A DNA stretch of 64,000 nucleotides from Pararhizobium sp. YC-54. Lineage in GTDB: Bacteria > Pseudomonadota > Alphaproteobacteria > Rhizobiales > Rhizobiaceae. A program made the position numbers and the translations under genes. Below are positions 1 to 64,000 of this stretch, in pieces. Below the pieces are notes generated by a model. The model worked only from the letters and a program-made list of their open reading frames with translations. It made no database searches and was not told where the DNA came from. The stretch is from NCBI RefSeq assembly GCF_025847205.1, contig NZ_JAOYTH010000008.1, forward strand, positions 1 through 64,000, written 5' to 3'. How positions within the stretch are numbered: the stretch's first letter is position 1; every line of letters starts with the position of its first letter.

Positions 1-780
1 TAGGTGATGACGTCACCGACGCCGGCCACCCCGTCGGCCCCCTTGTCGAGGCTGGCGGTCTTGCCAAGCGCGATCGCCGGCTGCACGCCAAGCGGCGTCA
101 CCGTCGGGTCGTCCGGATTGCCGTCGCCATCGGGATCGGCATCGGCCGGATTGGACGGATCGTCGGAGGTGTCGGTGACATCGGCGCCGTCAGGGTCCTT
201 GGCCGTCGCCAGCGCCGTGTTCTCCACCGAGCCCGCATCGAGATCCGCCTGGGTCAGCGTATACGTCGCCGACAGCGTCGATACCGCCCCCGGCGCCAGG
301 CTGGCGACCGTGCCGGCATAGCCGATCCGGGCGTCATCAACGGCGATATCGGCGAGCGTCACATTGCCGGTATTGGTCACCGTCAGCGTATAGGTGATGA
401 CGTCACCGACGCCGGCCACCCCGTCGGCCCCCTTGTCGAGGCTGGCGGTCTTGCCAAGCGCGATCGCCGGCTGCACGCCAAGCGGCGTCACCGTCGGGTC
501 GTCCGGATTGCCGTCGCCGTCGGGATCGGCATCGGCCGGATTGGACGGGTCGTCAGAGGTGTCGGTGACATCGGTTCCGTCAGGGTCCTGGCCGGTCGCC
601 GTCGCACTGTTCTCCACCGAGCCCGCGTCGAGATCGGCCTGCGTCAGCGTGTAGCGTCCCGACAGCGTGCCTTCCTCGCCCGGCGCCAGGTCGAGCGAAC
701 CCGTCACCGCCGCCTTGGCATCGGCAACCGTCAGACCGGTCAGCGACACATTGCCGGTGTTGGTGAGCGTGAACGTGTAG
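1..780 (-). repeat. Near-identical 390-bp tandem units inside the DUF11 gene
   Basis: The stretch from position 1 onward recurs 390 bp later (from about 391) with only scattered base differences, so two adjacent 130-residue DUF11 units are almost identical at DNA level. A second pair, around 800-1300, repeats with a period near 408 bp. Units nearer the 5' end of the gene are much more diverged. This is the pattern of recent duplication toward the distal end of the stalk and a possible site of length variation. Confidence 0.85.
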
Positions 781-3700
781 ACGATCACATCGCCAGGATT
801 GACCTGGCCGTCGCCATTGCCCCCGTCCGCGATAGCGTCGCTGTAGGCGCCCGTCTTCACCACCTCAAGGCCGGACGTCTGCACAAGCGGCGTCACCGTC
901 GGGTCGTTGTCCGGATCGGTGTCGGGATCGGCATCCGTGTCGCCAGGCGTGCCGTCGTCGGAGGTGTCGGTGACATCGGTTCCGTCAGGGTCCTGACCGG
1001 TCGCCGTCGCACTGTTCTCCACCTGGCCGGCGTCGAGATCGGCCTGGGTCAGCGTATACGTCGCCGACAGCGTCGATACCGCACCCGGCGCCAGGTCGAG
1101 CGACCCCGTCACCGCCGCCTTGGCGTCGGCAACCGTCAGACCGGTCAACGACACATTGCCGGTGTTGGTGAGCGTGAACGTGTAGACGATCACGTCGCCG
1201 GCATTGACCTTGCCGTCACCATTGCCCCCGTCCGCGATAGCGTCGCTGTAGGCGCCCGTCTTGACCACCTCAAGGCCGGACGTCTGCACAAGCGGCGTTA
1301 CCGTCGGATCGTTGGTCAGGTCGCCGTCGCCGTCGCCGTCCGTGGTCGCACCGTCTCCGTCGGAGGTGTCGGTGACATCGCCGTTCGCCGGGTCCTTGGC
1401 CGTAGCCGTGGAACTGTTGACCACTTGGCCGGCGTCAATGTCGGCCTGCGTCAGCGCGTAACTCGCCGTGTAGGTCCAGGTCTCGTCAGGACCGAGCTTG
1501 CCGTCGCCGTTGATGTCTTCGCCCGTCTGCGGGCCGTCAATCGCCACCACCGGGTTCGGCGCGGCAAACAACGGATCGCTCACCGATACGCTGTCCAGCG
1601 TCACATTGCCGGTGTTCCTCAGCGTGAACGTGTAGTCGATCACGTCGCCGGGATTGGCCTTGCCGTCACCGTTGGCGTCGCTATAGGCGCCCGTCTTCAC
1701 GACCGCCATCGCCGCCGTCGGCACAAGCGGCGTCACCGTCGGATCGTTGTCCGGATTTCCGTCGCCGTCGGCATCGCCCGGCGTGCCGTTGTCGGACACG
1801 TCGGTGACGTCAGTCCCGTCGGGGCTTTGGCCGGTCCCCGTCGCGCTGTTGGTCACCTCGCCGGCGTCGAGATCCATTTGCGTCAGCGTATAGCTTGCCG
1901 TCAGCGTGTCTTCGTCGCCCGGCGCAAGGTCGAGCGTACCGTCGACCGTCACTTTCGAATCGGTGACCGAGACACCGGTCAGCGTCACATTGCCGGTGTT
2001 TCTCAGCGTGAAGGTGTAGTCGATCACATCGCCGGCATTGACCGCGCCGTTGCCGTCGGCATCGCTGTATTCGCCCGTCTTCACCACCTGCAGTCCCGGC
2101 ATGGCCGCGAACAGCACGATCGTCCTGTCGTCCGGATCGCCATCGCCATCGGCGTCGATATTGGCTGGGTTGTTGGGATCGTCGGAATTATCCACCGCGA
2201 TGACGTTGCCGTCCGCGTCGTGACCCTCGGCAGTTGCCTGATTGTCCTTCAGCTCCGCATCGACATCCGCCTGAGTTAGCGCGTAGACCTCCTGAACCTG
2301 ATAGGTGTCACCTGGACCGAGCTGGCCGAGATGGTCGTCCATGCCGATAGGCAGATCGTGAATGGCAATATCATACAAGGTCACATTGCCGGTGTTGACC
2401 AAGGTGAACGTATAAGTGATCGTCTCGCCGGCCTCGGCGCGGCCGTTGCCATTGAGGTCGTCGAATGTGTTCGCGGTGCCGTCGAGAGTTGTGTTTTTGG
2501 TCAAGGAAAGGCCCGGCTCCGGCGCCAGCGGCTCGAAGGTCTTGTCCTTCTTCGGAGTACCAAGGGCATCTGCATCGTCCGAGAGCATGAACAACTCACC
2601 GCCATCGTTGGCCACGGTCGCCGTTGCAGTGGCCTGGTTCTCGATGCCGCCATCAACGATATCCTGCTCGCGGATCGTATAATCGGTGGAAACCGTGACC
2701 GCATTGGCCACCCCGACCTTCAGGACCGGGATGGTCGCGGAGTAGCGGATGCGCATATCGTCGATCACGACATTGGTCAGCGTCACATTGCCGGTGTTGG
2801 TCGCCGTGAACGTATAGGTGATCGTCTCGCCCGCGTCGGCGCGATCGTTGCCGTTAAGATCGTTGAAGTCAGCGCTCTTGACGAGCGTGTATCTGGCTTG
2901 CGGCGGAAGTGTGCTGACGGTCGGATCGTCCGGCTCCCCGTCATTCTCGGTATCGACATTGACCGGGTTGCCCGGATCGTCGGACGTATCGAAAACCTGG
3001 GGACTGCCATCGACCTCGGTGCCGCGCACTACGGCGCTGTTTGTGAGCTTGCCGCTGTCGATATCGGCCTGGGTCAGGACGTAGAGGCCGGTGAAGGTCG
3101 TGGTATCGACCGCGCCGGGCGCCATGCTGACGATGGAAACCGCGTCACCGGGGCTCCATGGGGCGCCGTTATAGAAAAGCTGTATGCCGGCGAGGGAGTT
3201 GTCGTACAGACGGACATCGGTCAATGTCGTATTGCCGGTGTTCTCGATCCGGAAGGCGTAGCTGATGGTTTCCCCCGCCTGCGGGATACCGTCGCTGCCG
3301 AAATCGGCGGCCGCCCGTTTTTCGAGCCGCATGCCGGGACGCTGGTCGAGTTGCAGGGAATCGACGGCGCTGTCCGTCGATCCGTCGAGGGCGTCCGCCG
3401 TGACCCGGTTGATGAGCTGGCCCTCGTCGATATCGGCCTGGGTAAGCATGTATGTGCCGGTCAGATTGACGGGCTGGTTCAACAGCAGCAGCGCGATCGT
3501 TGCCGTGCCATCGGCATTGACCACATATCCGGCGCCGTCGTCGAAGGTAACGCCCGCCTTCTGATCGGTCACAGTCACCAGGTTCAAGGTGAAGTTGCCA
3601 GTGTTCGTGACCGTAAAGCTATAGGAGACCGTGTCGCCCGCCCGTGGCACCTGTGGCGTGCGGCCCGCCGGTATCTGCACCACGCCATTTTTCGTTATCT

Positions 3701-6086
3701 GGACCGCGCCGCGCTGGGGGAAGTCGGTCAGCACCTCGTCATCATGCCGCACCACAATGCCGTTCGGCGGGGTGGCCTCCACCTTGCCTTTGTTGTAGAA
3801 GAACCCCTGATCTACCTCTTCCTGGGTGATGGTGTGCGTCGCCTTGTAAGTCGCGGCGGCGCCCGTCGCGGGAGATGCGCTGAAGATCCCGGTAGCCGGG
3901 TCCTTGTCCGCCGCGGCAATGGGCGGATCGACCGCGCCCGGCAGCAGGTTGTTGATCGGTCCGCCGGTGAGGGTGACGGACGCGATGTCGTCGGTGACGA
4001 CGGCCGGATCCAGAATGACGTCGCCTCGGTTCTCGACGATGAAATAAAAGTGCATGATGTCGCCAGCGGTGACCGTGCCGCTGCCGTCCATATCCTCGAC
4101 ACCGCTGACGCCATCGGTGAACCAGGTCGGATCGCGCTTCTTGTCGATATAGACGTCCGGGTTCTGGCTGCGCGGGCTCGTTACCGAGCAGCTGGCGCAA
4201 ACGGCAGGAAGATCCCCGCCGCTGATCGTGTTGACGACCTGCAGGACGCTGGCGGGGATAGGGTCGGCCATGGTGAACTGGACGGTAACCGTTGCTGAGC
4301 CGTTGGCCGGCACGGTGGGCACGGTCAGCCCGACGGCGGCAGGCCCGTCGACGTTCGCGGTGAAGCCCGACGCGCCGGTGACGGAAGTCAGCGTCGCACC
4401 CGGCGGCACATTTTCGGTAAAGTCGTAGTCGAATGCCGCACCGCCGGTGTTGGTCAGCGTGATCCTATAGGTCAGTACCTCGCCGTGCTGCGCCTGCCTA
4501 TCCGGCAGCAGGCTTTCGCCCGTCAGCGCCTTGGCGGCCGATACATTCGGAGCCAGGAAGGAGATCGCGCCGGTTTCAACGTCGTTGGCAGTGACGAAGT
4601 CGTCATTGGTTGCGTCCGCATCGCCGTCCGGGGCTGAACGTCCGAGGCTGAGGTTGACGGTGCTGCTCGTTCCCGAGGCGGTCGGCGCGTTGACGGTGAC
4701 GGGAATCGTAAAGGTTCTGGAACCGCCCGTCCCTCCCGGTGCCGCGGCCGCGGCAAGCGGCGAGCTGTTGAGGCTGCAGGTCACGGTGCTACCGGCAACG
4801 GCACAGCCGGCCGGAAGACTGCCGGCAACGGCGGACCAGCCGGATGGCAGATTTGCCACCAATGTGAAGCCGTCGTCGGAATCCGTCGCGCCGGGGCCCA
4901 TATTGGTGGCGGTCAGGTTGACCGGCATCGTCTGGCCGTAGGCGGAATAGGGCTCGCCGGGCACCGCGATCGAGACCGCGATGTCCGGTTTGCCGGTGAT
5001 GTTCAGCGTGCAGGAACTGTCGACCCTGTCGGAAATGGCTATGCCTGTCGAGCAGGTGCCGCCGGCGAGGACGTAGGATGCCGGGGAAATTGCAGAAGGA
5101 GACTGGCCGATTCGCGCGCCGTAGCCCGTGTTCGGCACGACATAGGTCTCGAAGCCCTGCTGGAATTGGGCCTGGTCGTTGTCCAGCGGCGACGCATAAG
5201 GCGTGCGCTTGCGGCCGTCCCAGCCATTGTCGTTGATCGCGGAACCGCCGTGCGTCAGATCGACCAGCCAGCCCGCCCCACCCCGTGTCTGATCCCAGGC
5301 GAAGTCCGAGAAGGTCAACACCGCCGACAGGCGCGCCTGTTCGATCTGGGCGCAATAGACCTCCACGCCGTCATAGCCTTCGCCGCCGCCCTCGCGATAA
5401 AGACCGCTGACAACCCCATAGGCCGTGTTCGGGCAAAAATAGCCCCTGAAAGTGTGGGGAGCGACCTGGGTTTCGTTGACGCCGACCGTCCGCTGGAATG
5501 CCGCGGCCGCCATATCCACCTGCACCCAGTCCCCGAGCACCAGCCTGAGCGGGCGGCAGGAGATCGCGATGGAGGATGTCCACGGCGTCGCACCCGATGT
5601 GAGCCGGTCATAACCGCCGACCTGCGTCATGACCCAACCGGCAGGGCAGTACTCGGTGCGAACGGTATTCTGCTGATCGAAGGCGAAGCCCACGACATCA
5701 GGGGTGCCGTTGGCATTTCTGTTGGCCGTCATCGCCGCGACGCCATCGGTGGTGATATTGGCGCAGTAGAGATCGATCTGAACGGTCATGCCTTCTGCGA
5801 AACTGGGAGAACCGTTGCTGCGATCGACGTGCCGAAGCCCGCGTATCACCGTTCCGACAGGGCATCTTATCGGGTCGCCGCCCGCCTTCGCGGAGCCGAT
5901 CTGCCCGCTATATAGGCCCGGCGGTATAATGCCGATGCCGCCTTGCGCGTAGACGCGGCCTGAAAACAGGCCGAAGGCAAGGATTACGGCCAGGATGAGG
6001 ATTAGCGGGTGGAGACGGGGAAGGTTCATGTTGCTCAAGAATCGCTTTATGCTTTGGGTGCGCATTGTTTCGAGAAAGTCCTGCAT
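1..6086 (-). CDS. Giant secreted DUF11-repeat surface protein (C-terminus beyond window)
   Basis: The reading frame is open from an ATG at 6086 to the left edge (at least 2028 residues). AGGCG lies just upstream of the ATG, and the start follows the preceding stop by only 10 bp. The N-terminus has a hydrophobic stretch ending in VYAQ (about residues 24-45), consistent with a signal peptide. Residues about 45-370 are a Cys-containing unique region. After that come about eleven complete DUF11/DUF7507-type repeats and a twelfth cut by the edge. Each carries a variant of GDVITYTFTVTNTGNVTL, then YTLTQADLDAG, then Asp-rich DPDGDGNPDDPTVTPL linkers. Such repeats form beta-sandwich stalks in adhesin-like proteins. 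The Asp-rich linkers could bind calcium (inference). It is probably exported with the outer-membrane protein encoded immediately upstream. The function as adhesin or surface layer is inferred from architecture only. Confidence 0.9.
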   Translation of the reverse strand, partial: MQDFLETMRTQSIKRFLSNMNLPRLHPLILILAVILAFGLFSGRVYAQGGIGIIPPGLYSGQIGSAKAGGDPIRCPVGTVIRGLRHVDRSNGSPSFAEGMTVQIDLYCANITTDGVAAMTANRNANGTPDVVGFAFDQQNTVRTEYCPAGWVMTQVGGYDRLTSGATPWTSSIAISCRPLRLVLGDWVQVDMAAAAFQRTVGVNETQVAPHTFRGYFCPNTAYGVVSGLYREGGGEGYDGVEVYCAQIEQARLSAVLTFSDFAWDQTRGGAGWLVDLTHGGSAINDNGWDGRKRTPYASPLDNDQAQFQQGFETYVVPNTGYGARIGQSPSAISPASYVLAGGTCSTGIAISDRVDSSCTLNITGKPDIAVSIAVPGEPYSAYGQTMPVNLTATNMGPGATDSDDGFTLVANLPSGWSAVAGSLPAGCAVAGSTVTCSLNSSPLAAAAAPGGTGGSRTFTIPVTVNAPTASGTSSTVNLSLGRSAPDGDADATNDDFVTANDVETGAISFLAPNVSAAKALTGESLLPDRQAQHGEVLTYRITLTNTGGAAFDYDFTENVPPGATLTSVTGASGFTANVDGPAAVGLTVPTVPANGSATVTVQFTMADPIPASVLQVVNTISGGDLPAVCASCSVTSPRSQNPDVYIDKKRDPTWFTDGVSGVEDMDGSGTVTAGDIMHFYFIVENRGDVILDPAVVTDDIASVTLTGGPINNLLPGAVDPPIAAADKDPATGIFSASPATGAAATYKATHTITQEEVDQGFFYNKGKVEATPPNGIVVRHDDEVLTDFPQRGAVQITKNGVVQIPAGRTPQVPRAGDTVSYSFTVTNTGNFTLNLVTVTDQKAGVTFDDGAGYVVNADGTATIALLLLNQPVNLTGTYMLTQADIDEGQLINRVTADALDGSTDSAVDSLQLDQRPGMRLEKRAAADFGSDGIPQAGETISYAFRIENTGNTTLTDVRLYDNSLAGIQLFYNGAPWSPGDAVSIVSMAPGAVDTTTFTGLYVLTQADIDSGKLTNSAVVRGTEVDGSPQVFDTSDDPGNPVNVDTENDGEPDDPTVSTLPPQARYTLVKSADFNDLNGNDRADAGETITYTFTATNTGNVTLTNVVIDDMRIRYSATIPVLKVGVANAVTVSTDYTIREQDIVDGGIENQATATATVANDGGELFMLSDDADALGTPKKDKTFEPLAPEPGLSLTKNTTLDGTANTFDDLNGNGRAEAGETITYTFTLVNTGNVTLYDIAIHDLPIGMDDHLGQLGPGDTYQVQEVYALTQADVDAELKDNQATAEGHDADGNVIAVDNSDDPNNPANIDADGDGDPDDRTIVLFAAMPGLQVVKTGEYSDADGNGAVNAGDVIDYTFTLRNTGNVTLTGVSVTDSKVTVDGTLDLAPGDEDTLTASYTLTQMDLDAGEVTNSATGTGQSPDGTDVTDVSDNGTPGDADGDGNPDNDPTVTPLVPTAAMAVVKTGAYSDANGDGKANPGDVIDYTFTLRNTGNVTLDSVSVSDPLFAAPNPVVAIDGPQTGEDINGDGKLGPDETWTYTASYALTQADIDAGQVVNSSTATAKDPANGDVTDTSDGDGATTDGDGDGDLTNDPTVTPLVQTSGLEVVKTGAYSDAIADGGNGDGKVNAGDVIVYTFTLTNTGNVSLTGLTVADAKAAVTGSLDLAPGAVSTLSATYTLTQADLDAGQVENSATATGQDPDGTDVTDTSDDGTPGDTDADPDTDPDNDPTVTPLVQTSGLEVVKTGAYSDAIADGGNGDGQVNPGDVIVYTFTLTNTGNVSLTGLTVADAKAAVTGSLDLAPGEEGTLSGRYTLTQADLDAGSVENSATATGQDPDGTDVTDTSDDPSNPADADPDGDGNPDDPTVTPLGVQPAIALGKTASLDKGADGVAGVGDVITYTLTVTNTGNVTLADIAVDDARIGYAGTVASLAPGAVSTLSATYTLTQADLDAGSVENTALATAKDPDGADVTDTSDDPSNPADADPDGDGNPDDPTVTPLGVQPAIALGKTASLDKGADGVAGVGDVIT

Positions 6087-6096
6087 CGCCACGCCT

Positions 6097-9000
6097 CTAG
6101 AATTTGCCGACGGCGTTCAGGAACAGGCCCTGGTCGTCATAGGTGAGATCGGTGAGGTCTTCGGAGAAGCGGCCGAAGTTGTAGCCGACGCCGAGTTTCA
6201 TGTTCTCGCCGACCTGACGGTAGACGGCGGCAAGCAACCCCCATTTCTGCGAATTGGCCTCCGGCAGGTACAGGGATCTGCCCTCAAGCAGGAAGTCCCA
6301 CTTGTTGACGACGTGAAAATCGGCACGCAGCACGCCGAGATGCGCTGTCGAAGAGGTGAAGTCATCGCCCCCCCGCGTCGTTGAGGTTTCACCGAAGCGG
6401 AAACCGTACTTGCCGCCGACGGTGAGCCAACGGTTAAGGTCGTAGTTGAGGTCAGCCGAGAGAATATGACTGCGCTGGGCGGGACCGAGCACGTCGTCGG
6501 TTGCGCGCGAGACCTGATCTGGCCCCGGCAGGTCGTGGTAGTACGCGTATTTGAAGAGCGCATTGAAGCGGTCGTTCTCGATCGGGCGGTAGGCCCAGCC
6601 AATGCTCGCTTCGATATAGTCGCCGTCGAGGAAGCTCGACTGGTCCGAGTTGGACACAACGGCGTCGAGGTTCAAGAGCAGCCGCCAATCCGGGTCAAGT
6701 TTGTTCGAATAGCCCCCGGACAACAGGAAGGTATCGCGGTTGCGCGTGCCATCATCGGAGTCCTCGAGGCGGACCTCGCCGCGAATGCGGGCTGCGATGT
6801 CCTCGCCATCACGGTAGCCGATCGACAGCGAAGGCGCATAGCGGTTGAAATCGCTGGCGCGCGGATCCTCGACAAGGCCCGCCTCAAAGCCCCCGGAAAC
6901 GGTCCACAGAGTATCCGGCGTGTAAGTGACGCCGTATGTCGATGTCAGCGAACGCCTGTGGCCGAACATGTCGTAGTTGTTTTCGGCGTAGGTCGCCAGG
7001 AGATCGCTATACCGGCGACGGGTCCCCATGACGATGCCGCCGAGATCGAGGCCGTCGAGATCGATCGCGTCGAGCCGGTCGAATGCGCGGTCGGGATCGA
7101 GCTTGTAGCCGAGATAGTAAGTGTCGTCCGCCGTTGGCGAATAGGTGAGCGCCGCCAGCGCGCCGATGCCGGTCGTTCCTTCGGAGATTTCGCCTGTCAG
7201 CCCGAGCTTGTCGGTGAGTTGCATCTCCGCGCCGGCGCCGATGCGATCGTTGCGCCGGATTTCACCGCGCCGCATTGCTGTCGCCTGTCCGAAAGCATAG
7301 AGCTTGCGGCCTTCCTTTGGCGTCCACTCCAGCCGCGCGCCACCATCGAGGCGGCTTCCGTCCTGGGCTTTGATCGCGCCCGGCGTGTTGAGGTCCGTAT
7401 AACCGACACCGAAAACAGCCCTCCAGGCATCGTTGAAGGCATAGCCGATCTCACCGGTAAGCTCCGTCTTTCGCGTCCCGCGGGCATCTTCGAAATGGTC
7501 CACCTGCATATCGACGGTCGTGCGCGCGTTAAGATCGATATCGGCAAGCGCGCCCCAGCTCTGCTGATCAGCGGCGATATTGTCGTCCAGACTGGAGAAC
7601 CCGTCGTCCTTGCGCTCGTAGTATCCACCGATGCGCCCCGAGAGGTTTTCGTTGATATCGGCGAGATCCAGCTGGCCCCGAAGCGTCCAGCCTTTCGCCC
7701 ATCGAGGCCGGCCAGCTGGCGCCTCTTCATCGAGCGTAAGGCCGCCATCGGTTGAAAAACTGCGGGAGAAGCCCGGCCCCTTCGTTTGGGCATAGTCGGC
7801 CTCGATATATGTCGTCTCCGAATGGCGCAGCCGAATATCGGCGCCGACCATGTTCTGATCGGCGGGGCCGGTTTCTTCGCTCATCGCAGTCGCGCCGAGA
7901 CGCACATGGTCGTCGAGCCAGGATTGCAGCCTTCCACCGTAGGAATAGCCATCCGCATTTCCGATCGTCGGCGAATACTCGTAGTTGACCGCGAGGCTGA
8001 CATCGCGATCTCCTATTGCGCCCTGACGGACGACCTTGGTGTTTGCCGTTGTCGAGGAAAGCGGGCGGCGCAGGATAATGACCCCTTGCACATAATCGAC
8101 ATCGTAGTCTTCTCCAGCGGTCAACGCCTGGCGCGAGATGATACGGCCTGTGGTCGGATCGGTTACGAGCAAAGTGACGGTCTCGGAGCCGGAAATGATG
8201 TCTTGCCGCTTCAGGAAATAGGCTGAGCCTCCGGTGCCCCGGAAAACATCGCGCTGCGGCAGCGTTTCTGGCTGCGCGGCATAGACGGAGGCCTCTGTCC
8301 GGCGCTCGCCGAAGCTTGTCGCCTCGGGCGAGCTATAGCCAGCGCCAGCGCCGTAGAGCGCACGTTCGTTGCGCAGAAGCCCGTTGCCCTCGACCCGGGA
8401 TTTAAAGTTGCCCCACATGACGTTGGCGTCGCCACGCTCCAGCCGCACGAAAAACTTGCCGCGGGTGGGAGCGTCCTCGATTGCCGTGGAATCGTCGCCA
8501 TAGACCGGATAGTAGTCATCTGGATCAATGCGGCGCAGAAGCTCCTTCTGGCTCTTGGAATCAAGCCCGCGAAAGAGGTTGCGGAAGTCATCTTCGCCGG
8601 TGTCGGCGGCGGCGGTCAGCAGATACTCGCCCTTGATCTTGCCCTTCAGATAAAAGGCGAGCCTGCCCCTGGAGTAAACGGATCCGTAGCGCTGGCGGTC
8701 CGCTTCCCCGGCTGCATCGACCGAAAGGCGCTTGCCGACCGTCAGGTCCGCCAGGCCAACATAGAACCAGTCACTGGTTGGAATGTTGACGTCGCGGACG
8801 AAGGACAGGCCGTCGCCTGAGCGGCTGGAAAGTGCGACATCGACCACATGCTTGCCGGGAGGCAGGATCTGCCGAACGACGAATTTGTTATCGGCGCTGA
8901 CCGGAACGGTCTTGCCCAAGGCGCGAACCGTAGAACTCGGCGGTAGATTGCTGCCAAAAACTGTGACCGCTCCGCCGTAGACGGGAATGTTGCGCACCGC

Positions 9001-9732
9001 GGTACGGTCGTGGGTGCCGGGAAGCGAGCCTGGCTGCGCCTCGGGGGCTGCCCCCAGGTCGGCGCGCTTCAGTGTTTGCGGGCCTGTCTCGTCGAACCGG
9101 CCCGTCGCGTCATAGACGCGCAGGATGTAATTGAACTCCCCGGCGTCCCGTGTGGTCGCCGGCGCGGGCATCGCCCAGTGAGCCCGGCCCTCGGCATCGA
9201 CCGGGATCACTGCAACAGGTGCCGCTTTACTTATGCGGAAAATGCGATCGCCGGGGCGTGGATCCTGGTAAATCAGTACTTCAGCCCGTTTTATCCAGGC
9301 CGGGTAGTTGCTGGAGGCAAAAAACTCAAGCGGCTCGGCGGTTTTGTAAATGCCGCTGCGACGGTCAGTCGTTACGTCAAGGACCGGTCTTACATCGAAA
9401 CCATCGAACTTTACCTGGAGATCAGCCCTTCCGAAGTCGTCACCCGCCTCGTCCGCAGATCGCGCCTTCTTTGCGGGAGCTTTCGGCCTGTCACCGGAGA
9501 CGTACTCACCGTCAACGCTGATCGTAAAACCCTGGAGCCCTGAGTTTGTGCTGGAAGACCCTTCTGATGGATGTGCCCCGGCCTTGCGATCCGGTTCAGC
9601 ACTCCCCTCCTGTACCTGGTCGTATGCCTGGCATTCTAGGCCGGTACGGCAAAGATCATCAGCCCGTGCCGGTGCCAATGTTAGGGTAGCTGCGGCGATG
9701 CAGCCGATAAAAATTCCTGTGGGAGCGTCCAT
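6097..9732 (-). CDS. Large outer-membrane beta-barrel protein paired with the DUF11 protein
   Basis: About 1211 residues. I place the start at the ATG at 9732 because it begins a clear signal peptide (MDAPTGIFIGCIAAATLTLA, cleavage after PARA). The frame also extends upstream to 9870 without signal-like sequence. After a low-complexity linker there is an Ig-like/beta region with VPVYGG-VTVFGSNLPPSS, then DWFYVGLADLTVG. A segment ending DVDYVQGVIILRRPLSS resembles plug-like domains of very large outer-membrane proteins. The C-terminal half is rich in alternating aromatic beta strands and ends in Phe (NAVGKF), as expected for a BAM substrate. It lies 10 bp upstream of the DUF11 giant in the same operon, suggesting anchoring or export of that protein. 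I cannot assign a named family. Confidence 0.8.
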   Translation of the reverse strand: MDAPTGIFIGCIAAATLTLAPARADDLCRTGLECQAYDQVQEGSAEPDRKAGAHPSEGSSSTNSGLQGFTISVDGEYVSGDRPKAPAKKARSADEAGDDFGRADLQVKFDGFDVRPVLDVTTDRRSGIYKTAEPLEFFASSNYPAWIKRAEVLIYQDPRPGDRIFRISKAAPVAVIPVDAEGRAHWAMPAPATTRDAGEFNYILRVYDATGRFDETGPQTLKRADLGAAPEAQPGSLPGTHDRTAVRNIPVYGGAVTVFGSNLPPSSTVRALGKTVPVSADNKFVVRQILPPGKHVVDVALSSRSGDGLSFVRDVNIPTSDWFYVGLADLTVGKRLSVDAAGEADRQRYGSVYSRGRLAFYLKGKIKGEYLLTAAADTGEDDFRNLFRGLDSKSQKELLRRIDPDDYYPVYGDDSTAIEDAPTRGKFFVRLERGDANVMWGNFKSRVEGNGLLRNERALYGAGAGYSSPEATSFGERRTEASVYAAQPETLPQRDVFRGTGGSAYFLKRQDIISGSETVTLLVTDPTTGRIISRQALTAGEDYDVDYVQGVIILRRPLSSTTANTKVVRQGAIGDRDVSLAVNYEYSPTIGNADGYSYGGRLQSWLDDHVRLGATAMSEETGPADQNMVGADIRLRHSETTYIEADYAQTKGPGFSRSFSTDGGLTLDEEAPAGRPRWAKGWTLRGQLDLADINENLSGRIGGYYERKDDGFSSLDDNIAADQQSWGALADIDLNARTTVDMQVDHFEDARGTRKTELTGEIGYAFNDAWRAVFGVGYTDLNTPGAIKAQDGSRLDGGARLEWTPKEGRKLYAFGQATAMRRGEIRRNDRIGAGAEMQLTDKLGLTGEISEGTTGIGALAALTYSPTADDTYYLGYKLDPDRAFDRLDAIDLDGLDLGGIVMGTRRRYSDLLATYAENNYDMFGHRRSLTSTYGVTYTPDTLWTVSGGFEAGLVEDPRASDFNRYAPSLSIGYRDGEDIAARIRGEVRLEDSDDGTRNRDTFLLSGGYSNKLDPDWRLLLNLDAVVSNSDQSSFLDGDYIEASIGWAYRPIENDRFNALFKYAYYHDLPGPDQVSRATDDVLGPAQRSHILSADLNYDLNRWLTVGGKYGFRFGETSTTRGGDDFTSSTAHLGVLRADFHVVNKWDFLLEGRSLYLPEANSQKWGLLAAVYRQVGENMKLGVGYNFGRFSEDLTDLTYDDQGLFLNAVGKF

Positions 9733-9962
9733 GTAAGTCGAGATCCATCCAATAAATCGTGTCTCCCGCTCGCATCGGCCGGCTTGCTGCAACCCACAAC
9801 GCATAACGATTTCGTGTGGCTGCAAGGACCCAAGCACGGCCGCCCCGGCGAAAGGGAGCGACCTGGACATCGTCTGACAAAACTCGTTTGACGGAGGTCG
9901 CCGGGGACGGAGGTCGTTAGCCGCATGCCGACCTTAAAGAACACACCGAAGTACTCTTGTAG

Positions 9963-10028
9963 GTTACATACGGTTGCAGTGAATGTTACATGCGGTTGCA
10001 AAGCAGGTTACATGCGGCTGCAAACCCA
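9963..10028. promoter_or_regulatory. Three 22-bp iterons, candidate operator
   Basis: GTTACATRCGGYTGCA occurs three times, beginning at 9963, 9985 and 10007, with an exact 22-bp period (two helical turns). The block lies about 230 bp upstream of the beta-barrel gene start. The helical phasing suggests cooperative binding of a regulator to one DNA face. The regulator is unknown. OmpR-family proteins use similarly phased direct repeats, but that is only an analogy. Confidence 0.6.
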
Positions 10029-10255
10029 TGACGACAGACCTCGGCCGGGTGCAGCAACCTCAGAAGAACCATTGAAAAAAAGCCAACTTATTCAAGTGGT
10101 TGCAAAGAATGCCCGCTTAGACATTGCGCACAACCTGCTACCCGCACTTGCGTCACGCTTCTCGATCGCAAGAACGGTCAGAGCCTCTCAAAAAAGAGAA
10201 CCGGGCAGAAGCGTCTATAGAAGCGCCGCTACCGGACCAGCAGTGCTGACCGTCT

Positions 10256-10288
10256 TGTAACCGTTGCGCAGCCGTTACAGCGTTTACA
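10256..10288. promoter_or_regulatory. TGTAAC/GTTACA inverted plus direct repeat, candidate operator
   Basis: TGTAAC at 10256-10261 is the reverse complement of GTTACA at 10274-10279, and a related GTTTACA follows at 10282-10288. The GTTACA core is shared with the three iterons at 9963-10028, so the same regulator may bind both sites. This second site is just upstream of the 10345 gene. Confidence 0.4.
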
Positions 10289-10344
10289 GGTGAATGCAGA
10301 GACATATTCTTTCCCAATCTTCTGCTCACCAAGGAACGTTCCGA

Positions 10345-10614
10345 ATGTGGAAGTCGCAATCAGAGAACGAAATGTTGTCGATGAACAGTCAACCCGACGA
10401 TGAGGGCAACGGGGCGGTTCTTGCCCATAACGGGGCGGTTCTTGCCCATACGGTATTTAACCTAATCATATGTGCGGTGCTTCCGAGCCTGATGATCTGG
10501 AGCGTCATCATTCTCGTCTTCGTCTTTGCGGACTATGCCTTCGCAATCGCGTTCACGCTGGTCGCCGCGAGCAGCGGGCTTGTTGGTTGGTGGTCCAGAG
10601 GACTTTTACAATAG
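10345..10614 (+). CDS. Small membrane protein of unknown function
   Basis: About 89 residues from the ATG at 10345, which has AAGGA at proper spacing. An upstream in-frame ATG at 10294 has a poorer site. A polar N-terminus is followed by about two hydrophobic segments (VFNLIICAVLPSLMIW... and FAIAFTLVAASSGLVGWW), so it probably spans the inner membrane twice. The polar part contains the heptapeptide NGAVLAH twice in a row, encoded by an exact 21-bp duplication. No family was recognised. It is downstream of the iteron region. Confidence 0.45.
   Translation: MWKSQSENEMLSMNSQPDDEGNGAVLAHNGAVLAHTVFNLIICAVLPSLMIWSVIILVFVFADYAFAIAFTLVAASSGLVGWWSRGLLQ
10408..10449 (+). repeat. Exact 21-bp tandem duplication
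   Basis: Positions 10408-10428 and 10429-10449 are identical and in frame within the small membrane gene, duplicating seven residues (NGAVLAH). Perfect identity suggests a very recent slippage event. Confidence 0.85.
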
Positions 10615-10927
10615 TTCTGAGCCTCACCCAGAAAGGATGCGTTGCTTTATAATACAATTTTTAATTGTAATTTAAGCCGCGTTGCGGCCGAGCCAAGTAT
10701 CAGCAGTATCGCCTGGCCAAGTGAGAAGTACAGAAAACATGAGGCGGTCCAGAACGGGCAGATACCCAGGCGTCAAGAGAATCTCGGGGGCAGCATCGTA
10801 CTGGGCGATGATGTGGCATCGCATAAGGCAAATTGCTTTGTGTGCGCCGCTTTTCCTCACCAACAGAGCGTTGCCGGTTGTGCTGACACTGGAGCGATCA
10901 AACCGCCAGTGGCGTAAGGAGGATGCC
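10615..10927. other. Intergenic region, no gene recognised
   Basis: The frame of the following gene is open upstream into this interval (to about 10682), but the sequence there has no ribosome binding site and no coherent protein character. An AT-rich AATTGTAATTTAA-type stretch near 10650-10675 could be promoter DNA. Nothing else is supported. Confidence 0.4.
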
Positions 10928-11539
10928 ATGAAGTCTTGGTTTCAGGCTTTGTCGTCAGGTGTTGAGTCCGCCGTAGACCGGCGGCAGCCTTCGCTGCAAG
11001 TTCATGAACCCTACGGGCAAGGGGATCGGGGACTTGGGCGGGTGCCTGGGTCGGATGCCATCGACGCTGAGGATAGACTACGGACACTCCACAGCAGGTT
11101 GGTGGATTCCGCCGGCGGGTCACAGATGGCTTCTTATCTGTTCACCTTTGTCACCACCCCGGTTCCATGTATCGCGGTCAAGACCGTCGGCCGGATCATC
11201 TTGGACGATTTCGGCGATGGATTTGTTTTCGTGGAGGAATTTTCTCCCTTGGAGGCCATCCTCGTTACGGCGAGCGCGGATCGGATTATCGATCAGGTTT
11301 TGGCTTCGCTGGCGTTCGCAGTCACCACCGAGCGGCCGCTTACGCTGGCACACGCGATTGATCTCCTGGTTGGACAGCCCGCGGCGGCGGTCACGCGGGC
11401 GCTGGCCCTCGCGACCTTGCGTCTGTGCCGGGGTGATCGTGGGCGCGCAAGCCAAATTCTCCAACTTGGCGAGAATGATCTCCTTGATCTGCTTCAAGAC
11501 GGCGACGCGTACAGTAGAGAGATGAGAGGCAGCCTGTAA
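10928..11539 (+). CDS. Unrecognised soluble protein
   Basis: 203 residues. The start at 10928 is well supported by AAGGAGG five bases upstream. The N-terminal 60 residues are polar and likely disordered. From about residue 65 the sequence becomes a compact alpha/beta domain with no signal peptide or membrane segment. Its stop codon overlaps the next start as TAATG, so the two genes are translationally coupled and probably act together. I do not recognise the family. Confidence 0.6.
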   Translation: MKSWFQALSSGVESAVDRRQPSLQVHEPYGQGDRGLGRVPGSDAIDAEDRLRTLHSRLVDSAGGSQMASYLFTFVTTPVPCIAVKTVGRIILDDFGDGFVFVEEFSPLEAILVTASADRIIDQVLASLAFAVTTERPLTLAHAIDLLVGQPAAAVTRALALATLRLCRGDRGRASQILQLGENDLLDLLQDGDAYSREMRGSL

Positions 11540-11946
11540 TGGTTTTGGAAGACGGCGTCTTTCCGGAGAATGCGGCCCGCGACCGCCTCGCGGCGATCAA
11601 ACGTATGCTGGAGCAGCATCCGGACTTTAAGCGAAATAGGGCCGAGCTGGATCTCGTCGCTGCTTACTATGCATACGGGTTCACGTTTGGCTTTTTCGGC
11701 GGGAGCGACGATCAGTGGAATGCGCGGATGTCAGGACTTGAGCAAGCGATGGCCTCGAGCCGCGCCAGCACAGTGGCGCGCGCGGCCGTGGCGGAAAATG
11801 AGGAATGGCTCTCGCGAGCATGCAAATCGATGGCGCGGATCGGCAAACGGGACGGGATGGCGCTTAAGGGTGACGGCATGTCTTCGCACCGCTCCGGGGT
11901 TGTCGTCGAGCTTCGGCGTTCTCTCCGGAATGCCGAAGCGAAATGA
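11539..11946 (+). CDS. Unrecognised small helical protein coupled to the previous gene
   Basis: 135 residues. The start overlaps the preceding stop by one base. The sequence is rich in Ala, Arg and Glu and predicted mostly helical, with an aromatic/glycine patch AYYAYGFTFGFFGG near residues 46-60. There is no signal peptide or clear membrane span. Function unknown; coupling to the 10928 gene suggests a two-protein complex. Confidence 0.6.
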   Translation: MVLEDGVFPENAARDRLAAIKRMLEQHPDFKRNRAELDLVAAYYAYGFTFGFFGGSDDQWNARMSGLEQAMASSRASTVARAAVAENEEWLSRACKSMARIGKRDGMALKGDGMSSHRSGVVVELRRSLRNAEAK

Positions 11947-12114
11947 ATTATGACACTTAACTAATTAAGTAATTCGTGTACGATAATATCTTGCCGGAGA
12001 TTCCAGCGCTTAAGCGAGGTTGCCGTCAGGCTGGCGCTGATGCGGGGTCTATGCTTTCGCATGAAGGAGAATACGCGAATGTCGGTTTGGCTAACTACGT
12101 GCTGAAAGGGTCGT

Positions 12115-13842
12115 ATGGTAGCGTTGCGTGAACATGAGCTGATAATGCAGGCAGTCGAATCGATTTGCCGTTCCTCCTACTTTTGCCGGTCGGAGCGAAT
12201 GAAAGACTTTCTCCATCACGTGGTTTCCGAAACGCTGGAGGGGCGGGCGGACAGAATCAAGTCGTATTCTGTTGGACTGGAGGTATTCGGACGCTCCGAC
12301 AGCTTTGATCCCGCAACCGACTCCGTCGTACGTTCCACTGCGAGCCGGCTCCGCGCTGCTCTATGCGCCTATTACAAGGACGAGGGAAAGTCCGACCCGG
12401 TGACGATCACCATCGATCGCGGCTCCTATGTTCCCGAATTCAAGCTGCTGACGTCTCCTGCCGCCGAGGCGGTGGTGCAGCCCAACTTGAAGTCTGACGA
12501 CGAAGACCCGTCCCGCAAGACAGTGCCATCGAAAAAGGACCGTCTCCGCGCGGCTCTGTTTGCGATCATTCCGATAATCTGCGCGGTCAGCCTTTTGTCG
12601 TATACTCCTTCTAACGTGCTTATCCCAAAGCAGGCGGCTTCCGCCGCCACGATCCGGCGCCCCTGCATTGTTGTCCCGCCGGCTGTTGCGACGCGGTATT
12701 CGCCCGCTGCTATCGATCTTGTTCAAGCGCTGAACGATCAACTCGCCGTCGAAATGCGGGCAATAGGCGTCGCGACGATCATGGCTGCTCCGGATGCAGA
12801 AGCCGCCAATGCACTCGCGGAGCGGTGCGCCGCAGGTGACTTGGCCGCCAGTGTCTTCCGGCTCACTGTAACGGTGCGCCCGGAACAGGCGGGATTGTTC
12901 ATGGTTTGGCGCCTCATCGATGTCCAGACCGAGGCCGTGGAGTCATCTTTAGCCGAACGCATCGACGCAGAGGTGACTCCTGATCGATCGGTCAATGTTC
13001 TCGCTTCCCAAATCCTGGGCACCGAGGGCAGCCTCGCTGTCCTGCTGGATCGACGATATCACAATACCCTTGATCCGCGCGAGTGCCTGTCCAAAGCGCA
13101 GCGCCTTGAATACCTCTTCGACGACGTCGGTCGCGGAAAGCTACGGGACTGCCTCGAACAGATCGCGCAGGCAGCGCCGAATAACCCGGAAGCCTGGGCG
13201 CTGCTGAGCCTGGTCTATGCACGTGAAAGCCGTAACGAGCCGTCCCTCGGCGGTGATCCCGCCCCGTTTTCAGCCAAGGCATTGCATGCAGCCCGCGAGG
13301 CCGAACGCCTTTCGCCCGATACGTTCCAGACGATAAAGGCGCGAATGTACCTGGCGTACATGGACAACCGCTTGCCGATGTACGAAGCGATTTCATCGCA
13401 ATTGCTGGAACGCTTCGGAGGCGCCCCGAACATCAAAATCCTGATCGGCAGTTGTGATATCAGTCTTGGCCGTTACGACCGGGGGATCGCCCTGATCAAA
13501 CAAGGGATCGCCCAAAAGCGATCGGCCGGCGGTTTTGACTTTGTAATGCTTGCGTTTGCGGCCTACGCCCAAGGAAATTATTTGCAAGCCCTTGAACTCG
13601 CCGATCGGGTCTCGCTGGACGAATACTATTTGGTGCATGTTATCAAGGCCGCTGCCCTTGGCCAACTCATGCGATTGGACGCGGCGAAACGTGAGTTGCA
13701 TGAGCTGGATGCGCTGCGGCCCAACTATTCAAAGTACCTCTATCCCGATTTTCGAAACAGGAACATCGGTGAAACCGTGATCGCCGCCTTCGATGACGGT
13801 CTTCGAAAGGCCGCCGGACCAATCACACGGCCGCCGCCGTAA
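12115..13842 (+). CDS. Membrane-anchored regulator: N-terminal wHTH-like domain, TM helix, TPR-rich sensor
   Basis: 575 residues, start at 12115 preceded by GAAAGGG. Residues about 1-105 match the DNA-binding-like domain seen in many rhizobial regulator/cyclase-type proteins (FLHHVVSETLEGRAD, SVGLEVFGR, FDPATDSVVR, RGSYVPEF). A single hydrophobic helix lies near residues 143-163. The periplasmic remainder contains Cys pairs and, from about residue 330, TPR-like helices (NPEAWALLSLVYARES). By family analogy it is a one-component CadC-like regulator that senses outside the membrane and acts on DNA inside. Its target is unknown; the haloperoxidase gene 135 bp downstream is an obvious candidate. 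Confidence 0.75.
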   Translation: MVALREHELIMQAVESICRSSYFCRSERMKDFLHHVVSETLEGRADRIKSYSVGLEVFGRSDSFDPATDSVVRSTASRLRAALCAYYKDEGKSDPVTITIDRGSYVPEFKLLTSPAAEAVVQPNLKSDDEDPSRKTVPSKKDRLRAALFAIIPIICAVSLLSYTPSNVLIPKQAASAATIRRPCIVVPPAVATRYSPAAIDLVQALNDQLAVEMRAIGVATIMAAPDAEAANALAERCAAGDLAASVFRLTVTVRPEQAGLFMVWRLIDVQTEAVESSLAERIDAEVTPDRSVNVLASQILGTEGSLAVLLDRRYHNTLDPRECLSKAQRLEYLFDDVGRGKLRDCLEQIAQAAPNNPEAWALLSLVYARESRNEPSLGGDPAPFSAKALHAAREAERLSPDTFQTIKARMYLAYMDNRLPMYEAISSQLLERFGGAPNIKILIGSCDISLGRYDRGIALIKQGIAQKRSAGGFDFVMLAFAAYAQGNYLQALELADRVSLDEYYLVHVIKAAALGQLMRLDAAKRELHELDALRPNYSKYLYPDFRNRNIGETVIAAFDDGLRKAAGPITRPPP

Positions 13843-13977
13843 AGTATCCCGGCATTGCCTGCCTCGAGCGCAATCAAGCGCTTCGAATTGGAGACGTCCA
13901 GAAAAGGACGGCTGTCGATAGTGATTGCCACTCGAAATTTTGCGGGGTGCGATGTGACTTTACAACGGAGGGTACAG

Positions 13978-15546
13978 ATGAAGCGACGAGATCTCTTGAA
14001 GGCAGCCGGCGCGGCTCCATTCGGCATGGCAGTTGTGAGCGCATCGGCTCAGGCGCCAGACGCAAGCAACTATCCCTTGAACGAACAGGTGCGTCAAGAA
14101 TTCGAACGGCTGCTCGATGCACAAGAAGGACGAGCAAATATCCAGGGGTTCACCGAAACGCCCCGCACCCCGAAGGGGCCGCTTGATCGCTATCTTATGT
14201 GGAGTTTGATTGCACATGACGCCAGTGCGCTGGATCACGTGCCAACGAACAGCGATATTCCCGAAGTGCCACAGCGCTTCGGGTTTCAACTCGGTCCGCA
14301 TCGCTCAAGCCGAGCGATGGCGATTGTCCACATCGCCATGTTTGAAGCACTCAACGCGGTAACTCAAAAATACAAGTCCTACGTCGGGCTTGCGCCGTCA
14401 ACAGTGCCGGTTTCGGTGGAGGGTGCTGTTGCCTGGGCAGCGCATGACGCGCTGATTGTACTATACCCCTATCAGCAACAGCGGATATCGGCCTTGCTGA
14501 CGGCCGATCTGATCCGCATTCCCGACATGAACAACGAGCCAGATCCCGCCAAGGCCAAGGCGATCACGGAGGCCACAAGAGATCTGGGCAAGGCCGCCGC
14601 CGCGGCGATCTTGTCCAAGAGAGCAAATGACAATTCCGCGCACATGGAACCTCAGGTTGGGCAAGACTACACTCTCAAGAAAACTCCAGGCGCGTGGGAC
14701 ATTGACCCTGTTTCCAATCTTTCAGTAGCCCTTGGTGCGAAATGGGGAGCGGTAACTCCTTTCGTGATCCAGAGCGCAGATCAATTCGAGCCGGTCGCTC
14801 CGCCTGATTTAACGAGCACCGAATATGCGGAGGCCTACAGCGAGGTAAAGCGCATAGGCGGGGACCCTCTTCACAACACTCCGACGGAGCGGATGGATTT
14901 CGAAACCTTTGAAGGCGTTTTCTGGGCCTACGACGGTACGCCTGGACTATGTGCGCCGCCGAGATTGTACAACAAGCTGGCTCAAGACTATGCCCTTCAG
15001 AAGGGGGTGAACGACCTGACTGAGATGGCGCGCCTTTTGGCGATCCTCAATGCGGCGATGGCTGACGCCGCCATCTCGGCTTGGCATGCCAAATGGAAAT
15101 ATGAATTTTGGCGGCCCATCACCGCGATTCAGTTTGAAAGTGACAACCCAGCGATCATTTCGGATCCCAACTACTACCCTCTTGGCGCGCCGGCAACAAA
15201 CGGACGAGGGCCGAACTTTACCCCGCCCTTTCCCGCCTTTCCGTCGGGGCATGCGGTGTTTGGCGGAGCAGTTTGCGAAGTCCTTCGCCTCGCGCTTCCC
15301 AATGTCAAGAACCAGGCATTTACATTCGTTTCAGACGAGTTCAACGGCCAGAACCGCGGCATCGGTGACGCTGAGCCCCGGCCGCGCCTGCCTCAATCCT
15401 TTGTATCCTTGGCCCACGCCGAATATCTGAATGCCCGAAGCCGGCTGTTTCTGGGAATCCATTTTCGCTTCGACGCCACAACGGGCATAAAGCAGGGCAA
15501 CGAGATTGGCCGGTATGTCTTCTCCAATATGTACCCTGCCACCTGA
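13978..15546 (+). CDS. Vanadium-dependent haloperoxidase (PAP2 superfamily), Tat-exported
   Basis: 522 residues. I choose the ATG at 13978 because GGAGGG lies just upstream and it starts with a twin-arginine signal (KRRDLLKAAG, cleavage near ASAQA). The vanadate pocket is complete and correctly spaced: Lys372 and Arg379 in KWKYEFWRP, Ser423-Gly424-His425 in PSGHA, and Arg489 and His495 in SRLFLGIHF. Members oxidise halide with hydrogen peroxide to hypohalous acid, and relatives can be phosphatases because the fold is shared. Length and motif spacing favour haloperoxidase. It probably acts in the periplasm. It follows the wHTH/TPR regulator. Confidence 0.9.
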   Translation: MKRRDLLKAAGAAPFGMAVVSASAQAPDASNYPLNEQVRQEFERLLDAQEGRANIQGFTETPRTPKGPLDRYLMWSLIAHDASALDHVPTNSDIPEVPQRFGFQLGPHRSSRAMAIVHIAMFEALNAVTQKYKSYVGLAPSTVPVSVEGAVAWAAHDALIVLYPYQQQRISALLTADLIRIPDMNNEPDPAKAKAITEATRDLGKAAAAAILSKRANDNSAHMEPQVGQDYTLKKTPGAWDIDPVSNLSVALGAKWGAVTPFVIQSADQFEPVAPPDLTSTEYAEAYSEVKRIGGDPLHNTPTERMDFETFEGVFWAYDGTPGLCAPPRLYNKLAQDYALQKGVNDLTEMARLLAILNAAMADAAISAWHAKWKYEFWRPITAIQFESDNPAIISDPNYYPLGAPATNGRGPNFTPPFPAFPSGHAVFGGAVCEVLRLALPNVKNQAFTFVSDEFNGQNRGIGDAEPRPRLPQSFVSLAHAEYLNARSRLFLGIHFRFDATTGIKQGNEIGRYVFSNMYPAT

Positions 15547-15619
15547 ATCGTCTTTCGGTTTCGCAGATTATGGGATCAGCTGCACCACATCACCGCAATC
15601 AGGCATTGAAGCAACGCTT

Positions 15620-16051
15620 TTACTTGTTTTTTAGCCGCACCTGGCCCAGTCCGCTTGCCCGGGCCAGCTGTGACCGTTTCTCTGCATAACTGGGTGCCAC
15701 CATCGGATAGTCATCCGGAAGCCCCCATTTTTCACGATATTCTTCCGGCGTCATATTGTAGAGGCTTCCGAGATGACGCTTCAAGGATTTGAACTTGCGG
15801 CCATCCTCAAGGCAGATAATGTGATCGTGGGTTATGGATTTACGAATTGAAACAGCCGGCCTCAATTTTTCATCCACGGCACCTTGCGCCACAGGCGGCG
15901 CTGCGGTGTTGCCCAAGGCCGTGTGAACACCTGCAATGAGATTTGCAAGCTCAGTTGCAGGTACCACATGTTTTTGCACGTAAGCCGCAACAACCCCTGC
16001 GGTCAGCTCAACAAGACGATTGGTTTCAGGGATTTGGATTTCTCTATACAT
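15620..16051 (-). CDS. MucR/Ros-family transcriptional regulator with altered zinc site
   Basis: 143 residues, full family length. The N-terminal oligomerisation region ([15 protein letters not shown]), the finger core ([16 protein letters not shown]) and the C-terminal block ([24 protein letters not shown]) all match MucR/Ros. Members bind AT-rich DNA, repress exopolysaccharide and surface genes, and act as nucleoid-like silencers. Of the Ros ligands Cys-Cys-His-His, Cys80 and His93 remain, Cys-2 is Asp83, and the last His position is occupied by Leu97/Tyr98, so normal zinc binding is doubtful. It sits at the edge of the EPS locus and has a long AT-rich upstream region, fitting local regulation and possibly autoregulation. 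Confidence 0.93.
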
Positions 16052-16511
16052 GCTAACCTTCCGCTAAAGCTAAAGCCAACCCGATATTCGAAGCAACGTT
16101 ACCTCTATGCGAAAAAGCTTCAATCCTAAAATCTTTGAGCGGCGCCATTGCTGAGCCAAAATTCTCCAAAAAACGTGAGGATAATCCACATAGGCAGAAA
16201 TAATTTTAGTAACGGTTGCTGATTGTACAAGGAAAATTCCATAAAATGGCAACCTCTAGGGATTTACCAGAACGGAAATTCAATCGAAATTTTCTGTGGA
16301 TATTTTGTCGCTGGGTTTTCAAATCAGAGTTTGAATTGCGTTTAAGAAAAAATCGGCCCACCTGAGCAGAATACGTCAAAAAACCACCAACATAAAACCA
16401 TGAGATAGCCGAATCACCGCCACTGGCGATGGATTTAAAATAAGACAACAAAACTATTATTAATAATTATTTGAATTAACTAAATAGTTATTAAAGAAAA
16501 TAAATATAAAA
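16052..16511. other. AT-rich intergenic region upstream of the MucR-like gene
   Basis: About 460 bp, markedly AT-rich, especially 16280-16510 with several A/T runs. No gene was found. It contains the leader and promoter of the MucR-like gene and the 3' end region of the flippase gene. AT-rich tracts of this type are typical MucR/Ros targets (family knowledge), so autoregulation is plausible. Confidence 0.5.
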
Positions 16512-17936
16512 CTATATTTTAGGGGAATTTCTCCGATAGATATATGTCATTCCAGAGAGAAGAACAAACGACATGCAAATATGCGCAATATTTGCACCCA
16601 TGGGCCCTACCTGAGGAACGAGGGTGAAAGCGGTGATATGAAATACGATCGCTGCGGCGAATACGATGCGCAGCACCAAGGCCTCTTTGCCCATGGCCAG
16701 CAAGGCGGAATACAGCACCGTGCCGCATAGGGTCATCATCACCGCAATGGTCTGAACAATAACGAGAGGTCCAGCCCCGAGGAACTCCGGGCCAGCCGTC
16801 CAAAGCAAAACGCGATTGATTGTCAGATAGAAAAACAGCAGTGCAGCAACACCGAACACGAACAGAAGCATCTGCGTCTGAAAGACGATTCTTCGGAAAT
16901 CTTTGACCCTGTTCGCGCTCCACGCCCGAGCCAGGTCTGGAAACAGGACGGCTTGAACCTGCACGCCTGCCTGTTGAGCGATGCGGCCAATACGTTTGGC
17001 GATGTGATAAAGACCAGCGGCGGCAGGGTCGGTCAGATAGCCGACAATAAGCGTATCAAGCTCGTTTGCGCTCGACCGGATGGCGGATGAAAGGTTGGAT
17101 GAAAACGAAAACGAGTAGAGGCCCGGAAACTGCTTCGCTATCCCCCGGACAGGCGCAAGAAGAACTCCGCCCATCCCCTGCTTTCTAAGCTCGATGAACG
17201 CAAGAAGGTTCATGTTCAGGGAGCCGAGAATCTGTGCCGCCATCCACAACACCAGGAACTCGAAAAGCCCCCACCCCGCCAGCACGCCGAAAAGGGAAAA
17301 TGCAACCCGGACAATGCTGGCGAGCACTTGCCCATAGGCAAGAACATTGTACCGCCCGTAGAGGCGCAGCACCGCCGTAGACATCCCGGATAACTGGAAT
17401 AGCAGGACGGAACAGTAGATGAGGACGATGCGGCTCATTTCCGCCGAAACCCCGATCAGAGGACCGGCAAAAACCACCACCAGCACGGCGACTGTCCAGG
17501 CAATGCCCGCCGCGACGACATCCAGAAGAAGCCCGAACTTGAATAGCGTTTTAAGATTCGACAAATCTTCCGTCTGCAACGCTTCCGCGCCATACTTGAC
17601 CAATGGTTGCCACGATCGAAAACTGACGAGCCTCTCGATGCCTCTCGTATAGGCGAAGCAGATGGCAAGCACCCCGTAATCTGCCGGGCCGAGCGCCCGT
17701 GCGGTCAGCGCGAATCCGGCAAGCCCGATGAACGAACTCGCGAAATTCCCTGTCAGCAAGTGCGCTATATTCTTGAGCCGAACGAGGAAATGCGTCTCTT
17801 TTTTCAAACTCGATCTGACCTTCCCAAGCCTCAGCAACAGGCTACCCGGCAGACTCACAGACCCGTCTCCTTCTGCAAGGCCCCGGCAAACAGACAGGGC
17901 AGCCGTTGCTCCACGAACGTCGGACATTGTCGACAT
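16512..17936 (-). CDS. Polysaccharide flippase (Wzx-like, MOP superfamily)
   Basis: 474 residues with about twelve hydrophobic segments after a polar N-terminal tail of about 50 residues. It includes the usual flippase start (NFASSFIGLAGFALTARALGPADYG) and a mid-protein SSAIRSSANELDTLIVGYL block. Family members flip lipid-linked oligosaccharide units across the inner membrane. It is divergent from the wza-like gene and shares a 240-bp control region with it. The true start could be slightly downstream, because the first 50 residues are not conserved in character. Confidence 0.9.
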   Translation of the reverse strand: MSTMSDVRGATAALSVCRGLAEGDGSVSLPGSLLLRLGKVRSSLKKETHFLVRLKNIAHLLTGNFASSFIGLAGFALTARALGPADYGVLAICFAYTRGIERLVSFRSWQPLVKYGAEALQTEDLSNLKTLFKFGLLLDVVAAGIAWTVAVLVVVFAGPLIGVSAEMSRIVLIYCSVLLFQLSGMSTAVLRLYGRYNVLAYGQVLASIVRVAFSLFGVLAGWGLFEFLVLWMAAQILGSLNMNLLAFIELRKQGMGGVLLAPVRGIAKQFPGLYSFSFSSNLSSAIRSSANELDTLIVGYLTDPAAAGLYHIAKRIGRIAQQAGVQVQAVLFPDLARAWSANRVKDFRRIVFQTQMLLFVFGVAALLFFYLTINRVLLWTAGPEFLGAGPLVIVQTIAVMMTLCGTVLYSALLAMGKEALVLRIVFAAAIVFHITAFTLVPQVGPMGANIAHICMSFVLLSGMTYIYRRNSPKI

Positions 17937-18177
17937 GGTATTTAACTACACGACCTACGCAACGTACTTTTCAATTTCGCCGCAACTACAGATAGTCAAT
18001 TATATTCGTTTGAATATTCTAAGCGTGAGAGATTTCAGATTTAGCACGTTTGTACCGCGCATGGCCAGTTTTGTTCTTACAAACGATTTAGAACAGAAAA
18101 TAATCTATCATTTCTCTATTTGTGTGTGGTAGAGTTCCCCTCATAGGAATTTTATTTATTTTTCTGGCGGGGGCAAC
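17937..18177. promoter_or_regulatory. Divergent promoter region wzx-like / wza-like
   Basis: AT-rich 241-bp interval between two divergently transcribed EPS genes. It must hold both promoters. I could not assign reliable -35/-10 elements by eye. The AT-rich character makes it a possible target of the nearby MucR-like protein. Confidence 0.4.
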
Positions 18178-19422
18178 ATGACGTTTCCGGGCACGATAAA
18201 GAATAGAATAAGCCATCGTATTCCCTTTATAATTCTGGTGACCTTCTTCCTGGCAACATACCTTGCCTTCGCTTTCATGGCGAAAGCAGGCGCGGACTCC
18301 TACCGGCTGGCAGGTGGCGACATCATCTCTTTCGATTTCCTCGATGACACCGAACTGCCCGTGACGCTTACGATCGCGGCAGACGGAGAAACGCAATTCC
18401 CGCTCATCGGCTCTGTGAACGTCTTAGGGCTGACCGTAAATAAGGCCATCGAAAAACTTCGATACGAATACCGCCAGCGCCAAATGCTGACGGATCCGAA
18501 ACTGGCCCTCCACGTGTCCACCTTCCGGCCGGTCTTCGTATTGGGTGAAGTCAAGACCCCCGGCTCTTTTCCCTTTTATCCCAGCTTGACGGTCGAGCAG
18601 GCGATCGGCTTGGCAGGAGGACCTCAAACCCTCGCATCAAACCCGTCAGACAGGATCATATTGCGTGCACGCCTGCGCGGAGAGATGGACGGTGCAGAAG
18701 TGGAGATCGTCAGCGAAGCGATCTATGCCGCGCGGCTTGTCGCGCAATTGCGCGGGGCAGACAAACTTGACTTGAAGGATGCGCCGGAAATCGCACGCCC
18801 TTACCTTGAACAAGCGTCGTTGAAGGGGGTCATCGAAATCGAGGAGCGAATTTTGAAGACGGACCTTATTACGACGGAGTCCCAGGTGCAGATTTTGACA
18901 CAAGGGATCACGGAAACGGAGGAAGAACTCAAAATACTGGCGCAGTTGGAAGAGCAGCAGAAGGAAGTGGTTACGATGAACGAAAGGGATCTCGATCGCG
19001 TAACCGCGTTGCGCAAGCGCGAACTCAATACGGAGGCGGATCTCACCAGAACGAAGACAACAACGTCCAGCGAAAAATCCCGCTTGCTGCAGATCTACGC
19101 TGAAATGTCCAACTCCAGGCGTGAGTTGGGTAAACTCAAGCTTGATCTCGCTAAATTGAAGGCAAATCGCGAGACAGACATACTTTCGAAATTGCAGGAG
19201 CGCGAGGTTGCAATCAAGAAGCTGGAGTCGGCCCGCCAGTCGGCCCAGGAGCAGTTTTTCCTGATCGCGTCTATCGCCACGGACGAGAAAAAGCGCAATC
19301 AGATTTCATTTACCTATGAGATTCGCCGGACTCAGGATGGAACGCACAAAAGTTTCGAAGCCTCCACGTTCACCGAGCTTTTGCCAGGTGACGTCTTAGC
19401 CGTGTCTATTGCCGGCATGTGA
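18178..19422 (+). CDS. Polysaccharide export protein (Wza/ExoF-like) with coiled coil
   Basis: 414 residues. An N-terminal hydrophobic segment (FIILVTFFLATYLAFAFMAKAGA) is followed by a polysaccharide export domain (YRLAGGDIISFDFL, FPLIGSVNVLGLTV) and an SLBB domain (FVLGEVKTPGSFPF, about residues 120-150). Residues about 220-370 form a long heptad-rich coiled coil. The C-terminal TELLPGDVLAVSI is a second SLBB-type strand. The domain order matches rhizobial ExoF-type proteins, which carry polymer across the periplasm and outer membrane together with an ExoP-type co-polymerase. No lipobox Cys was seen. A GGGGG tract precedes the start. Confidence 0.9.
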   Translation: MTFPGTIKNRISHRIPFIILVTFFLATYLAFAFMAKAGADSYRLAGGDIISFDFLDDTELPVTLTIAADGETQFPLIGSVNVLGLTVNKAIEKLRYEYRQRQMLTDPKLALHVSTFRPVFVLGEVKTPGSFPFYPSLTVEQAIGLAGGPQTLASNPSDRIILRARLRGEMDGAEVEIVSEAIYAARLVAQLRGADKLDLKDAPEIARPYLEQASLKGVIEIEERILKTDLITTESQVQILTQGITETEEELKILAQLEEQQKEVVTMNERDLDRVTALRKRELNTEADLTRTKTTTSSEKSRLLQIYAEMSNSRRELGKLKLDLAKLKANRETDILSKLQEREVAIKKLESARQSAQEQFFLIASIATDEKKRNQISFTYEIRRTQDGTHKSFEASTFTELLPGDVLAVSIAGM

Positions 19423-19763
19423 GAAAGCCAAGGTTCTGCAGCGAGTCTCAGGCTTCGAGTTCCCAGTTTGGTCGTGGAGTGTCGTGTGTCATCCAGCAGC
19501 CGCATAATCGCCTCTCGTTTCGCTCGTTATGGAATCAACCTGTGCTTTCCACGACGCCAATGCTCTGGGCGACGCTGCCGCCCAACACGACCTGCATACG
19601 TCAAACAAGCATCCAGGCGGCGCATCACGCCATCGAAACGAAGGAGAACCGCGCTTGGAGATCGCGGCTTCGATCCCGTTCGCCCGACATTTCTTCGGTC
19701 CCCGCACCCGGAACCGTCATCGTATGAAATGCGGCATAGTGCGGTGGGAACGGAGTTTGCATC
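19423..19763. other. Intergenic region, no gene recognised
   Basis: 341 bp between the export gene and the PIG-L gene. Several short overlapping frames exist on both strands but none has a ribosome site or familiar protein sequence. It could hold the promoter of the PIG-L/DegT pair. Confidence 0.4.
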
Positions 19764-20447
19764 ATGGGCCTGAGCGCTGTCATGGGGAAAACTCTGGTCA
19801 TCGCGCCGCATCCCGATGACGAGGTGTTGGGTGCCGGAGGTACGATCGCTCGCCTGGCTGCTCAGGGAAATGAGGTTTACATTGCTGTTGTAACCGAGGG
19901 AAAACCACCGGCGTTCACCGCTGAAGCGACCTCCCGGGTGAAGGCGGAAGCACGGGAAGCGCATCGTATTCTCGGCGTCAAGGAGACGTTCTGGCTCGGT
20001 TTTCCTGCTGCGGCCTTGTCCGAAACAGCTCATTCGGCGCTGAACGCGGCGTTATTCGATCTGGTCCAGACGCTTTCTCCCGATACGCTGCTCCTGCCGT
20101 TCATCGGCGACATGCATATGGATCACCAGGTGATCTTCACCTCGTCGCTGGTTTCGGCTCGCCCGCACCAAGAGAATTTTCCGAAGCTGATCTTGGCCTA
20201 TGAAACCTTATCGGAGACCAACTGGAACGCGCCGTATCTGACCCCTAGCTTCGTTCCCAATGTCTTTATCGACATCGCAGATCACGTCGGTGCGAAGATA
20301 GAGGCGATGCACGCCTTCAAATCGCAGTTACGGCCGCCACCGCATGAGCGCTCCCTCGAAGCGCTTCGCGCACTCGCAACACTGCGCGGCGCGACGGTTA
20401 TGAAAACGGCGGCCGAGGCCTTTGTTTTGGTACGCCATATCATTTGA
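19764..20447 (+). CDS. PIG-L/LmbE-family deacetylase
   Basis: 227 residues from 19764; the internal ATG at 19782 (MGKTLVIAPHPDDE) is an equally good start. The zinc motif PHPDDE, the GAGGTIARLAAQG loop and a downstream HMDHQ histidine pair are present, covering the usual metal ligands. Members hydrolyse N-acetyl groups from GlcNAc-type sugars or related substrates. It directly precedes the DegT aminotransferase gene. A sugar N-formyltransferase is encoded at 46625, so removal of an acetyl group before formylation or another acylation is plausible. The substrate is inferred. Confidence 0.9.
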   Translation: MGLSAVMGKTLVIAPHPDDEVLGAGGTIARLAAQGNEVYIAVVTEGKPPAFTAEATSRVKAEAREAHRILGVKETFWLGFPAAALSETAHSALNAALFDLVQTLSPDTLLLPFIGDMHMDHQVIFTSSLVSARPHQENFPKLILAYETLSETNWNAPYLTPSFVPNVFIDIADHVGAKIEAMHAFKSQLRPPPHERSLEALRALATLRGATVMKTAAEAFVLVRHII

Positions 20448-20512
20448 CGCATGTATCCACCGCCGGCCGCGGAAATGGCCGGTCCTGCTATAACGTGAAG
20501 GGGGAGGCAGCC

Positions 20513-21754
20513 ATGGCACGTTGGCCGGTTTACGATGACGAACAAATCGAGGGGGTCGTTTCCGTACTGAAATCCGGTGAGGTCAACGCCTGGACCGGGC
20601 CCTATGTGCGGCAGTTCGAGGAGGCCTATGCGGCCTTTCTCGGCCTGCGGCATGCCGTAGCGGTCGCGAACGGAACCGTTGCACTTGAGCTTGCATTGTT
20701 CGCGCTCGGACTGCGGGATGGAGATGAGGTCATCGTGACGCCGCGCAGCTTTATGGCTTCCGCCGCCTGCGTTCCTTTTTGCAGCGGCGTGCCGATTTTC
20801 GCCGACATCGATCCCGACAGCCAGAATCTCACCGCTGAGACGATCGCCGCCCAGATCACGCCGCGGACGCGAGGCATCATCGTCGTTCATCTCGCCGGCT
20901 GGCCATGCGACATGCAGGGCATCATGGCCCTCGCCCGAGACAACGGGCTTTGGGTGATCGAGGACTGCGCCCAGGCCCACGGCGCCGAGATCGACGGCCG
21001 GCCGGTCGGAAGCTTCGGCGATATAGCGGCCTTTTCGTTCTGCCAGGACAAGATTATCACAACCGGTGGCGAAGGCGGACTGATCGCAATGAACGACCGC
21101 GCGCTTTGGCAGAAAGCGTGGAGCCGCAAGGATCACGGAAAATCATACGACACCGTTTTCAACAAGGTTCATCCGCCCGGCTTCCGTTGGCTGCACGAAT
21201 CCATTGGAACCAACTGGCGCATGACCTCCATTCAAGCTGTGCTCGGCCTGACGCAGCTCAGGCGGTTGAAGGAGTGGCGGGCAACGAGGGCACGCAATGC
21301 GGCGATACTGCAAGACGCTATGGGCGATCTCAAAGCGCTGCGGACACCGGCGCCGCCGGACGGATTTCAACATGCCTACTACCGCTTCTACACATTTGTT
21401 TGCAGAGACCGGCTGAAACCCGGTTATGACCGGGACAGGATTGTTGCAGAAATGAACGGTGCAGGCATGCCGTGCTTTTCAGGAAGCTGTTCGGAGATAT
21501 ATCTGGAAAAGGCCTTCACGGATCTCAATTATGGTCCGGACCAACGGCTGCCTGTGGCGCAAGAACTTGGCGAGACGAGCATGGCGCTGCTGGTGGACCC
21601 TTCACTGGATCGGCAAACCATGCTGGAGACCGCGCGTATACTGCGCGAGATCGTGCTCTCGGCCACCCAGCCCGTGGAAAAATGGAAGGAAGGGCTGCCG
21701 CGCCAGGGGCAAGTGGCGCACACGGATCGGACACCACATTTGGCAAAGACCTAA
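20513..21754 (+). CDS. DegT/DnrJ/EryC1/StrS-family sugar aminotransferase
   Basis: About 413 residues. The ATG at 20513 follows GGGGGAGG; an upstream in-frame start at 20444 overlaps the deacetylase and lacks family sequence. Recognisable blocks are WTGPYVRQFEEAYA, VANGTVALELAL, VIEDCAQAHGA and the PLP segment SFCQDKIITTGGEGG with the internal-aldimine Lys. Members transaminate 3- or 4-keto nucleotide sugars. With the FlaA1-like 4,6-dehydratase at 34504 it could make a UDP-4-amino-4,6-dideoxy sugar (PglE-like role, inference). Confidence 0.92.
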   Translation: MARWPVYDDEQIEGVVSVLKSGEVNAWTGPYVRQFEEAYAAFLGLRHAVAVANGTVALELALFALGLRDGDEVIVTPRSFMASAACVPFCSGVPIFADIDPDSQNLTAETIAAQITPRTRGIIVVHLAGWPCDMQGIMALARDNGLWVIEDCAQAHGAEIDGRPVGSFGDIAAFSFCQDKIITTGGEGGLIAMNDRALWQKAWSRKDHGKSYDTVFNKVHPPGFRWLHESIGTNWRMTSIQAVLGLTQLRRLKEWRATRARNAAILQDAMGDLKALRTPAPPDGFQHAYYRFYTFVCRDRLKPGYDRDRIVAEMNGAGMPCFSGSCSEIYLEKAFTDLNYGPDQRLPVAQELGETSMALLVDPSLDRQTMLETARILREIVLSATQPVEKWKEGLPRQGQVAHTDRTPHLAKT

Positions 21755-21804
21755 AAAACATACCGCCTACCGGCTTGTCGCCGGGATCGAAAATAGCGGC
21801 GGCG

Positions 21805-22956
21805 TTACACGCTTCCCGCATCCTGCCTGACGGCTGACAAAAGGACTTCGTCCCATCGGGCGAGAATGCTTTCGGGCAGATAGTTCCGCGCACTGACGGC
21901 GGCCTTGGCGGCCAGGGTCTTGCGCAGCGCGGCATTGCCAAGCATTGCGTCGAGAGCACCTGCGAGAGCATCGACATTTTCGCAAGGGACAAGAATCCCG
22001 TCGTCTCCGTTCGTCACCATCGTGCCTGGTCCCCACTCGCATTCGTAAGACACCACCGGCAAGCCGGCCGCCATCGCCTCGAGCAGTACGATGCCCCAAC
22101 CCTCGTACCGAGACGACAGGACAAACACGTCGGCCGTTTCAACCCACAGACCCGGCCGCGATGTCACCCCTGGCATTTCCACGCGCTCGCGCAGCCCAAG
22201 CGCGTCGCGTTGCGCCTCAAGTGCCTTTCTGTCGTCCCCCTCACCCCAGATGACAAGCCGCCAATCGGGATGCTTTGCCGCTATCTGCGCAAATGCTTTG
22301 AGGAGGAGGTCGAATCCTTTTTGGTGTGTGAGGCGCCCAACTGCTGTCAGAGTGTTGTTCTTCCGTCGATCGACCCAATCCCCTGGCAAGTCGACGGCGT
22401 TGGCGATCACCCAACCTCTGCGGCGCATCGCGGCCGGAAAGTAATCGAGGGCGCCTTGGGTCATCGTCACCAACCCGAAAGCGCGTGGATACAAATGCGA
22501 CTGGAGCCACTTCCAGATTCTGCCGAACGGTTGAACAGCTGGATTATTGCGCTCCGATACAACGACAGGAACCGGCATGCTAAACGTCGCGGCCAGCACC
22601 ATCACGTTCGTTCGTGTCAGAAAACTCAGGATGAAATCTGGCTTTGAAAGCTGGATCGCTGAACGCAGGCGCAAGATGCGCAGGCCTACCGCCGCCGCTG
22701 ATCCCAACTTCGACGTCCTGCGTGGTGGAACGCCCAACCGAACAACCGTTACATCGGGATGAAGCGGATAATAGGAAATACTCTCCGGCGTCTCGAACGT
22801 GATAATCGTTACCGTATGCCCTGAAGCTCTCCAGTGATTTGCGATCAGGTTGACGACATGCTCCGTGCCGCCGGCTGACAATCCCGGGATAATAATGGTT
22901 ATTCGTATTCCGGGGTTCGTCTTTTCAAACCGCAAGACATTCTGGCGCTCATTCAT
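21805..22956 (-). CDS. GT4 glycosyltransferase
   Basis: About 383 residues from the ATG at 22956, chosen because longer starts (to 23055) overlap the end of the upstream lyase gene. The N-domain has the Gly-rich loop IPGLSAGGTEHVVNLIA. The C-domain has AVGRLTHQKGFDLLLKAFA and the GT4 acceptor/donor motif SSRYEGWGIVLLEAMAAGLP (E-x7-E). It is predicted to be cytoplasmic or membrane-associated and to add one sugar of the EPS repeat unit from a nucleotide sugar. Donor and acceptor cannot be read from the sequence. Confidence 0.9.
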   Translation of the reverse strand: MNERQNVLRFEKTNPGIRITIIIPGLSAGGTEHVVNLIANHWRASGHTVTIITFETPESISYYPLHPDVTVVRLGVPPRRTSKLGSAAAVGLRILRLRSAIQLSKPDFILSFLTRTNVMVLAATFSMPVPVVVSERNNPAVQPFGRIWKWLQSHLYPRAFGLVTMTQGALDYFPAAMRRRGWVIANAVDLPGDWVDRRKNNTLTAVGRLTHQKGFDLLLKAFAQIAAKHPDWRLVIWGEGDDRKALEAQRDALGLRERVEMPGVTSRPGLWVETADVFVLSSRYEGWGIVLLEAMAAGLPVVSYECEWGPGTMVTNGDDGILVPCENVDALAGALDAMLGNAALRKTLAAKAAVSARNYLPESILARWDEVLLSAVRQDAGSV

Positions 22957-22981
22957 GACAGCAACTCGTTCGTGGTGACCT

Positions 22982-24430
22982 TCATTGAGGATACCGGCCG
23001 GCGATACGCTCCTCCGAAAGCCATTGCATGAATTCGTCGAAATGAGACCATTCACCCTCTTCTTTCATCGACCAGGCGTCGTTGACCCCGACCTTTGCAC
23101 TCAATTCCGCCTCTATGGAATCCGCTATCCCGTCGTGATCCTTATCGACATAGGCAGTACCCTGCTCCACAGGAGGCAACTCCCCTGATTTATTGACCAT
23201 CCGGCCCCGGCCCGCCTGGCCGTCAAGCCCCAAGTCGGCAATCCAATCACTATCGAGTTTGTCGCGCGGGAACGCGCCGGCGTGATTGCGGATTTCTTCA
23301 TAGGCGGCTGGCGCAGAAATAATCTCTTTTACAGACAACGGGCATGGCGGCTTTGAGACGATGTAAGGCTGAGTTTCAGGCGCAACCATGACGATGGATT
23401 TGGATCGCGGAGCCCATGACATGTTGTCGGCTTGATAAATCTGCGGATCTGCCGCCTTGTCTATCTCCTTTGAATGAATGGCGTAAGTTGTCTCCTCAGT
23501 GCTTGGGCCTGCCTTGAAATAGTTCCCCACATAGGAGATCGGGGTGCCGCCCGGAAATTGGGAAAAGACCTCTCCCCATTCCGATTTGGCGTTGAAGAAG
23601 ACGTTGTTGATAATTTCGATACAGGAACCGCCGTAATGATTGTTGTCCGGGTTCCGATCGCGATTGGATAGGCACAGGTTCCTCAAAAAGGTTATGCTTT
23701 GCGGCCCATGCGGGTCGGAGCCCAGCAATGTGCATTTGCTGTGTTTGTTCAACCCTTCTGCAAAAATCGAATTGGCAATCGTCAGATCGGTAGTGTCCGC
23801 ATGGGCGTTGATGTTTTCGTCCGTAGCCCAGGAGCCCGAGACGTGGTCGACATAGACCCGGTCACTGCCCTCCACGGTCAATGCATCGACATTCTCGACG
23901 GAATTTGGCAACTGGGGGCGTATCTTCAGATGCCGGATGACGACATCATGTGTGGATTTCACGATAAGCGGAGTATTCCATTTTTTGGTATTCGGCTCCT
24001 CGATCGTCAGCACGATGCCACCCCCCGGCGCCGTTTGACCGAGAATGGAAAGGAAAGAGCTTTCGCTTTGCACGACGAGCGAGGACTTCAGGCGAATGAC
24101 GCCGGAAACGCGGAAAATACAATTGCGCGGTCCTTTCGCATCGACACAAGCGCGCAGACTGCCCGTCCCGGCGTCCTTAAGGTTTGTAACCTCGATGATA
24201 GCGCCGCCTCGCCCGCCCTGGGCGGTCCTTCCATACCCCTCAGCGCCTGGAAATGCGTCTTGCCGTTCTTGGCTCTTCACCGCGGTGCCAGTCGCCATCG
24301 ATGCCTGGGACGTTGGAAGCATCAGCAGGCTGGCAAATATTAGTCGAACTACCACACAGAATGACGAAGACACCAAATATTGCGGTCTGCTTGGTCGCAA
24401 CGCAATAACCCGCGAACCAATCCTCCTCAT
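22982..24430 (-). CDS. Secreted pectate-lyase-like polysaccharide lyase (right-handed beta-helix)
   Basis: 482 residues. An N-terminal hydrophobic signal (FCVVVRLIFASLLMLPTSQA) is followed by the hallmark AFPGAEGYGRTAQGGRGG and beta-helix coils. Lyase-like blocks follow: RHLKIRP, DALTVEGSDRVYVDHVSGSW and TDENIN. A C-terminal DKDHDGIADSIE segment resembles a calcium-binding thrombospondin-3/EF-type loop. PL1-type enzymes cleave uronate-containing polymers by beta-elimination. Located inside an EPS locus, it may trim or release the polymer made here. The true substrate is unknown. It lies 26 bp upstream of a GT4 gene in one operon. Confidence 0.85.
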   Translation of the reverse strand: MRRIGSRVIALRPSRPQYLVSSSFCVVVRLIFASLLMLPTSQASMATGTAVKSQERQDAFPGAEGYGRTAQGGRGGAIIEVTNLKDAGTGSLRACVDAKGPRNCIFRVSGVIRLKSSLVVQSESSFLSILGQTAPGGGIVLTIEEPNTKKWNTPLIVKSTHDVVIRHLKIRPQLPNSVENVDALTVEGSDRVYVDHVSGSWATDENINAHADTTDLTIANSIFAEGLNKHSKCTLLGSDPHGPQSITFLRNLCLSNRDRNPDNNHYGGSCIEIINNVFFNAKSEWGEVFSQFPGGTPISYVGNYFKAGPSTEETTYAIHSKEIDKAADPQIYQADNMSWAPRSKSIVMVAPETQPYIVSKPPCPLSVKEIISAPAAYEEIRNHAGAFPRDKLDSDWIADLGLDGQAGRGRMVNKSGELPPVEQGTAYVDKDHDGIADSIEAELSAKVGVNDAWSMKEEGEWSHFDEFMQWLSEERIAGRYPQ

Positions 24431-24652
24431 CCGTCACGGTCCTCCCCCGCCTTTTTCCAATTAAACCTTCGTGCGGCGGCGGTCACTCCTGGGACAACCT
24501 GAAAAGCCGGCCACTATTTGCAACAAAGTGCTCCATTTTCTCGTCGGAATCAATCTGCTCTGCAAACAGAGCGGCCGTTTCTGAAAAGTTTTCATTATTC
24601 TCTCGACTGAGAATGTCTTTAAATACTATGATCTTATATATTCCATGATGCG

Positions 24653-25855
24653 TTGTGGGGATTAGACTGCTTGGAAACAAAACCAATAGTTGTTGCATTT
24701 CCATTTGCTGGCGACGATTTCGGCGGAAGTGACATTTCCGCTGTGCACCTTATTTTGGCCCTCGACAGAACCAAAGTACAACCAGTCATTATGCTGCATA
24801 GCAACAAAGGTGATTTTTCAAAATACTTAAACGGAAAAAACATCAGTTATATCGGCATTAATGATGCTGATGTTTTAAGGCCGCGCCACGGCAATAGTGT
24901 TCAGCGGATGGCATTGGCGGCTGCAAAATATCCGTGGACCATGTTCAAGCTTCTGCGCTTTCTGCGTCAGCATAAAATCGACATCGTACACACCAACAAC
25001 GGTTTGGTTCACACAACATGGGCACTCCCGACGGTTCTGTCGGGGGCAAAGCTTCTTTGGCACCATCGCGGCGATCCGACGGCCAAGGGCGTCAACATGC
25101 TTGCACCTCTGCTGGCGAGCCATGTCGTAACAGTATCGAAATTCGCGCAGCCGTCGGCGCCTGTCATTTCCCTGAAAAACAGACTGTCTGTGATCCACAG
25201 TCCTTTCGACCATCCAACGGACATACCCGATCGCGAAGAGTGCCGCCTTGCCGTCACGCGCGAACTCGGGCTGCGTGAGGACACGCATTTTGTCGGATAT
25301 TTTGGTGCTCTGATAGACCGCAAAAGGCCGCTCCGGTTTGTGGAGGCCGTTCATGCCTTTCACAAGCAGAATCCGGATTTTCCAGTCGCCGGTCTGCTCT
25401 TCGGCCCGCCGGAACAATATGGCATCCGGATGGACGGTGAGGTTATGGCGTTGGCGGAAAAGCTGGGCATTGCCGACCGAATCCATCTGATGGGCTTTCG
25501 CCTGCCTGTCGCCCCCTACATGTGCTCGGTCGATATTCTCCTGGTTCCGGCTGTGAACGAACCATTCGGCAGGACATTGATCGAGGCTATGCTGCTTGGA
25601 ACTCCGGTCATTGCGACCGATCACGGAGGCAATCCGGAGGCAATCGATCATGGCCAGACCGGCTTTTTGGTCGAGCCTGAAAACCCATCCGCTTTTGTCG
25701 AGCCGATGAAAATCTTGCTGACGAACAAGGCGGAGTGGCGCCGGATAAGCGAAACGGCGCGAACATCGGCGCTCGCCGGCTATGGTGTAGCCCGCCACGT
25801 CGACTCCATCGTGAATATCTATCGGCAGCTTGCCGGCAGAACCGAGTTCGAATGA
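24653..25855 (+). CDS. GT4 glycosyltransferase (TTG start)
   Basis: About 400 residues. No in-frame ATG precedes the conserved N-terminus (KPIVVAFPFAGDDFGGSD). The start is therefore a TTG, either at 24653 or, more plausibly, at 24671, where GGGGA lies about ten bases upstream. It has the GT-B fold signature: an N-domain Gly loop, FGALIDRKRPLRFVEA, and VPAVNEPFGRTLIEAMLLGTP with the E-x7-E motif. It is divergent from the lyase gene and followed after 21 bp by a sulfotransferase gene, suggesting that the sugar it adds may be the one sulfated. Confidence 0.87.
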   Translation: MWGLDCLETKPIVVAFPFAGDDFGGSDISAVHLILALDRTKVQPVIMLHSNKGDFSKYLNGKNISYIGINDADVLRPRHGNSVQRMALAAAKYPWTMFKLLRFLRQHKIDIVHTNNGLVHTTWALPTVLSGAKLLWHHRGDPTAKGVNMLAPLLASHVVTVSKFAQPSAPVISLKNRLSVIHSPFDHPTDIPDREECRLAVTRELGLREDTHFVGYFGALIDRKRPLRFVEAVHAFHKQNPDFPVAGLLFGPPEQYGIRMDGEVMALAEKLGIADRIHLMGFRLPVAPYMCSVDILLVPAVNEPFGRTLIEAMLLGTPVIATDHGGNPEAIDHGQTGFLVEPENPSAFVEPMKILLTNKAEWRRISETARTSALAGYGVARHVDSIVNIYRQLAGRTEFE

Positions 25856-25876
25856 TTTCAGGGGGAAGGAGTTGCT

Positions 25877-26737
25877 ATGCAGATCGAAGACATCAATTTC
25901 CTGATCATTGGCGCAACCAAAAGTGCGACGACGTGGCTGCAACAGTCCCTTCAGCAGGATGCCACGGTTTGCATGCCGGATCCTGAGCTGCATTATTTCA
26001 GCAGGAACTACGACAAGGGAGACGAATGGTATCTTTCACAGTTCGACAGCACGGGAGACCATCGCCTGATCGGAGAGAAGTCAAACTCATATATGGACAC
26101 TCCCGGCGTTGCAGCACGGATCAGGCAGGCGATACCAGGTGTTCTGCTGATCGCACAGCTTCGCAATCCTGTGGATCGCGCATATTCCGACTACTGTATG
26201 CTGTTTCGTCGCGGCGAAGTCGGGCGCGATGTGGCACAGTATCTCGACCCGCGCCGTGCGGCGGGTGGCCGGTTTCTCAACGGAGGGCTCTATCACCAGC
26301 AACTGCAGCCCTATCTGGACCTGTTTCCTGCCCAGCAGTTGCAGGTATTGCTGTACGAAAATATCCGCAGTGATCCCCAAAGGCAGCTGGATGCAGTCCG
26401 TAGTTTCCTGAAGCTGCAGTCGGAATTGCGGATCCCTCCCGTCACGAAAAAAGTGAAGGACAAGACCGATCCGATCGTCTCTCCCGGTCTGCGTCAGATT
26501 TTGAAACCGCTGAAACCCGTTCTCGCGCCATTCCGCAACAACTTCGTCATGCAGGGATTGAGGTCAGTCATCGCGCACGAGACGAAATACAGTCCGCTGG
26601 AGCCCGATCTCTGCGCACGCATGATCGAGTTTTATGCGCCGGAAGCAGAAAGGCTCGGCAAGCTGATCAAACAGGATCTCTCCGGTTGGCTATCCCAGGT
26701 TTCCGCAATGAAAGCACAGCTGCGGCCGGCGTCCTGA
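25877..26737 (+). CDS. Sulfotransferase
   Basis: 286 residues. The 5'-phosphosulfate loop IIGATKSATTWLQQSL is at residues 9-24 and the 3'-phosphate motif LRNPVDRAYSDY near residues 95-106. Both bind PAPS in this family. It is predicted to be cytoplasmic, without membrane segments. PAPS would come from CysD and CysNC encoded at 27755-30540, and CysQ at 26796 would recycle the PAP product. It probably sulfates a carbohydrate of the polysaccharide made by this locus, as NodH and LpsS-type enzymes do in rhizobia. Confidence 0.9.
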   Translation: MQIEDINFLIIGATKSATTWLQQSLQQDATVCMPDPELHYFSRNYDKGDEWYLSQFDSTGDHRLIGEKSNSYMDTPGVAARIRQAIPGVLLIAQLRNPVDRAYSDYCMLFRRGEVGRDVAQYLDPRRAAGGRFLNGGLYHQQLQPYLDLFPAQQLQVLLYENIRSDPQRQLDAVRSFLKLQSELRIPPVTKKVKDKTDPIVSPGLRQILKPLKPVLAPFRNNFVMQGLRSVIAHETKYSPLEPDLCARMIEFYAPEAERLGKLIKQDLSGWLSQVSAMKAQLRPAS

Positions 26738-26795
26738 CCTGCAGCGTCTTCACAGTGCTCATCTTCACAGGGATCGATGCGCCGCGAGTTCGCGC

Positions 26796-27575
26796 TTACC
26801 GGTCTGCCCCCCATGCAATAAAGTGCGGGTTGGCAAAATCGCAATCCGACGCCTGGCGCCTCTTTCCATACGTCAGTGGCGCACCGTCAACCAAAGACGT
26901 GCGCCCGCCGGCAGCACGCAACACCGCGTCGCCGGCGGCCGTATCCCATTCCATTGTCCGGCCATATCGAGGATAGACGTCGGCAATCCCCTCGGCGAGC
27001 AGGCAAAATTTCAACGAAGATCCAACGGAGAGGCAGGATGTAATGCTGTTCACGCGCAGGAACTCCTCCGTCTGCGCGTTGCTGTGAGACCGGCTTGCGA
27101 CGGCAGTCAGGCTCCCGCCTTTCGCGCGGCACCGAATGTCACCACGATCGCAAACCCCATCATCTGCTGCGACCATAAACTTTGAGGCTCGACCTTTGTA
27201 AGCGGCATAACCGGTATGTCTTGCCGGAGCGTAGACGACACCGGCGACGGGTATGCCGTTCTCGATCAGTGCGATGTTCACCGTATAGTCAGCGCTTTGG
27301 TTGATATATTCCTTGGTCCCATCCAACGGATCGACAAGAAAGAAAGCATGCCCTTCGATCTGAGGGACACGTCCATCCGCCATCGCTTCCTCCGCAACGA
27401 CAGGCACACCTGGGAAAGCCCGCAACAAGGCATTGAGGATAATGTCTTCGGCCATATGATCGGCAATTGTCACGGGAGATTGATCGCTCTTGATCATTGT
27501 CCCGGCACAAGACGGCTTTACACTCAATATCGCTCTTCCCGCCTCCACCGCAGTACGTTCCAGCACGTCCAACAT
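26796..27575 (-). CDS. cysQ: 3'(2'),5'-bisphosphate nucleotidase CysQ
   Basis: 259 residues from the ATG at 27575, which has AAGGGGG upstream; a longer frame reaching 27758 lacks support. Inositol-phosphatase-fold metal motifs are present: EEA near residue 67, DPLDGTKEYI and EWDTAAGDAVL. It hydrolyses PAP to AMP, relieving product inhibition of sulfotransferases, and can control PAPS levels. It lies convergent to the sulfotransferase gene and downstream of the sulfate-activation genes, separated from them by a two-hairpin element. Confidence 0.93.
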   Translation of the reverse strand: MLDVLERTAVEAGRAILSVKPSCAGTMIKSDQSPVTIADHMAEDIILNALLRAFPGVPVVAEEAMADGRVPQIEGHAFFLVDPLDGTKEYINQSADYTVNIALIENGIPVAGVVYAPARHTGYAAYKGRASKFMVAADDGVCDRGDIRCRAKGGSLTAVASRSHSNAQTEEFLRVNSITSCLSVGSSLKFCLLAEGIADVYPRYGRTMEWDTAAGDAVLRAAGGRTSLVDGAPLTYGKRRQASDCDFANPHFIAWGADR

Positions 27576-27628
27576 CACACCCCCTTGTGCAGTTCGTTCG
27601 CGTGTAAACTCGCTCTCGCATTCCTCCC

Positions 27629-27734
27629 TACAGCGCCGCGCGCCATTCATGACGCGCAAAGGTCGCTGTAGCTCTTTAAATTTGCTGCATAATTTTTCCT
27701 TAAATCGATTCCGATTTAAGGAACTATGCAGTGG
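27629..27734. repeat. Two-hairpin intergenic palindromic element, copy A
   Basis: First hairpin: CTACAGCG (27629-27636) pairs with CGCTGTAG (27664-27671), with an inner GCGCG/CGCGC stem. Second hairpin: CCTTAAATCG pairs with CGATTTAAGG, flanked by TGCATA/TATGCA. I recognise this composite as a type scattered in Rhizobiaceae intergenic DNA. It separates cysNC from cysQ and could act as an attenuator or mRNA-stability element. Confidence 0.75.
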
Positions 27735-27754
27735 CCGGAAGTCATCAGCAGCCG

Positions 27755-29641
27755 TCATGCTTCATCGAGAAATTTTTCGATTTGCATCGCGAGATCGAGC
27801 GGCTCATGCCCCATCGTTCGAAGATGAATCTCAGGCGATGCTGGCGCCTCGTAGGGTGAGCTGATGCCGGTAAAGTTCTTGATCTCACCCGCCATGGCCT
27901 TTTGATACAGACCTTTGGGATCGCGGCGGGCGCATTCCTCGATCGGCGTATCGACAAAGACTTCGACGAATTCTCCCTTTTCGAAGAGCTCGCGCGCCAT
28001 CCTTCGCTCGGAACGGAACGGCGATATGAAGGACACGAGAACGATCAATCCGGCATCAGCCATCAGTTTGGCCACTTCCGCCGCGCGGCGAATGTTCTCT
28101 ACGCGCGCTTCCTGCGTAAACCCGAGGTCGCGATTGAGCCCGTGCCGGATATTGTCACCGTCGAGCATGTAGGTGTGCTTGCCGCGGGCATGAAGCAATT
28201 TCTCCACGATGTTGGCAATCGTGGACTTGCCGGAGCCGGAAAGCCCGGTGAACCACAGCACCATAGGCGTTTGCAGCTTGAGGGCTGCGCGCGCGTGTTT
28301 GTCGATATCGCCGGCCTGCCAATGAATATTATGTGCCCGGCGCAGGGGATGATCGATCATTCCTGCGCCGACGGTGGCATTGGTGAAACGATCGATCAGA
28401 ACAAAGTTACCGGTGTTCCGGTTGTCGCGATAACTGTCGAACACGATGGGTGCCTGGGTCGAAATGTTGCATACGCCGACCTCGTTCATCTGAAGGGCGG
28501 TTGCCGCCTTCTGCGCGAAAGTGTTGATGTCTATCGTATGCTTCAGAGTTGTAACGGTTGCGCCGATGCTATCGACCTCTGTGCGGCAGATGTAGCTCCG
28601 CCCCGGGATCATCGGCTCTTTGTGAAACCAGATGACATGGGCCATGAATTGATCGGCCAGCTGGGGCCGGTTTTGCGGGGCGACAAGCATGTTGCCGCGC
28701 GACAGTTCCAGATCGTCTTCGAGAACAACGGTAACGGCTTGCCCATCGACAGCCGTCTCGACGTTGTCCCGGCCACACAGGATGGACTTGACGCGCGACG
28801 ATTGGCCGGACTTCGCAACAACGACGCTGTCGCCAACGGAGACCCGGCCGGCGGCGATCTGACCGGAAAACCCGCGGAAATCCAGATTCGGGCGGCTGAC
28901 CAGCTGGATTGGCAGCCGAAACGGCTGGTCCACACGGTCTTCATCGACATCGATGGCTTCCAGATGCGAAAGCAGGCTCCTTCCCTTATACCAGGGCATG
29001 GCTGGGGAAGCGGTGATGACGTTGTCACCAAATCGCGCCGACATCGGTACAAAGCCGACAGAGCGGAAACCTAGAGTTTCCGAGAAGGCCTGAAAGGCGC
29101 CGCAAATGGCTTCGAACCTGTCCTGATCGTATTGGATGAGATCCATCTTGTTGACGGCCACGACAATATGGCGGATGCCGAGAAGGGACGCGATAAATGT
29201 GTGGCGGCGCGTCTGGCGCAGAACGCCTTTCCTTGCGTCTATCAGCACGATTGCCGCGTCGGCATTGGACGCGCCGGTCGCCATGTTGCGCGTATATTCC
29301 TCGTGCCCGGGCGTATCTGCGATGACGAATTTTCGCTTCGGCGTCACGAAGAAGCGGTAGGCGACATCGATCGTGATGCCCTGCTCCCGCTCAGCCTCCA
29401 GGCCGTCGACGAGAAGCGCGAAATCCAGATGGTCATCGCCTTTTGTCGTACCGTGCTTTTTCGTGTCACGCTTGAGCGCTGAAAACTGGTCATCCAGGAT
29501 AAGCTGCGTATCGTAGAGAAGCCGGCCGATCAGGGTGGATTTTCCGTCGTCCACCGAACCGCAGGTCAGAACGCGCAGGAAGGTATTGGTGACGGGGGCG
29601 TCCTGCTCGATCAGCATGTCGTCGTCGAGAACCATCCTCAT
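27755..29641 (-). CDS. cysNC: Bifunctional sulfate adenylyltransferase subunit 1 / APS kinase (CysNC, NodQ-type)
   Basis: 628 residues. The N-terminal EF-Tu-like GTPase part carries [29 protein letters not shown] and VAVNKMDL. From about residue 440 there is an APS kinase domain with the P-loop [12 protein letters not shown] and the segment [18 protein letters not shown]. The GTPase part drives ATP sulfurylase with CysD; the kinase part turns APS into PAPS. Its start overlaps the cysD stop (TGATG), so the two are coupled. A fused kinase is typical when PAPS is used for sulfation, as with NodPQ. There is no PAPS reductase gene alongside, supporting a sulfation rather than an assimilation role. 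Confidence 0.95.
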
Positions 29642-30540
29642 CAGAAATATCCTTCGCGTTTCTTCTTTTCCATTGAAGCTTCTTCGTCGGAATCGATCGC
29701 CCTTCCTTGACGTTCGGACGTCCGGACAGTCAGCATTTCCTGAATGATTTCCGGGACAGTGCGGGCGCTCGATTCGATCGCTCCCGTCAGCGGGTAACAG
29801 CCGAGCGTACGAAACCGCACCAACAGCTCTTCCACCCTCTCCTCCTGCCTGACGCGCAGCCGATCGTCATCAATCATCAGGAGCATCCCGTCACGGCGCA
29901 CGATCGGTCGCCGTTGCGCGAGGTACAAGGGGACAACCGGAATATTTTCCTGATTTATGTATTGCCAGACGTCGAGTTCCGTCCAATTTGATAGCGGAAA
30001 AACCCGGATCGATTCACTGCGGTTTACGCGCGTGTTGTAGGTTCTCCACATCTCCGGCCGCTGGTTTTTCGGATCCCATGTGTGCTTGCTATCCCGGAAG
30101 GAGAATATTCTTTCCTTTGATCGCGATTTTTCCTCGTCGCGTCTTCCGCCGCCGAATGCCGCATCGAAACCGTACTGGTCCAGCGCCTGGCGCAACGCCA
30201 GCGTCTTCATCATGTGCGTGTACGCCGTGGCCCCGGAATCGAACGGGTTCACATTTTGGTCGATACCGTCCTGATTGGTGTGCACGAGCAGATTAAGGCC
30301 GAGTTCAATTGCCGTCTTGTCCCGAAAGGCGATCATCTCCCGGAACTTCCATGTCGTATCGATATGAAGCAACGGAAATGGAGGTTTTGCCGGATAGAAA
30401 GCCTTGAGGGCCAGATGAAGCATGACAGAAGAATCTTTCCCAATCGAATAAAGCATAACCGGGCGGGAGAAGGTTGCTGCAACCTCGCGCATGATATGAA
30501 TGGATTCTGCCTCTAATTTCTGCAGATAGGTCATCGTCAT
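29641..30540 (-). CDS. cysD: Sulfate adenylyltransferase subunit 2 (CysD, NodP-type)
   Basis: 299 residues, full family length. The PP-loop is [17 protein letters not shown], followed by [13 protein letters not shown] and [21 protein letters not shown], both hallmark CysD blocks. The C-terminus [13 protein letters not shown] is typical. It forms APS from ATP and sulfate together with the GTPase CysNC encoded immediately downstream. A 166-bp AT-rich gap separates it from the Wzc-like gene upstream. Confidence 0.96.
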
Positions 30541-30706
30541 TTACGTACACCCCTCGCTTTAACGAAATACAGTTCGCGTAGACATGAGAAAATATAGTAA
30601 TTAAAGAGAAAAATACGCATATATTTTAATATAATCGTGCTACCTCAAGCACACTTGGATCTTTACTATCCATATAAAAGCGCATATTCCGGCGCAAACC
30701 GAAGCC

Positions 30707-32932
30707 CTACGCCCAATGACGCCATCTAAACCACGAAGGCCGGGTCTGGTCTGGAGATCTGCCGAAGAAGTTCACCACACTGCCCAAAATGACTGGATGA
30801 TTGACCGACAACCTGTTCAATGCATCGACCAGGTTGCGTTCCTTGGTGCGAACCGCCGCGACGACCATGATGATGGAATCGACCTGTGATGCCAGCCAGA
30901 CTGAATCTTCTTCCTGCTCCAGCGCCGGCGGATCGATGATGATGAGGTCATACCGATCCCTCAGTTCCGAATAGAGAACGTCAATGCTGTATAAGTTTGG
31001 CCTGGAGGAAATGACCTCCAGGAACGGATAGGAAGACGAAGTGGAGATCACGCTCTTCAGATCCGCCTTGCCTTCGAGGAACTTGGAAAGCGCCGCGTCT
31101 GCGGTCTCCACACCCAAAAGACCTCCTGCACTTTCTGGGCTGGGGTCGAAGTCTATAATGAGTGCCCGCAACCCTTGAGCCTTCGCCGCGGCGGCCATAC
31201 CCAGCGCAATGGTCGTCTTTCCGTCATTCTTCGATGGCGAACAGATCATGACGATCTTGCCGCCTGCCGAATGGCTGATCGTTTCCCAGGCCATGCACAA
31301 ATTTCGCATCGCCTTGGAAAACCCCGATCCGGGGTCGCCGATCAAAAGCTGGTGTGGCGCCTGCGAGCCGGATAGCTGCTTTTTCAGGTTGGGGACAGTG
31401 ACGAGGTTCGGTCTGTTCAGCAGTTCCTCAATATCCCTTGGCTGATGCAGGCGGCTATCGAGCGCATTTGCGATAACGACGCCGACAATTGCCAGCACGA
31501 AAACACCCAACGACCCGGTTGCGATGACAAAACTCGGCGTCGGGAATGAAGGGGTCGTTGGAACCTCCGCATAGGAAGCCACTGTCGCCGACGCCTTGTG
31601 CTCACCGTGCTCGGGATCCAAGTCGCCCAACCGAAGTATGATTTGATCGTAGCGCTTCTGTTCCGCGAGCAAATCCCGCTCAAGTTCCCGCCGGCGGATT
31701 TCAGCCAAGTTGCGGCTCTCCATCCTTTTCTGCAGCAAAGCGACCTCGGTTCCGAATTTTTCAGCCCGGATTGAGGCAATCTTGGCGGTATTCGCCAGTT
31801 CCTGAACAATTCGCTCGGCTTCATCGCCTATCATGGTGCGCGTGGCCGCAAGTTCCGCGTCCGCGTCGACAACAAGCGGATGATTTTTGCCAAATTTTGC
31901 ACTCAGTTGTGCATGCAGGTTTTCGATGCGCGATTGCTCGCTGCGCAGACGGTCAAGTTGTTCCGAAGTCAGAACGCGTCCCACAGATTGCTTATCGGTG
32001 GAGGCCAGAAGGGTGTTTGCCTCGGCATACCGCGCTATCGCACCCGCTTCGTCCACGCGCGCAATCGTGAACTGCTCATTCAACTGCTCCATCCGCGCCC
32101 GCAGCAAATCGTCCTTGGGGTCAAAAGTGAGATCACTGTTGGTCGCAAAGGTCGCGATTTCACGCTCCATGTTCCCAATACGGCCGGCATGCTCGTCTGC
32201 CTGGCTGCGCAGATATGCAACGGTATTCTTGGTTGCTTCATCTGTGAGCCGGGCGGTCCACTCGACGTAGCGCTCAGCAATGGCGTCAGCGATCGTGGCT
32301 GCCTTCAACGGGTTTGGCTGCCTCACGCGAATAGTCATCGCAAGGCTATCGCCCCGGCGATCGACAGCGTAAGAGTTCAAGAGAGACGATATGGCGCGAT
32401 TGCGCTGAACGCTTTCCGAAATAAGACGCCGGCGAACCATGTCCGGGCCGGTTCCCTCACTATTGAACAATGCACCGACGATGGGTGAAAACAGCGAGCC
32501 TATAAGAGTTTCGCTCTCCCCGCGTATCGGCGGCAGGTAGGTATTGTAGTCAGGGTCTTCGACAAGCTTGAGAGCGTCGACCACGGTTCCGGCAAATACG
32601 CGCGACCGAATGACATCGAGTTCGGTTTCCATGACCGACTTGTCGCGCTCCTGCCTTCGCAGTTCGACCACAGCCTCATAGGGCCGGGCGTCGTTGCGAT
32701 CGAACACAATTGCCGAGGACGCAGTATAGATTTTTGTATAGAGCACCGAGGCCAGGAGCGTCAACGCAAGGCCAATTAATATAAAAGGCACGATTAAAAC
32801 AATATATCTTTGTAATAGTTCAGCTATGTCTTGAACGCCGTATGTATGTTCCCGACGCGGCGGCATCTGATATATTGCTGTGCTTTGACTTCTATTTGAA
32901 TGGTGGTCAATTACGCGATCGGTGGTCAGCAT
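30707..32932 (-). CDS. Polysaccharide co-polymerase with BY-kinase-type domain (Wzc/ExoP-like)
   Basis: 741 residues. It has an N-terminal Wzz domain, a first membrane helix (YIVLIVPFILIGLALTLLASVLY, about residues 43-65), a long periplasmic coiled coil and a second helix near residue 470. The cytoplasmic ATPase domain follows. Walker A is atypical (SPSKNDGKTT, residues 565-574), Walker A' is ALIIDFDPS and Walker B is YDLIIIDPPA (about 661-670). The tail is short and ends RWRHWA without a tyrosine cluster, so classical Tyr autophosphorylation at the C-terminus is unlikely. It should control chain length and work with the ExoF-like export protein. Confidence 0.92.
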   Translation of the reverse strand: MLTTDRVIDHHSNRSQSTAIYQMPPRREHTYGVQDIAELLQRYIVLIVPFILIGLALTLLASVLYTKIYTASSAIVFDRNDARPYEAVVELRRQERDKSVMETELDVIRSRVFAGTVVDALKLVEDPDYNTYLPPIRGESETLIGSLFSPIVGALFNSEGTGPDMVRRRLISESVQRNRAISSLLNSYAVDRRGDSLAMTIRVRQPNPLKAATIADAIAERYVEWTARLTDEATKNTVAYLRSQADEHAGRIGNMEREIATFATNSDLTFDPKDDLLRARMEQLNEQFTIARVDEAGAIARYAEANTLLASTDKQSVGRVLTSEQLDRLRSEQSRIENLHAQLSAKFGKNHPLVVDADAELAATRTMIGDEAERIVQELANTAKIASIRAEKFGTEVALLQKRMESRNLAEIRRRELERDLLAEQKRYDQIILRLGDLDPEHGEHKASATVASYAEVPTTPSFPTPSFVIATGSLGVFVLAIVGVVIANALDSRLHQPRDIEELLNRPNLVTVPNLKKQLSGSQAPHQLLIGDPGSGFSKAMRNLCMAWETISHSAGGKIVMICSPSKNDGKTTIALGMAAAAKAQGLRALIIDFDPSPESAGGLLGVETADAALSKFLEGKADLKSVISTSSSYPFLEVISSRPNLYSIDVLYSELRDRYDLIIIDPPALEQEEDSVWLASQVDSIIMVVAAVRTKERNLVDALNRLSVNHPVILGSVVNFFGRSPDQTRPSWFRWRHWA

Positions 32933-33238
32933 TTAACCTCCAGCACATTTATCTAAAATTATATATCCTATCGTAGCGCCCGGCAGGCGCCACAATTAGC
33001 CCTCCTTATTTAGGGAGCTATAATAGTCGAAATCACAAGAACAACAAACAACTAAATTAATATTTATATCACAAATTGTGCAATAGAAAGAATACCACCC
33101 ACTGAAAATACTATATATTCCGCGAGCACACGATAAAGCATCGCCAAAGCTCAATAAAAGCAAATGACGTTCAGAAATAATCCCTTACTAATACCCACTT
33201 GACCCATTCTTAGCCACAGATCAGGTAGGACCTATATG
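32933..33238. other. AT-rich intergenic region upstream of the Wzc-like gene
   Basis: 306 bp, strongly AT-rich, no gene. It holds the leader and promoter of the Wzc-like gene and the 3' region of the GT4 gene at 33239. No convincing terminator hairpin was seen. Confidence 0.4.
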
Positions 33239-34465
33239 CTACGGACTTGCTAACGCCATCCGCTCGATGAGGATTTCGTTGACCAAGTGAACGTCGAATT
33301 TCGCTTGCGCGAGTTCTCGAGATTTCCTCCCCATATCCTCAGCGAGAGGCAAATTACCGGCGAGTTCCGACATGGCACGGGCGAGGTCATCGACACTCCG
33401 GGGCTCGACCAGACAACCGTTAACGCCAGGCTGTACTGTATCGCTGCAACCCGCCAGGTTGGTTGTTATGATGGCGCGGCCGACCGACATCGCCTCAAGG
33501 ATGCTGCGCGGAATACCTTCGCGATAATAGGTCGGCAGCACGAAAACGTTGCATCGCGCGAGGTAAGGCCGGACATCCCGGGTTTCGCCGAGAAAGGTGA
33601 GAATTCCCTCATCAACCCATTTCTGGATATCCGCCGATGATATTCCACTGGCAGGATTGGGATCGAAATGTCCGAGAAGCTGGAATTCCGCTTTCGGATA
33701 AAGACGCCGCACCCTGCGCGCTGCCTCAATATATTCGAGGATGCCCTTGTCCTTCAGCAGCCGTGCGACCAGCAGGAAAACCGGCCGGTCTGAGGGAGGC
33801 GGTGCAAAAGCATAGTGTTCAAGATCCACACCCGATCCTGGCACAATCCTGATCAAGGATTCGTCCTTGACCATGCGATGCTCGCGAATATCTGCGGCAT
33901 CCGCCTCATTGTAAGCAAAGACAACATTAGCGCCGGCAAAGGCGCAGCGGTAAAGCAAAACGCTGATCTGCTTGACAACCCTGCCTTTGAGGGTCGCAGC
34001 GCCGTTTGATGAAAAAATGTGCCCCAGCCCTGTTACAAGAAAACAGCGGGAACGAACTCCCGCGAACCGCGCGGCAATTCCGCCGTAGATTATTGGTTTC
34101 ATGGTGTATGGAACCACCATGTTCGGCTTCAATTTGCGCAACAGACGCCAGAGAGACCATAGTGTAACGAGATCCGTAATCGGGTTAAGCCCTACCCGGG
34201 CCATCGGAACATGTGCGAAATCAACGCCTATCCGTGACAAGGCAACCCTGGTTCTTGCGTCATCCTCTGGACCGACGGCAGTGACAATGTGTCCAGCATC
34301 CACCATCCGCTTGAGCAGTTCCAAGCGAAAATTCGTCAGCGAGGGGCTGTAGCTGGAGAGAACGACAATGCGCTGCCTGCGGTGCGCCGGCATGACCCGC
34401 GGCAACGGGCGGGAAGCTTCCTCATATGTAGGATTTGCCGCTAAGGGTTCGCTAAAGAATGCCAT
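33239..34465 (-). CDS. GT4 glycosyltransferase
   Basis: About 408 residues, start at 34465 with GGAG six bases upstream; an earlier ATG at 34492 lacks a site. The N-domain is of the PssF/CapJ-like GT4 type (VVLSSYSPSLTNFRLELLKRMVDAGH), with TGLGHIF. The C-domain contains VARLLKDKGILEYIEAAR and LPTYYREGIPRSILEAMSVG (E-x7-E). Close relatives transfer N-acetylgalactosamine or related sugars early in O-unit assembly. It follows the FlaA1-like dehydratase by 38 bp, consistent with adding an early sugar of the repeat unit. Confidence 0.9.
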   Translation of the reverse strand: MAFFSEPLAANPTYEEASRPLPRVMPAHRRQRIVVLSSYSPSLTNFRLELLKRMVDAGHIVTAVGPEDDARTRVALSRIGVDFAHVPMARVGLNPITDLVTLWSLWRLLRKLKPNMVVPYTMKPIIYGGIAARFAGVRSRCFLVTGLGHIFSSNGAATLKGRVVKQISVLLYRCAFAGANVVFAYNEADAADIREHRMVKDESLIRIVPGSGVDLEHYAFAPPPSDRPVFLLVARLLKDKGILEYIEAARRVRRLYPKAEFQLLGHFDPNPASGISSADIQKWVDEGILTFLGETRDVRPYLARCNVFVLPTYYREGIPRSILEAMSVGRAIITTNLAGCSDTVQPGVNGCLVEPRSVDDLARAMSELAGNLPLAEDMGRKSRELAQAKFDVHLVNEILIERMALASP

Positions 34466-34503
34466 GATGACTCCAACAGAACAATCCGACATTGCAGGGG
34501 CGG

Positions 34504-36726
34504 TTAGTTGATCCGCGGTTCCGGTGTTGCAGGGTTACGGCCGAGATCGCTGACCAGGGCGGTGAACAGCGCTTCAGGAAGCTCTGAAAGCTGATCGGGC
34601 AAATGATCATCGCCCACGTCGCCGCCGCTTTGAGGGCAGGCATCGCTCAGATGTATCCTGGCGCTCTGCTGCTTCACGTAACCGGGGATCAAACTGCTCA
34701 TCAACGCCAACACCATGGCCTCATCCCCCAGCTCGGCGAAACGCTCCAGGCGCGCAAAGGTAACCATGAGTTTGGAAAGCTCCACAGGATGAGGGATGGC
34801 TCCCAGCACACCTGGTACCGGCGACGCCACACGCATTTCATTGCTGTCGAAGAGCTCCTCAAATCGCTTTTCGCCGGGACGCAGCCCAATGACCTTGATT
34901 GCAATATCTTTGTCGGGTGTAAATCCGGCCAGGCGGATCATCCTTCTGGCTATGTCGATGATTTTTATCGGCTCACCCATATCGAGCACGAATATTTCGC
35001 CCTGGCCGATATCGCCCTCAAGACCATAGGCGGATGCCTGTAGCGTCAGTTCCACCGCTTCGCGGATAGTCATGAAGAACCGCGTCATTTCCAGATCCGT
35101 GACGGTGAGCGGCCCGCCGCAGGCGATCTGCTTCTTGAAGAGCGGAATAAGCGACCCGCTGGAGCCCAGAACATTTCCAAACCGCACCGTCATGAACCGG
35201 GGGCCTGAACCCGTCTTGAACCTGTTCAAGTCGAGAGCCTGGCAATAAAGCTCGGCAAGGCGCTTGGTCCCTCCCATGACACTGGTCGGGTTGACGACTT
35301 TGTCGGTTGAAATCTGAACCATCGCCGTGGCGCCGCACTGTCGCGCCGCGTTGGCAACGTTCATCGTGCCGATAACGTTGGTCAGCGCTCCTTCACAGGG
35401 ATTAAGCTCCACCATGGGGACGTGCTTGAGCGCCGCCGCATGGAAGACGAGTTCCGGCCGATGCAAGGCAAACATGTCGTTGACCCGATTGGCGCGCCGA
35501 ACGTTGCACAGGTGCGCGGAGCGCGGAACGCCGGGGAAGCGTTCGCCCAGCTCCATATCGATAGCATAGAGATTGTACTCACAGTTTTCGATGAGCACGA
35601 GTTCCGCAGGCTCGCACGCCGCAATCTGCAACGTCAATTCGCTGCCGATCGAACCGCCAGCTCCGGTGACAAGCACCCGGCGCCCCTTGACAAGACGCGA
35701 GATCGCTTCCCGGTCAAGGGAGGCCTGGGGCCTCTCTAGCAAATCCGTCAACTCGATGGACTTCAGTTCGAACCGGTTCTCGCGCTTGGCGTTTTTGAGT
35801 TCCGTCATTCGAGACAGCCGGGAAACGGTCATGCCGAGAGCTTCAGCAGCAGCAATCAACTGCTCGGAAGCATCCTCTCCGAACGTGGACGGTGCCTCCG
35901 TAAATACGAGGTGGCGAGGAGAAATGCCGTCACCCTTAAGCTGTGCAACGATGTCTTGAAAATCTGCCATCGCCCCAAGAATGGGTACGTTTCGCAACGT
36001 CATGTTTTGATGATCATTTGTTTTCTCAAGGCAGCCGACCGGCCAATGCGTGCAATTGCGGTCGCGGCTGAGCGCCCGCAGATAAAGGTCGGCAGCGTCG
36101 CCTGCACCAACGAGAAGCGTCGGGATTTGTTTATCGGTATTTTGGCCGCCCTTAACCCAAATCCCACGGCGGGTCAGCGGGAATTCGTCCAGCCGGAAAC
36201 TCAGCCTGGACGCGGAAAGAAAGCTCAGGAGCATAAGGGCTTCCAGCAGCAATGCGCTGCGTGGAATAGCTTCCAGCCGGGTTGCAAAGAACAGGACGCA
36301 GACCAGCATTAGCGTTGTCACGAAAACCGCACGAACAATTGTCCACAAATCCGACACGGAACCATACCGCCAGTTTCGGCTGTATAATCCGGAGAGCGGG
36401 AAAACGACGGCACAGATCACCAGATATTGCGGTCCGGCAATCAGCAGCGCCTTGATGAGCTCCGGCCGCATTTGAACCGTGTCAAACCCGTAGCGGGTGA
36501 CAAACGCGATCCCCAAGGCCAAGCTCGCAGACACGATATCCGTTACAAACAGCGCAGCCGACTGCCGCACCTTTCGCACTTGCGAGTACGCAACCTTTTT
36601 CGTGAGAACCAGAAGCCAATTGGCTGTTGCAAACACGGCTGTGACAACGTCACCTATCGCGATGCCGTATACACGTTTCTTGGTTGAAGAACTGTTGGCG
36701 TGTAAAATAACGTCACTGCGATCCAT
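34504..36726 (-). CDS. Membrane-bound UDP-sugar 4,6-dehydratase (FlaA1/PglF/CapD-like)
   Basis: About 740 residues, start at 36726 with a GGGGGG tract upstream. Four or five membrane helices occupy the N-terminal 150 residues. A first Rossmann-like region follows (LLVGAGDAADLYLRAL), then the catalytic SDR domain with VLVTGAGGSIGSELTLQ, HAAALKHVPMVE and QISTDKVVNPTSVMGGTKR. Replacement of Tyr in the YxxxK motif by Met, with a preceding Thr-Asp-Lys triad, is characteristic of this dehydratase family. It converts UDP-GlcNAc to the 4-keto-6-deoxy sugar, feeding the DegT aminotransferase encoded at 20513. Confidence 0.93.
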   Translation of the reverse strand: MDRSDVILHANSSSTKKRVYGIAIGDVVTAVFATANWLLVLTKKVAYSQVRKVRQSAALFVTDIVSASLALGIAFVTRYGFDTVQMRPELIKALLIAGPQYLVICAVVFPLSGLYSRNWRYGSVSDLWTIVRAVFVTTLMLVCVLFFATRLEAIPRSALLLEALMLLSFLSASRLSFRLDEFPLTRRGIWVKGGQNTDKQIPTLLVGAGDAADLYLRALSRDRNCTHWPVGCLEKTNDHQNMTLRNVPILGAMADFQDIVAQLKGDGISPRHLVFTEAPSTFGEDASEQLIAAAEALGMTVSRLSRMTELKNAKRENRFELKSIELTDLLERPQASLDREAISRLVKGRRVLVTGAGGSIGSELTLQIAACEPAELVLIENCEYNLYAIDMELGERFPGVPRSAHLCNVRRANRVNDMFALHRPELVFHAAALKHVPMVELNPCEGALTNVIGTMNVANAARQCGATAMVQISTDKVVNPTSVMGGTKRLAELYCQALDLNRFKTGSGPRFMTVRFGNVLGSSGSLIPLFKKQIACGGPLTVTDLEMTRFFMTIREAVELTLQASAYGLEGDIGQGEIFVLDMGEPIKIIDIARRMIRLAGFTPDKDIAIKVIGLRPGEKRFEELFDSNEMRVASPVPGVLGAIPHPVELSKLMVTFARLERFAELGDEAMVLALMSSLIPGYVKQQSARIHLSDACPQSGGDVGDDHLPDQLSELPEALFTALVSDLGRNPATPEPRIN

Positions 36727-37423
36727 TATACCCCCCTGCAAACCCTCGCACGGAATAACATCGCCGAACCTGGCGGTTCGGACGTTCAAATTAATCTATA
36801 AAAAATGTATACTACCCTCCTGGGGCATTCTCTAAGCAAAACGCATTCGCATCGGCGCAACATAAAGTTGCGCAGAGGAAACTCGCTCTCTGTAAGAATT
36901 TTCTTTCGTTAGAACATTCGCATAAAATAAATTATCTGTAAAGCATATTTTACTTCGAGCCATTCTATTCCATTAATATGACAATCTATACCTTTTCCAT
37001 AGTGGCACTCTAAAACATATACTTAGCACCTTCGCCTTCAGTGTTAAATCGTTTGAAATTTTCAGTTTCAAGGCCGAAAGCTGTCAATAATAGCAATATC
37101 TTGCTCGGCATCTGGCTGCATGCGAATGCGCTCCACGTTTCTGCCGAAGCGACGGCCGGCGGCGCCGCCGCGCGGTGCGAAGGCCTGCTCGATACCGCAG
37201 TGGCGGCGGCAGGGGTTTCGAAGCCTTTGACCTTCGGAAGGCCACAACAAGGCGCGCCGTCGTAACGGCTTTTTGATGCACGCTGACGGGATCGACTTTT
37301 GGAGCAGTGCCCTGCATGACATTATGGCCTGGGATTTACACGCCCCCTGAAGACCCCTGAAGGGCCGCAGCCGGCGATGTCGTTGGCAGCTCGCAATGCC
37401 AGAGGCCGACCATGGCGCGCATC
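36727..37423. other. Intergenic region, possible gene remnants
   Basis: About 700 bp. The part next to the dehydratase gene (36780-37030) is AT-rich and should hold its promoter. From 37040 to 37420 the GC content rises and several frames are open on the minus strand, but none has a start with a ribosome site or a recognisable domain. It looks like degraded coding DNA. A CCCCTGAAG direct repeat occurs near 37344-37362. Confidence 0.4.
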
Positions 37424-38539
37424 TCAATTGGATCCGTTGCGATAAACGCGCTGATGGAAATACCAGCTATAGGGCCATCTTTCGAGCAAGACGTGTGCAA
37501 TGTGGCTGAGTGCGACAGACGCAACGAAAACCACCACTCCAAAGGTTGCTATCGAAAACCAGACCTCATCCGTGAAAAGCTTTAATTCAACGAAAATCCA
37601 TCTTACAAAGTAATAAGTGTAGGGGTGGACGAGATACAAGCTGTAGCTTATGGCTCCCATATAATTTGAAAATGGGTTTTGAAGCAGCACACTCGTCAGG
37701 CTGCGCGGATCAACAGCCAGAGAAAAATACGCTACAGTAGATACTAACGCCGATAGAGCGGCCGGCTCCGCGAAATCATATAAATTGTATTCAAACACCC
37801 CCCGGCTTGCTGAGTAGGCTGCGGTAAAAAACAGAATTACCTCCAACGTTCGCAATATACCGGTGTCTATCGCTATTCTTGTGCCAAAGATGCGGATCAG
37901 GGCCCCAGCCAGGAAAAATATCGATACAGGAAAAACGACGAGAAAGACCAAACATGTCGCCCACGCCAAGGCGGCGGCAATCGCTCTTGGTCTTTTGACA
38001 GAGGTATATACGACCCAGCATGTCAGCGCATAGAACATAACTTCGTAGGTCAGACTCCAGGCATTTGGCGTAAGCTGTTCAGTTCCTGTGAATAGGTTTA
38101 CAAACAAAAGACCGGACACAATGCTTTCTATATTATTTGTTTTAGGATACTCGTTAGTTGCGTAATTCAATATTATAAATATTACAGAAGCAACAAAGAA
38201 CAATGGATAGATACGGAGAAAGCGACGCTTTGCGAATTCCGGAATAGAATATCGCAGCGCGCTTGGAAGTATCACATATCCGCTTATCACGAAAAATAAC
38301 TTCACGCCGAAGACACCTAGAAACCACGGGGCTTCTATCGCCTGTACGTAGGTCTCGTTCGTTTGATAGATGTGACGCGCTGTTCCTCCAAGGATATGCG
38401 CCCCGAGGACCATGATCGACGCCAAGCCACGCAGGCCATGAGCAGCCGCATTGAATTCGCTCGCTCTTTCGGCCGAACCTGTCTTGATACGTCTCACAGA
38501 TTGACTTGCGGATGGCCGCGCCAGCATTTCATCAGCCAT
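37424..38539 (-). CDS. Acyltransferase 3 family membrane protein (OafA/ExoZ-like)
   Basis: About 371 residues from the ATG at 38539; a TTG at 38554 is an alternative. About ten membrane helices. The family opening motif is HGLRGLASIMVLGAHILGG, and KLFFVISGYVIL, KRRFLRIYPLFF and LYLVHPYTYYF are also typical. Members move acetyl or succinyl groups onto exported or lipid-linked glycans across the inner membrane. It lies 95 bp downstream of the Wzy-like gene in the same orientation and probably decorates the EPS. The acyl group cannot be read from sequence. Confidence 0.9.
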   Translation of the reverse strand: MADEMLARPSASQSVRRIKTGSAERASEFNAAAHGLRGLASIMVLGAHILGGTARHIYQTNETYVQAIEAPWFLGVFGVKLFFVISGYVILPSALRYSIPEFAKRRFLRIYPLFFVASVIFIILNYATNEYPKTNNIESIVSGLLFVNLFTGTEQLTPNAWSLTYEVMFYALTCWVVYTSVKRPRAIAAALAWATCLVFLVVFPVSIFFLAGALIRIFGTRIAIDTGILRTLEVILFFTAAYSASRGVFEYNLYDFAEPAALSALVSTVAYFSLAVDPRSLTSVLLQNPFSNYMGAISYSLYLVHPYTYYFVRWIFVELKLFTDEVWFSIATFGVVVFVASVALSHIAHVLLERWPYSWYFHQRVYRNGSN

Positions 38540-38634
38540 GAGAGGAACTCGCAAAGTTGCTCTGAGACAGAAACCGTCTGCCGCCGGTTAAAAGAAATCG
38601 AAATCATGCTTGGCCAGCTGCCCAGGATGGGTGC

Positions 38635-39930
38635 TCAGCCGACAATATCTCCTGCTCTCCGTCGCAAGGCATAGTCTTTGCGCACAAAAGTTGACGCAAG
38701 GCATATCGGGAGGAGAATTGGCACCATCCAGAACCGGCTATAGACGTGCGGAAGAGCATTGGCGGCCATTAAAAATACCGTCACATTGGCAAATATTGCC
38801 GCTGCAAACGGGCGGCCACCCGGGAGTTTCAATACCAAAAAGGCCGGACCGAGCGCTCCCGTAAGCATCACAACGAAGCCGATTGCACTCATCAGTCCAC
38901 CTTCTGTCCACAAGAGCAAATAGACGTTGTGAACTGGCGCGCCAAACTCACTGCTCACCCGATACTGATCGGCCCCCACTCCGACGAGCATTGTGTCCGA
39001 GGTCAACTCCAAAGCTTCGTTTATCAATTCAATTCGCCCATCGAACGTACCAGCTTTCCCAAGATCACCACTCTCCAAGGCGCCAAGGACCCTCTTTTGA
39101 AAGGTCTCAGGAAGGTATTCCGTCACGAAGCCGCCACTGAGAGCCAAAATTGCCACGCCCAGAAACAACGGCAGCAACATATGTTTCCAGTTCACTCCGA
39201 AAATTGCAAAGATTCCCACGCCGCAAACCAGCGACAGAAGGCCGGAATTAGAGCTAGTGAGCAAAATACCATAGGTCATGATGGCTACAGCTAAGAATGC
39301 GGACGTTTTTCTCATGTGACCCGCAGTACAGAGTGCGAGGACAATTGGTACACAAAGGGCTATTACGGTCGCGCATTCGTTTGTGCGTTCCATCAGACCA
39401 GTGAGACGCCCGCTGCCGGTCACGAATATCGTGTTTCGTTGCCCGTCGTAATGGATGAGATATACGCCATGGAGGCAGATCACCACAATTGATAGCGCAT
39501 AAACTTTAGCAAACGTAATTATATCTTTTGCGGACTGACTTCCAAAAATCAACATCACGGCAAAGTATGCAAAGGCATATTGCGCGACCACGATTATTGC
39601 CCGCATCGGATCGGGAGAGTTGATACTGCTGACCGTAAGGCCCGTGAGCAGCATAGAGAGCCCCACCAACCAGACCGCAACGCTCATTCTCCCGAAAGGG
39701 TAGAGCGAAATCTTTCTATCCAACAACAGCGCAAATAGGGCTGCGGCGAACAGAATGTCGGAAACCGTAACGTTTCCCGCAGTCGGACGTATGTAAACCA
39801 TCGAGGACAGAAATACACCGCCGATAAGAAGCGGATATACAAAAAAATGTACAATCCTAGACCGCCTTGTTTCGGCGGAGTATTCAGGATTGAGCCAATT
39901 AAATTTATAATCATCTCGGATATCAGCCAT
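38635..39930 (-). CDS. O-antigen ligase / Wzy-type polymerase-like membrane protein
   Basis: 431 residues with about ten to twelve hydrophobic segments. A large periplasmic loop around residues 265-335 contains FDGRIELINEALELTSDTMLVG and GAPVHNVYLLLWTEGG, the arrangement of the O-antigen-ligase/Wzy (Wzy_C) superfamily. As the only such protein next to wzx-, wza- and wzc-like genes, it is the likely EPS polymerase, ExoQ-like in role. Confidence 0.85.
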   Translation of the reverse strand: MADIRDDYKFNWLNPEYSAETRRSRIVHFFVYPLLIGGVFLSSMVYIRPTAGNVTVSDILFAAALFALLLDRKISLYPFGRMSVAVWLVGLSMLLTGLTVSSINSPDPMRAIIVVAQYAFAYFAVMLIFGSQSAKDIITFAKVYALSIVVICLHGVYLIHYDGQRNTIFVTGSGRLTGLMERTNECATVIALCVPIVLALCTAGHMRKTSAFLAVAIMTYGILLTSSNSGLLSLVCGVGIFAIFGVNWKHMLLPLFLGVAILALSGGFVTEYLPETFQKRVLGALESGDLGKAGTFDGRIELINEALELTSDTMLVGVGADQYRVSSEFGAPVHNVYLLLWTEGGLMSAIGFVVMLTGALGPAFLVLKLPGGRPFAAAIFANVTVFLMAANALPHVYSRFWMVPILLPICLASTFVRKDYALRRRAGDIVG

Positions 39931-40458
39931 AATACGATCTCATTGTACCGATGCAGCTGCAGTCTTGATTGGATTATCGGAGAAAAATGATCCTCTATAT
40001 TTACGATTATTTAAAAATCTAAATGTGGTAGTAGCGGGCGGCTTTGTCGGTTTTCTCATGATAAAACCGCCTGCACGTTCTGCCGCCCTTTTTGCAGCCT
40101 TGGCTTTGCATCTAGCACATTGCTGGGGAAAGCTCGCAGCGAAGGTCACCGCGACAGCTAAAAATGCCCCGCACAATCGATGCCGAAGACATCGACCACC
40201 CTACCAGGGCTTACAATACACGGCGCCGATGTTGAAATCGAGCCCAGCAAGCCCCAATCACGTTCACAATTAAATGCGGACCACAATCGAAAAAGCAGGC
40301 TCTGCCTCCCAGGCTCTCACGAAAGTATTTCAACAACAAACGGAAGTCAATATTTACTACGTCAGGTTTTTAAGTAATTATTTTTTGTATTATTGTCAGT
40401 TATCTTTTGAATTTAAATACACATTATCGACACTGTGCATTTAATGTGCCCCTGGGCG
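39931..40458. other. Intergenic region, no gene recognised
   Basis: About 530 bp. A hairpin CGGTTTT (40048-40054) / AAAACCG (40063-40069) with an 8-nt loop occurs near the left half; without a T-run it is only a weak terminator candidate. The right part (40370-40440) is AT-rich. Short frames here have no recognisable domains. Confidence 0.4.
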
Positions 40459-41067
40459 TCAGCCGATATCTTTTCTCTTCGCTGCGGAAAGCCGGCTTTC
40501 GCTCAATCTTTCTCCAAATATCATCACAAAAACGGTCATGACCAGGATTTGAAGGTCAATCCAGAAGGTTCTGTTCCGGATATACCATAAATCAAGGTCG
40601 ATCTTGTCGTTATCTGTGAGAACAGCATTGCCGCTGATCTGCGCCCACCCCGTCAATCCCGGCTTGACCGAACAGCGCAGGGCGCCACGTTCGCCAAGGG
40701 CGCGGATCGTTTCAGGGAGAATGGGACGAGGACCAATCAAGCTCATATCGCCGACAAGGATGTTCCAGAACTCAGGAAGTTCGTCCAGGCGTGATCGCCG
40801 CAGCAGCCGGCCGAATGCAGTCGTGCGCTCCTCGTCGCTCAGCAGCTTGCCGTTGCTGTCCCTCTTATCCGACATTGACCGGAACTTGATCATTCTGAAG
40901 GGGCGTTCGCCTTCCCCTGCCCTCGTTTGAACGAAAATTGCCGGCCGGCCGAGAAGAACAATGACGGTCGTTGCGACGAGCAGCATGATGGGCAACATCA
41001 ACAACCCGGCGACAAGTGCGAATATGATGTCAAGAATACGGTTCATAATATTTGCCCCGGCAAACAT
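40459..41067 (-). CDS. Small polyprenyl-phosphate sugar-1-phosphate transferase (PglC/WcaJ-core type)
   Basis: 202 residues from 41067 (AAGG six bases upstream); MNRILDIIFA at 41046 is an alternative start. One re-entrant N-terminal hydrophobic segment is followed by MIKFRSM, the catalytic DELPE in RRSRLDELPEFWNIL, DMSLIGPRP and GLTGWAQI. This minimal monotopic form equals PglC in size. It should start each repeat unit by placing a sugar-1-phosphate on undecaprenyl phosphate. PglC enzymes use UDP-diNAc-bacillosamine. A related amino sugar is plausible here, because dehydratase, aminotransferase and PglD-like acyltransferase genes are all in the window. Confidence 0.93.
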   Translation of the reverse strand: MFAGANIMNRILDIIFALVAGLLMLPIMLLVATTVIVLLGRPAIFVQTRAGEGERPFRMIKFRSMSDKRDSNGKLLSDEERTTAFGRLLRRSRLDELPEFWNILVGDMSLIGPRPILPETIRALGERGALRCSVKPGLTGWAQISGNAVLTDNDKIDLDLWYIRNRTFWIDLQILVMTVFVMIFGERLSESRLSAAKRKDIG

Positions 41068-41489
41068 TCGACCTTTTATTTTTATCCATCCGGAAAGGAT
41101 CCGGCAAGAATTTTCATCTTTATATTTTCAATACCTTCGCATTGACGACGACCGGTTGTTCGTTCAATCTTCCACGCTGGAATAGTATATGCTGTAAAAA
41201 AATTGCCATACCGGGGATGACTATGTAGCGAGCATTCCACCGTTCATCGGTCTCGATCGCTCGACGCGCTGCATCCGTCGTAACCGGTTCTTTAAAACGA
41301 TACATTTCACGATCTGCTGGGCCTGCAAGCAAAGCGACGGGCAATGAACGCCTGCCGCCTATATCTTTAGCAAAGGGCATCGACAGCGCCACACGTCATT
41401 CATGGCGCAAAGGTCGTTGCAGCGATTTAAACCTGCGGCATGCAGCAGGCCCCCATCAGACGACGATCATTCGACCGAAGGGACCAATG
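41068..41489. other. Intergenic region with palindromic element copy B
   Basis: About 420 bp upstream of the initiating transferase (leftward) and asnB-like gene (rightward). A 90-codon minus-strand frame (41120-41392) has no recognisable domain or ribosome site, and I do not annotate it. A degenerate copy of the two-hairpin element lies at 41381-41444. Confidence 0.4.
41381..41444. repeat. Two-hairpin palindromic element, degenerate copy B
   Basis: GACAGCGCC...CGTCATTCATGGCGCAAAG closely parallels the first half of copy A at 27629. The second hairpin is decayed to TTTAAACCTGCGGCATGCAG. It lies between divergent genes. Confidence 0.6.
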
Positions 41490-43448
41490 ATGTGTGGAAT
41501 TGCTGGCCTGATAAACTACGCGGGACGCCAACGCGAAGCATCGACGGCGACATTAGAGCTGATGGCCAGTGCACTTGCGCATCGCGGGCCCGACGCGGAG
41601 GGAATCTGGCTTGCCGGGGACGGTCGTGTCGGCCTTTGTCACCGCCGGCTCTCCATCATTGATCTGTCACCGGCAGGTGCGCAGCCGATGCATTCCGCCA
41701 GCGGTCGTTACACGATTGCCTATAATGGGGAGATCTATGGCTTTCTCGGCCTTCGCGCCGAACTGGACGCACGCGGGCTGCGATTTCGGGGCCACTCCGA
41801 TACGGAAGTGCTTCTAGAGGCCATCGAAGCCTATGGCCTGGAAAGGGCCTTGGCGCGCTGCAACGGCATGTTCGCCTTCGCCCTGTATGACAGCGTCGAG
41901 CGCAAAGTCATATTCGCCCGTGATCGGATCGGCAAGAAGCCCCTTTATATCGGCGTGTCGGGCGATGCCGTCGCTTTCGGATCCGAACTGAAGAGCATCA
42001 GACAACACCCGTCTTTTCATTCTCCGCAGATAGATCGCGATGCGGTTGCGCTGTATCTCAGGTACAACTATGTGCCCACTCCTTATTCAATCTACCGTAA
42101 TGTTTTCAAGTTGCCGCATGGTTCGTGGGTCAGCATCTCGGTCGATGAGCCTCCCGCCTCGCCAGCGGCTGTTTTGGCCTCGACAAGGCTCTATTGGGAC
42201 GCGTTCGAGGTCGCCGAACGCGGATATGCGCAGCGTATCGAACACGAAGAGGAGGCCCTGGATCTTCTCGACAACGCGCTGAAGACAGCGATCAGCGAGC
42301 GCATGGTATCGGATGTCCCCGTAGGTGCACTCCTCTCGAGCGGCATCGACTCCTCCCTGGTTTCGGCGGTCATGCAGGAAGTATCCCCCTCCCCCATCAA
42401 GACCTACACCGTTCGCTTCATGGAAGAGCAGTACAATGAAGCGGATGCTGCCTCGGCTGTTGCCCGTCACCTGAAAACGGATCACACCGAAATCACCGCT
42501 GAACCAGAGATTGCGCTTGGGCTGATCGCCGATCTGCCCGATGTTTATGACGAGCCTTTTGCTGATCCGTCCCAGATCCCGACCTTGCTCGTTTCGAAGC
42601 TCGCGCGAAGAACCGTGACGGTCGCTCTTTCCGGCGACGGCGGCGATGAGTTTTTCGGCGGTTACAAGCGCTATCAGCGAATGGTGACTTTCGAGCGCCT
42701 GGCGAAAATGACACCTGCGCTTGCGCTTCGGGCAGCGAAGTTCGCACCCGAATGGCTGCTCGATGTCGCAGCCCCTCTTGGCCGTCACGCCCTCCCCTTG
42801 GCTTTGCGCGACGAGGCCACCGGCAGCCGTGTGAAGCGGCTTGCCGAACTGCTGCAGATCAGCGATACGGACGACCGCTATCTGAATTTTGTCTCCCAAT
42901 GGCCGGATTCGGCCGACATCGTCATCGGCGGACGCGAGCCACCGACCGCAATGTCGTCCAAGCGAATTCCGGCAGCTCTGGGTCCAGTCGACAGGATGAT
43001 GTATCGGGACATGGTTGCCTATCTGCCTGACGATATCCTGGTCAAACTGGACCGCGCCTCGATGGCTGTCGGTCTCGAAATGCGCGCCCCCCTCCTCGAC
43101 TACCGTTTCATCGAACTGGCTTGGCGCGCCCCCCGGGGCCTGTGTTTTTCCGAGGGCCAGGGCAAGCTTGCGCTGCGCAAACTGCTGGCCCGCCGATTAC
43201 CCGAAAGGCTGATGAACCAATCGAAACGGGGGTTCGGCATCCCGCTTAACGCCTGGCTTCGCGGTCCGTTGCGCACTTGGGCAAATGACCTGCTGTCTCC
43301 GTCTCGCTTGCGCCGCGACGGTATCTTCCGCACGGAGCCGATAGAGGCGCGCTGGAAAGAGCATCTTTCGGGCAGCCGTGATTGGGGGCCGCATCTCTGG
43401 ACAATCCTGATGTTCAATTCCTGGCTGGACCGTTGGGCCAGCCGGTAA
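41490..43448 (+). CDS. Asparagine synthase (glutamine-hydrolysing)-like amidotransferase
   Basis: 652 residues. Maturation of MCGIAGL at 41490 exposes the catalytic Cys of the class II glutaminase; the codon before it is also ATG. Other glutaminase landmarks are AHRGPDAEG, HRRLSIIDLS and AYNGEIYGF. The synthase half has the PP-loop LSSGIDSSLVSAV and SGDGGDEFFGGYKRY. Copies inside polysaccharide loci often amidate uronic acids or otherwise serve sugar modification rather than asparagine supply. With a pectate-lyase-like gene nearby, uronate amidation is a reasonable inference. A strong hairpin follows the stop. Confidence 0.92.
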   Translation: MCGIAGLINYAGRQREASTATLELMASALAHRGPDAEGIWLAGDGRVGLCHRRLSIIDLSPAGAQPMHSASGRYTIAYNGEIYGFLGLRAELDARGLRFRGHSDTEVLLEAIEAYGLERALARCNGMFAFALYDSVERKVIFARDRIGKKPLYIGVSGDAVAFGSELKSIRQHPSFHSPQIDRDAVALYLRYNYVPTPYSIYRNVFKLPHGSWVSISVDEPPASPAAVLASTRLYWDAFEVAERGYAQRIEHEEEALDLLDNALKTAISERMVSDVPVGALLSSGIDSSLVSAVMQEVSPSPIKTYTVRFMEEQYNEADAASAVARHLKTDHTEITAEPEIALGLIADLPDVYDEPFADPSQIPTLLVSKLARRTVTVALSGDGGDEFFGGYKRYQRMVTFERLAKMTPALALRAAKFAPEWLLDVAAPLGRHALPLALRDEATGSRVKRLAELLQISDTDDRYLNFVSQWPDSADIVIGGREPPTAMSSKRIPAALGPVDRMMYRDMVAYLPDDILVKLDRASMAVGLEMRAPLLDYRFIELAWRAPRGLCFSEGQGKLALRKLLARRLPERLMNQSKRGFGIPLNAWLRGPLRTWANDLLSPSRLRRDGIFRTEPIEARWKEHLSGSRDWGPHLWTILMFNSWLDRWASR

Positions 43449-43540
43449 CCGGCATTTGCTATGCGCCGATATCTCTCAACGCTGAAGCCGATCTGGCTTC
43501 CGTCTCGGAGCCGTCCACAGGCGTTGCTTTTCCAAGCCTG

Positions 43541-43588
43541 CGACATACAGCGCCGCGCGTCATTTCTGACGCGCGGCGCTGTATGTCG
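43541..43588. terminator. Perfect 22-bp stem, bidirectional terminator candidate (element copy C)
   Basis: Positions 43541-43562 pair perfectly with 43567-43588 around a TTTC loop. The core (ACAGCGCCGCGCGTC) is the first hairpin of the element at 27629, and TCGATTCCGATTT after it recalls the second hairpin. It sits between the convergent asnB-like and RTX genes and probably terminates both. Confidence 0.8.
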
Positions 43589-43632
43589 ATTCCGATTTTG
43601 GAAATTACGCGGTAGCGTCAGATGAACTGCGC

Positions 43633-44823
43633 TTATGACAACATAAAGTCAGATTGACTGAAATTCGCGGCCGTGAGATTGCCCAACGGGTCATCGATGA
43701 GGACCGAGAATGCACTGCCCGAAGAGTCGTGGCCCTTGATGACGACATCGCCGCTGGCATCGTTGTAGGCATAAACCGTTCCATTGGCACCCGAGCTTGA
43801 ATACTGGGTCAGTCCAAGCCTCTCGAAGCTCAGCGTATCGACGCCGTCCTGAAAGTCCCGGACGGTATCGCGGCTGGTCAGGACACTGGCGCCCTTGAAA
43901 GAGAAACGATCGGCGCCTGCGCCGCCCCAAAGTGTATCGGCGCCGCCATCGCCAATCAGGACGTCATTTCCGGCATCCCCGCGTATGGTGTCGTTTCCGT
44001 CGCCGCCGTAGAAGCGGTCGTTTCCATCGCCACCCCTCAAGTTGTCGGCTCCGCCTTCACCGCTTATGGTATCGGCACCGGCATCGCCGAACGCCAGATC
44101 GTCTCCGCCGCCAAGTTCGATGCTGTCATTGCCGATGCCACCGTGCGCTTCGTCCTTGCCGCCCTCGGAATCAAGCATGTCGTTGCCCTCGCCACCGCTG
44201 AGGTAGTTATTGCCGTCTCCGCCATCGACCCGGTCATCGCCGTTGCCGCCCAACACCTTGTCGTCGCCCGATTGTCCCTTCAGGGCGTCGTTGCCATCCT
44301 CGCCATAGATGGTGTCATTGCCAGCGGCTCCGCTAACGGCCTGCTGCGTCAATTTCCCTGTCGCGGGATCAATGCGATTGGTGAAACCGTCATTTCCGCT
44401 CCCTGCATAGATGATATCGTTTCCGTCACCGCCATCGACATACTCCTCGCCGGCGCCACCATAAATCGTATCGTTTCCGGCGCCGCCCAGGAAGTGATCG
44501 TGACCGTCGCCGCCTTCCAGGATGTCGTCGCCCAGGCCGGCGTCGAAAATATCGTTTCCGAGGCCTCCAAGAAGCCGGTCATTTCCCGCCCCGCCGTCGA
44601 AAGTATCCTTACCGTCGCCGCCTTCGGCATAGTCGTTTCCAGCCCCGGCATTGAAGAAGTCGTCACCGAGCCCACCATAGAGCTTGTCGTTGCCAATCCC
44701 GCCATTGAGAAGGTCGTTGCCTGCATTGCCATACAGAATGTCATCGCCATCATAGCCGTAGATCTGGTCCGCAGCGTTCGTCCCGGTCAGCTTGTTAGCC
44801 AGGTTGGTTCCTTTGAGAATCAT
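43633..44823 (-). CDS. RTX-type calcium-binding secreted protein
   Basis: About 396 residues. The ATG at 44823 follows GAAGAGG; an upstream in-frame start at 44877 lacks conserved sequence. From residue 10 to about 320 there are some 26 nonapeptide repeats of the GGxGxD type ([17 protein letters not shown]). They are interrupted once near residue 150 by [17 protein letters not shown]. The C-terminal 70 residues ([15 protein letters not shown] ... GNLTAANF) resemble type I secretion signals. No N-terminal signal peptide. It lacks a catalytic domain, so it may be an EPS-binding matrix protein, as proposed for rhizobial Rap-like proteins. No ABC/MFP secretion genes were seen in the window. Confidence 0.9.
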
Positions 44824-45112
44824 GATTACCTCTTCGCTTTGTCGGAGAGGTGCTGGTAGGAACGGAATGAGGCACAAAGGAGGCTCGCGGCGATTTCACA
44901 ACCATTAATGGAAATAAAACCAACCTTCATCCATGTCTATCTGTGGATAACCGATGCAGAATCGGTATCTTTGAGCGATGAAGAACAGCAAGATTTCAGC
45001 ATCTTAGATCAATCTGAGTTTATAAACTCATGAAATTATCATTGAAACTTACATCATACTTTATATGCCTCGGAGACAAACGGATTTCACCCGAAAATCC
45101 CGCCATAGAATT

Positions 45113-46201
45113 TCATATTTTGTTCAAAAAATCCAAATACTTCGTTTCCACCGCAGCCAGCGTATATTCACGCTCGATTCGCTCTCTGGCGTTGCGGGCA
45201 TATTGCGCATAGCCGCATGGACCTGCATCGAGCAGCGTCCGCATCGCAGCTGCAAGCGCCTTTGGATCTCTCGCCGGTACCGCGATGCCGCCATCGCCGA
45301 CGACGATAGCGGCGTCCCCGACATTGGTCGTCACCACCGGCTTGGCGAAGCTCATGGCCTCCGCGATGACATTGGGAAACCCCTCCGTCCGCGAGGACAG
45401 CGCCAGTATATCGATGCCCTGATAGAAGCCAGCCATGTCTGCAACCTCTCCCTGGAGTTCGATCCGCCCTAACGGCAGTGCTGCGTCGGCAATCAACTGC
45501 GCAACGGCCGGATTGTCCCAGGACAGTCCGTGACCGGCGGCCGTAAAAGTCGCATCCGGATGGGTCTGCGAAACCAGTTTGGCCGCCTGGAAGAACGTCG
45601 CATAGTCTTTTTGCGGATGAAAGCGGGCGGCTATGCCGATCCGTTTTGCAACACGCGATACCGGCGCGGAGAGAGGCGGGAGATCGAAACCGTTGGGAAT
45701 GACGACGGCATTGTGATTGCTGTAGCCATAGGCGCCGTGCATTTCCAGAGCGCGTGAGGAATTGTAGATAAAGCCGGCAGCGTGGCGAGACAGCAACCTG
45801 GAGACCGCGATGGCGATACGGGAACTGCGCGACAATGATGCTGGATCATCCAGCGATTGACGGACATTCCAGAACACGGGTGTACGCCGGCGCGAAAGGC
45901 CTGCCGCTATCGTGCCTGCAATCATCGCATGATACATCCAGCAAAGTACCGCCGTGGGCTGTTCCTGCCTGATCAGCTTCGTCAATGTGAAGATCGCACC
46001 CGGCAAGGCCGTAGGAGTTCCTGCTTCCAGCGCGACGTAGGTAACTCTGGGATTGTTGGCGAGGGCGCGATTGCGCGCCGATATCCCCATGAGAGATACA
46101 ACGACGATCCGCTGGCCGCCTGAAATCCGCAGCAAGCGAGCGAGCATGGTTTCGGCGCCGGCGCTCGCAGTGAAATTGGTAATGACATGCATGATCATCA
46201 T
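45113..46201 (-). CDS. GT4 glycosyltransferase
   Basis: About 362 residues from the ATG at 46201, chosen to begin just before MHVITNFTASAGAETMLARLL; an upstream frame to 46258 adds unrelated residues. The C-domain has GIAARFHPQKDYATFFQAA and SSRTEGFPNVIAEAMSFAKP (E-x7-E). Predicted to add one EPS sugar. It stands alone between the RTX gene and the divergent formyltransferase gene. Confidence 0.9.
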   Translation of the reverse strand: MMIMHVITNFTASAGAETMLARLLRISGGQRIVVVSLMGISARNRALANNPRVTYVALEAGTPTALPGAIFTLTKLIRQEQPTAVLCWMYHAMIAGTIAAGLSRRRTPVFWNVRQSLDDPASLSRSSRIAIAVSRLLSRHAAGFIYNSSRALEMHGAYGYSNHNAVVIPNGFDLPPLSAPVSRVAKRIGIAARFHPQKDYATFFQAAKLVSQTHPDATFTAAGHGLSWDNPAVAQLIADAALPLGRIELQGEVADMAGFYQGIDILALSSRTEGFPNVIAEAMSFAKPVVTTNVGDAAIVVGDGGIAVPARDPKALAAAMRTLLDAGPCGYAQYARNARERIEREYTLAAVETKYLDFLNKI

Positions 46202-46624
46202 GGCGGTCCGTTTAAAACTCAAACACGTCGTTTGTTTTCGACAGTCCCGAATTTGCAATTGCCAGAACCGCTAGCCTTGCTTCAATAGCCAGCCAGAAGT
46301 CGCCACTCTACCGCACAACCGGCTGTTTCTCCCGCAGCCTGAGATGCCACAACACTATGTTCAGGCTGGAGATGATATCGAAGCACAGTGAGTATTCGTT
46401 GGTTGCTTTGCATTGTAAAATGCTTTGCATTGTAAAATTCTGGACAGTTTCTCGGGTATGGTGATTTATATCTCTAAAATTAGAAAAGCACAAAGCTGAG
46501 ACCTTTGTATCTTTGACAAGACTGACGCAGCAAAGCTCTCACGTCTATGCGCTGCAGATTGTAAATTCGTCGCTGATGATGGATGGGGCTTGACGCGCCT
46601 GAAAACTTTTCGGGGTGAAAAACG
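46202..46624. other. Intergenic region with 17-bp tandem repeat
   Basis: About 420 bp between divergent genes. It contains an exact tandem repeat at 46404-46437 and a TTGACA at 46513-46518 without a good -10 partner. No gene was recognised. Confidence 0.4.
46404..46437. repeat. Exact 17-bp tandem duplication
   Basis: TGCTTTGCATTGTAAAA occurs at 46404-46420 and again at 46421-46437 without mismatch, about 200 bp upstream of the formyltransferase start. It may be slippage or a pair of protein-binding sites. Confidence 0.8.
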
Positions 46625-47536
46625 ATGCGTGTTGTTCTTGTTGGCTCTGTTGAAAGCTCGAAAGTCGCATTCGACGCACTCGTGAACGCCGGAAAACCAC
46701 CCGTTCTCGTCGTGACGCTCCCAAAAGAGGCAGCCGATCGCCATTCTGATTTCGCCGATATCGGTTCCCGCGCGGCTGAGATGGGAATCCCGGTATACTA
46801 TACGACGCTGATAAATTCCCCTGAAGCCCTCAAGGCCATCGAAAGCGCAGCACCCGACGTCACGCTCGTCATTGGCTGGTCGCAGATTTGCAAAGCTTCC
46901 TTTCGCGCTATAGCGCGCATCGGCAGCATCGGTTTTCACCCAGCCGCATTGCCGCTATTGCGCGGACGAGGCGTCATTCCCTGGACCATCCTGCTTGGCG
47001 AAAAGACGGCAGGTTCCACCTTGTTCTGGCTCGACGAGGGTACAGATTCCGGGCCCATCCTGCTACAGGAGAACTTCCACGTCGCCGCCGATGAGACGGC
47101 ACGCAGCCTCTATCTCAAACATATGCACAACATCGAAGAGATGGTCCCAGAAGCCATGCGGCTGCTTGAGAGAGGCGATGCCCCGAGGATCGGGCAGGAC
47201 CACAGCCAGGCGTCCTATTGCGCGAAACGCACGCCGGAAGATGGCCTGATCGATTGGCGCCAGCCAGCTTGGCAGATACTCACACTCATTCGGGCGGTCG
47301 GCGATCCGTATCCCGGCGCGTACACGCACTGCAACGGGTTCAAACTTCACATTGACGTTGCTGCGCCTGCTGCGGAAACACCCCGCTATATCGGCGTTAC
47401 CGGACAGGTGCAGGCACACACGCCAAGCGGTTTTGTGATCATGTGCGGCGATGGACGGTGTATCGAGGCCCGTCATTGGCGATCACAGAACGGCAAGCCG
47501 CCGCCTGTGCATAGCAAGCTGGTTTCCCTTCCATAG
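46625..47536 (+). CDS. Formyltransferase-family enzyme, probable sugar N-formyltransferase
   Basis: 303 residues. N10-formyl-THF fold with VIGWSQICKASF, the catalytic block GFHPAALPLLRGRGVIPWTIL (Asn of tRNA enzymes replaced, His retained) and the Asp in LDEGTDSGPILLQ. Methionyl-tRNA formyltransferase is unlikely because of context and the short divergent C-terminus. Relatives formylate 3- or 4-amino nucleotide sugars. With DegT, FlaA1-like and PIG-L genes in the same locus, an N-formylamino sugar in the EPS is a strong inference. Confidence 0.87.
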   Translation: MRVVLVGSVESSKVAFDALVNAGKPPVLVVTLPKEAADRHSDFADIGSRAAEMGIPVYYTTLINSPEALKAIESAAPDVTLVIGWSQICKASFRAIARIGSIGFHPAALPLLRGRGVIPWTILLGEKTAGSTLFWLDEGTDSGPILLQENFHVAADETARSLYLKHMHNIEEMVPEAMRLLERGDAPRIGQDHSQASYCAKRTPEDGLIDWRQPAWQILTLIRAVGDPYPGAYTHCNGFKLHIDVAAPAAETPRYIGVTGQVQAHTPSGFVIMCGDGRCIEARHWRSQNGKPPPVHSKLVSLP

Positions 47537-47630
47537 AAGCTTTTTAAAACTGATGAATTTCGGGCGTAAATTCGCTGCCCCTTGCCCCTCTCCTTTCTGC
47601 ACTTAGCCCGAGCGTCATTCGCGCGTTCGA

Positions 47631-47644
47631 CCCGGCATGCCGGG
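47631..47644. repeat. 14-bp perfect palindrome
   Basis: CCCGGCATGCCGGG in the 264-bp gap between the formyltransferase and the efflux outer-membrane lipoprotein. It could be an operator for the latter or part of a terminator; neither is proved. Confidence 0.5.
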
Positions 47645-47800
47645 CGTTGCGCAGCCGTCGATGACCTTGCCTGATCGTCGCCGCAAGCCGAGCAAGCTTA
47701 ATTAAAAATGAAGAATTTAGTGAAATAACAAACAAGCATCGGAAACTTCGATGCTTGGTAAACGAACGCTTAATGAACGGCATACATCCAAGGTGAACTG

Positions 47801-49222
47801 ATGGCATATTCGAGGACATTGCTGCCGTTGATGGCGATACTGCTCAGCAGCTGCGTCGCCGGCCCCGACCATCAGCCACCGGAAACTGCCTTGCCTTCGA
47901 AATATTCCGACGCAAAGGCGCAAGAAATCGGCGATGTCAGATTCAATCGTTGGTGGGAGAGTTTTCACGACAAGCGTCTCACGGCGCTGGTCGAGCAAGG
48001 CACATCACAAAACCTTGACGTGCTTCAGGCAATGGAACGCATTCAAGCGGCTCAAGCCAATGTCATCACAGCCGGCGCCGGTCGATTGCCGCAGGTAGAC
48101 GCGGGAGCAGAAGCAACGCTCGCCGGCACGGACGGATCGTTTCTGCGCAACGGGACCTCCACGAAAACGGCCTCCGCCAACATCGGCGCCTCATGGCTTC
48201 TCGATCTCTTTGGCGAGTACCGGCGCTCCGTGGAATCGGCAAACGCCTCGCTCGACGCTGCCTACAACGATGTTGGGGTGGCAAGGCTGGCCTATCTTTC
48301 CGATCTGGCGGCGTCCTACATAGACGCCCGGTTCTACCAGGAGGCCTTGGTCCAAACGCGAATAAGCCTTGCATCCCGCCGGGAGACCTTGAAACTGACG
48401 GAAGACACACGCCAGGCCGGCTCGGCATCAAGCCTTGACGTTGTTCAGGCAGAAGGTCTGGTCAACCAGACACTTGCCGAACTCCCACCGCTCGAAACAG
48501 GATTTCATCAAGCCGCGAACCATATAGCGACGGTCCTCGGGCTGCCTGCAGCCAGCATCACCGACAGCCTCGTCAAAGGCGCCGCTCAACCCGTTGCCCG
48601 CTATTCCACAAAAACAGGCGTGCCCGCGGATCTGATCCGCAACCGCCCGGATATCCGCAAGGCCGAACGTCTCCTGGCGACCGCCACAGCCGAAATCGGT
48701 GTTGCCGAGGCCCAACTCTATCCGAGCATTACGCTTGGCGGCACGATTAGCGGCGGCCGCCTCGTCACCAACACGGCATCCGGCGGTCTGACCGGCTGGT
48801 CGTTCGGCCCGGCGCTCAATGTGCCGATCTTCAACGGAGGCGCGCTCAAGGCTAACGTGGAAATAGCCAAGTCGGCGGCGGCGCAGCAATACCTTGCCTG
48901 GAAGCAAACGGTTCTGAACGCGGTAGAGGAAGTGGAAAATGCGCTTGTCGCCCTGCACCGGGACGCCCAAACGGCAGCAGCGCAAAGAAGAGTCGTTCAG
49001 TCCTACGAGCAGGCCCTTTCCCTCGCGCGAGAAAGCTACCGCGGCGGCGCAACGACGCTCCTCGACGTGCTTGACGCTGAACGCAATGTCTCGATCGGGC
49101 GTCTTTCACTTGCGCAGGCAATACGTAAACTCGCCCTCGATTATGTCGCGCTGAATGTGGCGATCGGCAGCGGATCCGAAGTGTCCCCCGATACTGCGGC
49201 GACACCGCCAGCCAAGAGCTGA
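47801..49222 (+). CDS. NodT/OprM-family outer-membrane lipoprotein (TolC-like factor)
   Basis: 473 residues. The signal peptide ends in the lipobox LLSSC, so it is acylated at Cys18. Two tandem TolC-type halves are visible, each with a long helical region (NLDVLQAMERIQAAQAN; GSASSLDVVQAEGLVNQT), a beta part (ASWLLDLFGEYRRS) and the typical RNRPDIRKAERLLATATAEIGVAEAQLYPSI stretch. It forms a trimeric outer-membrane and periplasmic channel for RND/MFS or type I systems. No inner-membrane partner is adjacent, so the partner must be elsewhere. It could serve the RTX protein at 43633. Confidence 0.92.
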   Translation: MAYSRTLLPLMAILLSSCVAGPDHQPPETALPSKYSDAKAQEIGDVRFNRWWESFHDKRLTALVEQGTSQNLDVLQAMERIQAAQANVITAGAGRLPQVDAGAEATLAGTDGSFLRNGTSTKTASANIGASWLLDLFGEYRRSVESANASLDAAYNDVGVARLAYLSDLAASYIDARFYQEALVQTRISLASRRETLKLTEDTRQAGSASSLDVVQAEGLVNQTLAELPPLETGFHQAANHIATVLGLPAASITDSLVKGAAQPVARYSTKTGVPADLIRNRPDIRKAERLLATATAEIGVAEAQLYPSITLGGTISGGRLVTNTASGGLTGWSFGPALNVPIFNGGALKANVEIAKSAAAQQYLAWKQTVLNAVEEVENALVALHRDAQTAAAQRRVVQSYEQALSLARESYRGGATTLLDVLDAERNVSIGRLSLAQAIRKLALDYVALNVAIGSGSEVSPDTAATPPAKS

Positions 49223-49278
49223 ACGCGGGATAATCCGTTCGCTTGTCTCATTTGGCTCCATCGATCCGGATGCGCAGG

Positions 49279-50232
49279 TCAGCTTTGATGTGACTGAGGA
49301 TGCTGGCTATTGGGAGCGTCGAAATCTGCGCTGGTTGCTCTCAGGAGATTTTTGGCGTCAGGTGTCAGATCACGGCTGCAGTATGCCTCAATGCGCGCGA
49401 TCTCGTCGTCGTTCAGATATTCGCGAAAGCCGCCGACGAGCCCTTTTCGCATGCGCATACTTTGGAGGTCCGTACGGTCGTATTCGTGTGCAGGAATACC
49501 CTCGGCGACCTCCATTTCCTGCATCCTCTCAAACTGGCCCGCGTCTACGGCAGCTTGAAGAACCCTTGGCTTGATCTCGCACCCCAGAAAATGGAGGACC
49601 CCCTCGATCTCTTTCACAGGGGCCGCCGAAAGGTTCTCGTAGCTCACGATGTGGTGGCGTCTGCCTGAGAGACCGGCGGCCCAGCCATTAAGATAGGAGA
49701 TCATTTTGGGCATCCCGTAATCGGGATCGTCGATGAAATCCGACAACGAGCCAGAGAAACGCCCCTTGTGTCGTGTCGCATGGAAATAGCCTGATACAAG
49801 CACATCCCTCGGATCGCGCACCATGACAATAATCGGCAGTTTTGGCGGGAGCTGTGATCTGGCTTCGTGGCTGACGACCACCATAGGTACCTTGCCGGCC
49901 GCACCCTGGGATATAAAGGCGGGAATTCCACGCACGGGATCCAGATCGAAATTCGGGACAAGCGCAAACATGTTATGCAAGTTCGTTTTGTCGTTCTTTC
50001 CAAAGGCCGCCGAAAAATAAAACGACAATATATAGCGTAGCCAAGTCCGTCCGGATTTCGGAAAAGACACCAGACAGGCGTCTGCCTTTTCTGCGTATCT
50101 GGAGAGAGTAGCGTCCCTGCGCAACCTGCGCAAAAATCTCCAGACGTGTCGCAACGTTTCGTATGGCTCGGTGAACCCCTTCCAAATTCCGTGTAGTTTC
50201 TTCCCACTGGAATCGTATGAAACGGGCATCAT
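49279..50232 (-). CDS. Sulfotransferase
   Basis: 317 residues, start ATG at 50232 (a second ATG follows directly) with AAGGG upstream. The PAPS 5'-loop is CLVSFPKSGRTWLRYILSF (about residues 53-71) and the 3'-phosphate motif IVMVRDPRDVLVSGYF (about residues 135-150). It has good similarity to cytosolic-type sulfotransferases. It is unrelated in detail to the enzyme at 25877, so two different positions of the glycan, or two different acceptors, are probably sulfated. It lies in a minus-strand run with a GT4 gene, 306 bp downstream of it. Confidence 0.9.
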   Translation of the reverse strand: MMPVSYDSSGKKLHGIWKGFTEPYETLRHVWRFLRRLRRDATLSRYAEKADACLVSFPKSGRTWLRYILSFYFSAAFGKNDKTNLHNMFALVPNFDLDPVRGIPAFISQGAAGKVPMVVVSHEARSQLPPKLPIIVMVRDPRDVLVSGYFHATRHKGRFSGSLSDFIDDPDYGMPKMISYLNGWAAGLSGRRHHIVSYENLSAAPVKEIEGVLHFLGCEIKPRVLQAAVDAGQFERMQEMEVAEGIPAHEYDRTDLQSMRMRKGLVGGFREYLNDDEIARIEAYCSRDLTPDAKNLLRATSADFDAPNSQHPQSHQS

Positions 50233-50538
50233 GGACGGAACCCTTATTGATCGGCAAAAGCCAGATCCGTAATCGATAATTTTTATACTTTCAGGCTACA
50301 GAATAAGAATATGGAAAACCGCAATTGGCGGCTGGCCGTTGGATTTGAGGCGAAATTCTTAGCTTTTAGAGAAATTGCATATTTTCGAATTCTCTGGGCC
50401 GGACATGCCGATGCTGAACCCAGTGTTTTAGATATTACTCAAAGTGCAAAATGCCCACAAGTGATAATTTCTGCAGCCGAGGCCGCCGCCGGAATGAACG
50501 GCAGGCCAATGTCGCCCCGGGGTTGGGGAAGTTCTGCC
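50233..50538. other. Intergenic region, no gene recognised
   Basis: 306 bp between the GT4 gene and the second sulfotransferase gene, both leftward. The half adjacent to the sulfotransferase is AT-rich and probably promoter DNA. Nothing else is supported. Confidence 0.4.
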
Positions 50539-51627
50539 TTACAAAAGAACCTCCTTGCGAATTTTCTCGTGCTCGAGTTTCACCGCGGAAGCGCCGAATT
50601 TTTGCTGGACAACGACCTGACCGGCTTTCCTGCGAGCGTAAATTATATCTGGCCCTGCATGGATTAGCTCCACTATAGCTTGCGCAACCGAGCTGGGCGT
50701 CGTTTCGGTTAGGACGATTGCATTGTTGCAATTTGCGTAACCTGGTACTCCGCCGACAGGAGCCAATATTGCCGGAATCCCCTTCCACAGCGCCTCCAGC
50801 GCAACAAAACAAAGTCCCTCATGTTTGCTCGTCAAGAGGAAACAATTAAAACGCGGTTGATTATACCAGTCGCCTACAAAACCGGGAAAGAACACTTGAT
50901 CGGCCACTCCCAGATTTTGGCAATGCTTCAGCAGTGCATCTTTTAAATGGCCCTCACCGCAGATGTGAAGTTCAACGTAAACCTCCCTTTTCTTTAATGC
51001 CGAGACCGCCTCGATCGCCACGATATGATTTTTGACGTCCGTAAACCGTCCGGCCATCACGATCCGAAGCTTTGAATAATCCGGAATTACTTCAAGTTCG
51101 GGAGAGGCGTTGAAAGAAATAAGCGGCACCACATAGTGTCGAAGCGGCCGCCTCAGATAGTAGTTCGTCAACGCGGAGCGAGCTGTTTCTGTACAATCGA
51201 AGAACGCAACATCAACAAGTGGCGATGTAGCCAAAAACAGATACTTGTACGCCAGTTTCGTGAGCTTGGTGTTGTGTTCGAACGATATGATAGTGCTAAC
51301 TCCACACAAAGACCCAACAATCCTTCCAATTATATTGGCTTGAGGCAAGGAGAGGATCAGGACATCGGGCGCCTTGAGCCGAACCAATCGGAGCAGACGG
51401 ATGCTTGCGGCAGCCATACTGTACATTGACGGCCTTTTCCTGGAGACCAACACTATTGTGCGAACGTTCAGCCGATCGAGCTCTTCCAGAAGTTCGCCAC
51501 TTCCCGCGACAAGGGAAATTACGGACAGAATACAGCCATCATAAAAGCCGCTTTCGATGAGCTTCTTCAGACCGATCTCAGCACCGCCGCGGTTCAACGC
51601 CGTGATTACGTAGAAGATCGTCTTCAA
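50539..51627 (-). CDS. GT4 glycosyltransferase
   Basis: 362 residues beginning MKTIFYVITALNRGGAEIGL, the Gly-rich GT4 loop. IVMAGRFTDVKNHIVAIEAV and LLTSKHEGLCFVALEALWKG give the donor-site E-x7-E. GC content is lower than in neighbouring genes, hinting at separate acquisition. It should add one sugar of the EPS unit. It is the fifth GT4 in the locus, so with the initiating transferase a repeat unit of about six sugars is predicted. Confidence 0.9.
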   Translation of the reverse strand: MKTIFYVITALNRGGAEIGLKKLIESGFYDGCILSVISLVAGSGELLEELDRLNVRTIVLVSRKRPSMYSMAAASIRLLRLVRLKAPDVLILSLPQANIIGRIVGSLCGVSTIISFEHNTKLTKLAYKYLFLATSPLVDVAFFDCTETARSALTNYYLRRPLRHYVVPLISFNASPELEVIPDYSKLRIVMAGRFTDVKNHIVAIEAVSALKKREVYVELHICGEGHLKDALLKHCQNLGVADQVFFPGFVGDWYNQPRFNCFLLTSKHEGLCFVALEALWKGIPAILAPVGGVPGYANCNNAIVLTETTPSSVAQAIVELIHAGPDIIYARRKAGQVVVQQKFGASAVKLEHEKIRKEVLL

Positions 51628-52261
51628 TATCCACCTCTACTGACGTGCCACGTCCACCCGGCGAGAAAAGTTTCTGCAGTCGAAAGAACAAATCAGAAAT
51701 TTTAAATATTTCGAGAAAAATATCGCAACAATGATCGCTATATTACGAAAAACATTTGAGAGTTATTTGATCTATAATAAAATAATTGCTCGTGCGCTGT
51801 GCGAGAGAGGCTTGATGGGGGCGTCGCTGGCATTCTCGCTGCAGATAGTCTATCACACGTGTAATTCAACGGTAAAGCAGTGGTTGAGCAAGGCATAGGA
51901 GCGTTGCCAGCGGTGCGTTATTTCCAGCAGTCGCGTTGCAATCTTCAGTAGGTGCCAGAGATGGTTTCTCAAGCTGCTGCATCTGGCGACTGAATTGAAG
52001 GTCGCGTCCATTGCGCGGACAGTCAAGCGTATCGACCCTTGCCCCTCCCGTTCTCCCGCTTGCAATACCGCCGCCACGACAACGATACCCTCACTGCCGG
52101 GTCCGTTCCAGGCGACCCCAGAAGCAAAACTGCCAGGTAGCGATAACACTTACTGATATCGCGGCTTCCTTCGACGTTTCAAAGTCTATTGCTGCCCGGG
52201 GAAAGAGGGTGTAGCTTCACATCAATTGGACGTTCTAGTCTTCTTTGGGGGAGCTGAAGTA
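51628..52261. other. Intergenic region before the E1/lipoyl-acyltransferase operon
   Basis: About 630 bp. 51640-51800 is AT-rich and should hold the divergent GT4 promoter. A 98-codon minus-strand frame (51853-52149) is open but I recognise nothing in it; it may be a decayed gene. The promoter for the rightward operon is expected in 52100-52250. Confidence 0.4.
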
Positions 52262-53215
52262 GTGACGTCGTCAATCGCACCGAATTCTACCTTTTCGCAA
52301 CTGGAAGTTCATGCAGGAGCTACGCCGCTCGGACTCGAATTGCCGACTGTAGTCCGCTTTTATCAACAGATGATGCTGATCCGCCTCCTCGAGGAGCGCT
52401 TGCTCGATCTCTTTTCCCAGGGCCTTCTGTTCGGCACGACACACACTTCAATCGGCCAGGAGGCAAATGCGGTAGGCGTGGTGAACGCTCTCGACAGGGA
52501 TCGGGACATTGTTTGGAGCAATCATCGCTGCCATGGTCATTTCATTGCCTATTCGGGTGAAGTTGAAGGCCTGATAGCCGAGATCATGGGGCGCATCACC
52601 GGCGTGTGCGGCGGGCGCGGCGGCAGTCAGCACCTGTGCTTCCGCAACTTCCACTCAAATGGCATTCAGGGGGGCACAACACCCGTGGCCGTTGGCACCG
52701 CATTGGCGCGCAAGGAAGAGGGCGCTGTGGCCGTCGCCTTCCTGGGCGACGGGACGATGGGCGAGGGAGCCGTATACGAGAGCTTGAACCTCGCGTCCGT
52801 TTTCGGTGCGCCCGTTGTTTTTGTGATCGAGGACAACGAAATCGCCCAAACAACCCCCAAAGCTCTGACCGTCTCCGGTTCGATCGTCGCCCGGGCCGAA
52901 CCGTTCGGCATCCGCACATTTGCCTATGACGGCAACGATCCCGTCGAGATATTCGAACTTGCCCGGGAGGCCGTAGGCTATGCCCGCGCCGAATCCCGCC
53001 CCTGCTGGCTGTATTTGCGAACCGAACGAATAGGCCCGCACAGCAAGGGAGATGACACGCGACCAGCCCTGCGTCTTGAGCAGGCGCGGGCTCGGGACCC
53101 CATCCCTCCTATGCGGCGGCGCGTGGCGAACTTCGAGGCGATCGACGCCTTTTGCAGATCCGTTGTGGACCGCGCCGTGGAATCTGCGGCCGCGGCCCCT
53201 CTGGCGCGAGGCTGA
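52262..53215 (+). CDS. 2-oxoacid dehydrogenase E1 component, alpha subunit (TPP-dependent)
   Basis: About 317 residues from the GTG at 52262, which has GGGGGAG at ideal spacing; a TTG at 52226 also opens the frame. Typical E1-alpha blocks are THTSIGQEANAVG, CGGRGGSQHL, GGTTPVAVGTALA and the TPP motif GDGTMGEGAVYESLNLA. It resembles acetoin/pyruvate dehydrogenase alpha chains in size. With the beta chain it should decarboxylate a 2-oxoacid and reductively acylate a lipoyl group. The partner lipoyl protein two genes on is not a normal E2. Substrate unknown: pyruvate or another small oxoacid. Confidence 0.92.
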   Translation: MTSSIAPNSTFSQLEVHAGATPLGLELPTVVRFYQQMMLIRLLEERLLDLFSQGLLFGTTHTSIGQEANAVGVVNALDRDRDIVWSNHRCHGHFIAYSGEVEGLIAEIMGRITGVCGGRGGSQHLCFRNFHSNGIQGGTTPVAVGTALARKEEGAVAVAFLGDGTMGEGAVYESLNLASVFGAPVVFVIEDNEIAQTTPKALTVSGSIVARAEPFGIRTFAYDGNDPVEIFELAREAVGYARAESRPCWLYLRTERIGPHSKGDDTRPALRLEQARARDPIPPMRRRVANFEAIDAFCRSVVDRAVESAAAAPLARG

Positions 53216-53217
53216 CC

Positions 53218-54150
53218 ATGCGCGTCGTCGAATCGATCAATCGCGCGCTCCACGATCTCATGGAAACGAATTCCCGCCTGGTCATCCTGGGCGAGGATAT
53301 TCTCGATCCCTATGGTGGGGCGTTCAAGGTCACCAAAGGTCTTTCGTCCGCCTATCAGGACCGGGTCTGGACCACGCCGATTAGCGAGGGTGGCATCGTC
53401 GGAATGGCCGCGGGCCTCGCCCTCAAGGGCAGGCCCGTGATTGTCGAACTTATGTTCGGAGACTTCATTGCCCTGGCTGCAGACCAGATCATCAACCACG
53501 CAGCCAAGTTCCGCTGGATGTACAACGATCAGGTTGAGGTTCCCGTCATCATCCGTGCTCCCATGGGTGGGCGGCGCGGCTACGGACCGACGCACTCGCA
53601 AAGTCTGGAGAAGCATTTTTGCGGCGTGCCCGGCCTTACCGTGCTTGCCACGCATGAATATGCGGATCCGGGTGCGCTGCTGCACCGGGCTTTCGCCGCC
53701 CGGTCCCCTCATCTGATCATCGAGAACAAGGTCATGTATGCCAGGCCCGTGCTGGGTACTGCAGCACTTCCCCGCCCGCCGGATGCCGATATTGTCATCG
53801 TGACCTATGGCGGTTGTGTCGAGCACGCGGTTGCGGCTGCAGCCAAACTCGCTGCAGAGGAGGAAATCGCGACCACCGTGGTGGCCGTCGAACAGCTATC
53901 CCCCTTCCCTTATGAGGATGTCCAACGCCAGGTCGGCAATTGCACCCGCGTGGTCGCCGTGGAGGAAGGATCTCCCGGCTGGGGCTTTGGGTCGGAGTGT
54001 GCGCGCGCGCTGATCGGCCGGGTCAAGTACTTCAGCGCATTGGCCGGACCGGACCACCCCATCCCATCGAGCCGTGAATGGGAGGACGATGTGCTGCCGG
54101 GCGTCAGCGCCATCCAGGCGGCTTGCCTCGATCTTTTCAGGAAGGGTTAA
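53218..54150 (+). CDS. 2-oxoacid dehydrogenase E1 component, beta subunit
   Basis: 310 residues starting at 53218, two bases after the alpha stop. The transketolase-like domain shows LVILGEDILDPYGGAFKVTKGL, TPISEGGIVGMAAGLAL, VELMFGDFIALAADQI and FRWMYNDQVEVPVIIRAPMGG. The C-terminal domain contains DIVIVTYGGCVEHA and PWG-like GWGFGSECA. Together with the alpha subunit it forms a heterotetramer with TPP at the interface. The peripheral-subunit-binding domain in the next gene product is the expected docking site for it. Confidence 0.93.
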   Translation: MRVVESINRALHDLMETNSRLVILGEDILDPYGGAFKVTKGLSSAYQDRVWTTPISEGGIVGMAAGLALKGRPVIVELMFGDFIALAADQIINHAAKFRWMYNDQVEVPVIIRAPMGGRRGYGPTHSQSLEKHFCGVPGLTVLATHEYADPGALLHRAFAARSPHLIIENKVMYARPVLGTAALPRPPDADIVIVTYGGCVEHAVAAAAKLAAEEEIATTVVAVEQLSPFPYEDVQRQVGNCTRVVAVEEGSPGWGFGSECARALIGRVKYFSALAGPDHPIPSSREWEDDVLPGVSAIQAACLDLFRKG

Positions 54151-54156
54151 GCTTTC

Positions 54157-55260
54157 ATGAGCGTGCTTGTTGAAGCCCCACGGGTTAATGCCAACGAGGA
54201 CCACCTTCAACTCATCGACATTCGGGCCGTGCAGGGCGAGCGGGTAGAGCAAGGGGTTATTCTTTTTGTCCTTGAGACCACGAAGGCTGCCGTTGAGGTT
54301 CATGCGCCGGAGGCCGGGGTTGTCGGCCGGCTCGATGTCAAGGTAGGCGACTTTATCCCTGTCGGCGCAGTGTTGTGCGAACTCGTCAACGAAAATGCCG
54401 ACGCGGGGTCCGGAAGACCTGTCGCCGACAATGGCCCGGGCAAGGAGATCACGATAACGGCCAAAGCCCGCAAGATCGCGGCCGAGCTCGGGATCGACCT
54501 TGCGGATGTCAGTCCCATCGACGGCCGCATCGGCGAAGCCGAGGTGCGCGCGGCGGCCAGCCGCCGAACCGGCACCATGGAGGTCGGACCTGGGACGTTC
54601 CGGTCTGCCTTACCTTCCGGGTCTGCGCGGCGCGCGGTCATCATCGGCGGCGGCGGGCACGCCGCCTGCCTGATCGATGCGCTCGAAGGATCGGGATACG
54701 AGATCCTCGGTTGCACCGATCAAGCGCTGCCGGCCGGCCACCACGTCTGCGGCGGTGTTTCGGTGATCGGCACGGAAGAATGCCTGGAGCGTTTGATGGC
54801 CGAGGGAACGCCTTACGCCTTCATCGGCATAGGGGGGGCCCAGTCAAGCGAGCCAAGGCGGGCGATGTTTGAACGCGCCCTGGCCATCGGCTTCGTCCTG
54901 CCGCCGGTGATCCACCCGTCCGCGACCGTTTCCAAGGCGGCGACAATCGGACATGGTTGCCACGTTCTAGCCGGTGCGACGATCGGGCCGCGCTGTGCGA
55001 TCGGCAACAACGTCATCGTCAATCAGGGCAGTATCGTGTGCCATGACAGTATCGTGCAGGATCACGCGCACCTGACACCCGGCGCCATCCTGGCCGGTGG
55101 GGTGAGCGTCGGGCCGATGACAGTCGTGGGGATGGGGGCAACGGTGCTGCTCGGCGTCCGGATCGGCGCCGACTGCCTGATCCACAACGGCGCGCATATC
55201 AGCGCCAACGTCGGGGACAACATCATCATCGACGCTCAGGGCCGCCGGCATCTTCGCTAG
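54157..55260 (+). CDS. Fusion: lipoyl domain, E1/E3-binding domain, PglD/NeuD-type sugar acyltransferase
   Basis: 367 residues, six bases after E1-beta. Residues 1-80 form a lipoyl domain with the modifiable Lys43 in VLETTKAAVEVHAPEAG. Residues about 98-134 match the peripheral-subunit-binding domain (TAKARKIAAELGIDLADV ... GRIGEAEVRAA). From residue 159 there is a PglD/NeuD-like enzyme: a Rossmann nucleotide-sugar loop (RRAVIIGGGGHAACLIDAL), then left-handed beta-helix hexapeptides (residues about 253-355). The catalytic-type His296-Asp297 in SIVCHDS is retained. The normal E2 catalytic core (HxxxDG) is absent. I infer transfer of an acyl group from the lipoyl arm to a UDP-amino sugar; use of acetyl-CoA by the helix domain is the conservative alternative. 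Confidence 0.9.
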   Translation: MSVLVEAPRVNANEDHLQLIDIRAVQGERVEQGVILFVLETTKAAVEVHAPEAGVVGRLDVKVGDFIPVGAVLCELVNENADAGSGRPVADNGPGKEITITAKARKIAAELGIDLADVSPIDGRIGEAEVRAAASRRTGTMEVGPGTFRSALPSGSARRAVIIGGGGHAACLIDALEGSGYEILGCTDQALPAGHHVCGGVSVIGTEECLERLMAEGTPYAFIGIGGAQSSEPRRAMFERALAIGFVLPPVIHPSATVSKAATIGHGCHVLAGATIGPRCAIGNNVIVNQGSIVCHDSIVQDHAHLTPGAILAGGVSVGPMTVVGMGATVLLGVRIGADCLIHNGAHISANVGDNIIIDAQGRRHLR

Positions 55261-55455
55261 AACATTTCATGTTTCGGCAAAGACTATCCGGCATTTGTTG
55301 ATTGCATTGTTTGAATTAGTGACCGGCGGGACAGGCAACTCCAATCCGCTCGCGGTGCCTGGTGCAAGGCTTGTATATTTACTTCGATTTAATTAGGATA
55401 CGTTAATATTTAAAGTTAATCATCCAATGCTACCCGATCACGCACAGGGGCATAC

Positions 55456-57018
55456 ATGGCTAATCCGCGCAGCGCGAGAGGCGGCAATCCGTTGGTGCTT
55501 TTGGCAACCGACGCCATGGCTTGGGCCTTTGTTATTCTTGTTGCAGTTCTTTTCGTTGCCAATACGCGGCACGGCATTGGCGTGTTGCCTGACACGACGC
55601 GCTACATGCAGATTGTCAGCACGCCCTATGATGCGCCTCTCTATCCCTGGATTCTGAGTGCGGGGCATCTGCTTGGGCTTGAACTGGAGCATGTCGCGCT
55701 CATCGCGGCGTTTGTTTTATATATCGCAAATACGCTTCTCGTCCTTCACCTGTTCCGATATGCGCTACCGGCCCAGCCGCTGTTCGTCGCCATCGGAACC
55801 CTTCTGATCATCATCTCTCCGACGTACCTCTGGGCAAACACGATAGCGATGTCAGAGTCGCTCTTCATGACACTCATGCTACTTTCGGTAGCCTTCTTTC
55901 TATCGTACCTGGACAGGCAGGATCGACGGTTACTTACTGCGTCCTCCTTGTCGGTTGGCATGGCCATGCTCGCGCGTTTTGTCGCGCCGGCGGTCGGCGC
56001 ATCGTTTGCTGCGATCATCCTTTTCTACAACCGCCAGCGAACAATGGCCGAGCGCGTCATCGACGTAGCCATGCTTTTCTTGCTGAGTGCCGGGATATTC
56101 GTAATCTGGGCGGTAGGCAGCAAGCTGCTTGTTGGCCGCGCCGTTGGGCGCCAGTTGTCGTTCTACGGCAATGCGGACAGTGATCGCTGGCTTAGCGGAT
56201 TGTCCGCGCTCGCGAGCTTCCTGCTTCCCTCCCAGGTCCCGCAGTTTATTCGCTTCACATTGCTCGCGACGGTGGTGAGCATTGCAGTCTTCGTTATTTT
56301 GAGCGCGGCATGGCGCAACTGGGGTCGGACGCAGCCGTTGCGGCAGGACGTTCTCATTCTCGTGTTTGGCTTCTTCAATTTTTTCTATCTGGCTTTCATC
56401 ATTCTTTCCGTCCTGATCGAAGCAAATCTGCAACTCAACAACCGTTATTCACTGCCCTTTTACGTTGGCCTCGTTTTCGTACTGGTCATTGCGGCGGCGA
56501 ACTTCAGCAGTCGTTCGAACCGTGCTCCGATCCATCGCGGCTTGGTGGTTGCAGGCTTGGCAATCCTCCTGGCAGTCAACGTTCTTCGGAGCACCGTACA
56601 AACGGCAGAGGCCTACGACGAAGGCATCGGCTTTCAAAGTCTTACCTGGAAGACGTCGCCGACGGTTACGGCTGTCCGTGCTTTACCCGGCGACGCAATC
56701 GTCTTTACCAACGGCTCCGACGTGTTGAATTTCCTGACGGGGCGCAGGACAGCTTGGATACCGGCTCACAGCCAGCGGCGCACCGGACTGGAAAGCGAGG
56801 AGAATCCGTTCGAGGACCAGGTTCGGCGGCTTCGGCATGCTTTGGTGGAACAGAACGCCTATGTTGTATTCTTCGATGCGATTGACTGGCGTTTTTATTA
56901 CGCAAGCGAGGACGAGCTTGTGAAGCTGGCGGATCTCAAGCTGGTCCAGTCAGAAGCCGACGGCCGCATCTATCAGAGTGATACTACAACCGACAAAAAA
57001 TTGCAGTCTTCAAACTGA
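55456..57018 (+). CDS. GT-C-fold membrane glycosyltransferase (polyprenyl-phosphate-sugar dependent)
   Basis: 520 residues, start ATG 55456 with GGGG five bases upstream. About eleven membrane helices. An early periplasmic loop has the acidic pair typical of GT-C enzymes ([21 protein letters not shown], Asp near residue 43), then a C-terminal soluble domain with [19 protein letters not shown]. Members such as ArnT use polyprenyl-phosphate sugars as donors on the periplasmic side. The next gene encodes a phosphoribosyl-polyprenyl-phosphate-synthase-like enzyme, so a pentose donor is a natural guess. The acceptor is unknown: EPS, lipid A or protein. Confidence 0.8.
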
Positions 57019-57050
57019 ACGTGTGGTTCCAGACGAAGGGGGGACGGTCC

Positions 57051-58055
57051 ATGCCTACGAACCAGAAGAGCATTCCAGTCGTTGGCACGCAAGCGGCTCC
57101 GCAGGGGCGAATATCGGACTATCTTTCACTTGCCAGGTTCGATCATGTGACAAAACATGTCTTCGTTCTGCCTGGCCTTGTTCTCGCCTACGCATTGCAG
57201 TCGCCGGCCCTTCCGGCGCTGTATTTCAATGTGCCGGTGGGCCTGTTGAGCGCCATCTGCATCGCGTCGGCGAACTATGTCATCAACGAATGGCTCGATC
57301 GGGAACACGATGCGGCCCATCCCACCAAGTCGACCCGCCGTGCCGTCGTCGTGGCGCTGCGGCCAAGTATTGTCTATGGCGAATACTTCCTGTTCGCGAT
57401 CACCGGACTTGTCCTCGGTTATCTTATCGGGACACTTTTCTTTCTCACCTCGATAGCATTCCTCGCATCCGGGATCCTCTACAACGTTCGTCCGATGCGC
57501 GTGAAGGACAAGCCCTACCTCGACGTTCTGATGGAGTGCCTGAACAATCCCATCCGGTTTCTATTGGGATGGGCGATCGTCGATGGCCTGACATTGCCGC
57601 CTGTCAGCGTGCTCGTGGCCTACTGGATGGCAGGCGCCTTCCTTATGGCGGCAAAGCGGCTGGGCGAGTATCGGGACATTTCCGCGACGGCCGGCGTGGC
57701 GGTACTCAGCAAATACCGGCGCTCGTTCCATTATTATTCCGAGGAGAGCCTGATGGTCTCCTGCTTTGTATACGCGATGATGACTGCTTTCCTGAGCGGG
57801 GTATTCCTTGTCAAATACCGGGTGGAATACATTCTCGTGTTTCCATTCATAAGCGGTCTGTTCGCGGTCTACATCTGGCTTGCCGCCCGTCCCGGCTCTG
57901 TCGTCCAGCGCCCGGAACGGCTTTTTCACTCGCGCCGTCTCGACGTCATGCTGGCAGCGTGCATCGTCGTCTTTATTGTCGCGACCTTTGTCGATATGCC
58001 TTTCCTTGATTTCGTGGCGACACCGTCCTTCATATCTATTCCTGTGCTGCGATGA
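57051..58055 (+). CDS. UbiA-family enzyme, decaprenyl-phosphate phosphoribosyltransferase-like
   Basis: About 334 residues. The ATG at 57051 follows GGGGGGACGG; a GTG at 57021 is weaker. About eight or nine membrane helices. The cytoplasmic motif NEWLDREHDAAHPTKSTRR (residues 79-97) matches NDxxDxxxDxxHPTK of mycobacterial Rv3806c and rhizobial NoeC, with Glu for the first Asp. A second loop reads YNVRPMRVKDKPYLDVLME. Such enzymes transfer 5-phosphoribose from PRPP to a polyprenyl phosphate, unlike quinone-forming UbiA. Its stop overlaps the HAD phosphatase start (ATGA), supporting consecutive steps. Confidence 0.88.
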   Translation: MPTNQKSIPVVGTQAAPQGRISDYLSLARFDHVTKHVFVLPGLVLAYALQSPALPALYFNVPVGLLSAICIASANYVINEWLDREHDAAHPTKSTRRAVVVALRPSIVYGEYFLFAITGLVLGYLIGTLFFLTSIAFLASGILYNVRPMRVKDKPYLDVLMECLNNPIRFLLGWAIVDGLTLPPVSVLVAYWMAGAFLMAAKRLGEYRDISATAGVAVLSKYRRSFHYYSEESLMVSCFVYAMMTAFLSGVFLVKYRVEYILVFPFISGLFAVYIWLAARPGSVVQRPERLFHSRRLDVMLAACIVVFIVATFVDMPFLDFVATPSFISIPVLR

Positions 58056-58792
58056 CTGCGCTGGACCTCCCGCATGGACCCGTGCACTGGGACGCTATTC
58101 GTCTGGTCGTCTTTGACCTGGACGGAACGCTCTACGATCAAAGGCGCCTTCGTCTGCGGGTGCTGCTGCGCCTCGTTGGCGACGCTGTATCTTCGCTCAG
58201 CCTCGAAACAATCCGGATCTTGCGTGAGTTTCGTCGTTGTCGCGAAGAACTCGGCGAATCTCTGGCGTGCGACTTTGTCACTCTCCAGTACCAGTCTGTC
58301 GCGAACCGCACAGGCCACCCACCGGAATACGTGCGGTCGATCGTCGAGGAGTGGATGGAACGGCGGCCGCTCGACGTCCTGCGGAACTGCCGCTACCCCG
58401 GCATTGCGCAACTGTTCGCCGGGCTCAGCGCCAAAGGCAAGACGATTGCGGTTCTCTCCGACTATCCGGCACGGGAAAAGCTTCGTGTTCTGGGACTGAG
58501 CGCCGACCTCGTCGTTTATGCCGGCGACCCGGATGTCGGCTTTCTAAAACCCCATCCGGCGGGTCTGCAAAACGTCCTGAGCAAAGCCAAAATTCCCGCA
58601 CAAGACGCAATCATGATCGGAGACAGGGTCGATCGTGACTGGAAGGTCGCACAGCGGCATGGCATGCGAGCACTGATCAAGAGCCGCAAACCACTCGCAG
58701 ACATCGACACGTTCCGCAGCTTTGACGACGAGGTCTTCAGCGCAGTGAGCGAAAAGGACGTTCGGTCAGGACACAACTTTCAAGAGCCATAA
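58052..58792 (+). CDS. HAD-superfamily hydrolase, probable phosphoribosyl-polyprenyl phosphatase
   Basis: 246 residues. HAD motifs are complete: motif I VVFDLDGTLYD (residues about 18-28), motif II VLSDYPAREK, motif III Lys in GFLKPHP and motif IV MIGDRVDRD. A helical cap lies between I and II. It is predicted to be soluble and cytoplasmic. Coupled to the UbiA-like gene, it probably removes the 5-phosphate from polyprenyl-phosphoryl-5-phosphoribose, the step assigned to Rv3807c in mycobacteria. The specific substrate is inferred from coupling. Its 3' end overlaps the convergent epimerase gene by 27 bp. Confidence 0.87.
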   Translation: MTALDLPHGPVHWDAIRLVVFDLDGTLYDQRRLRLRVLLRLVGDAVSSLSLETIRILREFRRCREELGESLACDFVTLQYQSVANRTGHPPEYVRSIVEEWMERRPLDVLRNCRYPGIAQLFAGLSAKGKTIAVLSDYPAREKLRVLGLSADLVVYAGDPDVGFLKPHPAGLQNVLSKAKIPAQDAIMIGDRVDRDWKVAQRHGMRALIKSRKPLADIDTFRSFDDEVFSAVSEKDVRSGHNFQEP

Positions 58793-59794
58793 AGCCCCCT
58801 GCCTTATTGGCGACCGATGTGGGCTTCCACCCGCGCTGAGCCTTGTCGATGCCAGGCTCTCGCAATACCAGTCATAGCTCTCCCTCAGCATGTCCTGGTT
58901 GGAATATGTCGGACGCCAACCCAATTGAAGCAGCGGCTCGACGTCAAAATAGCACTCCTTATGGTAGGTCAAATAGTGCCATGGCACGAGCGGCGAGACC
59001 CTCATCCAATGCAGTGCTCGCAACGTGTTTATGGTTAAAGCCGTTGGCAGGCTTTTGACTTTGGACCTGCTTCCCGCATAGGTGATCAGCGCCTCCAGGT
59101 CGCCTCGCAAAGTGCCGAAACGATCTGTCCCAACATTGTAGGTACCGCTTTTGCCTGCATTCAGCGCAAGCATGTAGAAGTCCATCAGATCGTGCGCGTG
59201 AATGAACTGGAATTTGATATCTCCACTGCCGATCACGTAGACCGAGCGATTTTCCCGTATCCATTCGAACAGGATTTGGAAGATGCCGAGCCGCCCGCCG
59301 CCAAGGGTGGCTCTGGGGCGGATGGTGATCAGGGTGATGCCATTCGCCTTGCAGATCTCTTCCGCCAGCTGTTCGCCCGCGCGCTTCGACTTGCCATAGG
59401 GTTCGACGGGCCGAAGCGGCGTTTGCTGTGTAATCGGTCCGGACGGGGGAATACCGTAAGCGGCTGTCGAACTGACGTGGATCAGCGATTTCACGCCGGC
59501 CTTCGCCGCTTCCTCAGTGACGATACGCGTCCCTTCGACATTGACCGCCCAGTAGTCACGGCCAGCGTCGGTTTGCGCTACCAGCGCAGCATTGTGATGG
59601 ACGACATCGACGCCCCGCATTGCGGCGCGTACCCCGTCACGGTCAAGGACGGAGCACTTGACGAATTCTATGTCTCTGGGCCGAGACGCATCTTCCCATA
59701 TGTCGAGTACGCGAACTTCATCACCCCGGTCGCGAAGCCGCCGCGCAGCGAGGTTGCCGATAAAGCCTGATCCCCCAGTAATAAGGTGTCGCAT
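58766..59794 (-). CDS. NAD-dependent epimerase/dehydratase (extended SDR)
   Basis: About 342 residues. The ATG at 59794 follows GGGAGGAAAG; the frame extends to 59851 but overlaps the GMC gene. Rossmann motif MRHLITGGSGFIGN, HHNAALV, catalytic Ser/Thr in VSSTAAYG and YGKSK (YxxxK). It belongs to the 3-beta-HSD/sterol-dehydrogenase-like branch of extended SDRs by look. Downstream of the GMC oxidoreductase gene by 31 bp in one operon. A redox pair GMC plus SDR could invert a sugar hydroxyl on a polyprenyl carrier, replacing DprE1/DprE2 (inference). Confidence 0.85.
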   Translation of the reverse strand: MRHLITGGSGFIGNLAARRLRDRGDEVRVLDIWEDASRPRDIEFVKCSVLDRDGVRAAMRGVDVVHHNAALVAQTDAGRDYWAVNVEGTRIVTEEAAKAGVKSLIHVSSTAAYGIPPSGPITQQTPLRPVEPYGKSKRAGEQLAEEICKANGITLITIRPRATLGGGRLGIFQILFEWIRENRSVYVIGSGDIKFQFIHAHDLMDFYMLALNAGKSGTYNVGTDRFGTLRGDLEALITYAGSRSKVKSLPTALTINTLRALHWMRVSPLVPWHYLTYHKECYFDVEPLLQLGWRPTYSNQDMLRESYDWYCESLASTRLSAGGSPHRSPIRQGALWLLKVVS

Positions 59795-59825
59795 ACTTTC
59801 CTCCCACTCCCCATGAAATTGCCGG

Positions 59826-61298
59826 TCAAATCGCGCCGGAATTGATGGCATGCATCACATTGCGGTGCGCAACGGCCATAACCGTACCCTGCGGATTGAC
59901 AACGGTCGGACCGCAAAGCAGCGATGCGTCGGCGATATACAGCCCATCCATTCCGTGTACGCGCCCAAACGAATCCGTCGCGCATTTCTGCTTGTCCTCT
60001 CCCATCGGGCAGGATGAGAACAGGTGCAGCGCCGTCGCATTCGCCTGCTTCGGCGAAATCGTTTCCGGCAGTTTGGCGATGTCGGCCACCGAACGGAGCA
60101 CCGGATAGCCAGGGATGCTCGGATAGACCGCCTCGGCTCCCGCGGCAAAGAGCACCTCGGCCAACCGGGCAAGCCCGTCGGCTAGCTCCTTCAAATCCAG
60201 CCGATGAAGTTCAACCCGCACGAGAGGGTCCCGAAAGCCGGGCAAACTCCTGACCTTGCCCACCCCTCCGGTACTTTGCACATAGTATATCGCCATGCGG
60301 CGCCAGTCGCGATCGACCGCCTCCATCATCGCGGGATGAGCTGCCATCGCAAGAGCGAGTGCTGGACGCTTGCTCATCGAACAGCCCATGCTGAAACGAG
60401 GATCGAATTCCTTGATCTGGTGAACGGGTTCGAGTTCGCCGGGTATGTTTATTTCGTCCCGAAACAACGCGACGGCCTTGAGCATCGGATGAAACCGCAG
60501 ACTGTTGCCGACGTTCGTCTTGACGCCGGAGCGGCGCAGAAGCCACGGGGTCTGCACCGCGCCTGCGGCGACAAACACGGTCTTCGCTGTCAGCTCAAGT
60601 CGCCGCCGGTTCGTGCCATCCCAGGAAAGCGCACTGACCGTCCAGCTTCCGGAAACCCGCGAAATCCTCGTGGCGCGGGTACGGGCCATTACCACCCCGC
60701 CCGCCCTCATGAAACGAGGCACAAACGTCTCCGACATGGATTGTTTGCGCCCAGGGGAACCCGTCGCAATGTCGGTTGCATAGGCATATAAACGGGGAAC
60801 CTCAAGACATGCCCAACCGAGGTTGCGAGCACCTTCTGCGAGGCGAGTCGACAGGTGGGGTGCTGGACCGGGCAGGTACTGCACTTGGGCAACCTCCTCG
60901 CACGCCGCAAAGTGCGGATCGAGTTCGGATGGCGCCAGCGCATCGACCCGGTAGTCGCGCCGCCAGTTTTCCAGAACGTCCGAAGAAATGCGATGATAAA
61001 GGCCGCGGTTGATCTCGCTGCCACCCCCGACGCAGCATCCTTCAACATAGGCAATTTTTGCGGAACCGAACCCTATGTTGACGCCTGCATTCCGGTACTT
61101 CTGCAATATCTCTTCACGGGAAAAATGCGGCGCGGAATCTAAGGAGAGATGGTCACCTTCTTCCAGCATGACAACGAACTTGCCTGCCTCGGCGCACATG
61201 GATGCCGTCACCGCTCCGCCAGGGCCGGACCCGATCACTAAAACGTCCGCGATGATTTTATCGTGACTGAGCCCGTTTCCCGGTGGGAAGCTGGTCAT
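59826..61298 (-). CDS. GMC-family FAD-dependent oxidoreductase
   Basis: About 490 residues from the ATG at 61298 (AAGGA upstream). FAD dinucleotide fold VLVIGSGPGGAVTASMCAEAG near the N-terminus, the second flavin loop GCCVGGGSEINRGLYHR, FVAAGAVQTPWLLRRSG and the C-terminal active-site pair His in LHLFSSCPMG and Asn in VVNPQGTVMAVAHRN. No signal peptide, so it is cytoplasmic or held by a partner. Members oxidise alcohols including sugars and sterols. Its start overlaps the small upstream gene by 41 bp. The proposed substrate, a polyprenyl-linked sugar, is inferred from neighbours. Confidence 0.9.
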   Translation of the reverse strand: MTSFPPGNGLSHDKIIADVLVIGSGPGGAVTASMCAEAGKFVVMLEEGDHLSLDSAPHFSREEILQKYRNAGVNIGFGSAKIAYVEGCCVGGGSEINRGLYHRISSDVLENWRRDYRVDALAPSELDPHFAACEEVAQVQYLPGPAPHLSTRLAEGARNLGWACLEVPRLYAYATDIATGSPGRKQSMSETFVPRFMRAGGVVMARTRATRISRVSGSWTVSALSWDGTNRRRLELTAKTVFVAAGAVQTPWLLRRSGVKTNVGNSLRFHPMLKAVALFRDEINIPGELEPVHQIKEFDPRFSMGCSMSKRPALALAMAAHPAMMEAVDRDWRRMAIYYVQSTGGVGKVRSLPGFRDPLVRVELHRLDLKELADGLARLAEVLFAAGAEAVYPSIPGYPVLRSVADIAKLPETISPKQANATALHLFSSCPMGEDKQKCATDSFGRVHGMDGLYIADASLLCGPTVVNPQGTVMAVAHRNVMHAINSGAI

Positions 61299-61659
61299 GT
61301 TGATAGTCCTTCCCGTAAAGATCTGAATACAGGCTAAAGACCCCGAGTGAGCCATAGAACTCTACGAAGCGACGCCGGACTTCAATCCGGGACCGACGCC
61401 ACCTGTCGAGTTCGGCCAAGCGGTCGCCAACCGACAATTGATGAAAGAACTTTCCCTTCCGCAGGAGGGGTGAAGCATTGAAAATGAGAACAAGTACGTA
61501 AAATAAAGGACTAAGGTAGTCAGGCATCCGTGCGTGGACGGACATTAAAAACTGGGCCACGTTTTTCCCCAGGGCACCGGAGGCGTCCCCCTCAGGCAGC
61601 CTTTCCGATACCACAGTTTCCCCGAGCGCCAAAATAGCGCGTTCGAAATGTCGCAGCAT
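61258..61659 (-). CDS. Small companion protein of the GMC oxidoreductase
   Basis: 133 residues overlapping the GMC start by 41 bp. The pattern (FERAILALGETVVSERLPEG, VAQFLMSVHARMPDYL, then FVEFYGSLGVFSLYSDLYG) resembles small subunits that accompany flavoprotein dehydrogenases, such as gluconate 2-dehydrogenase subunit 3. It contains one hydrophobic segment (YLSPLFYVLVLIFNASPLL) that may tether the pair to the membrane. Family assignment is tentative. Confidence 0.6.
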   Translation of the reverse strand: MLRHFERAILALGETVVSERLPEGDASGALGKNVAQFLMSVHARMPDYLSPLFYVLVLIFNASPLLRKGKFFHQLSVGDRLAELDRWRRSRIEVRRRFVEFYGSLGVFSLYSDLYGKDYQHDQLPTGKRAQSR

Positions 61660-61801
61660 GACCTTTGACGCCCACCCTCTCGTTACATTGGGTGATGATT
61701 GAAACTATAATTATCTTCTAGCTAGAATTATTAGAAAAAGCTACTGAAAGATTAGCGAAACGCCGGGCGCACGATAGTCCTGGCCTGATCGACGAGTTCA
61801 C

Positions 61802-62206
61802 ATGAGCCATGTTTTGCAGTCGAGATTCGTGCGCTACTTCCTCTTGGGTTCGATCGCCGCGGGCTTGCAGGTTGCTATGTTGATAGCACTCGTGGAGATC
61901 GCAGGGCTCAACAAAACGCTGGGCTCTACGGTGGCGTTCTATGGCGCGGTCATTGTCAACTATTACCTTCAACGGCGCTTCACGTTTCGGTCCGCCGCCC
62001 CGCACTGGGTCGCGATGCCAAAATTCGTGGGTGTGTCCACGCTCGGTGCGTTTATCAACATTCTGGCTTTCAGCCTGCTGCTTGGGATCATGCACTATGT
62101 CGCTGCACAGTGCCTGTCTCTGCTGCTCGTTTTTTTGTTCAACTTCAGCATGAGCAAGGCACTTGTGTTCAAGACCCCACGACGTGACTCTGCCGGTCAA
62201 GATTGA
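61802..62206 (+). CDS. GtrA-family membrane protein
   Basis: 134 residues with four membrane helices in the GtrA order (RFVRYFLLGSIAAGLQVAML, VAFYGAVIVNYYLQRRFTF, FVGVSTLGAFINILAFSLLL, LLVFLFNFSMSKALVF). The NYYLQRRFTF and FNF-KxxVF motifs are typical. Members help move polyprenyl-phosphate-linked sugars across the inner membrane. This fits delivery of the pentose-type donor made by the flanking genes to the GT-C enzyme at 55456. Confidence 0.88.
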   Translation: MSHVLQSRFVRYFLLGSIAAGLQVAMLIALVEIAGLNKTLGSTVAFYGAVIVNYYLQRRFTFRSAAPHWVAMPKFVGVSTLGAFINILAFSLLLGIMHYVAAQCLSLLLVFLFNFSMSKALVFKTPRRDSAGQD

Positions 62207-62615
62207 CGGCCGCCCTAAAGGCGCGCAAAACCGCCGTCTCTCACTCATCAATGTTGCAACCGAGGCGGACGGCCGTGTCTACGTGATGCCTACAACACTT
62301 CAGCACACTTGCAGACTGGTTGCCGCGCCACGTGATCTCGTTGATCTCCGCCCTGGTCTCTCGTGAGGGGTCGCGCACCATCTCAACAAAAGAGAAGCCT
62401 GAAGAAGATTGACGAGTTGGGCCGTAAAGTCGGCATGGCTTCGCGAGTGGCCTTCGCCACAGCGGGATTGGCTTGGCCTTACTCCGCCGATGACAATAAT
62501 CTTGTGAAAAATCCGATACTAGGGCACAATTTGTGAACGCATCTGAAGTTGCGGCGCAATCTCGAATCCGGCCGTCTCGCGCCGGGTGACAGTTTGCGTC
62601 GGAGGGTCGGCGTCG
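62207..62615. other. Intergenic region between glycan locus and NADH dehydrogenase genes
   Basis: About 410 bp. A minus-strand frame is open across part of it but has no ribosome site and runs antisense into nuoJ. It should contain the nuoJ promoter. Nothing else was recognised. Confidence 0.4.
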
Positions 62616-63116
62616 ATGGATCAGGGGTTCTTTCTTCTGTTCGCTACGGTATCCGTGATCGCGGCCCTGATGGTGGTCCTGGCGCGCAATCCGGTTCACA
62701 GCGCATTGGCGCTTATGGCGTGTTTCCTTAATATCTCGGCAATCTTCGTCTTGCTCGAGGCGCCGTTGCTCGCGGTCATCCAGATCTTCGTCTATGTCGG
62801 CGCGATCATGGTCCTGTTCGTCTTCGTGATCATGATGATCGATGTGCGCGAAGCTGTGTTGCAACGGTTCTTGCCGGGCGTAGACCTGCCGGCTCTGGTG
62901 CTGCTCGTCCTGCTTGGGGTCGAGATGTTCGTGCTGGTGCTCTGGAGCGATCGTTTTTCAGTCACAGAGCCCGTCGCAATGCGCGGCGGCGATGAAATCA
63001 GGCAGCTCAGCACGACACTTTTCTCCGATTATCTCCTGCCGTTCGAAGTCGCCTCCGTCATTCTGCTGGCGGCCCTGGTCGGCGCCATCGTGCTGGCGCG
63101 CAAGGAGCAGCGGTGA
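62616..63116 (+). CDS. nuoJ: NADH-quinone oxidoreductase subunit J
   Basis: 166 residues, ATG 62616 with GGAGGG upstream. Five membrane helices; [52 protein letters not shown] is cut here into its familiar parts [30 protein letters not shown] and the C-terminal [14 protein letters not shown]. It is a membrane-arm subunit of complex I, next to NuoK. Its stop overlaps the nuoK start (TGATG). Subunits upstream of J (A-I) are not in the window, so this is a separate J-K-antiporter module. Confidence 0.95.
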
Positions 63117-63418
63117 TGGTTCCTCTCTGGTGGTATATTTTGCTCGGAGTGGTCCTGTTCGTGATCGGAGGGGCGGGCGTGCTGCTCAGGCGCAACATTC
63201 TGGTCGTGCTGATGTCGCTGGAGCTGCTGCTCAACTCGGTCAACATCAATTTCATCGCTTTCGGGCGTTACTACGGCGATTTCCGCGGGCAGATCTTCGC
63301 GATCTTCGTCATTGCAATCACCGCCGCGGAGGTTGCCGTCGCCCTCGGTATCCTGGTCGCCCTCGTGAGGAACAAATCCACCCTCAAGGTCGACGACGTG
63401 ACCATGATGAAAGGATAG
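63116..63418 (+). CDS. nuoK: NADH-quinone oxidoreductase subunit K
   Basis: 100 residues from the ATG at 63116; a GTG at 63113 is an alternative start. Three membrane helices with the NuoK hallmarks [36 protein letters not shown] shown in parts: [19 protein letters not shown], the conserved Glu in [11 protein letters not shown], and [16 protein letters not shown]. It takes part in proton translocation within complex I or a related complex. Coupled to nuoJ. Confidence 0.95.
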
Positions 63419-63423
63419 CGGCT

Positions 63424-64000
63424 TTGGACCCGGTGATATCGATCCGGCCGCTGCTTGCCGTCGCCGTCGCAGGTCTGGCGGCCCTTGCCGTTCTCCTCTT
63501 GCACAACCGCGAGAAACTCCGCGACACCGTCTCGCCGTTGGCGGCGATCGCCATGTTCGCAATTGTCGTCTCGATGGCGCCCACGGTGCTGGTCGGCGGG
63601 ACGGTGCAATTGAGCCTGTTCGAGGTTCTGCCTGGGATCGACTTCGCTTTCCGGGTCGATGCGCTCGGCATGGTGTTCGCCACCGTCTCGTCGCTGCTGT
63701 GGATCGTCGCGGCGATCTATTCCATCGGCTACATGCGGCACTTGAACGAGCATGCGCAGACCCGGTTCTTCGCCTGTTTCGCCGCCAGCCTCGCGGCGGC
63801 CGTCGGGGGTGCGTTCGCCGCCAATCTGTTTACGCTGGTGATCTTCTACGAGGTGCTCAGCCTCGTTACCTATCCGCTCGTCTACCATCACGAGGACGAA
63901 GAGGGATGGACGGGCAGCCGCAAGTACCTGGTCTATCTGATGGGCGCGTCGAAAAGCGTGCTGCTCGCCGCGCTGGCGCTGACCTACCACATTGCGGGGT
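63424..64000 (+). CDS. NuoL/MrpD-like proton-antiporter subunit, N-terminal part
   Basis: The frame from TTG 63424 (AAGGAT upstream; GTG 63433 also possible) runs off the right edge after 192 codons. Hydrophobic helices and RVDALGMVFATVSSLLWIVA, YSIGYM, FFACFAASLAAAVGG and FYEVLSLVTYPLVYH are typical of the proton_antipo_M superfamily. The FYEVLSL-type segment and HEDEEG-x-KYL pattern look more like MrpD-type subunits than NuoL. It probably forms the pumping unit of a complex-I-like module with the J and K subunits. Confidence 0.85.
   Translation, partial: MDPVISIRPLLAVAVAGLAALAVLLLHNREKLRDTVSPLAAIAMFAIVVSMAPTVLVGGTVQLSLFEVLPGIDFAFRVDALGMVFATVSSLLWIVAAIYSIGYMRHLNEHAQTRFFACFAASLAAAVGGAFAANLFTLVIFYEVLSLVTYPLVYHHEDEEGWTGSRKYLVYLMGASKSVLLAALALTYHIAG

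Follow-up and report, generated by a model that had tools for sequence, protein, structure and literature searches.

Among the closest described relatives of the genes studied here are the PDH and BCKDH complexes and the PerB / PglD / PglB-type nucleotide-sugar N-acetyltransferases. PDH and BCKDH complexes have the E1 alpha and beta subunits, the lipoyl domain and the binding-like domain in common with the genes described below, in which a sugar acyltransferase is found instead of the E2 core and an E3-like gene accompanies the row in one locus. The PerB / PglD / PglB-type enzymes show the same fold and catalytic His as the C-terminal domain of the fusion protein, whereas the fusion adds lipoyl and binding-like domains, lacks the GxPA loop (bar a GVPG in locus L046) and has adjoining E1 genes in 17/17 loci. 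LpxD and LpxA are also left-handed beta-helix acyltransferases, like the PglD domain according to fold matching, but they take the acyl group from a carrier protein (ACP), act on a lipid A substrate and are not known to contain a lipoyl domain. E1-like proteins and a lipoyl domain are described in the QncN/QncL/QncM and SclQ1-4 sets of the E1-lipoyl-acyltransferase kind with ACP as target, where the acceptor to which they steer an acyl (glycolyl) group is not free CoA; these sets differ in that they include an acyl carrier protein and feed peptide products, and the passages describing them mention no PglD domain (PMC6335953). A PDH-like E1 pair acting in sugar chemistry, as proposed here, is represented by AviB1/AviB2 and Pau11/Pau12, compared by description, although for these the addition of a two-carbon branch was proposed and the passages concerned mention no lipoyl partner (PMC4425429). 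In the relevant part of another source, the term 'lipoylate' refers to fatty-acid genes (PMC4875605). No description of a system like the present one was found in the papers searched, mostly at abstract level.

The analysis of the window, i.e. the whole stretch of 64,000 nucleotides, located an E1-alpha gene, an E1-beta gene and a gene encoding a fusion protein (Table 1). The coordinates confirmed the row and the gaps of 2 and 6 bp given in the earlier note, whose placement of Lys43 and His296-Asp297 in the fusion was also correct; its statement that the CoA-acyltransferase core is missing agrees with the Pfam analysis, in which no E2 catalytic domain appeared in the fusion. The first start given by the ORF finder for E1-alpha was a TTG at 52226, and the GTG at 52262 has been used. 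Comparison of the window with locus L004 over four stretches gave dN/dS values of 0.05-0.11 (NG86) and 0.05-0.16 (YN00), and a frameshift or an annotation artefact is ruled out by these low values and the open frames. A plasmid search yielded two partial matches only, covering 53% and 54% of the query.

Table 1. Features of the window: the E1/fusion genes, the parts of the fusion protein and putative sugar genes.
Feature	Position	Strand	Evidence and remarks
E1-alpha	52262..53215	+	GTG start; Pfam E1_dh 166 bits
E1-beta	53218..54150	+	ATG start; Pfam Transket_pyr + Transketolase_C
Lipoyl / E3-binding-like / PglD fusion	54157..55260	+	ATG start; 367 aa
Lipoyl domain, residues 1-78, Lys43 in ETTKA	54157..54390	+	Biotin_lipoyl 21-76
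Peripheral-subunit-binding-like domain, residues 98-139	54448..54573	+	Sub-threshold E3_binding; low-confidence linkers on either side
Sugar acyltransferase domain of the PglD/PerB type (residues 157-367; catalytic His296)	54625..55257	+	
Fusion C-terminus, without GxPA, the loop of CoA-using relatives	55222..55257	+	
PIG-L-type de-N-acetylase	19764..20447	+	Pfam PIG-L; 61-63% identity to the row gene in L006-L008 and L065-L067
DegT-type sugar aminotransferase, which may make the amine acceptor	20444..21754	+	Pfam DegT_DnrJ_EryC1 310 bits
PglF-like nucleotide-sugar 4,6-dehydratase (name by eye)	34504..36789	-	Pfam Polysacc_synt_2 355 bits
PglC-like sugar transferase	40459..41067	-	49-51% identical to its counterpart in the six Mesorhizobium-group loci

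Besides Biotin_lipoyl, the Pfam domains PglD_N (161-229) and Hexapep were found in the fusion protein, together with an NCBIfam match to NeuD_NnaD (164.2, cut-off 160.8), and fold matching also indicated a PglD_N plus hexapeptide beta-helix fold in the PglD part. The E3_binding match, at residues 104-125, reached 21.1 bits, under the Pfam cut-off of 23.7. In the predicted structure there are three folded parts joined by two linkers (82-95 and 140-154, pLDDT < 50), the binding-like domain being modelled with helices at 102-111 and 127-139, and the PDH E2 chain 7b9k_A aligns with the fusion over profile positions 4-143. The VIA-align fold matches mostly cover model residues 157-367, so that the binding-like domain was barely probed by them. 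Profile and fold comparison placed the catalytic His of the fusion at the position of PerB His141, and the solved structures nearest to the PglD domain bear the names of nucleotide-amino-sugar N-acetyltransferases. Lys43, His296 and Asp297 were invariant in 39/39 aligned fusions, and an ExxK-type motif was present in 122/122. A biotin carrier was also considered; Foldseek ranked one slightly above a lipoyl domain for the lipoyl part and, since both are matched, the fold alone cannot decide between them. This identity is ruled out by the ETTKA motif and by the profile scores, which were up to 46.3 bits for E2 lipoyl models and at most 31.3 bits for carrier-protein models.

A search with the fusion protein returned 226 matches, and lipoyl plus hexapeptide domains were seen in 114 of the 120 listed (Pfam column, by eye). 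Source names place the fusions in more than one phylum, and two large subfamilies were distinguished. In the distinct loci, which were collected by the fusion sequence alone and not by E1, E1-beta was directly upstream of the fusion in 17/17 cases and E1-alpha lay upstream in 16/17, the contig being cut in the seventeenth; a one-off fusion lacking E1 linkage, one of the refuting cases set out in the earlier note, is thus rejected. No E1 gene was found near stand-alone NeuD/PglD genes in 31 loci with flanks of at most ~1.5 kb. Contigs were also compared by length: 116 listed fusions and 118 listed E1-beta proteins (out of 120 rows each) shared 25 lengths, compared with 0.8 on average and never more than 5 across 2,000 jittered controls. 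In a tree built from 34 fusions and as many stand-alone proteins the fusions fall in three places; this tree does not reject a single origin (p-AU 0.463), and for this reason the fusion counts are not independent events and no claim of repeated fusion is made.

The reverse link, from E1-beta to the fusion, is weak. Two loci of this E1-beta were found in 279 genomes, in searches that provided scores only for the best few first-look candidates per genome, and one of them (G780) has a true, ordinary E2 adjoining the E1 in the same place that the fusion occupies elsewhere, so an E1 of this kind is not exclusive to sugar acylation. At 16 fusion loci, the E2 motif DHRxxDG/NG was absent from frames of at least 200 aa. 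The thiamine-site segment and the PHSKGDD loop of E1-alpha, which we take to be E1 catalytic parts, are kept in most relatives, and the ISE and THSQ segments of E1-beta were invariant in 8 aligned sequences.

The proline of the C-terminal GxPA loop carried by CoA-using relatives flips upon CoA binding (PMC8040287). This loop was found in 0/122 fusions and in 0/105 of the second fusion subfamily, and in 27/34 stand-alone enzymes and 4/8 further relatives of stand-alone length; since 7/34 and 4/8 of the latter groups also lack it, its absence alone is no proof of CoA-independence. P0023, P0114 and P0117, which are split or fragmentary, and the exception L046 are not part of the 122, and P0118-P0120 were counted among the stand-alones; a first pass that included duplicates and fragments gave 0/127 fused and 25/36 others. 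The second subfamily (P0121-P0225, including the truncated P0193) shares members with the first set, at least in G1051 and probably in G604 too. In it the lipoyl Lys was found in 103/105 (lost in P0159, for instance) and the His in 105/105, with His-His instead of His-Asp in 103/105. Gly314, located 18 residues past the His and presumably the oxyanion Gly by our own mapping to Gly160 after His142 of Pcryo_0637, is kept at 97% and 83%. Residue 344 is Ala in 85% of the stand-alones, whereas 116 first-set fusions have Asn and 102 members of the second subfamily have Ser. For both residues the first set comprised 116/122 fusions, without six genome fusions, and the second 102/105, without P0193, P0224 and P0225.

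Sugar genes accompany several of the loci. The order PglC, PIG-L, DegT aminotransferase, E1-alpha, E1-beta, fusion was kept in 6/6 Mesorhizobium-group loci (L006-L008, L065-L067); in L006, L007 and L065 the DegT frame shares 4 bases with the first-start E1-alpha frame. The PglC-like gene of L006 matches Pfam Bac_transf, and the DegT protein of the window is 60-62% identical to that encoded just before E1-alpha in the six loci. L062 also carries a DegT gene beside the fusion, and such an aminotransferase was found beside the genes in seven loci. In L061 the row also includes NeuB, NeuC and an E3-like gene, and L036 contains CDP-glucose dehydratase-type genes (by eye) and a C-methyltransferase, with no aminotransferase match in the fetched stretch. 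Eight sugar and E3 queries had no match in the fetched stretches of 7/15 non-window loci searched (L004, L005, L035, L036, L060, L063, L064). The earlier note expected an E3 encoded elsewhere. The E3-like protein of L061 had no match in the window, and two candidate E3 genes 31-32% identical to it are located elsewhere in the source genome; in L061, contrary to the note, the E3-like gene lies inside the row.

The three genes probably encode a dedicated complex of the 2-oxoacid dehydrogenase type that would acylate sugars from the lipoyl arm without CoA. At the sequence level, the architecture, the conserved residues, the E1 linkage and the missing GxPA loop are established, and they support the sugar-acylation interpretation of the earlier note. 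The E1 pair, with thiamine diphosphate, would decarboxylate a 2-oxoacid or cleave a ketose phosphate and then reductively acylate the lipoyl carried by Lys43. Flexible linkers would let the arm swing into the PglD domain, where His296 would act as the base and the acyl group would pass to a nucleotide sugar, most likely to a 4-amino group supplied by a DegT aminotransferase; an E3 whose gene lies in another part of the genome would reoxidize the dihydrolipoyl arm. It follows from these steps that the PglD domain would replace the E2 core and the sugar would replace CoA. We infer in this scheme the lipoylation, the direct CoA-free transfer, the identity of the acyl group and the acceptor (N or O). 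More tentatively, a distinct machine spread over two fusion subfamilies and more than one phylum could carry acyl groups directly from lipoyl arms to sugars, so that surface glycans would receive acyl groups other than acetyl (e.g. glycolyl, propionyl or branched), and the NeuB/NeuC cluster could make an N-acyl sialic acid variant, e.g. glycolyl.

It is unlikely that the same machine serves an acceptor other than a nucleotide 4-amine, namely a hydroxyl group, as in sialic-acid-type O-acylation, or else a glycan or a sugar linked to a lipid. Such an acceptor would agree with the source names, which are those of NeuD-family O-acetyltransferases, with NeuB and NeuC in L061, with L036, where no aminotransferase matched, and with the His-His pair of the second subfamily, but the nearest solved structures are named as N-acetyltransferases of nucleotide amino sugars and DegT genes stand beside the genes in seven loci. 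Quite unlikely is a PglD domain that still uses acyl-CoA, with the E1 pair and the lipoyl arm only supplying or regulating it, e.g. by making acyl-CoA locally, because the fusion contains no E2 core to load CoA and no E2 motif was seen at the 16 loci, the C-terminal loop is absent from all counted fusions of both sets, and the Ala of the stand-alones at residue 344 is exchanged for Asn or Ser.

A very improbable reading is that the E1 pair adds a branch to a keto sugar through a carbon-carbon bond, which has been proposed for AviB1/AviB2 and Pau11/Pau12, with the lipoyl fusion as a scaffold. E1-like pairs do work in two-carbon branched sugars according to the passages cited (PMC4425429), and the dehydratase-type and C-methyltransferase genes of L036 would fit; however, the lipoyl lysine would then be needless, yet it is conserved, one E1 of the family adjoins a true E2, and an amine-making enzyme is present in the six Mesorhizobium-group loci.

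If sugar acylation from the lipoyl arm is true, oxo-acid dehydrogenase chemistry gains a further outlet, sugars, next to CoA and carrier proteins. With the CoA-loading part swapped for a sugar enzyme, direct acylation of surface sugars from a swinging arm would become possible, which would explain specific acyl groups on bacterial surface amino sugars bypassing CoA pools and could provide a lipoyl-based tool for glycan engineering. Automatic names such as 'NeuD family O-acetyltransferase' or 'biotin/lipoyl-containing protein' mask the proposed machine, and the fusion family is suited to direct tests, with three genes and a mass-spectrometry readout. The E1 subunits of the window are 27-32% identical to those of two other E1 pairs in the same genome, which were named by eye as PDH- and BCKDH-type.

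The earlier note had described three consecutive genes with spacings of 2 and 6 bp, and this layout was borne out, positions included. Pfam and NCBIfam have identified the first two genes as E1-alpha and E1-beta, and in the third one (the fusion, 367 aa) a lipoyl domain at residues 21-76 and a NeuD/PglD acyltransferase domain. The E3-binding match was weak (residues 104-125, 21.1 bits against a cut-off of 23.7), and these searches showed the fusion to lack an E2 catalytic domain.

Coordinates of the gene trio and of other loci discussed in the text
Feature	Sequence	Coordinates	Strand
E1-alpha	window	52262-53215	+
E1-beta	window	53218-54150	+
Lipoyl-PglD fusion	window	54157-55260	+
Glycosyltransferase to oxidoreductase row	window	55456-61355	
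Sulfate-activation and sulfotransferase genes	window	25877-30540; 49279-50232	
Formyltransferase-like protein	window	46625-47536	
Fused E1 and sialic acid-type gene row	L061	9207-17416	
E1 with canonical E2	L079	7639-12186	

A search with the fusion protein retrieved 226 matches at E <= 0.001, and both lipoyl and hexapeptide domains were present in 114 of the best 120, counted by eye. Lys43, His296 and Asp297 were invariant across 39 aligned fusions sharing 31-84% identity with that of the window. When a distant relative from genome G1051 was used as query, 117 matches defined a second subfamily, with source names including Desulfomarina, Acidobacteriaceae and Verrucomicrobiota; the lipoyl lysine was found in 103/105 of these proteins (lost in P0159, and P0193 is truncated) and the catalytic histidine in all 105, with His-His replacing His-Asp in 103. 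The lipoyl-PglD fusion is a real family. Two listed proteins, P0117 (232 aa) and P0226 (238 aa), displayed a lipoyl domain without the PglD domain and are possibly fragments or split forms.

Whole-genome surveys revealed that the fusion is rare. At family level it was present in 1 of 297 genomes, the window's own; matches were found in 19 of 397 genomes at order level (full-length in the window and G604), 7 of 385 at class level (the fusion in the window and G1051) and 11 of 349 at phylum level (the fusion in the window and four others). The fusion occurred in 3/99 genomes of the family of G604 and in 6/146 of one genus, taken as Mesorhizobium; the order of G1051 gave matches in 2/27 genomes, full-length in G1051 alone.

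Linkage was analyzed in 17 distinct loci picked by the fusion, not by E1, and compared with the E1 proteins of the window: the window itself, L004, L005, L006 (which shares its contig with L069), L007 (with L042), L008 (with L068), and those of G1098, G1162, G1094, G604, G1517, G1525, G1051, G1421, G1324, G1396 and G1241. E1-beta was immediately upstream of the fusion in all 17, and E1-alpha was present in 16, the remaining locus (G1324) being a cut contig of 3,042 bases; in L061 (G1396) and L062 (G1241) both subunits are merged into a single frame. No E1 was found in the short flanks of 31 stand-alone NeuD/PglD loci. Additionally, the contigs of the listed fusions (116) and E1-beta relatives (118) had 25 lengths in common, versus a mean of 0.8 and a maximum of 5 in 2,000 jittered controls.

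The E1 pair is part of a dedicated family with the common stretches EDxxDPYGGAFK, MFGDF, MGGxRGYGxTHSQ and HSKxDD, some differing by one residue. The window's two subunits share 27-32% identity with those of two further E1 pairs in its genome. The thiamine-site and histidine segments are retained. An E1-beta profile run on 279 genomes (E <= 1e-90) matched in the window and in G780. In G780, the gene next after E1 encodes a true E2 core (2-oxoacid_dh, 90 bits), and its frame shares 11 bases with that of E1. Therefore, the PglD fusion takes a position that is also open to an E2, and this E1 family is not restricted to sugar acylation. No E2 motif was detected in 16 fusion loci (frames of at least 200 aa). 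In locus L079, the dedicated-family E1 and a canonical E2 adjoin an Antibiotic_NAT-type acyltransferase and an AMP-ligase-like gene (the latter by eye), possibly another acylation route.

In Pcryo_0637, a conserved C-terminal proline is cis when CoA is bound, and CoA binding in this family is accompanied by a trans to cis change of that proline (PMC8040287). The solved CoA users PerB, PglB and VioB all carry the GxPA motif and can be aligned across it. The motif was found in none of 122 fusions counted versus 27/34 stand-alone enzymes, and in none of 105 second-subfamily fusions versus 4/8 further stand-alone-length relatives; L046, which retains GVPG, is the exception among fusions. A column comparison of 34 stand-alones, 116 first-set and 102 second-subfamily fusions showed the catalytic histidine in 100% of fusions and Gly314, which we place at the putative oxyanion glycine position, in 97% (first set) and 83% (second subfamily). 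The G-V-P-A positions were lost in both sets, and window residue 344, alanine in 85% of stand-alones, was asparagine (100%, first set) or serine (100%, second subfamily). The tree is compatible with one origin of the fusion (p-AU 0.463), so these losses are not independent of one another; what they show is a loop change that is maintained in the fusions.

The best-supported reading is the one proposed in the earlier note, a predicted direct transfer of the acyl group from the E1-loaded lipoyl arm to the sugar amine, bypassing CoA. A glycolyl unit is directed by the E1-like, lipoyl and carrier-protein parts of QncN/QncL/QncM, and by SclQ1-4 by homology to them (PMC6335953). For branched sugars, the E1-like pairs AviB1/AviB2 and Pau11/Pau12 are described (PMC4425429). 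A literature search, which covered few subscription papers, found no description of an E1-lipoyl-sugar acyltransferase.

Concerning the acceptor, a row of PglC-like, PIG-L, DegT aminotransferase, E1-alpha, E1-beta and fusion genes was found in 6/6 Mesorhizobium-group loci (three named records and three genomes of one genus), with DegT and the first-start E1-alpha frame overlapping by 4 bases in L006, L007 and L065. The window homologues of the PglC-like, PIG-L and DegT genes show 49-63% identity to these; its PIG-L gene and its aminotransferase gene lie some 31-32 kb from the trio. L062 carries an aminotransferase on one side and flagellin-like genes (by eye) on the other, and L036 flagellar and CDP-sugar genes (by eye) and a C-methyltransferase (Pfam). 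Eight sugar/E3 queries gave no match in 7 of the 15 loci other than the window. An aminotransferase or deacetylase adjoining the trio would fit re-acylation of an amine. In L061, NeuB, NeuC, an E3-like flavoprotein, a polysaccharide deacetylase, the fused E1 and a lipoyl-NeuD fusion form one row, a gene set whose product could be an unusual N-acyl sialic acid; a NeuA-like gene (by eye) is also present.

Downstream of the trio, the window contains in a row a GT-C-type glycosyltransferase, a UbiA prenyltransferase, a HAD phosphatase, an SDR epimerase and a GMC oxidoreductase, kept in L004 at 86-95% and resembling a polyprenyl-phosphate-pentose route. The genes for CysD, CysNC and a CysQ-like protein (by eye) and two sulfotransferases (that at 49279 named by Pfam, that at 25877 by eye) may point to sulfation of a polysaccharide. 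Homologues (about 81%) of the formyltransferase-like protein, recognized by eye, are located near the cluster in L004 and L005.
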